Positions 1-33,025 of a stretch of 33,025 nucleotides of DNA are shown here, piece by piece. This DNA is from Spiribacter vilamensis (lineage in GTDB: Bacteria; Pseudomonadota; Gammaproteobacteria; Nitrococcales; Nitrococcaceae): positions 2,027,501-2,060,525 of the forward strand of contig NZ_SHLI01000001.1 of assembly GCF_004217415.1 (NCBI RefSeq). The letters are read 5' to 3'. Under the pieces are notes generated by a model, which did no database searches, had not been told where the DNA came from, and saw nothing but the letters and a program-made list of their open reading frames with translations. A program made the translations under genes and the position numbers. Numbering within the stretch: the first letter of the stretch is position 1; every line of letters starts with the position of its first letter.

Positions 1-1822
<1,822 letters not shown>

Positions 1823-1920
1823 ATATAACCCCAAGAGGGCTATAGGACATTGGTCCTGCATGCCATCGACAATGTTTCTGACGCTAGTGGCACCGTGAAA
1901 AGTGCCATTGGTAACCGGTT

Positions 1921-2039
1921 TGCCTGGCGAAAATAGCGCGTGGGAACCACCCGAACCCATTCCGAACTCGGAAGTGAAACCGCGTAGCGCCGATGATAGT
2001 GCCGCCACGCTGTGGTGCGAAAGTAGGTCATCGCCAGGC
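1921..2039 (+). rRNA. 5S ribosomal RNA
   Basis: A 119-base segment begins tgcctggcg and ends cgccaggc, so its termini pair to form helix I. The internal block acccgaacccattccgaac and the later gtaggtcatcgcc are typical of gammaproteobacterial 5S rRNA. It follows 23S by about 100 bases and precedes a strong terminator, the normal 23S-5S order. Exact ends are good to one or two bases. Confidence 0.95.
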
Positions 2040-2052
2040 GCTTACAACGAAG

Positions 2053-2089
2053 CCCCTGTCAGTCTCCGGACTGGCGGGGGTTTTTTTTT
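2053..2089 (+). terminator. Rho-independent terminator of the rRNA operon
   Basis: The arm cccctgtcagt (2053-2063) pairs over 11 bp, with two G-T wobbles, with actggcggggg (2070-2080) around a 6-base loop. Nine T residues follow directly (2081-2089). It sits 14 bases after 5S rRNA and ends the rRNA transcript before birA. Confidence 0.93.
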
Positions 2090-2123
2090 GCATAATCCAT
2101 CCATGAATATCGAGGGGAAGTCG

Positions 2124-2909
2124 ATGGCCATCATTCCCGACGATCGAGTGACTGCCGTTCGCGCGGGAATGGGCGCACGCTGGTCTCGCACCAGGATCCG
2201 TATGTTCTCGGAGCTGGGGAGTACCAGCCAGTGGTTGGCCGACCACCCTCCAGATACGCCAACGGTAGTGATCGCCGACAGACAGACAAAGGGGCGAGGT
2301 CGGCAGGGCCGTAAGTGGGCGTCACCGCCCGGGGGGCTTTATGTCAGCGTTGGTCTGCCACTGGCGTCCATGCAGTCGATCCCGCCGGCCTTGTCACTCC
2401 TTATCGGCCTGCAACTCGTCGAGTCTCTCCACGCCAGGGGGTTTTCGGGGATACAGCTGAAATGGCCGAACGATCTTGTTGTTGACGGCGCTAAACTCGC
2501 AGGGCTCTTGGTGGAACGGTTGCCCCATACACTCATCGCCGGTGTGGGCGTGAACGTGGAAGGCTCCCGCGTTCATGATCTGCCATCGGATCGACAGGCC
2601 ATTGGCCTCCGTCAGCTCTCGGACCAGCCTATTGGCGATCAGCTGCTGGGCACGCTCGCCGGTGCCGTGCTTGAAGCGACCACCTGGTCGCCGAGCCAGG
2701 CCGAGCGGTTGCTCCGGGAGCGCTGGCCGGTGTTCGATGCCCTCGCCGGGCGAAACATTGTCGTCGAGCAGTCCGGAGGCACGACGCTTGCCGGCCGCGT
2801 CGCGGGTATTACCACCACCGGCGAGCTGCGATTAATCACCGATTTCGAGGAACGGCATCTCCAGGCCGGCGAGTGCCGGGTGCAGGGGGATTGGGTAACT
2901 ACGCGATGA
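2124..2909 (+). CDS. birA: Biotin--[acetyl-CoA-carboxylase] ligase, monofunctional (no repressor domain)
   Basis: It activates biotin to biotinyl-5'-AMP and transfers it to the lysine of the biotin carboxyl carrier protein. The 261-aa product has the biotinyl-AMP loop GRGRQGRKW followed by GGLYVSVGL, then LKWPNDLVV, KLAGLLVE and AGVGVNV, and a short C-terminal SH3-like domain. The N-terminal winged helix of E. coli BirA is missing, so this is a class I ligase that should not act as the bio repressor. I chose ATG 2124 because gaggggaag (2112-2120) lies just upstream. An ATG at 2103 is also in frame, and the frame stays open back into 5S rRNA, which cannot be coding. The stop overlaps the coaX start (ATGA). 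Confidence 0.95.
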   Translation: MAIIPDDRVTAVRAGMGARWSRTRIRMFSELGSTSQWLADHPPDTPTVVIADRQTKGRGRQGRKWASPPGGLYVSVGLPLASMQSIPPALSLLIGLQLVESLHARGFSGIQLKWPNDLVVDGAKLAGLLVERLPHTLIAGVGVNVEGSRVHDLPSDRQAIGLRQLSDQPIGDQLLGTLAGAVLEATTWSPSQAERLLRERWPVFDALAGRNIVVEQSGGTTLAGRVAGITTTGELRLITDFEERHLQAGECRVQGDWVTTR

Positions 2910-3640
2910 CGGATCTTCTGATCGATATCGGCAATAGCCGGATCAAATGGGCGATTTCCGCTGATGGACAGCTCAGGGGCCCTGGTCGGGCCGCAGCCCA
3001 TAATGCGCTGGAGGGGTTGTTTGCGGAATGGCTGCAGCTGACCGAACGCCCGTCGAGGGTTCGGATGGTCAACGTCGCCAAGGCATCGGTGGTCAACCGT
3101 ATTACCGCCTGGCTGCAGGTCCACTGGGAACTGGCGCCGGAGCTGGTTCACACCCCGAGTGACGGGGATGTCATCCATGTTGCCTATTCCCAGCCACACC
3201 GACTCGGGGCCGACCGGTGGCTTGCCATGCTGGGCGCAAGGGCGGCCGGTTGCCTGCCAGCCTGTGTCGTCGATTGCGGAACGGCGATTACAGTGGATGT
3301 TGTCGATTCGGCCGCTCGCCACCAGGGCGGACTGATCCTCCCCGGGTTCCCTGCACAACAGGCGGGTCTTGCACGCCTGGCACCGGGACTGCCCAGCATC
3401 CAACTCCCCACCCGGACGCCATTTCTGGCTACCGATACGGCTGGCGCCCTCGCCAGCGGTCATATCTTTGGCACGGCAGCGGCGGTTCAGGGAGTGATCA
3501 GGCGCTGCCTTGCCGGATCATCGGAGCGATTGACGCCCGTGCTTACCGGCGGCGACGCCCCCGTTATCGCTCGCTATCTCGAGCTGGATGTGCGGCTGCG
3601 GCCGGATCTGGTCCTGGAGGGGCTGGCCAGTCTGCCGTGA
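2906..3640 (+). CDS. coaX: Type III pantothenate kinase
   Basis: It phosphorylates pantothenate in the first step of coenzyme A synthesis. The 244-aa product has the ASKHA-fold signatures of CoaX: the N-terminal phosphate loop DIGNSRIKWA (about residues 6-15), GADRWLAMLGAR, the DCGTAITVDVV block with its catalytic aspartate, and QGGLILPGF. Length is normal for the family. ATG 2906 overlaps the birA stop by four bases (ATGA), so the two genes are translationally coupled. The birA-coaX pairing is also found in Pseudomonas. Type III kinases are not feedback-inhibited by CoA in characterised members, unlike CoaA, which occupies this place in E. coli. Confidence 0.95.
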   Translation: MTDLLIDIGNSRIKWAISADGQLRGPGRAAAHNALEGLFAEWLQLTERPSRVRMVNVAKASVVNRITAWLQVHWELAPELVHTPSDGDVIHVAYSQPHRLGADRWLAMLGARAAGCLPACVVDCGTAITVDVVDSAARHQGGLILPGFPAQQAGLARLAPGLPSIQLPTRTPFLATDTAGALASGHIFGTAAAVQGVIRRCLAGSSERLTPVLTGGDAPVIARYLELDVRLRPDLVLEGLASLP

Positions 3641-3697
3641 GCCTCGCGGATTGCTCCGTCACGGCAGGTTGGGTACCCTTCAGTCTCTTATCTCAAA

Positions 3698-3773
3698 GCT
3701 GGCGTAGCTCAGTCGGTAGAGCAGCTGATTTGTAATCAGCCGGTCGGGGGTTCGAATCCTCTCGCCAGCTCCA
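3698..3773 (+). tRNA. tRNA-Thr (anticodon UGU)
   Basis: A 76-base cloverleaf with acceptor stem gctggcg (3698-3704) pairing cgccagc (3763-3769), discriminator T and an encoded CCA (3771-3773). The anticodon stem-loop is gctga-tttgtaa-tcagc with anticodon tgt at 3731-3733, and the T-arm carries ggttcgaatcc. It corresponds by identity and position to E. coli thrU, which is followed directly by tyrU. Here 28.7 kb of other genes come first. Confidence 0.97.
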
Positions 3774-3819
3774 TATGAAACAGTAGGTTGCGTTCTCTTG
3801 AGCAGTCCCCTCTTAGTTC

Positions 3820-3904
3820 GGGGCTAGATTGGGGCTACGGACGTGACAATCCAGGCGGTTTAGCAACGGCCCGCTCGGTTGTTTCCCAGTAGCCCCTAAG
3901 CCCC
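3820..3904. repeat. Short inverted repeats flanking the tRNA-Thr 3' side
   Basis: Two copies of ggggcta[g/c] (3820-3827 and 3831-3838) face gtagcccc (3889-3896) and a nearby taagcccc. ggggctac and gtagcccc are perfect 8-bp inverted repeats about 50 bases apart. They lie in the non-coding stretch between the tRNA and the first accessory gene, where integrase arm sites or a terminator could be expected. No T-run follows the arm, so a terminator is not clearly supported. Function unknown. Confidence 0.35.
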
Positions 3905-3991
3905 AGTATTTTTCTGCCCGGTTATTCCTGTTTGAAGGTTCTACGCTTTGCAGCCGAAAGACCATCGAACAGGGGTGTGGGCATGGCCCGT

Positions 3992-4933
3992 CTACTCCTC
4001 CGAGAAGTAATCGGTGTCGATCCGGTGCATCCGATATTCCCCCGCAGCAGAAACTCCTACGCCTTGATCGACCATCAGCTTGGCCAGTCGTTGACCGTCG
4101 ATCAACACGATGCTCGCATCGATGGCTTGCGTGAACTTACGCGCCTCGGCAGTGAAATCGGCGGTCGTTAGAAATACTCCCTTGCGTGCTAGCTGACCTT
4201 GCAGTGCGCCGGCGAATTTCTGGATCTCTGGTCGCCCGATGGTCGCTGCCCAGCGTTTCGCTTGAACGTAAACCACATCAAGTCCTAGTGGATCTTCGGC
4301 GATTGTTCCGTCGATACCCTCGTCACCGCTCCGGCCGACCGAGTGTGCCGCATCAGCTCGGTTGCCGCCGTACCCGAGCCCAACTAAGACCTCCACCACC
4401 AGTTGTTCAAAGAATGCGGGGGAGACGGTTTTGGTCTGCTCCAGAAACTCCGCCTCGATACTGGCGCGATGCCGTCGCCAGGCATCCTCCATCTCTTCGT
4501 CGGGCGTCGCTGCTGTATGGGCTTTATTAACCGTAGCCCTAGTCGCCGGGCTGTCGGCGCTATCCTGTATCTCGTCAGAGTGTTTACGTGTCCGGCTTCG
4601 GAAGTCCCGGAAAGAAGGGTAACGCTCCAGTGTGTCGGCAACGATGGCGTCAGGTTTTTCTTGTAGTAAACCTCGTCCCACGTCGGAAATCTGAAATAGC
4701 CCGCGCTTTGGCGAGGTCAGCAGTCCGGCTTGTCGTAAATAGGTCAGGGCCCAAGCTACGCGATTGTGTAGAAGCGGCTGTTTTCCACTGGGCAGCATTT
4801 CGTGCTGATCAGCCTCGGAGAGTTCAAATTGCTGGGCCATGGCCTCATAGGCATCGCGTGTGCGATGCGGTTCGCCATCAGCAGCGAGTTGCAGCAGCGG
4901 TAACAAGCAAGCTTCGTAGCGGGGTATAGCCAT
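3992..4933 (-). CDS. Mrr-like type IV restriction endonuclease
   Basis: Mrr-family enzymes cleave foreign methylated DNA in the cytoplasm. The 313-aa product (E. coli Mrr is 304 aa) has an N-terminal winged-helix domain like Mrr_N (about residues 1-95), a polar linker (110-165) and a PD-(D/E)xK-type Mrr_cat domain (170-290). In that domain I see FEQLVVEVLVGLGYGG, GRSGDEGIDG with the predicted metal-binding D208, and VYVQAKRW, where Q224-x-K226 replaces ExK as is usual in this family. The catalytic residues look intact. ATG 4933 is the first start and has only a weak ribosome site. It is transcribed toward tRNA-Thr and stands alone. The m6A methyltransferase 2.7 kb away suggests its target preference must avoid that mark. 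Confidence 0.88.
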   Translation of the reverse strand: MAIPRYEACLLPLLQLAADGEPHRTRDAYEAMAQQFELSEADQHEMLPSGKQPLLHNRVAWALTYLRQAGLLTSPKRGLFQISDVGRGLLQEKPDAIVADTLERYPSFRDFRSRTRKHSDEIQDSADSPATRATVNKAHTAATPDEEMEDAWRRHRASIEAEFLEQTKTVSPAFFEQLVVEVLVGLGYGGNRADAAHSVGRSGDEGIDGTIAEDPLGLDVVYVQAKRWAATIGRPEIQKFAGALQGQLARKGVFLTTADFTAEARKFTQAIDASIVLIDGQRLAKLMVDQGVGVSAAGEYRMHRIDTDYFSEE

Positions 4934-5395
4934 CGGGGTCTCTCACGTCCCTGTGTCGTCACAAGTCTAAAGGCCTGTGGAGATTTTCGTGTGTGAGCCG
5001 CTCCATTGATCTCAGGCTTCAAGGATAAATCGGTCGCCGAGCTGGATTGCGAACGGTGTCTTGGCAGCATGCCACTGGATCGATAGGCGCTTGCACTTGG
5101 CCGGAACGTCCCGCAGCGCCACGTGGCTCAGGTTGACCGCGCCTCGTCGCGCAGGGAGTGCCTCTGCTTCGAACCACCTTTCACGCATCCATGTCTAGCG
5201 GGTCGATAGTATAGGTGGTCTAGATAGTTTTCTGCTCCTCCGGCGGCAGGTGGAGGCGATATAACCTCAAACGAGGCTAGACCGGATTGCCTGGCCACGC
5301 TAGCGTTAGCCGATAGTGTTGCTCAGTTATATCCGTCTGGTAGAAGTTAAGGCAAACTGCGTCCACCGCATCAAAGAACACGGTCCTGAGCGGGC
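4934..5395. other. 462-bp gap between divergent genes
   Basis: No recognised gene. The right half (about 5189-5395) is AT-richer and has no coding look. The left half holds the possible 58-codon minus-strand frame described separately. Promoters for the Mrr-like gene (minus) and the 289-aa gene (plus) must lie here, but I cannot point to convincing -35/-10 pairs. Confidence 0.5.
5012..5188 (-). CDS. Possible small ORF or gene remnant, 58 aa, unknown
   Basis: A 58-codon frame starts at ATG 5188 and stops with TGA at 5014-5012. The predicted peptide (starting MRERWFEAEALPARRG, ending LGDRFILEA) has balanced composition and GC-rich third positions like a true coding region. A TAG lies three codons upstream in frame and no ribosome site is visible. 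It may therefore be the surviving end of a decayed larger gene rather than a working small gene. I do not recognise the family. Confidence 0.3.
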   Translation of the reverse strand: MRERWFEAEALPARRGAVNLSHVALRDVPAKCKRLSIQWHAAKTPFAIQLGDRFILEA

Positions 5396-6265
5396 ATGAC
5401 TGAAATCAACGGGCCTCGGCGATGCCTACGGCAATTCATTGATGCGCAGTGCTTTACACGGACAGTAAATGTTACGAAGTTAGAGTTTATTCGCATGCCT
5501 CCACTACACAAATGGGAAATTACAGTTTCATCTGGGTCATACTTCCCTCATCTCGCCCAGAATTTTCCTGGGGATGACATTAGCCTCAGCGACGAAGACG
5601 AAGAAGAACAGGGTATAGCGTTTTACGCTTACTCGCGCCATGTAGACGAGCTAGATACCCCTGCTGGTGCAGCCCAGAGAATTTACAGTCTCCAGTTGTT
5701 ATTAAACGGAGCCTTAAGGCTAGAGTGGGAGGGGGTCCACACGCACTCCGTCCGCTTTAACACGTTCGGACGAATCGGTAGCGGCGAAATAAACTCTGTT
5801 TACGCAAGAAGCATTGAAGAAAATCCATTCAGCGAAAGCTCAGTAATAGATGAAGGCTTGGGCTATTGTAAAAACCCGAAAGTTAAATTTTCGGCTCACT
5901 TGCTGTACCTAGCAAAAACTGATGAAGACTTGCGTACCCTTCTATTCCTTGTTGGTTTGGTGTCGACGGAGTCACCAATTGAAAGCATTCTTACTTGGAA
6001 CACCTTATACAGGATCGTTGACACAGTAAAAAATAATGCTAAATATTTAAACTGTTCTCTCGAAGAGTTTGCCGATAAAAATAAGATTAAGGCGTTTAAG
6101 GCAGCATGTAACAATATGAGCATAATTGGCTTAAATGCGAGACATGGTGCTGCGAATAATGAACCACCACCCCAGGTTATTACGGATCTCGACGAGGCCA
6201 TCAATCTGATTATTCCAATGGCTACCAAATTTTGCCAATTTTATGTCCAGGCAAGACACCCTTGA
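5396..6265 (+). CDS. Hypothetical protein, 289 aa, ARHG-containing C-terminus
   Basis: I cannot assign a function. The protein is soluble, with no signal peptide or membrane segment. The N-terminal half is beta-rich and acidic (DISLSDEDEEEQG, about residues 61-73). The C-terminal half looks helical and carries ESILTWNTLYRIVDTVK and then the segment NMSIIGLNARHG, about residues 240-251, followed by a final helix. An R-H pair in such a helical domain recalls HEPN-type RNases (R-x4-6-H) of defence loci, but the spacing here is R-H with no intervening residues, so the link is weak. Codon use is clearly AT-richer than birA or the mrp genes, a sign of transfer. ATG 5396 is the most upstream start; ATG 5494 is an alternative. 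Confidence 0.7.
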   Translation: MTEINGPRRCLRQFIDAQCFTRTVNVTKLEFIRMPPLHKWEITVSSGSYFPHLAQNFPGDDISLSDEDEEEQGIAFYAYSRHVDELDTPAGAAQRIYSLQLLLNGALRLEWEGVHTHSVRFNTFGRIGSGEINSVYARSIEENPFSESSVIDEGLGYCKNPKVKFSAHLLYLAKTDEDLRTLLFLVGLVSTESPIESILTWNTLYRIVDTVKNNAKYLNCSLEEFADKNKIKAFKAACNNMSIIGLNARHGAANNEPPPQVITDLDEAINLIIPMATKFCQFYVQARHP

Positions 6266-6366
6266 CCGTGCAGCGCCGTTTTAACCAGTAGGGTCCTTAT
6301 GATTGCGAATTGACACACAGGAAGGTGTGAACCGTCCTTATGCGATGAAAAACTAAACTACGGAGC

Positions 6367-6756
6367 ATGATTGATTTAATGAAAAATGGAACAATTCTCG
6401 CCTTGAGCTTGGTCTTGTCGGCATGCGCCGACACTGCGAGCAGGCTCAACGATATGAGTATAGGCATGTCGAAACCAGAAGTAGTTGAACTTCTAGGGCA
6501 ACCTAAAGAGACGAAAGCGGCGAGTGGCGTTGAGTACATGATGTATGAACTACGTGATGCGCCGGGTGCCGCGACTCAGACAGGCTGTGGTGTGGCAGGC
6601 GTTTATACGATCGGGTTAGCGTATGCTTTTGAGGGCTGCCAATACGAAGACGAATTATATTTCGTACGTTTAATCGAGGGAAACGTTGAGGCTTACGGAA
6701 GGCAAGGAGATTTTGATTCAACGAAAGATCCCACTATCAACATAAATACTAACTAA
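6367..6756 (+). CDS. Small lipoprotein with a BamE/SmpA-like fold signature
   Basis: The 129-aa product begins with a short positive segment and a hydrophobic stretch ending in the lipobox LSAC, so it should be lipidated and membrane-anchored. Residues about 30-50 (NDMSIGMSKPEVVELLGQP) match the GMs..eV..lLG.P motif of the SmpA/OmlA/BamE-like fold common in small outer-membrane lipoproteins. It is not the core BamE itself. Two cysteines and a low-complexity tail (DPTININTN) follow. Two starts are possible: ATG 6367 lies only one base after ggag, and ATG 6379 lies 13 bases after it. The gene is AT-rich like the upstream unknown, so the two may have arrived together. Confidence 0.7.
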   Translation: MIDLMKNGTILALSLVLSACADTASRLNDMSIGMSKPEVVELLGQPKETKAASGVEYMMYELRDAPGAATQTGCGVAGVYTIGLAYAFEGCQYEDELYFVRLIEGNVEAYGRQGDFDSTKDPTININTN

Positions 6757-7237
6757 TGATCGAGAGGAGCGTATTTGACGAGCTGTAGAAAAGACGTATT
6801 GATATGAGACTAGTGAGCCACAGAAGATCTTTGATTTGGTTGGTCTAGTGGTAGTCGACAGGCAGTAAACGGCGAACATGAGGACATCGCGGACCCTTTT
6901 GTTCGTGATTAGTATTGAGGTGAGGCATGCGCCGTGAAATTCGGCCAGCGATTGTTCGTTCCACAGTGCTCACTAAGGTATTTCAGAGAAAAATTCCTAA
7001 AAACTGAAGTTGCATTGCATTAAGCCGACCAAGTGCTCCATGCAATTTTCGTAAGCATCACGGCATACTGACCGCATCCGACGTGGAATTAGATCGGCTT
7101 GTTGTCTTGTCGCGTTGCTTTGGCAATCACTGATGTGATGTGCTCACTGCCGTATACAGCCTAGTCGGTAGGATAGCCTCCTTACTAGGGATCGTAAGGC
7201 ACTACCGGCGTATCTAGACGTTTTGTGACGGACTGAA
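6757..7237. other. Non-coding, AT-richer stretch with no assignable gene
   Basis: No open frame of useful length on either strand has a start, a ribosome site and a coding look. One stretch (about 6930-7020, plus strand, reading VKFGQRLFVPQCSLRYF) is open for some 30 codons and then stops; I do not recognise it. The segment reads like degraded accessory DNA leading into the transposase relic. Confidence 0.5.
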
Positions 7238-7486
7238 ATGCTCTTAACGCTACCCGAACCCGAACGCCATCTCTTCCGGGCCGCAGACATCCTGAGCCGT
7301 AAGATGGATACCTCGGAACTCAAGTAAGACATCTTCTGGATGTTGTTCGTGGAGTACTGATCGGACATTTTCGATGCGCGCCGTGAGCAGATCCAGCGAC
7401 TAAAGGATCAGCTTTACGGGCGATTTGGTGCTAAATAGAGCAACCCTGAACAAGGCTGTGGTAGTGGCTGTGGTGGAGAGGGATAG
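7238..7486 (+). pseudogene. Relic of an IS66-type transposase N-terminus (TnpC-like)
   Basis: One frame from ATG 7238 to 7486 stays recognisable across three in-frame stops (TAA 7325, TGA 7358, TAG 7436). The last part reads DARREQIQRLKDQLYGRFGAK, stop, SNPEQ. This resembles the coiled-coil N-terminus of IS66 TnpC proteins (..iE.LK.qLyGr.SEK.DPEQ). The catalytic domain is gone and I see no IS66 ends. It is non-functional DNA just upstream of the restriction-like cassette. Confidence 0.4.
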
Positions 7487-7548
7487 AACACTGCGGTTAT
7501 TCATGCTCACAGATACACAGGGGTAATGTTCCTCCCTTCTATCTCCGC

Positions 7549-7617
7549 GGACGCAAATGGCACTCTAGACTCACGCTTTCGGGGCAAAACAACCAACGCA
7601 GGACGCAAAATGGCACT
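7549..7617 (+). repeat. Direct repeat at the start of the methyltransferase gene
   Basis: ggacgcaaatggcact (7549-7564) and ggacgcaaaatggcact (7601-7617) differ by one inserted A and lie 52 bases apart. The second copy contains the ATG chosen for the methyltransferase. The first copy would place an ATG (7557) in a different frame. The sequence between (ctagactcacgctttcggggc) resembles common REP-like dispersed elements. The repeat may be a duplication scar or an operator. Confidence 0.45.
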
Positions 7618-10351
7618 GAATCGCGGACAGTTAATAGAACAATTCAGGCACGCGGTGGAGCAATCGGCTACTGAGGCGGGTCGTGAGGAATTCATCTATG
7701 CCTTGCTGCACGCACTCGATCGGCCAAAGGCAACGATTACCAAGTTGCGCAACGGTGATCCGACAATTAATGTCGCAAACCGCTCTAATGCTCTAGCGGT
7801 CCGGCAGAGCTTTTACTTTGAGCGGGTGAATGATGGCAGCGATGTGCATGATGTGCTCGATGCGCGGATCGCGGACCCAAAGGTTGTCGCGGGCCGTAGC
7901 GACGACCCCCGTGTGGTTATCGTCACCGACTTCGAGAGCATCACGGCCTGGGATGTGCGAAAACAAGAGCGCATGGAGGCGACTTTTGCGGAGCTCGATC
8001 GTCACTACGGGTTCTTTCTGCCAATCTATGGCCGGGGCTACGAGCAGGTTGAGGACTTTCGCGAGCTAGAAGCGGACGTCAAGGCCGCGCGTAAACTCGG
8101 GCACCTTTTCGATGAGCTCCGTGAGGCGAACCCCGTTGAAACAGCGGCAGACACTCATGCGCTTAACATCTTCCTGACACGGCTGCTCTTTTGCTTTTTC
8201 GCTGAGGATACCCGGATTTTCGGTGATAACCAGTTCTCGAAACTGGTGGCAGACCACACTGCGAAGGACGGCTCAGACCTGAGCGCCACAATCCAAGGTG
8301 CGTTCGACATGATGGATGTCCGGGATGGCGATCCGGAGCGGGCCAAAGCACCGAAACATTTAGCGGATTTCCGTTACGTCAACGGTGGGCTTTTCGAGGA
8401 GCGTGTTCCGGCTCCGGCTGTCTTTACCGCGAAGGCCCGGCGCATCCTGCTCGACTGCGGAGGTCTGAACTGGCGTGAGATCAACCCGGATATTTTTGGG
8501 TCGATGTTCCAGGCTGTGGTCGAAGAGGAACAGCGCTCCAGCCTTGGACAGCACTACACTAGCGTGCCGAACATCATGAAGGTAATCGCGCCGCTATTCC
8601 TTGATACGCTCCGTGATGACCTCGAGGCTGCACGTGGGAGCGTTAAGAAACTCGAGGCTCTGCTCACCCGCCTGCACCACATCAAGATATTGGATCCAGC
8701 CTGTGGTTCCGGCAACTTCCTTATCATTGCCTACAAGGAGCTGCGGCGCATCGAGATGGATGTGCTCGAAGCGCTGCAATCGGCGCGAGGGGAGCAAGCA
8801 AACGGCAGCATCGAGTCCATCATGGTCGGTAGTACCGGCATACGGCTTTCGCAGTTCTACGGTATCGAGATTGACGACTTCGCCCACAAGGTTGCGATGC
8901 TCTCGCTGTGGATCGCTGAACATCAGGCCAATCAGGCTTTCGAAGAGCGTTTTGGTTCGGTGACCTCGCCGCTGCCGCTGAAAGCTGGGGGTAATATTGT
9001 CTGCGATAACGCGCTGCAGAGAGATTGGGAAAGTGTCTGTCCGCATGAGCGACAAGATGAAGTGTATTTGATTGGTAACCCACCTTTCCGCGGAAGAGGT
9101 AAGCGCTCCGAAGAACAGCTTTCGGATATGACCCACGTTTTCCATAACTTCAAAAAATTTAAAGAACTAGACTTGTCTGGCTGCTGGTTTTTCAAGGGGG
9201 CGCATTACATTAAAAATACGGATGCTCAACTATCATTTGTTACCACTAATTCTATTAACCAAGGCATTCAAGTTGCTATCCTCTGGCCACCGATCCTGCG
9301 GTTCGGAGTAAAGATTCGATTCGCCTATCAAGGGTTCAAATGGAGTAATAGTGCTCGTGACCAAGCTGGTGTGCACGTTTCAGTCATTGGCCTCACGGCA
9401 AAATCAGATCCGGTCCGCCGCCTCTTCAGCTCTGAATCTGGTTCATTGCAAGAAGTCCGACCTTCCAATATCAGCCCTTACCTGCTGTCAGCGGGCAACA
9501 CAGTGGTAGCTGACCGTCGTCAACCTTTAACTGAATTAAAGCCTATGTTGCTCGGCAGCATGGCCAAAGATGGCGGTCATCTGATGATAACCGCAGAAGA
9601 GAGGTCAAAACTTCTGAATGAGGAACCAAACGCCGATCGCTGGGTTCGTCGTATAGTTGGGGCAGAAGAGTTTCTCAAAGGTAAGCAAAGGTGGTGTCTC
9701 TGGCTTGTTGGTGCGTCAGCGGCCGAATTAAGCTCAGTACCGTTCATTCGGCAACGCGTAGAGGGCGTTAGAGAAAAAAGACTAACGGAGAAGTCGACTC
9801 TAAACATTGCAGAAACCCCGCATCTCTTCGCGCAGATCGCTCACCCCGAGGGTGATTATATCCTCGTCCCCCGCGTCACTTCTGAGCGCCGTCAATATGC
9901 CCCAATTGGTTTCTTTGGATCTGATGTCATTGCTACTGACTTGGTCTACATCATCCCCCTTGGCACCATCTATGACTTTGGCATCCTCCAAACTCGAATG
10001 CACATGCTCTGGCTCCAAACGGTGGGCGGCCGCCTGAAGTCTGACTTCCGCTACTCCAATACCCTTGTCTACAACACCTTTCCATGGCCCGAGCCAACGG
10101 CGGCGCAACGCGAGTCCATCGAGCAGCGAGCCCAAGATGTCCTCGATACGCGGGCGCTGTATCCAGCTAAAACCATGAGCGAGCTCTACGATCCGGATAA
10201 GATGCCGGCCGATCTTCTCGCGGCTCATCGAGCGCTAGATCTGGCGGTGGAACAGGCTTATCGCTCTACGCTATTTCGTAACGACAACGAGCGCCTAGAG
10301 TACCTATTCAAGCGCTACGAGACACTGATTGCCAAGGAGGCCCAGGCATGA
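7610..10351 (+). CDS. MmeI-like DNA (adenine-N6) methyltransferase, nuclease domain not visible
   Basis: Predicted to methylate adenine in a specific DNA site. The 913-aa protein follows the MmeI-type (type IIL) order. The N-terminal region (1-120) lacks the D...ExK nuclease motif of MmeI. Next comes a helical spacer (VIVTDFESITAWDV, then ALNIFLTRLLFCFFAEDTRIF). The SAM motif I is DPACGSGNF starting at residue 362, with YGIEIDDFA beyond it. The catalytic motif IV is NPPF at 490-493. A target-recognition region and a C-terminal helical tail follow. ATG 7610 is preferred over 7526 because aggac lies six bases upstream, and the 28 extra residues look like translated repeat DNA. The stop overlaps the helicase start (ATGA), so the methylase, helicase and GIY-YIG protein probably act together. 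Confidence 0.87.
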   Translation: MALNRGQLIEQFRHAVEQSATEAGREEFIYALLHALDRPKATITKLRNGDPTINVANRSNALAVRQSFYFERVNDGSDVHDVLDARIADPKVVAGRSDDPRVVIVTDFESITAWDVRKQERMEATFAELDRHYGFFLPIYGRGYEQVEDFRELEADVKAARKLGHLFDELREANPVETAADTHALNIFLTRLLFCFFAEDTRIFGDNQFSKLVADHTAKDGSDLSATIQGAFDMMDVRDGDPERAKAPKHLADFRYVNGGLFEERVPAPAVFTAKARRILLDCGGLNWREINPDIFGSMFQAVVEEEQRSSLGQHYTSVPNIMKVIAPLFLDTLRDDLEAARGSVKKLEALLTRLHHIKILDPACGSGNFLIIAYKELRRIEMDVLEALQSARGEQANGSIESIMVGSTGIRLSQFYGIEIDDFAHKVAMLSLWIAEHQANQAFEERFGSVTSPLPLKAGGNIVCDNALQRDWESVCPHERQDEVYLIGNPPFRGRGKRSEEQLSDMTHVFHNFKKFKELDLSGCWFFKGAHYIKNTDAQLSFVTTNSINQGIQVAILWPPILRFGVKIRFAYQGFKWSNSARDQAGVHVSVIGLTAKSDPVRRLFSSESGSLQEVRPSNISPYLLSAGNTVVADRRQPLTELKPMLLGSMAKDGGHLMITAEERSKLLNEEPNADRWVRRIVGAEEFLKGKQRWCLWLVGASAAELSSVPFIRQRVEGVREKRLTEKSTLNIAETPHLFAQIAHPEGDYILVPRVTSERRQYAPIGFFGSDVIATDLVYIIPLGTIYDFGILQTRMHMLWLQTVGGRLKSDFRYSNTLVYNTFPWPEPTAAQRESIEQRAQDVLDTRALYPAKTMSELYDPDKMPADLLAAHRALDLAVEQAYRSTLFRNDNERLEYLFKRYETLIAKEAQA

Positions 10352-12492
10352 GCGCCGATTCAACGGATATTGTCATCCCTTATAAGCAGACAGGGGCGAG
10401 CACTCTGTCCGACGGCATGGGGATGCGCGAGATGCAGGCAATGGCCTACGAGCATCGCAACGCGCCCTACCTGTTGCTGAAGTCTCCTCCGGCCTCGGGC
10501 AAGAGCCGGGCGCTCATGTACCTCGCACTCCACAAGCTGAACCAGCAGGGCTGCCAGAAGGCGATCATTGCCGTGCCCGAGCGCTCGATTGGGTCATCGT
10601 TCCAGTCCACCAAACTTACCGACGGTGGCTTTTTCTACGACTGGCACGTCGAGGGACGTAACAATCTCTGCGGGACCGGCGAGGATGCGGGAAAGGGCAA
10701 GATTGAAGCGTTTCAGCGCTTTCTCGATTCTGATGACCACACGCTCGTGTGTACGCACGCGACCTTCCGCTTCGCCGTCCAGGAGATCGGCGACATGAAC
10801 CGGTTCCAGGACACGGTGATCGGTATTGATGAATTCCACCACGTCTCTGTTGACGAGGAGAACAAGCTAGGTGAGGTCATCGACCGGGTCATGGCCGGTT
10901 CCAACGCTCACATCATCGCCATGACAGGTTCGTACTTCCGAGGCGACGGGGTCAGCATTCTTGAGAAAGAGGAAGAGGATAAGTTCGAGACTGTCACCTA
11001 TACCTACTACGACCAGCTCAACGGGTATCGGTATCTGAAGTCCATCGGCATTGGCTATCACTTCTATGAAGGCGACTATCTGAGCGCCCTCGACGATGCG
11101 CTTGATACGCACAAGAAAACGATCATCCATATCCCTAACGTCAACTCCTCCGAGTCGGTGGGAAAGCATGAGGAGGTTGACCGGATTCTCGATCAAATCG
11201 GCGTGGTCGGTGAGCGCATTGGCAATGCGAATATCAACCGGGTAACCACGCCAGATGGACGATCACTGCTTGTTGCCAACCTTGTTGATGACACAAAGGA
11301 GGCTCGCGACGCGACGGTCCACTACCTCCAGAACATCACCGACCGCGATGACATGGACATCATTATTGCGCTTGGCATGGCCAAGGAGGGCTTTGACTGG
11401 CCCTGGTGTGAGCATGTCCTCACGATTGGCTATCGGCAGTCACTCACGGAGGTGGTGCAGATCATCGGGCGTGCAACGCGTGATGTTGAGGGTAAGAAGC
11501 ACGCGCAGTTCACGAACCTCATCGCCATGCCCGAGGGCGCAGACGATGATCGTAAGAAGGCTGTGAACACGCTTTTGAAGGCGATCACCGCCTCACTGCT
11601 CATGGAGCAAATTCTCGCGCCGACCATCAAATTCAAACCCCGCTCCCGGATCAAGCCCGAACAGTCCGTTCCCAGTGATACGCGGATCATTGAGGACAAC
11701 GATGCGCCGGTCTCTACTCGTTGTGCAGACATCCTCGAAGGGGGCGTTACCGAATACATCGCGGATATCGCGGCGACACCGGGCGGAGTCAAGTCGATTG
11801 GGGGAGAGCCTGATCAAGCAAATCTCTTGCGCGAGGAGGACATCAAACTCGTCCTCCGTCGGCGCGAGCCGGATCTCCCGGACGAAGAGGTCGATTTGCT
11901 TGCCAATGAGATACACATTGGGCTTGCAGCGCAGGCCGAGGGTGGCCTGGTAGATGGCGAAGATCTCCCAGAAGACGCCGAGATCATGCGCCCCCCGAAT
12001 GAGGGAGGGCACGCAGAGCAAGACAATATGTCGTCGTCGGAGCCGTCTGAACCATCAAACGACGCGACCGAAGGTCAGACCAAGGCCAAAATGGTTACTC
12101 GCTACGAGATCGAAAATCCCGATACGACCGGCCAAACCGGTGACCCCAAGCGGGCGGGGGAGAAGTTCATGAAAGTCGGTCGGCGATTCATTAATATCAA
12201 TGATGTGAACCTGGATATGATCTCGCACATCAATCCGTTCGCCCGGGGTGAGGAAATTCTCTCCAAGCACCTCACCCCGGAGCGGCTCTCGCGGGTAAAG
12301 GACGCCCTGACCATGCCGCGTAACGATGTAACCGAGGAAGAGGCCGTCATCCTCCTCCCGCGGCTGAAAGAGTTTTTCGAGGAAAAAGGCCGGCCCCCCA
12401 AGCTCGATGCAAACGATCCCTACGAGCAACGTCTCGCACGGGTCAAGCAGTACGCTGAAGCTTATGCCAAGAACAAGCGCACCAGCTCATAG
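10348..12492 (+). CDS. SF2 DExH-type helicase/translocase of the methylase-GIY-YIG cassette
   Basis: Likely an ATP-driven DNA translocase. The 714-aa protein has Walker A SPPASGKS (46-53), motif II as DEFHH (161-165), motif III-like MTGS (192-195) and motif VI QIIGRATR (371-378), so both RecA lobes are complete in the first 430 residues. A long acidic, poorly ordered region follows (about 460-600). The C-terminus is a small helical module (670-706, EFFEEKGRPP...YEQRLARV) that recurs near the N-terminus of the next protein. I see no nuclease motif. Translation begins at ATG 10348, within the methylase stop, behind a perfect aaggagg. The gene resembles a type I or III restriction translocase subunit separated from its nuclease. 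Confidence 0.87.
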   Translation: MSADSTDIVIPYKQTGASTLSDGMGMREMQAMAYEHRNAPYLLLKSPPASGKSRALMYLALHKLNQQGCQKAIIAVPERSIGSSFQSTKLTDGGFFYDWHVEGRNNLCGTGEDAGKGKIEAFQRFLDSDDHTLVCTHATFRFAVQEIGDMNRFQDTVIGIDEFHHVSVDEENKLGEVIDRVMAGSNAHIIAMTGSYFRGDGVSILEKEEEDKFETVTYTYYDQLNGYRYLKSIGIGYHFYEGDYLSALDDALDTHKKTIIHIPNVNSSESVGKHEEVDRILDQIGVVGERIGNANINRVTTPDGRSLLVANLVDDTKEARDATVHYLQNITDRDDMDIIIALGMAKEGFDWPWCEHVLTIGYRQSLTEVVQIIGRATRDVEGKKHAQFTNLIAMPEGADDDRKKAVNTLLKAITASLLMEQILAPTIKFKPRSRIKPEQSVPSDTRIIEDNDAPVSTRCADILEGGVTEYIADIAATPGGVKSIGGEPDQANLLREEDIKLVLRRREPDLPDEEVDLLANEIHIGLAAQAEGGLVDGEDLPEDAEIMRPPNEGGHAEQDNMSSSEPSEPSNDATEGQTKAKMVTRYEIENPDTTGQTGDPKRAGEKFMKVGRRFININDVNLDMISHINPFARGEEILSKHLTPERLSRVKDALTMPRNDVTEEEAVILLPRLKEFFEEKGRPPKLDANDPYEQRLARVKQYAEAYAKNKRTSS

Positions 12493-12507
12493 TAAGAGGG
12501 CGACGCA

Positions 12508-13833
12508 ATGAGCAGCGAACGGCGCACACTCGATGATCTGCTCGACGAACTCCCACCGGGGCTGCTCGATGAGGAAAAGATCGCCAACACGTCCAGAGCC
12601 ACCCGTGGCAGTCGGCATGCGTTTTTCGATCGTATCAACGCCTTTATTGATGAGCATGGCCGGGAGCCAAATGCCAATGCGCCGCCCGGCACCGAGGAGC
12701 GCTCCCTGGGATTGAACCTCACCGGCGCGCGGCGCGATCCGACGCTCGCGCAAGAGTTGGAAGACGCGGATCGCCACAGGTTGCTACGCCAGCGCGTAGA
12801 CGAAAGCACCCAAGAGTCAGTTCAGCGCCCAAATTCTGAGGCCACGGCGTCATCCTCTGCGGATGAGTCGCAGAACAAGGCCCCAACAGGAGCGGCATCG
12901 CTTGACGATATGCTCGCCGACGAGGCGTTCATGGGCCTTCTCGACACGGAATCCGATGCTGATGATGTATTCGATATGATTCACGTCGAAGGCATTGATC
13001 GGACCCGTACAGCGCCTGACGAGATTGCCGAACGGCAGCCTTGCGAGGATTTCGAGTTCTTTGAGCCACTGTTCGAGCGCATGCGACAGCGTGTCGCAGA
13101 AAGGGTGGCGACAGTGGAGCCCTTTCATCGGGAAGGGCAGATCGAGGTGGGGGATTACTTCTACCTTCGTGGGCAGATGTGCCTGGTCGATGCCATCGAG
13201 GATACCGATGTCCGTGAGGCCGGTGAGTCCGTCTACCGAGTCCGTGTGGTCTTCGATAACGGCACCGAGATGAAACCCTATAAGCACTCGCTTGGGCGAG
13301 CGCTTCTCGGGCAGAAATCCCGGGGCTATGAGCGGGGCCAGCGCATCCTCGACCCCGATATTGTGGCTGACCACTTCAACGGCATCACCCACCGGGATCA
13401 ATCAAGGGGATTTATCTACGTTCTGCGCTCGAAACGCCAAGATGCGGTGATCCGAGAGCAGCGCGATCTTTACAAAGTCGGACTGACCGCACGAACGATC
13501 GAGGACCGCCTGAAGGGCGCTGAGCGGCAGACGACCTACCTAGAGGGGCCTGTCGAGCTCATCGCCGAGTGGGAAATCTATGGGGCGAATCTCCGCCGTG
13601 TAGAACGCATCCTCCACGCTTTCCTCGCCCCCCGCCGTGCGCAATTCACGCTCATCGATGCTAATGGCAAGCAATACCACCCGCGTGAATGGTTTAACGT
13701 GCCTTTCGAGACGATCAAACAGGCCGCCGAGGCCATCATGAATGGCACCTTGATGAGCTACCGCCTGAACGCGAGTACGGGCGAGCTATATCGTGCAGAC
13801 CAAGGCCAACGCCTTGACGACCGGGAGGTATAG
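12508..13833 (+). CDS. T5orf172-type GIY-YIG nuclease of the cassette
   Basis: Predicted DNA nuclease, 441 aa. The C-terminal domain (about 300-400) carries GFIYVL (301-306) as the GIY element, LYKVGLT (321-327) as the YIG element, R334 in EDRLKGA, E366 in VERILH as the likely metal ligand and REWF near 394-397, as in the T5orf172 branch. The N-terminal 290 residues are unlike a nuclease: a LDDLLDE..GLLDEE motif (8-23), a helical module with FIDEHGREP (46-54), a second LDDMLADE..GLLDTE copy (132-148) and a beta-rich segment (205-265). ATG 12508 follows the helicase stop by 15 bases with agaggg as ribosome site. It probably supplies the cutting activity that the methylase lacks. Confidence 0.85.
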   Translation: MSSERRTLDDLLDELPPGLLDEEKIANTSRATRGSRHAFFDRINAFIDEHGREPNANAPPGTEERSLGLNLTGARRDPTLAQELEDADRHRLLRQRVDESTQESVQRPNSEATASSSADESQNKAPTGAASLDDMLADEAFMGLLDTESDADDVFDMIHVEGIDRTRTAPDEIAERQPCEDFEFFEPLFERMRQRVAERVATVEPFHREGQIEVGDYFYLRGQMCLVDAIEDTDVREAGESVYRVRVVFDNGTEMKPYKHSLGRALLGQKSRGYERGQRILDPDIVADHFNGITHRDQSRGFIYVLRSKRQDAVIREQRDLYKVGLTARTIEDRLKGAERQTTYLEGPVELIAEWEIYGANLRRVERILHAFLAPRRAQFTLIDANGKQYHPREWFNVPFETIKQAAEAIMNGTLMSYRLNASTGELYRADQGQRLDDREV

Positions 13834-13874
13834 CGCGTTTTGAAATTCGCTACTGCACTTAGGAGGCAAAGCGC

Positions 13875-13973
13875 ATGTGTGATTATGTAATTGCGCACAT
13901 TAGTGTGTTTTTCATCGCTGTTTATGTAGATGTAGAAACTTCAGCACGCGGACGTTCGTATAGCGTCGCCTAA
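13875..13973 (+). CDS. Possible 32-aa ORF translationally coupled to parA
   Basis: A perfect aggagg (13861-13866) stands eight bases before ATG 13875. The frame encodes 32 residues with a hydrophobic core (IAHISVFFIAVYVDV) and stops with TAA that overlaps the parA start as TAATG (13971-13975). The strong ribosome site and the overlap suggest a short coupled reading frame, either a leader or a remnant of a gene that preceded parA. No family is recognisable. It starts 41 bases after the GIY-YIG stop, so it could also be the last frame of that operon. Confidence 0.4.
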   Translation: MCDYVIAHISVFFIAVYVDVETSARGRSYSVA

Positions 13974-14491
13974 TGACACCTGTAATCGCCCTGACCTCAC
14001 CGAAGGGCGGAGCAGGAAAGACAACCCTCGCGTCGCACCTCGGTCACTCGCTGCAACACCGAGGGCAAAGCGTGCTCCTGATTGATGCCGATCCTCAGGA
14101 GAGTTTGTTGTCATGATCCGAGGAACCCGATGTTAGCCACCCGTCCAGCATTGGCCTGCATCAGCCAAAGCAGCCCGCGAGAGAAGCCGGGACAATGGGA
14201 ACAAACTACGACTGCGTGGTCATCGACTCCCGGGGCAGTCTCAGCGGGACGATCCCTGCAGCGCTCAGAGTCGCAGACCTGATTCTGACCCCCATCCAAG
14301 CCTCTCCACTCGACGTGCGGGCGAATGCGGATCTCGTCGATGTTGTTCAGGCCTGTCAAAAGATCACCGATGGGCGCGTAAGCTTCAACTCAGTCCATGA
14401 TGTTACAAGAATCATGCCGACGCACCCGCGTTTCACAACATCCTGGAAGTGCGACACTTTAGTGCAGGTGAATCGTCGTGCAGGAGAGTAG
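13973..14491 (+). pseudogene. parA: ParA/Soj-like ATPase, broken by a stop and a 3' truncation
   Basis: ParA proteins segregate plasmids or integrated elements. The frame begins MTPVIALTSPKGGAGKTTLA, with an intact deviant Walker A, and continues to VLLIDADPQ. TGA at 14114-14116 stands where relatives have the Trp of the S-L-x-W-S segment. The same frame then resumes with SEEPDVSHPSSIGLHQP, TNYDCVVIDSRG (Walker B region) and ADLILTPIQASPLDVRAN. ParA similarity ends near 14378 (QACQKITDGRV) and unrelated sequence runs to the TAG at 14491. The gene is therefore doubly damaged. No partner parB or origin is visible. It is a sign that a plasmid or integrative element once lay here. Confidence 0.8.
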
Positions 14492-14603
14492 CCGAAGAAA
14501 AATGCAAACAAATCCGACGGAAGGGATCGGGTCTGCGGTAACCTGAGACTCCACATAAATTCCCTCTATCTCGCAGTCCTGACCCCTGACTAATCACCTG
14601 GTA

Positions 14604-15262
14604 TTAGCCACCCTTCATGCGGCGAGCCACTCCTATGCCTGCCAGACCTAGACCAAGGAGCCAGACTGTTGCCGGAACGGGGACCTTGGTCCATTCGCCG
14701 CTACGACCTGATGCCCAACCGTAATCCCCGAGGCTTAAATAATCCCCGGCGATACCACTGTAGTAATCGGGAGGGCCGTCCGCCACGTCAATATTCCAGT
14801 GAGTAATGTTCTTATTAGAATCGAAAACGATATTAGTAGCGCTATACACCGTTGGTCTCGTGATCGGAACGTAACTGGTGGTGTATTCCGCAACCCCGGG
14901 TGGTAGGAAATAGCATGACGAGTCATACCATGATGCACAAGCAGCGCTAGCAGAAAACGATCCGCTAGGACTCTCGACAGAAGTTGTAGCGGACCAGCCG
15001 TTAACGTCGGAAAAAATATTTACCGTTGCATTAGTGAGCTCTCCACCGGGCAAATCTGATTCGTCGATTGATAAAAGCTAGTACTCCCCATGAGTTCTGG
15101 ATTGCACCAATACTCAGAACCGCATGATTCTGGATATTGACCGTCAAAATAAAGAGGCGCGCCCTGATATTCATAGGACACGATGGAAGCATAAGCCAAA
15201 CCGGAAAATGGGGACAATAATAAAATCATTAATCCCAATTTAAGCATGTGTTTTTCTCTCAT
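14604..15262 (-). pseudogene. PEP-CTERM sorting-domain protein, frameshifted
   Basis: PEP-CTERM proteins are exported, processed by an exosortase and usually linked to extracellular polysaccharide. The start is at 15262, behind aggga, with a signal peptide ending GLAYA. The frame runs to GSTSF and then shifts. One added T in the run at 15073-15076 (minus strand) would join it to LLSIDESDLPGGELTNATV in the other frame, which continues to the end. That end has the sorting signal VPVPATVWLLGLGLAGIGVARR followed by a basic tail. As written, the protein would end early at 15020. The T-run slip could be a real mutation, phase variation or a sequencing error. A sigma-54-type promoter lies upstream, and no exosortase gene is in the window. 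Confidence 0.8.
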
Positions 15263-15559
15263 TTTTTATCCCTGCATTGATGCTTCGACTGTTTTACAGG
15301 CTGCCCCTAATACCGGCAGATTGGTAACGTGGTTCAAGCGCTGGGAAACCATTGGTTGAGCGATTCCCCAATTCCTGATGTTGCAAGCTACAAAGTACGT
15401 GCAAAAACGATGCCACTATTAGCACCGTACCTGTTTTCCCCTACTTCAGACGGTATTTTTGGACGCTTTCAGGAAATCGCTCGTGGACTGTAAAATTTCA
15501 CGACAGTTTTCAGAGACCGAGTCGGCATTTTGTGCGCCACTCCATCGGACCAACTAGGT
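15263..15559. other. Upstream region of the frameshifted PEP-CTERM gene
   Basis: About 300 bases without a gene. It holds the sigma-54-type promoter described separately. Further upstream (toward 15500) are small inverted repeats such as actgt...acagt (about 15488-15509) that could be activator sites, though this is weak. It ends at the left inverted repeat of the IS3 remnant. Confidence 0.4.
15400..15415 (-). promoter_or_regulatory. Sigma-54-type (-24/-12) promoter of PEP-CTERM gene 1
   Basis: The minus strand reads TGGCATCGTTTTTGCA, with GG and GC separated by exactly 10 bases and ending TTGCA, as in the consensus TGGCAC-N5-TTGCW. It lies 138 bases before the start at 15262. An almost identical element precedes the second PEP-CTERM gene at 24049-24064, which makes chance unlikely. 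Confidence 0.7.
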
Positions 15560-15613
15560 GATCTTTCCCACCTGCAGCGGACACTTTCGTAAGTTGTAAA
15601 CCAGGGGTGGATC

Positions 15614-15943
15614 ATGGCAACAGCAGCCAACGGCGTGTCCAAGCGCAAGCAGTCCCGCTACAGCGCGAAATATCGTTCCGAGGCCTTTTCGCTCGCCGAA
15701 CGTATCGGCGTTGCCGCCGCAGCTAGCGAGCTCGGCCTGCATGCGACGCAGATTTACCAGTGGCGCGCGAAAGCGGCCCACGAGAAGTTCGTCGGTGACC
15801 GCGAGCGCCAGCTTCGCGAGGAAAACGCCCGGCTCAAACGCCAGCTCGCCGAGAAGACCGAATTTGCACCCGCAAGGTCATTGGTTGGTCGACCAGCCAC
15901 CGGATCGATGCTGATCTCGCATGCGCAGCGCCTCGCGGCGTAA
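15614..15943 (+). pseudogene. IS3 OrfA, 3'-truncated and fused out of frame to OrfB sequence
   Basis: The first 80 or so residues are a complete OrfA helix-turn-helix: YSAKYRSEAFSLAERIG, then ASELGLHATQIYQWR, followed by the leucine-zipper-like ENARLKRQLAEK. Shortly after (near 15865) the similarity ends, and the frame reads through OrfB DNA in the wrong frame until TAA at 15943. The start ATG 15614 follows a weak ggtgg. Any product would bind DNA but lack the catalytic partner, so it might act as a repressor of related copies, which is speculation. Confidence 0.7.
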
Positions 15944-16200
15944 TCATGCATACGGATCGAGGCAGTGTTTACTGCGGCTGGCAGCATCGGAGCCTAATCC
16001 GCCGTCACGGACTGATTGCCAGCATTAGCGGCCGGAGCAACTGCTACGACAATGGTGTGGTGGAGAGCCGTTAATGCATCCGGAACCACTCCGCCAACGG
16101 CTTTTCGAAACCATCGAGATCGAGAAGAACCGGACCCGTCCCTATTCTGCCCTCAAATACATCAGCCCTGACGTGTTCGAGGCATCGATAGCGACTCAAT
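15871..16200 (+). pseudogene. IS3 OrfB (integrase-type transposase), C-terminal fragments
   Basis: The frame from 15871 reads RKVIGWSTSHRIDADLACAA, then IMHTDRGSVY, RRHGLIASISGRSNCYDNGVVES, and stops at TAA 16072. This covers the end of the DDE core, with the second D in HTDRGS and the third acidic residue (E) in VVES. A further block in another frame (about 16108-16185) reads ETIEIEKNRTRPYSALKYISPDVFE, the usual OrfB tail. So there is an internal deletion after DLACAA, a stop or frameshift after VVES, and no start codon. Confidence 0.72.
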
Positions 16201-16257
16201 CGAGTGTCCACTGTTACTGGGCAAGATCGAGCGGTATGCCGTCTTCGTTGACCCTGA

Positions 16258-17886
16258 TCAGTCTGATTGGCTCGCCTTATCGGCGGTGTCCGGCGAACCC
16301 GACGCCGGCCGTCGCTGACCGATGGCGCGATGTGCGAGAGGATTGAGACCCGAGGCAAGGCTCCGAAGCATCGCTTCCACCGCGACCAGCAGATCACCCT
16401 CCGGGACCGCGGGCCGCACCCGAATGACCTTGTCCAGCCTCCAGGCCAGGGCCGCCAGCGCCAGACCTGCCACCACGGGCCAGGCACCGTTGCGTAGTGT
16501 GTCCGTCCCCATCACATAGGCCATGGGCCGCGGATCGTAGGTACTCCAGAGTACCCAGGGTACCGTTAAGGCGGCGAGTCCAATGGTCGCCACAGTCAGG
16601 CCCATTACGCGCGTGCCCTCTCCTGCGGCATCCCTGGAGGGCGCGTTGACCAACAAGAACAGGTAGCGCATCAGGACGCATGTCGTGGTGACGCCCGTCG
16701 CTGTCACCACCCATGCCAACGCCGACGGGAACACCGGCTTGATCGCGGCCTTCGCCAGCCCGCCACCAGTCATTGGCCAACCCGCCACCGAGGCGCAAAG
16801 CATTGCCACCAGGGCGAGGGCCATCCAGCGGGCGGAGCCCCGGAGCAGCGGAATCCAGCCTACCGCTAAAAACAGTGCGCCTTTGGCTAGTCCGTGGTGG
16901 ATGCCGTAATAGCCCGCCGTCTCGACACTCGGGTCGCCGGCCGCCAGCAGCCCGGCGCCCACCACCGCGAGGATCAGACCCATCTGACTGACCGTGGAGT
17001 AGGCCAGCACCGCTTTGATGCGCTGCTGCAGCACCCCGATGACCGCACCCGCATAAACGCCGATCAACCCCAGCACCAGCAGCAGCGCAGCGGCTATAGT
17101 GCCACCCTCCGGCAGGAACCGAATCAGGCCGATGAGCCCCGCGTTGACAATGGCGCCGGAGAGCACCGCCGAGGCGGCGACGGGGGCTGCCGGGTGCGCC
17201 AACGGCAGCCACACATGCAGTGGCATGAGCCCGGTCTTGATGCCGAACCCGATCACCAGCATGGCCACAGTGACATGGCTCTGCCCGTTACCCATGCCCG
17301 GATCCATGAGCCCGTCGCGCATGTCCGCGATCAAAAAGGTCTCCGCCTGGGCCATCATGAGAATAAAGCCCGTAAGCAGCATAGCCTCGCCGATCACCGC
17401 CATGATGATGTACACACTCGAGGCCCGCAGGGCCTCAGCGGTTCGGCTATGCACTACCAGGAAATACGACGCCAGTGACACCGCGGCGAAGGCGACATAA
17501 AAAGTGACCGCGTCCGCGGCCAGGTACACCCCCAGGTTGCCGGCGAGGGTGAGACACCAGAACCCGCTGAAGATCGCGGGTTTGCGGGGCGCCTTCATGT
17601 GCGCCAGCGCATAAAGGCCGGCCGCGAGCCATAGGGCAGCGGTCATGCCCAGCAGCCCCATACCGAGCGGCTCGGTCTCCAGCCGAACGCCCAGCAACAG
17701 GCCTGGTACCTCGGTAGGCTGATCGGAGAGCGGCATCAGCGCGAGTGCCAGGGCCGGCAGGGGCGCCAGGGGGAGCAGCATCAACGCGCGGTCCCGAACC
17801 GGCGGTAGCGCCATTAGCCCGCCCAGCAGCAGCGGCCAGGCCAGGGCCACAAAGGGTAGGACGGGGCCTTCCAGCAAAATGCTCAT
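16258..17886 (-). CDS. Mrp-type antiporter, third NuoL/M/N-like subunit (MrpD'')
   Basis: The 542-aa membrane protein has the proton-antiporter core of NuoL/M/N and Mrp subunits, with about 14 hydrophobic segments. It keeps GFGIKTGLMPLHVWLPLAHP with the buried lysine of the family and RIKAVLAYSTVSQMG with a second one. Family members move protons or sodium ions across the inner membrane. It differs from MrpD in having SAVLSGAIVNAGL where MrpA-type proteins have a histidine-rich helix. ATG 17886 overlaps the preceding stop (ATGA). The longer upstream frame runs antisense-like through the previous gene and is not used. It is the last gene of the operon; its stop is 30 bases from the IS3 right end. 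Confidence 0.85.
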   Translation of the reverse strand: MSILLEGPVLPFVALAWPLLLGGLMALPPVRDRALMLLPLAPLPALALALMPLSDQPTEVPGLLLGVRLETEPLGMGLLGMTAALWLAAGLYALAHMKAPRKPAIFSGFWCLTLAGNLGVYLAADAVTFYVAFAAVSLASYFLVVHSRTAEALRASSVYIIMAVIGEAMLLTGFILMMAQAETFLIADMRDGLMDPGMGNGQSHVTVAMLVIGFGIKTGLMPLHVWLPLAHPAAPVAASAVLSGAIVNAGLIGLIRFLPEGGTIAAALLLVLGLIGVYAGAVIGVLQQRIKAVLAYSTVSQMGLILAVVGAGLLAAGDPSVETAGYYGIHHGLAKGALFLAVGWIPLLRGSARWMALALVAMLCASVAGWPMTGGGLAKAAIKPVFPSALAWVVTATGVTTTCVLMRYLFLLVNAPSRDAAGEGTRVMGLTVATIGLAALTVPWVLWSTYDPRPMAYVMGTDTLRNGAWPVVAGLALAALAWRLDKVIRVRPAVPEGDLLVAVEAMLRSLASGLNPLAHRAIGQRRPASGSPDTADKASQSD

Positions 17887-19346
17887 GGCAGGTAATGCCT
17901 CTCGACGATCAGTGTGGCCCAGCCCAGGGGACTGAAATCGGCACCGGCCAGCAGCCCCGCGGCGATGGCGCCTAGCCCGCTGATCACCGCCGGGACGACA
18001 ATGCCCAGCGGGCGCTCGCCCGGTCGGTCGCCATCCGATGGCTCGGCGAACCAGATGCGGTAGAGCAGCGGCAGAAAGTACGCGGCGTTCAGGAGCGTGG
18101 AGCCGGCCAGCACCGCCAGCACCCAGGGTGTACCCGACTCCATGGCCCCCAGTCCCAGGTAGATCTTGGTGACAAAGCCGGCCATGGGGGGCAGACCGAT
18201 CATGCCCAGCGCGCCCAGAGAAAAACACACCGAGGTCCACGGCATACGTGCGCCGACGCCGTTCAGATCAGCGATTTCGTGAATACCGGCGCGTTCGTCA
18301 TAGATGCCCGCACAGAAAAACAAGGTAATCTTCATCAGGCCCTGATGGACGAGATGAGCGAGGCCGCCGATGAGGCCCAGCGGGCTCGCCAGCGCCGTGC
18401 CCAGGATGATGTAGGACACCTGGCTAACGGTGGAATAAGCCAGCCGGCGTTTAATGCCTGACTGGCGCAGGGCCTGGATTGAGCCATACAGGATAGTGAC
18501 CGAGGCAAGCACTGCCAGGGCTAGACCCAGCCCCAGTTCGGTCACCCGCTCGATCCCGAAGACGTCGTGAATGAGCCGCACAAACCCGAAGGCGCCAGCC
18601 TTCACCACGGCCACCGCATGCAGTAAGGCACTCACCGGGGCCGGTGCCGCCATCGCTGCCGGTAGCCATCCATGGAGGGGCACTATGGCGGCCTTCACCC
18701 CAAGGCCCGCCGCAAACAGCACAAACAGCCAGCGCTGGGTTGCGGCATCCATGCTGGCGAAATCGGTGGGGCCGGCGAATTCTACTGGCCCGGTCCACGA
18801 CTCCAGCCAGAGAATGGCGAGCAGCAGCGCCACACTGGCCGGCAGCGAGTACAGCAGGTAGGACAGCCCCGCCCGCATCGAGGCGGCGTTCTGCTTGTGC
18901 ACCACCAGCGGCCAGGTGCTGAGGGTGAGTAATTCGTAGAAGAAGAAAAAGGTCAGCAGTGAGCCCGACAGCGCGATGCCAGTGGTGGCAAATACGCACA
19001 GGCTGAAGAAGCCGAAGAACCGTGAGAGGTCGGGCTTGCGGTCGAAGTATGCGATGGCATAGACCGTGGTGAGCAGCCATAGAAATGCCGAGAGCGTGAG
19101 GAACAGCAGCGACAGGGCGTCCACCCGCAAAAGCAGGGAGACCCCGGGCACCAGATCGAACCGGGTTTCGTGCAGGGTGCCGCCGGCGACTTCCACCAGC
19201 ATGAACACCACCAGTCCGACCTTTAGCAAGGCACCGCCGAGGTTGAGTCGGTTGCGCCAGCCGTGGTTGTCCTGACTCAGAAAAAACGTGGCGATGGCGG
19301 GCGCCAGTGAGGTGGCCAACATGAGCGGGGGCAGCCATTCGCTCAT
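17883..19346 (-). CDS. Mrp-type antiporter, MrpA N-terminal-like (NuoL-type) subunit
   Basis: A 487-aa polytopic protein of the NuoL/MrpA type. It has FFYELLTLSTWPLVVHKQ with the conserved TM5 glutamate, GVKAAIVPLHGWLPAAM, SALLHAVAVVKAG (the histidine-containing helix of MrpA/NuoL) and KRRLAYSTVSQ. Canonical MrpA is about 800 aa and includes a C-terminal MbhD/MbhE-like part. Here that part is encoded separately, in the 310-aa gene upstream. I therefore read this gene as the N-terminal module of a split MrpA. ATG 19346 overlaps the mrpD stop and the end overlaps the next start by ATGA. Confidence 0.85.
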   Translation of the reverse strand: MSEWLPPLMLATSLAPAIATFFLSQDNHGWRNRLNLGGALLKVGLVVFMLVEVAGGTLHETRFDLVPGVSLLLRVDALSLLFLTLSAFLWLLTTVYAIAYFDRKPDLSRFFGFFSLCVFATTGIALSGSLLTFFFFYELLTLSTWPLVVHKQNAASMRAGLSYLLYSLPASVALLLAILWLESWTGPVEFAGPTDFASMDAATQRWLFVLFAAGLGVKAAIVPLHGWLPAAMAAPAPVSALLHAVAVVKAGAFGFVRLIHDVFGIERVTELGLGLALAVLASVTILYGSIQALRQSGIKRRLAYSTVSQVSYIILGTALASPLGLIGGLAHLVHQGLMKITLFFCAGIYDERAGIHEIADLNGVGARMPWTSVCFSLGALGMIGLPPMAGFVTKIYLGLGAMESGTPWVLAVLAGSTLLNAAYFLPLLYRIWFAEPSDGDRPGERPLGIVVPAVISGLGAIAAGLLAGADFSPLGWATLIVERHYLP

Positions 19347-20815
19347 GGCATTCCACCCATCAGGCCATACGGGGCCCCGGGGAGGATGCCCAGGGCGAGT
19401 GAGGCGATGGCCAGCCCCAGCGGGAGCGCCTGCCGCCAGCGTTCCACCGGCTGGAACACCGCGGCCGACGCCGGGTCGGAGCGACGAAACGCCGCCGCCA
19501 TGGGACGGTACAGATAGGCCGTTGTCAGCAGCCCGCCTGACAGCACCACCAGTCCCCAGACCGGCACACCGCCCTCCAGCGAGGCGCTCACCAGCAGGTA
19601 CTTGGCCATGAATCCACCGCTCGGAGGCAGGCCCATCAGGGTGATTGCGGCGAGCCCAAAGGCGAAGAGCGTCATGGGAAGGACCTGAACCAGTCCGGCC
19701 AGCCGGTCGATCCGATCATGACCGGCGGCCTCGAGAATCAGCCCGGCGCATAAAAACATGGCGGCCTTGGCGAGAGCATGGGAGAGGGCCTGGAACAGGG
19801 TGCCGTTCCAGGCGGCGTCCGCCACGCTCTCGCTAGCTTCAGCCGCCGCCCCCAGGGCCAGGGGGAAGATGATGAACAAATAGCCGATCTGGGCCACGGT
19901 GGAATAGGCGATCAACAGTTTGAGCCGGGGCTGGCGTAGGGCCATGACCGATCCGTAAATAACAGCCAGGGCACCCAGGCTGCCGATGACGTTCACGGCG
20001 ATCTCGCCGGCTGCTCCCGGTGCGGCCTCGAACCATAGCCGCAGGGTAATGTAGAACGACGTTTTCGGGACCAGCGCCGATAACACCGCGCTGGCGGGTG
20101 CCGGCGCGCCGGCATGGGCCGGTGGTAGCCAGACGTGGAATGGAAACAGCGCGGCCTTGGCGGCGAGGCCCACAGTCATTGCGCCGATCGCCAGCGCATC
20201 AGTGGGGTAGGTGCCGAGCTGGCCCGTCAGCAGGCCGATATCCAGGGTCCCGTGAGCGGCATAGATCAGCACAACACCGAGTAGATAGAACAGTGAGCCG
20301 GTGAGAGCGAACAGCAGGTAGCGCAGTGCCGCGTTCAGACTATCGCGCTTTCTCTCAATGCCCACCAGCGCCACCGCCGCCAGGCTGGCGAGCTCCAGGC
20401 CCACATACAGGTTGAACAGGTCCCGGGAGACGAAGATGGCATTCAACGCACCCCAGAGGAGCAATAGCAGTGGCCGGAAGGTGTAAACTAGGCGGTTGTC
20501 CGAGCCGATCTGCCCGTGAGGTTTCAGGGAGAAAAGCATTACTGCGGCCATCACCAGCGCGTTGACCAGCAGGAAGAGTACGGCCGGGCCATCGGCCATG
20601 AGCTCAATACCCAGGGGCGGCATCCATTGACCGATGGCAATGACCACCGGCCCGGAGAGCGCCACATGAGCCGTCAGGGCCACCGCCAGGCCCACCATGA
20701 TGAGGGTGGCCGTCCGCACCAGCACCTCCGCCCGCCGGGGTGCCGCCACGGAGACGATGGCACCGAGCAGCGGCAGCGTCAGGGTGAGCACCAGGACGGT
20801 GACGGGTAACCTCAT
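19343..20815 (-). CDS. mrpD: Mrp-type Na+/H+ antiporter subunit D
   Basis: The 490-aa product is full length for MrpD/MnhD. Visible family signatures are the TM5-like YVGLELASLAAVAL with its key glutamate, GLAAKAALFPFHVWLPPAHAGAP and SAVLSALVPKTSFY, and RLKLLIAYSTVAQIGYL, with conserved lysines. MrpD and MrpA form the ion-translocating core of the complex in the inner membrane and exchange internal Na+ for external protons, supporting pH and salt tolerance. It begins at ATG 20815, overlapping mrpC by four bases. Confidence 0.92.
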   Translation of the reverse strand: MRLPVTVLVLTLTLPLLGAIVSVAAPRRAEVLVRTATLIMVGLAVALTAHVALSGPVVIAIGQWMPPLGIELMADGPAVLFLLVNALVMAAVMLFSLKPHGQIGSDNRLVYTFRPLLLLLWGALNAIFVSRDLFNLYVGLELASLAAVALVGIERKRDSLNAALRYLLFALTGSLFYLLGVVLIYAAHGTLDIGLLTGQLGTYPTDALAIGAMTVGLAAKAALFPFHVWLPPAHAGAPAPASAVLSALVPKTSFYITLRLWFEAAPGAAGEIAVNVIGSLGALAVIYGSVMALRQPRLKLLIAYSTVAQIGYLFIIFPLALGAAAEASESVADAAWNGTLFQALSHALAKAAMFLCAGLILEAAGHDRIDRLAGLVQVLPMTLFAFGLAAITLMGLPPSGGFMAKYLLVSASLEGGVPVWGLVVLSGGLLTTAYLYRPMAAAFRRSDPASAAVFQPVERWRQALPLGLAIASLALGILPGAPYGLMGGMP

Positions 20816-21102
20816 GGGTCGCGGCCGCCCTCCCGTGCATGGGCCACCGCCAGGCCCAGTGCCAGCGCCGTGGCGGAGAGCGCGACCACGATCCCGGTGA
20901 TGATCATGGCCTGCGGGACCGGGTCGGTGCCGGCGGTTTCACTGGCGGACAGGGCTCCGAACAGCAGGAAAATACCCGAACCGATCATGTTGAAGGCGAT
21001 GATTCGGCGCAGCAGCAATGGTTGGGTGATCAGTCCGTAGAGGCCCAATCCAATAAGGGCCGTTGCACAGATGGCAAAAGGTAGCCATTCCACCGGCGTC
21101 AT
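20812..21102 (-). CDS. mrpC: Mrp-type antiporter subunit C (NuoK-like)
   Basis: The 96-aa product has three membrane segments and matches MrpC/NuoK: IGLGLYGLITQPLLLRRIIAF, NMIGSGIFLLF, and DPVPQAMIITGIVVALSATALALGL, whose DP..QAliiTgIVi motif is diagnostic. ATG 21102 is used because it overlaps the stop of the preceding gene (ATGA). A longer in-frame extension back to 21222 is a shadow of that gene. It is a structural membrane subunit bridging the antiporter-like subunits. Confidence 0.92.
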   Translation of the reverse strand: MTPVEWLPFAICATALIGLGLYGLITQPLLLRRIIAFNMIGSGIFLLFGALSASETAGTDPVPQAMIITGIVVALSATALALGLAVAHAREGGRDP

Positions 21103-22031
21103 GGCGTCTCCTCCCGCTCCGGCGCGCCGAAAACCAGCATCGAGAGGGTGGCGGCAATGGCCACCGCCAGGGTGATCTCGATAGCCATCAGTAGCGGCGT
21201 AGCGATCACCGGCGGGATCCATAGAAACGTGCCCATGCTGAGACCAGTCACGCCGACCCCGAGGAAAAATGCGGGCCCGCTCAGCACCGCGGCCCGCATC
21301 CAGCGGTCATCGACGCGCGGAGCGGGTAGATGCCCGGTCATCACCGCGACGACCCAGGCCGCGGCCAGCACCGTCCCCCCTTGAAAGGCGCCTCCTGGCT
21401 GATGACCGCCTGCCCAGATGAGGTAGGCTCCGATCACAAGGGCCACCGGCGGCAGTACCCGTCCGAACTGGGCGAGCACGCCGTCAGGCAGTACCCGATG
21501 GCGGCGGCCTGCCGGGCCGGGCCAGTCCTCATCGCGAGTCACTGTCCACACGCCCAGCAGCGCGGCCAGCAACACCAGGGTTTCCAGCAGGGTGTCCCAG
21601 CCGCGGAAATTGAGCAGGACCGCAGTCACCGGGTTCTCTGTGCCGGTCAGCGGCAGGCGCTCCGCCACGGCGTTCTGCAGGCCGGGATGCGCCGGCAGCC
21701 GGATTAATGCCGCCAGTAGTCCCAGGGTTACCGCCACCGCGCCGAGTCCCGCCAGCATTCGGATCAGCCGGGTCGGCCGGGGCGGTGCGGGCGCCTGCAG
21801 CGCTCGTAGTCGGGTCCAGCTCATTAGTAGAAGGATGCCGGTGAGCCCGGCGCCAATCGCGGCCTCGGCGAGCGCCACGTTGGTCGCCTCGAGACGCAGC
21901 CAGGCCAGCGCAACCAGCAGCCCGTAGGCGATGAAGAACACCACCGCCATGAAGGCCTGGCGCCCCAGCACCACCGCGGCGGCCACCGCCACGATGATGA
22001 CGGACAACAAGGTATTGAAGACGACGCTCAC
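21099..22031 (-). CDS. Fused MrpA C-terminal (MbhD/DUF4040-like) and MrpB subunit
   Basis: The 310-aa protein starts with an MbhD/DUF4040-like unit (about 1-75; ALAWLRLEATNVALAEAAIGAGL). A middle region (about 90-165; NFRGWDTLLETLVLLAALLGVW) is like the MbhE part of MrpA. It ends with a MrpB domain (about 185-305), recognised by LIWAGGHQPGGAFQGGTVLA, the GH.pGGgF.gG motif. In the canonical operon the first two parts belong to the end of MrpA. The start is GTG 22031, overlapping the mrpG stop (GTGA). Its place between G and C, and its fusion to B, show that MrpA has been split and its tail joined to B. Confidence 0.85.
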   Translation of the reverse strand: MSVVFNTLLSVIIVAVAAAVVLGRQAFMAVVFFIAYGLLVALAWLRLEATNVALAEAAIGAGLTGILLLMSWTRLRALQAPAPPRPTRLIRMLAGLGAVAVTLGLLAALIRLPAHPGLQNAVAERLPLTGTENPVTAVLLNFRGWDTLLETLVLLAALLGVWTVTRDEDWPGPAGRRHRVLPDGVLAQFGRVLPPVALVIGAYLIWAGGHQPGGAFQGGTVLAAAWVVAVMTGHLPAPRVDDRWMRAAVLSGPAFFLGVGVTGLSMGTFLWIPPVIATPLLMAIEITLAVAIAATLSMLVFGAPEREETP

Positions 22032-22309
22032 CGGCGCCCCGCCGCTACCCGACCGATTAGCTGCGCGGCGACTCCGGCGGAAAAGAGCGCCAGCGCCCAG
22101 ATCAGGATCAGTTTGAGGATCGCCGCCAGTCCCGGCGCCTGTAACGCCACGCCCAGGGCTACAAGTCCCAGACCAAGGTTGTCGGCCTTGGTCAAGGCGT
22201 GCAGCCGGCTGGGAGTGTCGGGGAATCGGATCAGGCCGAGGCTGCCCGCGGCGAAAAAGCCAAGCCCCAGGGCGGTCAGAAGCATGGTCAGGCCGTCAAT
22301 CAGTGTCAT
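22028..22309 (-). CDS. mrpG: Mrp-type antiporter subunit G
   Basis: The 93-aa product has three hydrophobic segments and the MrpG signature GSLGLIRFPDTPSRLHALTKADNLGLGLVALG. It is a small structural subunit. ATG 22309 is chosen because it lies inside the end of mrpF, a 14-base overlap that keeps the operon tightly coupled. The 17 extra upstream residues in the open frame are rich in arginine and overlap mrpF further. Confidence 0.93.
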   Translation of the reverse strand: MTLIDGLTMLLTALGLGFFAAGSLGLIRFPDTPSRLHALTKADNLGLGLVALGVALQAPGLAAILKLILIWALALFSAGVAAQLIGRVAAGRR

Positions 22310-22589
22310 CACCCTCTGCCTCCGGGTCGCCAGTGCCCGCCCGCTGGCCGGTTTTGGCAAAGGCGATGATCGACAGCGCCGCCAGCAGCGCTAGCACGAT
22401 GGCGACGTCCAGCATTGCCCAGTCGTCTTCTGCCACCGTGAGTAACAGAACAGTGGCAATGCCGCCGGTGCCAATGAGCTGCACGGACATCATCCGATCC
22501 GCCCGTGAGGGTCCCCGCGCGATGCGCCAGAGCGCCACGGCGATGGTCGCCAGCAGCCCAGTGGCAATGATCAGATACCAGGCAGTCAT
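22296..22589 (-). CDS. mrpF: Mrp-type antiporter subunit F
   Basis: The 97-aa product shows the MrpF core: three membrane helices with RIARGPSRADRMMSVQLIGT and AMLDVAIVLALLAALSIIAFAK. In the family the arginine- and aspartate-containing loop (R-G-P-x-x-x-D-R) is invariant. The C-terminus is hydrophilic and acidic (PEAEGDDTD). Start ATG 22589 overlaps the mrpE stop (ATGA). Confidence 0.93.
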   Translation of the reverse strand: MTAWYLIIATGLLATIAVALWRIARGPSRADRMMSVQLIGTGGIATVLLLTVAEDDWAMLDVAIVLALLAALSIIAFAKTGQRAGTGDPEAEGDDTD

Positions 22590-23059
22590 GACCGATCCGG
22601 CGACAGGGCACGCTCCAGTCGGGCCTCATCCCGGCGCAGTGGCGGCTCCAGTGCCTGACGATCATCCAGCAGATGCACCAGATACTGGCCCTGCCGGGTG
22701 CCTGCGACCAGTGTGCCCGGCATCAGGCTGTACTGCGTGCCGATCAGAAAGCTCCCTCCGGCGGGCAGGCCGCGTGGCAGCGTCCGCCAGCCGGGAGACA
22801 GCGGCATCCGTGGATCCAGGGCTCGTCGGGCGACATCCAGGCCGCCCAGCAGTGATCGCCAGATAAACCCCGGAATCAGCGGAAGCGCCCACCAGGGGCG
22901 TCGCCCCGTCGCCGGCGGCAGCAGTCTCACGCTAAGGCCGATGGCCGCGGCGACTGCGGGCAGCCCGATGACCAGGCCGGACGGGGCAAACCCGGATAAC
23001 ACCAGCCACAGCGTTCCCAGCAGCATGCCTCGCAGCAGTATCGCGTTGCGCAATGCCAT
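22586..23059 (-). CDS. mrpE: Mrp-type antiporter subunit E
   Basis: First gene of the eight-gene operon. The 157-aa product matches MrpE: N-terminal helices (LLGTLWLVLSGF), then PGFIWRSLLGGLDVARRALDPRMPLSPGWRTLP and the cytoplasmic part with GTQYSLMPGTL and YLVHLLDD. ATG 23059 is the first start; the nearest purine-rich site (gggag) is about 13 bases upstream, so initiation may be modest. A terminator of the upstream PEP-CTERM gene precedes it, so it needs its own promoter in 23060-23192. A TAATAT at 23095-23100 (minus strand) is a possible -10 box, but I found no good -35. Confidence 0.9.
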   Translation of the reverse strand: MALRNAILLRGMLLGTLWLVLSGFAPSGLVIGLPAVAAAIGLSVRLLPPATGRRPWWALPLIPGFIWRSLLGGLDVARRALDPRMPLSPGWRTLPRGLPAGGSFLIGTQYSLMPGTLVAGTRQGQYLVHLLDDRQALEPPLRRDEARLERALSPDRS

Positions 23060-23192
23060 CAGTTGGAGCGCTCCCGGGATCCCCGAATGATCAACATATT
23101 AACGTCGCTGTGCGGAACCGACGAGATGGGCTGCGATGGTGCTGGGTGGATTCGAGCTAATTCCCCGCCATCGGCGTCACCCGCGAGGCCAC

Positions 23193-23232
23193 AAAAAAGC
23201 CCTCGGCCTGTGGATCGAGCAGACCGAGGGGC
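23193..23232 (-). terminator. Rho-independent terminator after PEP-CTERM gene 2
   Basis: Read on the minus strand, gcccctcggtctg pairs with caggccgagggc around a loop of about 9 bases and is followed by six T residues (23198-23193). It lies 90 bases downstream of the PEP-CTERM stop and separates that gene from the mrp operon. Confidence 0.85.
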
Positions 23233-23321
23233 AAAGTTCTGGATGCGGATCATGACAACCCGCATTCCGGTTCGGCGACTGGTTCATCCCTGAAGCCTGA
23301 AGTCAGTGAAACAAGTCACAC

Positions 23322-23954
23322 TCAAGCATCTTCACAGCTTCTGTTGTGTCGACGACGCACCCCTCCGAACATCATAGCGACCAGGCCAAAGGCTGCGAGC
23401 GCCAGCGTACCGGGCGCGGGAACGGCAACCGGCGATTTGCCAAGCAGCGCGACGTGAGAAAGTCCATCACCGCCATTCGACGACGACGTCTTAAAGAATT
23501 CCCAGTCTCCGGAGCTTACGTCGCTCTGAAGCGAATAGACGAACCAGTTGTCGGCCTGCTGCCCTGTTCCGAACTTGAACCCGAGTGCACCGTCGTCGTA
23601 CTGATCCCAGAATTCGGAGTCGAATCTCCAGTCCCCTGATTGGGTATAGTTCACATTGAAATCATTGTCTGTAGCAGAACTAGTGCTGTTTTCATCCTCA
23701 TCTTTCCCTAGATATTGGTATCCGTCATCGCTTGAAGAACCAATGAAAGGATCATTGTTCGATCCGAATCCCGCCCCCGCCTCGAAGCCTGCCGCAAGGC
23801 AAAGGTCCACCTGCGTGTCGTCAATCGACATGTAGTTCTTGGACGAGTCCTCTTCGTCACAGTAGACCGGGGCAGCCGTTACGCTGCCTACCAACCCCAG
23901 GCCGAAGAACATTGCTGTCGCACTGATCATGATCGGACGCATGTATCTGCTCAT
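23322..23954 (-). CDS. PEP-CTERM sorting-domain protein, intact
   Basis: The 210-aa product should be exported, anchored by its C-terminal helix and then cut by an exosortase. It starts with a signal peptide (MSRYMRPIM, hydrophobic core, then VGSVTAA). The body is acidic and rich in D, S, G and N, with segments such as DDGYQYLGKDEDEN and aromatic residues spread through it. The C-terminus is the sorting signal VPAPGTLALAAFGLVAMMFGG followed by RRRH. ATG 23954 has aaggac upstream; an in-frame ATG at 23996 would add a non-signal leader. The function of the exported domain is unknown. A sigma-54-type promoter lies 95 bases upstream and a terminator follows. Confidence 0.87.
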   Translation of the reverse strand: MSRYMRPIMISATAMFFGLGLVGSVTAAPVYCDEEDSSKNYMSIDDTQVDLCLAAGFEAGAGFGSNNDPFIGSSSDDGYQYLGKDEDENSTSSATDNDFNVNYTQSGDWRFDSEFWDQYDDGALGFKFGTGQQADNWFVYSLQSDVSSGDWEFFKTSSSNGGDGLSHVALLGKSPVAVPAPGTLALAAFGLVAMMFGGVRRRHNRSCEDA

Positions 23955-24048
23955 TACTTTATGTCCTTGTTTTAAATTGATGGTGGTGCCGATCATTCCC
24001 GCTTAAGGTGCGCCGGGCGCCCACCGTTGTTCGCCTGATCTTAAGTAA

Positions 24049-24064
24049 TGCAAAAACCAGGCCA
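24049..24064 (-). promoter_or_regulatory. Sigma-54-type (-24/-12) promoter of PEP-CTERM gene 2
   Basis: The minus strand reads TGGCCTGGTTTTTGCA: GG and GC separated by 10 bases, ending GTTTTTGCA exactly as in the element before PEP-CTERM gene 1 (15400-15415). It lies 95 bases upstream of ATG 23954. Control by RpoN and an enhancer-binding protein is inferred; such promoters are known before PEP-CTERM genes in other proteobacteria. Confidence 0.72.
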
Positions 24065-24139
24065 TGTTCTTGAAATGGCGGAAAAGCGTTATATTTCATG
24101 GCGTTGGAAATACAAGGAACCAGGTCTTCTCGAGTCAGT

Positions 24140-24240
24140 CAGGTCAATGTAAAGGATTCCGACACTGGTGAAGGCGGCAGTCGCCTGATTTCCATCGATA
24201 CCCTGGCCACCGCTCCGGCTGACCGAGCCCGACCAGGAAT
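24140..24240 (-). pseudogene. Relic of an Mrr catalytic domain
   Basis: The minus strand reads GSVSRSGGQGIDG, matching HSVGRSGDEGIDG in the intact Mrr-like gene. At DNA level, 24190-24227 and 4306-4343 agree at 34 of 38 bases. A piece of the preceding motif (FLVGLG) appears in a neighbouring frame, and the expected QAK after it is gone. No complete gene surrounds it. It is a fragment of a once complete restriction gene related to the one at 3992-4933. Confidence 0.55.
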
Positions 24241-24361
24241 CTCGAAATGGATGCCGGTAGAAGTGGGACGGTGACAATCTTGGGGGACCCGTGAATTACC
24301 ACCAGTGGAGCACAGAGAGATCCACGCACAACCGGCTCAGTCGGAACGCGAGGCGTGTTGA

Positions 24362-25342
24362 TCAGGGGACGTGCCCGACAGGTCCACTGCCTGCAGCTAT
24401 CAACCAGCGCGGCACCAGGGAGAGATAGGCCACCATTCCGAACAATTCGACCAGCGACTGGAACACGATAACGACAACGGCGGCCTGCCACGGCTCGGGC
24501 AGTGCCAGCGCAATCGGCAGCACCACGAAAGAATTTCGGGTGCCGAAACTGAACACCAATGTCCTCGCGCCCGGCGCATCGAGACGGAACAAGTGCCCCA
24601 TAAACCTGCCGAGCACCGCTGCCACCACCAGATAGCCGACGAATATCGGCAGCACTGGCCACAAGACGTCGGGCAGGCCCGCTACCTCATTCACCTGTGA
24701 TGCCGCGATGACGAACACAACCACAGCCAGCAGCGGCACTGGCAGCGCACCCATCCCGCAGACTAACGACTGCATACGAGGTTGGTTCTCGGCGAACCGC
24801 TCGGTCAGCCAGGCAAAGAACAGGGGGGTCAGGATCAGCGCCACAAAGGCGACGAGCAGATGCGTGCTGAGGGCAGCTTCGAGCCAGTCATGACCAAGAA
24901 AAAACCACAGGTACACTGGCAGCATGATCAGTTGCGCAAACAGGAGTAAAGGCGCGGCAGCGATGGCGCGGCCAGCATCTCCCTTGCCCAGGTGGGTAAA
25001 ACTGATGAACCAGTCAGTGCAGGGTGCAAGTAAAACCAGCAGCACCCCGACCATGACAGTCGGAGATAGGGGTAGCCAGGCGACCAGGACGGCCAATCCC
25101 AGTGGGATGACCACAAAATTCCCGACCATAAGGGCCGACAGGAACCGCCAGTCCCGCATCCCCTCTCGGACGTGCGTCAACGGCACCTGGGTGAACGTGA
25201 CATACAGCAGGACCCCGAGAAGAGGCCATAGCAACCGATCGAAGGCGGCCGTGGAATCCGGCCGAAGCAGCCCGACACCCACACCGGCGAGAATGAACAC
25301 CAGGTAGATCCAGGACTGATGACGTTCTAGTAATGCTCGCAT
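24362..25342 (-). CDS. Arsenic-resistance/bile-acid-symporter (BASS) family transporter
   Basis: The 326-aa product has about ten membrane helices and belongs to the BASS superfamily that includes the arsenite exporter ACR3. The segment LLAPCTDWFISFTHLGKGD aligns with the APCTAMV.VW..L..GD block of ACR3, and FGTRNSFVVLPIALALPEPW with its later NSF/ALPE region. The APC cysteine is important for arsenite export in characterised ACR3. However, the surrounding residues differ and no arsR or arsC is nearby, so the substrate is uncertain: arsenite or an organic anion. Start ATG 25342. It is divergent from the cco operon, sharing a 71-bp region. Confidence 0.8.
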   Translation of the reverse strand: MRALLERHQSWIYLVFILAGVGVGLLRPDSTAAFDRLLWPLLGVLLYVTFTQVPLTHVREGMRDWRFLSALMVGNFVVIPLGLAVLVAWLPLSPTVMVGVLLVLLAPCTDWFISFTHLGKGDAGRAIAAAPLLLFAQLIMLPVYLWFFLGHDWLEAALSTHLLVAFVALILTPLFFAWLTERFAENQPRMQSLVCGMGALPVPLLAVVVFVIAASQVNEVAGLPDVLWPVLPIFVGYLVVAAVLGRFMGHLFRLDAPGARTLVFSFGTRNSFVVLPIALALPEPWQAAVVVIVFQSLVELFGMVAYLSLVPRWLIAAGSGPVGHVP

Positions 25343-25413
25343 GGGTCTTATCTCGGTTCCATGGGAGTGATACCTTGTTAACGTTTCAAAGTTGAGCGTA
25401 TTAGGGAGGGGGT

Positions 25414-27009
25414 ATGTCGCTCACTATTGGCACCATGATGGCACTATCGTTCGTGGTGTCGCTCGTTGGCCTTGCATTCCTGATCTGGGCGGTGGCGTCC
25501 AGGCAGTTCCGCGTCAATCAGGCGGACGCCGAGATTATCTTCCCGGGGGCGGAAGGGAGTGACCACTCGCCTGATGATCCCACCAGTTTCGGGTTCCAGG
25601 ATGACGCCGAGCCCGGCGAGGGCACGGATACCCGGCATCGTAAACTGATATTTGCCCTGATCGGGTTTGGTACTTTCTGGCTGGTGCTGGGCTCGATCTT
25701 TGGCGTCATCGCCTCGCTCAAGCTCCATCTGCCGGACTGGCTGAACGGATCGGCACCACTGACCTTTGGTCGCATGCGCACCATGCATCTCAACTCGGTC
25801 ATCTACGGCTGGCTGTCACTGGCGGGTATTGGCGTTGCCATGTTCCTGGTGCCACGACTGTTCAAGACCGACCTGCGCGGCGTGAACCTGGCGTGGAGCG
25901 GTCTGGTGTTGTGGAATATCGGCGTTGCGACGGGCGTCTACGCCATCGCCACCGGCTGGACCGACGGCATGGAGTGGCTCGAGATCCCCTGGCAGGTCGA
26001 CATCCTGCTCGCCGCCGGGGGTGCCTGTTTCGCTCTGCCGCTGGTGCTCACTGCGATCAATCGTAATGTCCACCATATCTATGTAACGGCCTGGTATTAC
26101 CTCGGGGCGCTGGTCTGGTTTCCGGTGCTGTTCGTGATCGGCAATCTGCCGATCCACACCGGCGTTCAGGGGGGCACGGTCAACTGGTGGTTCGCGCACA
26201 ATGTTCTGGGTCTGTGGCTGACACCCATCGGCGTTGGTGCCGCCTACTACGTCTTGCCCAAGATCATTGGCAAGCCGATCTACTCGTATCGCCTCTCGCT
26301 ACTCGGTTTCTGGGCGCTGGCGCTGTTTTACAGCCAGGTCGGGATGCATCACCTGATCGGCGGGCCGGTGCCTACCTGGGTGGTAACGCTGTCGGTGGTC
26401 CAATCGGTGATGATGTTCATCCCGGTAATTGCCGTGGCGATCAATCAGCACGTGCTCTGGGGTAGAAACCTCTGGGCGTTCAAGCAGTCCCTGCCACTGC
26501 GGTTCGTCGCCTTCGGAGCAGTGATGTATACCCTCGCGTCCTTCCAGGGCTCGATGGAGGCGGTGCGGGCGGTGAATACCGTCACGCACTTCACGCACTA
26601 CACGGTGGCTCACGCCCACCTGGGTGCCTATGCCTTCGTCTCGCTGGTCCTGTTCGGCACGGTCTATTACCTGATGCCGATTCTGACCGGCCGGCTCTGG
26701 CCTTTCCCGCGGTTGATCGGGCTGCATTTCTGGCTGGTGGCCATCGGCTTTGGTGTCTACTTCTTCTCGCTCACCATCGGGGGCTGGCTGCAGGGGCTTG
26801 CCATGCTGGATGCCAGCCGCGACTGGCTGGAGTCGATGCAGGTGACCCTGCCCTACCTGCAGGGACGTTCAGTGGGTGGCACGCTAATGACGCTCGGCCA
26901 TATCCTGTTCGCGGTTAATCTGCTGTCACTGGTGTTTGCTGCGCGTCGGTCGACCGATACCGCGGACACCGCGGTGCCAGCTGCGGGCGTTAGCCGAGGA
27001 GTTACCTGA
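25414..27009 (+). CDS. ccoN: cbb3-type cytochrome c oxidase subunit I with CcoS/FixS-like N-terminus
   Basis: Catalytic subunit of a heme-copper (C-family) oxidase in the inner membrane. The 531-aa protein keeps heme ligand H125 (MHLNSVIYGW), CuB ligand H262 (WWFAHNVLG), Y306 in the position of the crosslinked tyrosine (44 residues after H262), CuB ligands H312-H313, and H400/H402 (VAHAHLGA). This supports O2 reduction rather than a nitric oxide reductase. The first 75 residues are unusual: one helix, then IWAVASRQFRVNQADAEIIFPG and a polar linker, resembling CcoS/FixS (fl.WAv.sgQFdD...p...ilfdd). A strong agggagggggt precedes ATG 25414. The stop overlaps the next start (TGATG). Confidence 0.92.
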   Translation: MSLTIGTMMALSFVVSLVGLAFLIWAVASRQFRVNQADAEIIFPGAEGSDHSPDDPTSFGFQDDAEPGEGTDTRHRKLIFALIGFGTFWLVLGSIFGVIASLKLHLPDWLNGSAPLTFGRMRTMHLNSVIYGWLSLAGIGVAMFLVPRLFKTDLRGVNLAWSGLVLWNIGVATGVYAIATGWTDGMEWLEIPWQVDILLAAGGACFALPLVLTAINRNVHHIYVTAWYYLGALVWFPVLFVIGNLPIHTGVQGGTVNWWFAHNVLGLWLTPIGVGAAYYVLPKIIGKPIYSYRLSLLGFWALALFYSQVGMHHLIGGPVPTWVVTLSVVQSVMMFIPVIAVAINQHVLWGRNLWAFKQSLPLRFVAFGAVMYTLASFQGSMEAVRAVNTVTHFTHYTVAHAHLGAYAFVSLVLFGTVYYLMPILTGRLWPFPRLIGLHFWLVAIGFGVYFFSLTIGGWLQGLAMLDASRDWLESMQVTLPYLQGRSVGGTLMTLGHILFAVNLLSLVFAARRSTDTADTAVPAAGVSRGVT

Positions 27010-27629
27010 TGAATAAAGTTCTGCCACTCTCCGTGCTGGCCTTTGCCATCCTGGCGTTCGCCACGCTACTGCTGGTGATTCTTCCTGCTGCACAAATCCG
27101 CACGATCGAGCCGGCCGAGGGGCTTGAGCCCTACACGGCCTCCGAGGAGCGGGGTCGGCAGCATTACGTTGACCTTGGCTGCTATTACTGCCACTCCCAG
27201 CAACCGCGCAGTTCGGACCAGGCGCCCGATCTGCAGCGTGGCTGGGGGCGTCCGACCACGCCGGCGGACTATGTCTATGACGATCCGCACGTGCTGGGGA
27301 CCATGCGCACAGGGCCCGACCTGATGAACGTCGGCCATCGGATGCCCAGCCAGGGCTGGCATCTGACGCATCTCTACCAGCCTCGAGCCATCGAGGAGAG
27401 CAGCATCATGCCTGCCTTTCCTTACCTGTTCGAGGTCAAGCAGAATCCGGCCGACGACGATGTCGTTGTCCCGGTCCCGTCGGAGTATGCGCCGGCGGAC
27501 GGCGCTAAAGTCGTGGCACGACAAAGTGCCCTCGATCTGACGGCTTATCTGCTTTCGCTTGATCGCACTTATCCGGCTGCTAACAGGGAGCTGCGCGATC
27601 TCGGCTATGACGGTCAGGAGGCACGCTGA
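27009..27629 (+). CDS. ccoO: cbb3-type oxidase subunit II, membrane-anchored monoheme cytochrome c
   Basis: It passes electrons to CcoN. The 206-aa product has one N-terminal helix (about 7-28), then a periplasmic domain with heme site C58-YY-C61-H62 in GCYYCHSQQ and GRPTTPADYVYDDPHVLGTMRTGPDL, as in CcoO, and the likely axial methionine M134 in IMPAFPYLF. CcoO of E. coli-type operons has the same GCYxCHSQ motif. Start ATG 27009 overlaps the ccoN stop (TGATG) and its own stop overlaps the next start in the same way. Confidence 0.92.
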   Translation: MNKVLPLSVLAFAILAFATLLLVILPAAQIRTIEPAEGLEPYTASEERGRQHYVDLGCYYCHSQQPRSSDQAPDLQRGWGRPTTPADYVYDDPHVLGTMRTGPDLMNVGHRMPSQGWHLTHLYQPRAIEESSIMPAFPYLFEVKQNPADDDVVVPVPSEYAPADGAKVVARQSALDLTAYLLSLDRTYPAANRELRDLGYDGQEAR

Positions 27630-28294
27630 TGAGTGATCAGGAGAATTCACGGCCTGAGCCCCAGCGCAGCCAGCTCGAGGAAAGCCGGTTTGAACCCTAC
27701 GAGGTCAACCGGCCGATTCCGGTGTTTGTGCTGGCAGTTGCGGTGGCATTGATGGCCTGGGGCGTCTACACGCTCTTGTCCGGTTCGGGATCCTCGACCG
27801 AGACAGCCGGCCGAGAGGAAGCGTCGATGGCCGAGACGGCCGGCGACAGCGCCGGGCAGGGCGCGCTCATGACTACCGGTGCGTCGATCTTCGAGTCCAA
27901 CTGCGTGACCTGTCACCAGGCGAATGGCTCCGGCATTGATGGCGCGGTACCGCCGCTGGCGGGGTCACGGTACGTGACCGGCGCTGCCGAGGCCCCGGTA
28001 CAGATCCTGCTGCATGGCATCGGTGGTGCGATCGCCGTGGCCGGGGAGGTGTATGACGGTCGCATGCCCCGGTTTGGCGAAACACTGAGTGATCGTGAGA
28101 TCGCGGCGGTGGTCAGCTACATCCGCCAGCAGTGGGGTAACAGCGCCGGAACGGTCACGCCCGCGCTGGTGAACGAGCAGCGCGGCCGGTTCCCGGCCGA
28201 TCGAGGCCCGTGGGGCGGAGGCTCCGAGCTCGAGTCGGTCACGGGGATATCCGCGCAGTTGACGCGCGTGGCGGCAACGGAGGCATCACAGTGA
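27629..28294 (+). CDS. Membrane-anchored monoheme cytochrome c in the CcoP position
   Basis: The 221-aa product has an N-terminal polar segment, one membrane helix (about 30-50), an S/T/E-rich linker (52-80) and a small cytochrome c domain with heme site C92-VT-C95-H96 and the axial methionine candidate M146 (DGRMPRFG). Standard CcoP has two hemes, but only one is visible here. It is probably the third subunit of this oxidase. It overlaps ccoO (TGATG) and the next gene (GTGA). Confidence 0.85.
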   Translation: MSDQENSRPEPQRSQLEESRFEPYEVNRPIPVFVLAVAVALMAWGVYTLLSGSGSSTETAGREEASMAETAGDSAGQGALMTTGASIFESNCVTCHQANGSGIDGAVPPLAGSRYVTGAAEAPVQILLHGIGGAIAVAGEVYDGRMPRFGETLSDREIAAVVSYIRQQWGNSAGTVTPALVNEQRGRFPADRGPWGGGSELESVTGISAQLTRVAATEASQ

Positions 28295-29022
28295 GCATGA
28301 GATATACGAGCGGATGGATTGGATCAGTCCTGGTGCTAGCGCTGGCCTTGCCGGTGTGGGCGCAGACCGTCGATGAGGATCTGCCCGACGAGAGCTATGC
28401 CGCCGAGATCTACGCCGCCGAAGCGGCCGAGGTGGATCCGGCCGAGTACGCCACTCTCGCCCGCGAGGGACAGGGTGACGTCTGGTCGTGCGCGAGCTGC
28501 CATGGCGCCAAGGGGGAGGGCAACGGCAACATCCCCCGACTGGCGGGGCTCTCCAGCGGCTATATTGCCAAGCAGCTCAACGCCTACGCCGAGGGCGTGC
28601 GTATCAACCACAATATGCAGTACGTCGCGGACAAGCTGACGCAGAAGGAAATGCTCGGGTTGGCACGCTACTACGCCGAGATGGAGGCCCCGAGTGCCGC
28701 CCGGGCGGAGCTCAATGGCGATCTCGATCGCGGCCGCGAGCTGGCCAATCACGGTGACTGGGATATCGAAGTGCCCGCCTGCTACAGCTGCCACGGCTCA
28801 TCGGCCTGGGGTGTCGAGCAGGCCTTCCCCAGCCTCGCTGCGCAGCAGCCTGCCTATACCTACGGTCAGCTGGCCGCATGGACCGATGGTCGCCGCAAGA
28901 ACTCACCCCTGATGCTGATGCAGGGGATTGCGCACGCCCTGTCCGATGCCGACAAGCGGGCCGTGGCCGACTATCTTGCGACACTGCCGGCGCCGCCCGC
29001 GGAGGAATCTTCCAATGAGTAA
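28291..29022 (+). CDS. Periplasmic diheme cytochrome c (c4-like)
   Basis: A 243-aa exported protein. The signal peptide has a hydrophobic core and ends PVWA, with QTVDEDLP as the likely mature start. The heme sites are C67-AS-C70-H71 (CASCHGAKGEGNGN) and C164-YS-C167-H168. The two halves repeat the cytochrome c fold, as in cytochrome c4, which feeds electrons to terminal oxidases. The methionines near INHNMQY and LMLMQGIAH are the likely axial ligands. I chose GTG 28291 because ggagg (28279-28283) lies seven bases before it and it overlaps the preceding stop; ATG 28297 is the alternative. Confidence 0.85.
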   Translation: MSMRYTSGWIGSVLVLALALPVWAQTVDEDLPDESYAAEIYAAEAAEVDPAEYATLAREGQGDVWSCASCHGAKGEGNGNIPRLAGLSSGYIAKQLNAYAEGVRINHNMQYVADKLTQKEMLGLARYYAEMEAPSAARAELNGDLDRGRELANHGDWDIEVPACYSCHGSSAWGVEQAFPSLAAQQPAYTYGQLAAWTDGRRKNSPLMLMQGIAHALSDADKRAVADYLATLPAPPAEESSNE

Positions 29023-30190
29023 GCAGGACGAAAAAAATCAATCCGGCAAGGATCCGGGCCGGACGACACTCCGTCGCGCGGCGATTGCTGTTGCGCTGGC
29101 GGCCGGACTGGTGGCCCTGGGGGCAGGTATTTATGCCAGCGGCATCTATGAGCCGATCGCCCAGTCCCCCGACCGCGAGCCCGACGAGGGCCGTGAGCTG
29201 GCCGAGGCGGCGGCCGAGCGACGGGCCGAGTGGCTCGCCGAGCGCGAGGCGTATACCGACGATCCCGAGGCCAATCCGCCCGCTCTGCCGGTTAGCGGGG
29301 AGGGCTACTTCATCCCCAACGACGTGGCCGATGCCCCGGATAACGAATTTGGTGACTCGGTTCGTCGTGGCTACGAGGTGTTCACCAACACCCAGACCAA
29401 CGCCTCGCAGCATGTCGGCAACGGATTGAATTGCGCCAACTGCCATCTCGGTGCAGGCACCGTGCCCAAGGCGGCACCGATGTGGGCTGCAGCAGCGGAG
29501 TATCCGGCGTTCCGTGGCAAGAACAAGATCATCAACACCATGGAGGATCGCATCCATGGTTGTTTCACCTATTCGATGAACGCCCAGGGTTCGCCCAGTG
29601 GCAATCCGCCGCCGCGGGATGGTGATATCTACAAGGATCTGCAGAGCTTCTTCTATTACATGGCGGAAGGCGCGCCGCTGGAGGGCAATCTGCCCGGTCG
29701 TGGTTACCCGGTCCCGCCCGAGCCGGAACAGGGTTACAGCATCAGCCGGGGTGAGACGGTATTCGAGAATAACTGCGCGGTCTGTCATGGCACCGATGGT
29801 GCCGGGCGCCAGGACCCGAATGGCCGCTGGATCTTTCCGGCGCTCTGGGGTGAGGACTCCTTCAACTGGGGGGCCGGGATGCATCGCGTCAACACCGCGG
29901 CGGGCTTTATCAAGAACAACATGCCGCTGGGGCAGGGCGGATCCCTTACGGATCAGCAGGCCTGGGATGTGGCCGCCTATATCAATAGCTGGGAGCGGCC
30001 GGCTGATCCCCGCCAGTTCCGCGACGGGCTGACCCTCACCGAGACCGATGAGCAGTTCCACGAGCAATCGCCCAATTTCTACGGCGATGTGGTGCGTGGC
30101 AATCTGCTGGGTGATGGTGTCCCGGGCGAGCCCACCGAGCAGCCGCCTTCGGCGGGAGCGCCGCGCCACGCGGACCAGGCGAGCCGATAG
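29015..30190 (+). CDS. TsdA-like diheme cytochrome c (thiosulfate dehydrogenase family)
   Basis: The 391-aa protein has an N-terminal membrane anchor (about 21-43), a charged linker and two cytochrome c domains. The first has C140-AN-C143-H144 in GLNCANCHLGAG, then PAFRGKNKIINTMEDRIHGCFTYSMN. The cysteine C183 is a candidate for the unusual His/Cys heme ligation of TsdA. The second has C254-AV-C257-H258, with M303 (NNMPLGQ) as a likely ligand. TsdA oxidises two thiosulfates to tetrathionate or reverses this. It may instead only carry electrons to the oxidase. Start ATG 29015 overlaps the previous gene by eight bases and has ggagga upstream. Confidence 0.78.
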   Translation: MSKQDEKNQSGKDPGRTTLRRAAIAVALAAGLVALGAGIYASGIYEPIAQSPDREPDEGRELAEAAAERRAEWLAEREAYTDDPEANPPALPVSGEGYFIPNDVADAPDNEFGDSVRRGYEVFTNTQTNASQHVGNGLNCANCHLGAGTVPKAAPMWAAAAEYPAFRGKNKIINTMEDRIHGCFTYSMNAQGSPSGNPPPRDGDIYKDLQSFFYYMAEGAPLEGNLPGRGYPVPPEPEQGYSISRGETVFENNCAVCHGTDGAGRQDPNGRWIFPALWGEDSFNWGAGMHRVNTAAGFIKNNMPLGQGGSLTDQQAWDVAAYINSWERPADPRQFRDGLTLTETDEQFHEQSPNFYGDVVRGNLLGDGVPGEPTEQPPSAGAPRHADQASR

Positions 30191-30199
30191 CGCCTACCG

Positions 30200-32401
30200 A
30201 TGAGTGCCGCTACCGCGTCGCTGTCACGGGACGAGATGGCCGAGCTGGCGCCCGCCGGCCGCGGCCTTTTCTCCATCGAGGGGATGTGGTGCCCGAGTTG
30301 CGCCGCGGCCACCGAACGAGTGGTCGCCCGCGTGCCGGGCGTCACCCGGGCACGGGTGAGTTTCGCTACCGGCTCGGCCCTGGTGGACTGGGATCCGGAT
30401 CGGATCGATCTGCCGGGACTGCTGCACGCGGTTGAACGGCTGGGCTACGCCATTGGTCCGCCACGGGCGCCCGAGGAGACCGTTGCCGCCATCGATGGCG
30501 AGCTCGGTCGGTTAGGACTGCGGTTGGCCGTGGCCGCCTTCTTCGGGATGTGGGTGATGGTGCTCGCCATCATGCGCTACGTCGAGCCGACGGCACTCGG
30601 GAATACGCCGGTGGGACATACGCTGTCGATCATCGCCATGGGGCTGGTAACGCCCGTGGTGGGGTTCTCTGCTGCACCGTTTTTCCTTGCTGGCTGGCGA
30701 ACTCTGCGCGCGGGCATTCCGGGGATGGATGCGCTGGTCAGTATCGGGGTGATCGGCGCCGGGGTGCTGTCCGTCACTGAATTGATCCAGGGTGGTGCCC
30801 ACGTCTACGCCGATACCATGGTGATGCTCATCGTGCTGCTATCCATTGGCCGGATGGTGGAAATGCGGACGGTGCGGCGCGCTGCCACCGCCATTGGTGC
30901 GCTGGAGCGCGAGGTGCCCGAGCGGGCCTTCCCGGTATCGGGTAACGGGCCGGTAGATGCGGCGTCCATCGCCGTGGGTGATCGCGTACAGGTGGCGGCC
31001 GGCGCGCGGGTGCCGCTCGACGGGGAGCTGGTTGAGGGCGCGACGCGCGTCGACGCCAGCCTGCTTACCGGGGAATCGACGCCGGTGAGTATCGCGCCGG
31101 GTGGCACTTTGCACGCCGGCACCATCAATCTGGATGCCCCGGTGACGGTCGTTGTGACCGCCGCCGTGGGTGATCGCCGCATCGATCGCATCCTCGGCCG
31201 CATGGTCGAGATGCAAGGTAATCGCAGTGAGATCACCCGGCTGGCCGATGGACTGGCACGGGTGCTGGTGCCCGGGGCGCTCGCGCTCGCGGCGGGCGTT
31301 GCGGTTACCGGGACGGCATTCGGGCTCGGTTTTGAGGAATCGCTGCTCCGCGCCCTGTCAGTAGTAGTGATTGCCTGTCCCTGTGCCCTCAGTATCGCCG
31401 TGCCGGTGACCTTCCTCAGCTTTGCCGAACGCGCCATGGGGCGGGGCGTGCTGTTCCGCAGCCCGGCAACCATGGAGCAGGCCGGGCAATTGCGACATCT
31501 GTTGATCGACAAGACCGGCACATTGACCCGGGGTGAGCCGTCGGTGGTTGAAACCGTCACCGCCGATGGCGTGGATGAAGCCGAGCTCCAGGCGCTGGCG
31601 GCGCAGGCCGAGGCTGGGATTGATCATCCGGTTGCGCGTGCGTTGCAGGATCCCGCCCAGGGGCCGGACAGTGGCATCCACCGTCGTCGCGAGGGGCGTG
31701 GCGTGACGATAACCCTGCCCGATGGTGACGAAGTCCGGGTGGGCTCACGGCGCTGGCTCACCGAGGCCGGCGTTGATCTGCCTGCGCGGGCGACGGAGCA
31801 CAGCGACAGGTCGCGCGCAGCAACGCTCATTCATGTCACGCGCAACGGCGAGTGGCTGGGGCGCTTTGCGCTGGGCGATCCGCTGCGCCCGGCGGCGGCC
31901 GAGACCGTGCGTTCGCTGCGGGCGCGAGGGTTCAGGGTTGCCATGGTGACCGGCGATGGCCCTGAACCCGCCCACCGGGTGGCGGCTGACGTGGGGCTGG
32001 CCGGCGATGCCGTGGTCGCAGGCTGTCGTCCCGAGGAAAAAGCCGATCGTGTCCTGGCTGCGCAGGCCGAAGCACCCACCGCGTTCATCGGTGATGGCAT
32101 CAATGACAGTGTCGCGATGGCGGCGGCGGATGTCGGGGTTGCCATTGATGGCGCCAGCCACGCAGCGACGAGCAGCGCCGGGCTGGTCGTGGCCCGGGGC
32201 GGGTTGCCCGCCCTTGCCAGTGCGCTGGCGCTGGCTCGTTCCGCACGCGGGCGGATGCGACAGAACCTGGGCCTGGCGCTGGTCTACAACGGCCTGGCTA
32301 TTCCGCTCGCGGTGGCGGGGGTGATCCCGCCTTCAGCTGCCGCGCTCGCCATGCTCGCGAGTTCGCTCAGCGTGATGGCAAACGCGGCGCGGCCGGGTTG
32401 A
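30200..32401 (+). CDS. ccoI: Copper-transporting P1B-type ATPase, CcoI-like
   Basis: An inner-membrane pump that in cbb3 gene clusters provides copper for the CuB site. The 733-aa protein has a heavy-metal-binding domain with M29-W-C31-P-S-C34, eight membrane segments with the metal motif C393-P-C395, TGES (290-293), the phosphorylated aspartate D437 in DKTGTLT, the HP dipeptide in DHPVAR (about 475-478) and GDGIND (631-636). The motifs look complete. It starts nine bases after the TsdA-like gene, so it is probably co-transcribed, though no ribosome site stands out; ATG 30236 is an alternative. Assignment to CcoI rather than CopA rests on context and on the MWCPSC form of the motif. Confidence 0.85.
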   Translation: MSAATASLSRDEMAELAPAGRGLFSIEGMWCPSCAAATERVVARVPGVTRARVSFATGSALVDWDPDRIDLPGLLHAVERLGYAIGPPRAPEETVAAIDGELGRLGLRLAVAAFFGMWVMVLAIMRYVEPTALGNTPVGHTLSIIAMGLVTPVVGFSAAPFFLAGWRTLRAGIPGMDALVSIGVIGAGVLSVTELIQGGAHVYADTMVMLIVLLSIGRMVEMRTVRRAATAIGALEREVPERAFPVSGNGPVDAASIAVGDRVQVAAGARVPLDGELVEGATRVDASLLTGESTPVSIAPGGTLHAGTINLDAPVTVVVTAAVGDRRIDRILGRMVEMQGNRSEITRLADGLARVLVPGALALAAGVAVTGTAFGLGFEESLLRALSVVVIACPCALSIAVPVTFLSFAERAMGRGVLFRSPATMEQAGQLRHLLIDKTGTLTRGEPSVVETVTADGVDEAELQALAAQAEAGIDHPVARALQDPAQGPDSGIHRRREGRGVTITLPDGDEVRVGSRRWLTEAGVDLPARATEHSDRSRAATLIHVTRNGEWLGRFALGDPLRPAAAETVRSLRARGFRVAMVTGDGPEPAHRVAADVGLAGDAVVAGCRPEEKADRVLAAQAEAPTAFIGDGINDSVAMAAADVGVAIDGASHAATSSAGLVVARGGLPALASALALARSARGRMRQNLGLALVYNGLAIPLAVAGVIPPSAAALAMLASSLSVMANAARPG

Positions 32402-32420
32402 TTCGCAGCCCGGACCGGGC

Positions 32421-32449
32421 TTGACATCATCAGGCCGATCCAGCATCGT
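32421..32449 (+). promoter_or_regulatory. Promoter of the tRNA-tuf operon
   Basis: A perfect TTGACA (32421-32426) is followed after 17 bases by CATCGT (32444-32449), a weak -10 with 3 of 6 matches, and a GC-rich stretch (cgggc), as in stable RNA promoters. tRNA-Tyr begins 13 bases later. A palindrome agcccggaccgggct ends at the first T of the -35 box. Confidence 0.55.
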
Positions 32450-32462
32450 TTCGGGCTTATTC

Positions 32463-32547
32463 GGAGGGATACCCAAGCGGTCAACGGGGGCAGACTGTAA
32501 ATCTGCTGGCACAGCCTTCGGGGGTTCGAATCCTCCTCCCTCCACCA
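32463..32547 (+). tRNA. tRNA-Tyr (anticodon GUA)
   Basis: An 85-base class II tRNA with acceptor stem ggaggga pairing tccctcc, discriminator A and an encoded CCA (32545-32547). The anticodon gta is at 32497-32499, inside cagac-tgtaaa-tctg. A long variable arm (ctggcacagccttcggg) separates it from the T-arm. It occupies the place of E. coli tyrU. Confidence 0.97.
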
Positions 32548-32618
32548 GACAGAATGCAGCGCCGGGCCGCAGAGACGCCGCCCGACGCTCGGCCTGCGAT
32601 AATCGCGGGCTCGGGCAT

Positions 32619-32692
32619 GCGGGTGTAGTTCAACGGTAGAACCTCAGCCTTCCAAGCTGATGATGTGGGTTCGATTCCCATCACCCGCTCCA
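32619..32692 (+). tRNA. tRNA-Gly (anticodon UCC)
   Basis: A 74-base tRNA with acceptor gcgggtg pairing cacccgc, discriminator T and an encoded CCA at 32690-32692. The anticodon tcc is at 32651-32653 in cagcc-ttccaa-gctg. It occupies the place of E. coli glyT. Confidence 0.97.
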
Positions 32693-32701
32693 GTGCAGCG
32701 C

Positions 32702-32776
<75 letters not shown>

Positions 32777-32807
32777 GATTCAGTGAACTTTTCAGGGGGT
32801 ATCCACG

Positions 32808-33025
32808 GTGGCCAAGGCGAAATTTGAGCGCAACAAGCCGCACGTAAACGTTGGCACGATTGGTCATGTTGACCATGGCAAGACGACGTTGACGGCGGCG
32901 ATGACGAAGGTACTGGCGGCCGAGTACGGGGGAGTTGCCCAGGACTTTGCCCAGATCGACAACGCCCCCGAGGAGCGCGAGCGTGGTATTACCATTGCCA
33001 CCGCGCATGTCGAGTACGAGACGCA
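32808..33025 (+). CDS. tuf: Elongation factor Tu, N-terminal part (cut by window end)
   Basis: EF-Tu is the GTPase that brings aminoacyl-tRNA to the ribosome. The frame starts at GTG 32808, eight bases after the ribosome site agggggt (32794-32800), and reads [19 protein letters not shown], then the P-loop [10 protein letters not shown] and, later, [21 protein letters not shown], the switch I region with the conserved RGITI. Family members normally begin with ATG. The gene is complete as far as seen (72 codons) and continues beyond 33025. It is co-transcribed with the three tRNA genes. Confidence 0.97.

What the first reader, a model, noticed from the sequence alone, without database searches (positions are those of the whole stretch)
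7610..13833. Three-gene methylase-helicase-GIY-YIG cassette: candidate novel restriction/anti-phage system
An MmeI-like adenine methyltransferase without a visible nuclease motif, an SF2 DExH translocase and a T5orf172-type GIY-YIG protein are coupled in that order (ATGA overlap, then a 15-base gap with a ribosome site). Type IIL enzymes such as MmeI carry nuclease and methylase in one chain, and type ISP enzymes carry nuclease, helicase and methylase in one. Here the three activities are on three proteins and the nuclease is GIY-YIG rather than PD-(D/E)xK. The cassette sits between an Mrr gene and mobile relics, a typical defence-island setting. I infer a dissected restriction-modification system that translocates before cutting. 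I cannot tell without a search whether it has been described.
Basis: partly seen in the sequence, partly recalled or inferred. Interest (0 to 1): 0.8.

Follow-up and report, generated by a model that had tools for sequence, protein, structure and literature searches.

The report
Known three-gene split restriction-modification system
Three neighbouring bacterial genes, a DNA-tagging enzyme, a DNA motor and a DNA cutter, form a probable restriction system of a kind already described in print; the new detail is a small protein module, seen almost only in this system in the genomes searched, that may tie the motor to the cutter.

Summary
Window 7610-13833 holds an MmeI-type adenine methyltransferase (M) whose nuclease site is lost, an SF2 helicase (H) and a T5orf172/GIY-YIG nuclease (G), tightly coupled. 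All three recur in the same order in 61 of 66 related loci. In 398 Pseudomonadota genomes H occurs in 23, G in 24 (all 23 included), and M lies on the same contig in 22 of the 23. The set is already described: the S4 Fig C legend of Blow et al. 2016 defines OspHL35III, 'several hundred members in REBASE', in these terms, and B. subtilis dnmA-yeeB-yeeC has the same gene order. Restriction is unproven: no effect was seen in B. subtilis; protection in Vibrio crassostreae is reported second-hand. Best reading: a type I-like, ATP-dependent system in which M recognises the site and licenses H-G. New here: a ~58-aa module at the G N-terminus, related to the H C-terminus, a separate 75-89-aa ORF in some Bacteroidota, and confined to this system in 398 genomes apart from one weak stop-containing match.

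The parts
7610..10351 (+). M: MmeI-type N6-adenine DNA methyltransferase with target recognition domain, nuclease site lost (913 aa from ATG 7610; ORF open from 7526)
   Evidence: Pfam MmeI_N/hel/Mtase/TRD/C; MmeI 5hr4 E 5e-191; PADLOC REase_MTase_IIG E 3e-297
7637..8125 (+). N-terminal pseudo-nuclease domain (MmeI_N region without the catalytic Lys; many cassette rows share a PKxTIxxLRxG-like stretch instead)
   Evidence: boundaries; catalytic Lys 0 of 68 cassette rows against 8 of 8 stand-alone
8624..9427 (+). methyltransferase domain (DPACGSGNF, NPP)
   Evidence: 51-55 of 55 rows per motif column
9494..10093 (+). target recognition domain
10348..12492 (+). H: SF2 DExH helicase/translocase, 714 aa
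   Evidence: Pfam DEAD and Helicase_C; ResIII in 42 of 47 homologues at E <= 0.1; model pLDDT 71.9, Foldseek to SF2 proteins
12343..12465 (+). copy of the shared module at the C-terminus of H (about residues 666-706)
   Evidence: hhalign 95%, P 2e-8 against the G segment; 49 of 60 H rows, window included, match at E <= 0.01
12508..13833 (+). G: T5orf172/MUG113-type GIY-YIG nuclease, 441 aa
   Evidence: conserved active site; model pLDDT 81.5, pTM 0.49
12613..12789 (+). system-specific helical module at the N-terminus of G (residues 36-94)
13408..13737 (+). GIY-YIG/T5orf172 catalytic domain (residues 301-410)
   Evidence: Foldseek to phage and viral T5orf172 proteins
3992..4933 (-). context: Mrr-type (type IV) restriction gene
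3698..3773 (+). context: tRNA-Thr at the edge of the low-GC stretch
13973..14491 (+). context: broken ParA-like gene (below Pfam cut-off)
15614..16074 (+). context: transposase relic (HTH_Tnp_1)

Best explanation
A member of the OspHL35III / DnmA-YeeB-YeeC kind: a three-subunit, type I-like restriction-modification system. M binds a short asymmetric site through its single recognition domain and methylates one adenine on one strand (published for B. subtilis DnmA, inferred here). At an unmethylated site M, whose own nuclease domain is dead, serves as the specificity subunit that loads H and G; H hydrolyses ATP and moves along the DNA, and G makes the cut (all inferred). H and G are probably held together by the helical module that both carry (inferred from sequence). 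Shown: domains, conserved active sites, loss of the M nuclease, near-strict co-occurrence in Pseudomonadota, purifying selection, module distribution. Not shown: methylation, translocation, cutting or phage protection by this locus.
For: Match, feature by feature, to the published description of OspHL35III. Co-occurrence: H 23, G 24, overlap 23, M on the same contig in 22 of the 23, of 398 genomes; 61 of 66 loci with all three, all 61 in the same order and strand. Catalytic Lys of the M nuclease: 8 of 8 stand-alone, 0 of 68 cassette rows. Active-site residues of H and G conserved across phyla. Purifying selection: pN 0.14-0.23 against pS 0.75-0.92 to L002 and L003, dS saturated. Defence and mobile settings: genes annotated like Zorya (name recalled) next door on pZA1001, TIR and Abi-type genes on the Nitrosococcus plasmid, Mrr here, H matches in 263 plasmid records. 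PMC9973331 reports that deletion of dnmA or yeeB homologues in V. crassostreae raised sensitivity to some phages (passages read; the source, Piel et al., not held). Viable dnmA deletion in B. subtilis fits a nuclease that needs M.
Against: In B. subtilis, deletions did not change infection by three phages, plasmid transformation was unchanged, and the DnmA site is not avoided in phage genomes; PMC9973331 concludes a non-functional relic, PMC7261158 an inactive, inefficient or non-canonical system. The viable dnmA deletion fits an inactive nuclease equally well. M is not always there: of 8 Bacteroidota regions fetched around H, 6 have a near full-length M, one only a fragment (L133/L163), and one has no M match within about 14 kb upstream of H and G (L128/L162). 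I saw no biochemical cleavage by any member. Sequence matches of H to solved restriction motors are weak (LlaBIII E 0.077) and Foldseek lists generic SF2 proteins. I had no B. subtilis sequence in hand; the link to YeeB/YeeC rests on published domain statements and on the B. subtilis control genome ringing for MmeI_C (1 of 14 controls) and T5orf172 (2 of 14).
Confidence: 0.7

Rival explanations
1. Relic: only M is active, as an orphan methyltransferase that tunes gene expression, and H-G are decaying passengers.
For: The published conclusion for B. subtilis (PMC9973331).
Against: Active sites of H and G are conserved, H keeps 49% mean column identity over 47 rows, pN is far below pS for all three genes, and none of the 23 H genomes of 398 lacked G.
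Confidence: 0.13
2. BREX/DISARM-like exclusion: methylation marks self, but H and G block phage DNA without cutting.
For: M shows partial similarity to DrmMI and PglX; DISARM and BREX also pair a methyltransferase with helicases (recalled).
Against: G has conserved GIY-YIG catalytic residues in all 49 rows; PADLOC matched H and G to no DISARM or BREX model at E <= 0.01. Flanks were scanned only in part.
Confidence: 0.1
3. H-G is a self-standing, modification-dependent or damage-dependent nuclease, merely transferred together with M.
For: In 13 of 64 M-H pairs, besides the broken copies L051 and L064, more than 300 bases separate M from H, up to 4 kb; about 7 kb in two sampled genomes; one Bacteroidota region has H and G with no M match within about 14 kb upstream.
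Against: Matched M, H and G distances, 4-base ATGA overlap of M and H in 17 of 64 pairs, and loss of the M nuclease in all 68 cassette rows but in none of the 8 stand-alone ones.
Confidence: 0.07

Closest known systems
OspHL35III (REBASE; Blow et al. 2016, PMC4752239, S4 Fig C legend, passages read)
   Same: Three proteins: MmeI-like methylase/specificity without N-terminal nuclease motif, separate translocase, separate GIY-YIG endonuclease; described as prototype of several hundred members.
   Different: No difference at the level of the legend; its sequence was not in hand, so no alignment was made.
DnmA(YeeA)-YeeB-YeeC of Bacillus subtilis (PMC7261158, PMC9973331, passages read)
   Same: Same order and domain assignments, MmeI-like M lacking the nuclease motif; m6A at GACGAG shown for DnmA.
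   Different: Reported inactive in restriction; PMC9973331 says B. subtilis YeeB and YeeC lack stretches present in the Vibrio homologues. Not aligned here.
MmeI and stand-alone type IIL enzymes
   Same: All MmeI domains; 5hr4 E 5e-191.
   Different: 8 of 8 scorable stand-alone proteins carry D-x9-ExK in the same chain; here it is lost and the nuclease is on another protein.
Type ISP (LlaGI, LlaBIII)
   Same: Methyltransferase, single recognition domain, SF2 motor and nuclease; translocation-collision as a model mechanism (PMC5737866 passage).
   Different: One chain and Mrr-like nuclease there (PMC3874165 passage); three chains and GIY-YIG here; H matches LlaBIII only at E 0.077.
CglI (R.CglI + H.CglI, PMC5737866 passages)
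   Same: Separate nuclease and SF2 ATPase subunits in one ATP-dependent complex; precedent for a split translocating restriction enzyme.
   Different: PLD nuclease with its own B3-like DNA-binding domain; the nuclease-ATPase complex itself binds the site.

Membership tests
OspHL35III / DnmA-YeeB-YeeC kind | MmeI-like methyltransferase/specificity protein | tested here: met
OspHL35III / DnmA-YeeB-YeeC kind | N-terminal endonuclease motif absent | tested here: met
OspHL35III / DnmA-YeeB-YeeC kind | separate translocase (SF2) gene next to it | tested here: met
   motor activity itself not tested
OspHL35III / DnmA-YeeB-YeeC kind | separate GIY-YIG endonuclease gene | tested here: met
   cutting itself not tested
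OspHL35III / DnmA-YeeB-YeeC kind | order M, helicase, GIY-YIG on one strand (stated for B. subtilis) | tested here: met
OspHL35III / DnmA-YeeB-YeeC kind | direct sequence homology to the named prototypes | tested here: inconclusive
   B. subtilis control genome rings for MmeI_C and T5orf172; prototype sequences not in hand
OspHL35III / DnmA-YeeB-YeeC kind | m6A on one strand of a short asymmetric motif | not testable with these tools
   needs a methylome
Type IIL (MmeI) | PD-(D/E)xK nuclease in the same chain | tested here: not met
Type ISP | nuclease, motor, methylase and TRD in one chain | tested here: not met
Type I | HsdR/HsdM/HsdS subunits | tested here: not met
   no HsdS or HsdR nuclease family in the Pfam scan of the three proteins; the works-like claim is unaffected
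DISARM | DrmA helicase, DrmB (DUF1998), DrmC (recalled) | tested here: not met
   only partial DrmMI similarity of M; none for H, G or three neighbours

The most novel reading that the evidence does not exclude
The ~58-aa helical module is a dedicated assembly domain of this system: the copy on G and the copy on H (or the free 75-89-aa protein in some Bacteroidota) bind each other or a common partner, possibly the dead nuclease domain of M, so that the GIY-YIG cutter is delivered only to a motor that M has licensed. This would make the family one switchable restriction machine rather than a loose gene cluster.
Probability: 0.35. Interest if true: 0.5.

Novelty: new member of a known kind. Interest (0 to 1): 0.33.

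Why it matters
The kind is known, but in what I could read nobody shows that it restricts by cutting; the best studied member (B. subtilis) is reported inactive and another (Vibrio) protective. The near-strict co-occurrence in Pseudomonadota, the loss of the M nuclease in cassettes but not in stand-alone enzymes, and the system-specific module give testable reasons to think the three proteins work as one enzyme. H relatives are widespread: 263 plasmid records (of five plasmid regions read, four show all three genes and the fifth H and G near the record's start), and a DNA match to H in 99 of 5426 E. coli genomes (partial coverage; one region read, with the whole cassette). PADLOC-DB 2.0.0 scores M as a type IIG enzyme and has only weak matches for H and G, so such surveys may miss the system (inference).

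Tried and rejected
Considered and rejected: an independent type IIL enzyme beside unrelated genes (nuclease lost; co-occurrence); DISARM, type I and type ISP membership. A relaxed D-x8-13-E-x-K search found strings in 6 of 56 full-length cassette M proteins; those of L015 and L061 lie near the right place but, for L015 and L061 as aligned, do not fall on the catalytic columns, an alignment which could shift by a residue there. The module model did not hit M (0 of 55 at E <= 0.01). Pfam gave no confident family for the module; PMBR is a weak lead (12 of 49 G proteins at E <= 0.1, best 0.008). Foldseek of H against the PDB gave generic SF2 proteins; of G against the PDB nothing at E <= 0.001, with weak EF-P/eIF5A and Tudor-like hits that may concern its middle domain. 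No direct or inverted repeats of 18 bases or more were listed in 1-17000. Paper searches: for the system, 25 for the Vibrio study. I saw no mention of the shared module or of the split small gene in the passages read, which is not proof of absence. Morgan 2009, Makarova 2011 and Piel 2022 could not be read and are cited through other papers.

Full report
Observation. M runs from the likely start ATG 7610 (the frame is open from 7526; the two closest relatives have ORFs of 912 and 920 aa against 913 from 7610) to 10351, H from 10348 to 12492 with a 4-base ATGA overlap, G from 12508 to 13833 after 15 bases with AGAGGG. M carries all five MmeI Pfam domains and matches MmeI itself (5hr4) at E 5e-191, but that alignment starts only at residue 104 of the 941-aa frame. 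H has Helicase_C and, just under the cut-off, DEAD; ResIII matches 42 of 47 homologues at E <= 0.1. G has T5orf172 and MUG113.

Nuclease loss in M. A search of 398 Pseudomonadota genomes with M matched 44. Eight MmeI-type proteins far from any H, with the N-terminus in hand, all carry D-x9-ExK, and none of 22 full-length cassette proteins in that script does (window and three named loci included). A ninth stand-alone protein (L093) was cut at the locus start, and weaker M matches without a locus were not scored. In an alignment of the eight with 68 cassette proteins (55 from the window and the genome-contig loci, 13 others; 8 further full-length cassette proteins were not entered), the catalytic Lys column is K in 8 of 8 and 0 of 68, the Glu column E in 8 of 8 and 3 of 68, the Asp column D in 8 of 8 and 22 of 68. 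Many cassette rows show a PKxTIxxLRxG-like stretch in this domain, so the fold may be kept for another use (inference).

Co-occurrence. A scan of genome contigs with peptides of H gave 66 loci from Gamma-, Beta- and Alphaproteobacteria, Desulfovibrio, Bacteroidota, Akkermansia and Conexibacter. M was found in 64 of 66, G in 63, all three in 61, and all 61 in the same order and strand. Of the five exceptions, four end at a contig edge (L025, L042, L053, L060); L064 looks disrupted. These loci were found through H, so the sample is biased. The fairer test is the genome sample: H in 23 of 398, G in 24 of 398 including all 23, M on the same contig in 22 of the 23; in G195 (no M) and G168 (no M, no H) the genes lie near a contig start. 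In two genomes M lies about 7 kb from H. In Bacteroidota H was found in 9 of 395 genomes at E <= 1e-40, the genome of L029 included. Of the 8 other regions, 6 have a near full-length M, one a fragment only (L133/L163) and one no M match within about 14 kb upstream of H (L128/L162): the link to M is looser there. Pairwise distances of M, H and G agree (Mantel r 0.91, 0.95 and 0.91 over 49 loci, 0 of 2000 permutations as high), and non-synonymous change is far below synonymous (pN 0.14-0.23 against pS 0.75-0.92, two relatives, dS saturated).

Setting. In E. coli ECCHD184 the genes are annotated as methyltransferase, DEAD/DEAH helicase and GIY-YIG nuclease. Matches to H occur in 263 of 72,556 plasmid records, 128 with one place covering 80% or more, in 99 of 5,426 E. 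coli genomes by DNA similarity (partial coverage only), and in 2 of 50,697 phage records, both partial. Genes annotated like Zorya (name recalled) follow the cassette on Zymomonas pZA1001. The slot between M and H often takes in other genes: in 15 of 64 pairs the gap exceeds 300 bases, two of which (L051, L064) look like broken copies. Pfam names for inserts include RhuM (L058, L105, L129), Schlafen/AlbA (L040, L126; also just upstream of H in L128), KAP NTPase (L063), a PD-(D/E)XK protein (L106), and, below cut-off, Abi/HEPN (L045) and ParE (L029). Recalled, not looked up: type I operons take in RhuM and similar genes in the same way.

A module particular to this system. Profile comparison joined the C-terminus of H with the N-terminus of G (41 columns, probability 95%, P 2e-8). 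A model of the G segment matches 52 of 60 G rows (its source), 49 of 60 H rows and 0 of 55 M rows at E <= 0.01. The 8 G rows without it are the Bacteroidota loci L024, L026-L030, L032 and L042, in which a separate ORF of 75-80 codons between H and G carries it; L033, whose G ORF is short and was left out of the 60, has the same ORF, though the script picked a wrong frame there. The 11 H rows without a match are these nine loci with L003 and L057. In a further Bacteroidota genome (L129) an 89-aa ORF matches at E 1.3e-11 and G lacks the module, while the other seven regions fetched have it fused to G. Against 398 Pseudomonadota genomes the module profile hits 24, exactly those with G: 24 places in G, 3 in H tails, and 1 weak match (E 5e-4) in a frame with two stops. 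The predicted structure of G gives helices at 34-50, 63-76 and 78-83, with pLDDT 95-97 over residues 41-90. That the module joins H to G is an inference.

What is known. [quoted passage not shown] PMC7261158 and PMC9973331 (passages read) describe DnmA-YeeB-YeeC: m6A at GACGAG, conserved gene order, defence-gene neighbourhoods, but no effect on transformation or on three phages; PMC9973331 also reports that homologue deletions in V. crassostreae raised sensitivity to some phages. That Vibrio study and Morgan et al. 2009 were not held. The finding is therefore a new member of a known kind. PADLOC-DB 2.0.0 scores M as type IIG (E 3e-297); its best matches for H and G are partial and weak (PbeA 1.5e-7, PDC-S57 3.5e-5).

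Mechanism. Most likely M is the specificity and modification subunit, H an ATP-driven motor and G the cutter, as in type I and type ISP enzymes or the split CglI enzyme (PMC5737866 passages). Viability of a dnmA deletion in B. subtilis fits a nuclease that needs M, but fits an inactive nuclease equally. No step has been shown for this locus. Models: H pLDDT 71.9, pTM 0.60, low confidence at 543-625; G pLDDT 81.5, pTM 0.49.

Verdict. Real, conserved and probably a working restriction system, already described in outline; interest 0.33, resting mainly on the module and on the co-occurrence.

Noticed in passing
window 13973-14491: ParA-like ATPase broken into two frames just downstream of the cassette: perhaps the island came from a plasmid or integrative element.
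   Followed up: partly
window 14604-15262 (minus): A PEP-CTERM protein that appears split into two frames.
   Followed up: no
window 5396-6265: 289-aa protein with no Pfam, PADLOC or NCBIfam match at E <= 0.01, between Mrr and the cassette.
   Followed up: partly
L040, L045, L058, L063, L105, L106, L126, L129, between M and H: The M-H gap is a recurrent slot for other genes (RhuM, Schlafen/AlbA, weak Abi/HEPN, KAP, PD-(D/E)XK).
   Followed up: partly
L128 and L162 (G636): H and G with a Schlafen/AlbA gene before them and no M match within about 14 kb upstream: an H-G pair that may work without M, or with an M elsewhere.
   Followed up: partly
plasmid hits H68, H73: H homologues annotated as 'pseudomurein-binding repeat-containing', and PMBR weakly matches the G module: perhaps a misannotation caused by the shared module.
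   Followed up: partly
L112 (Zymomonas pZA1001) 5093-17986: Cassette directly followed by genes annotated like Zorya.
   Followed up: no
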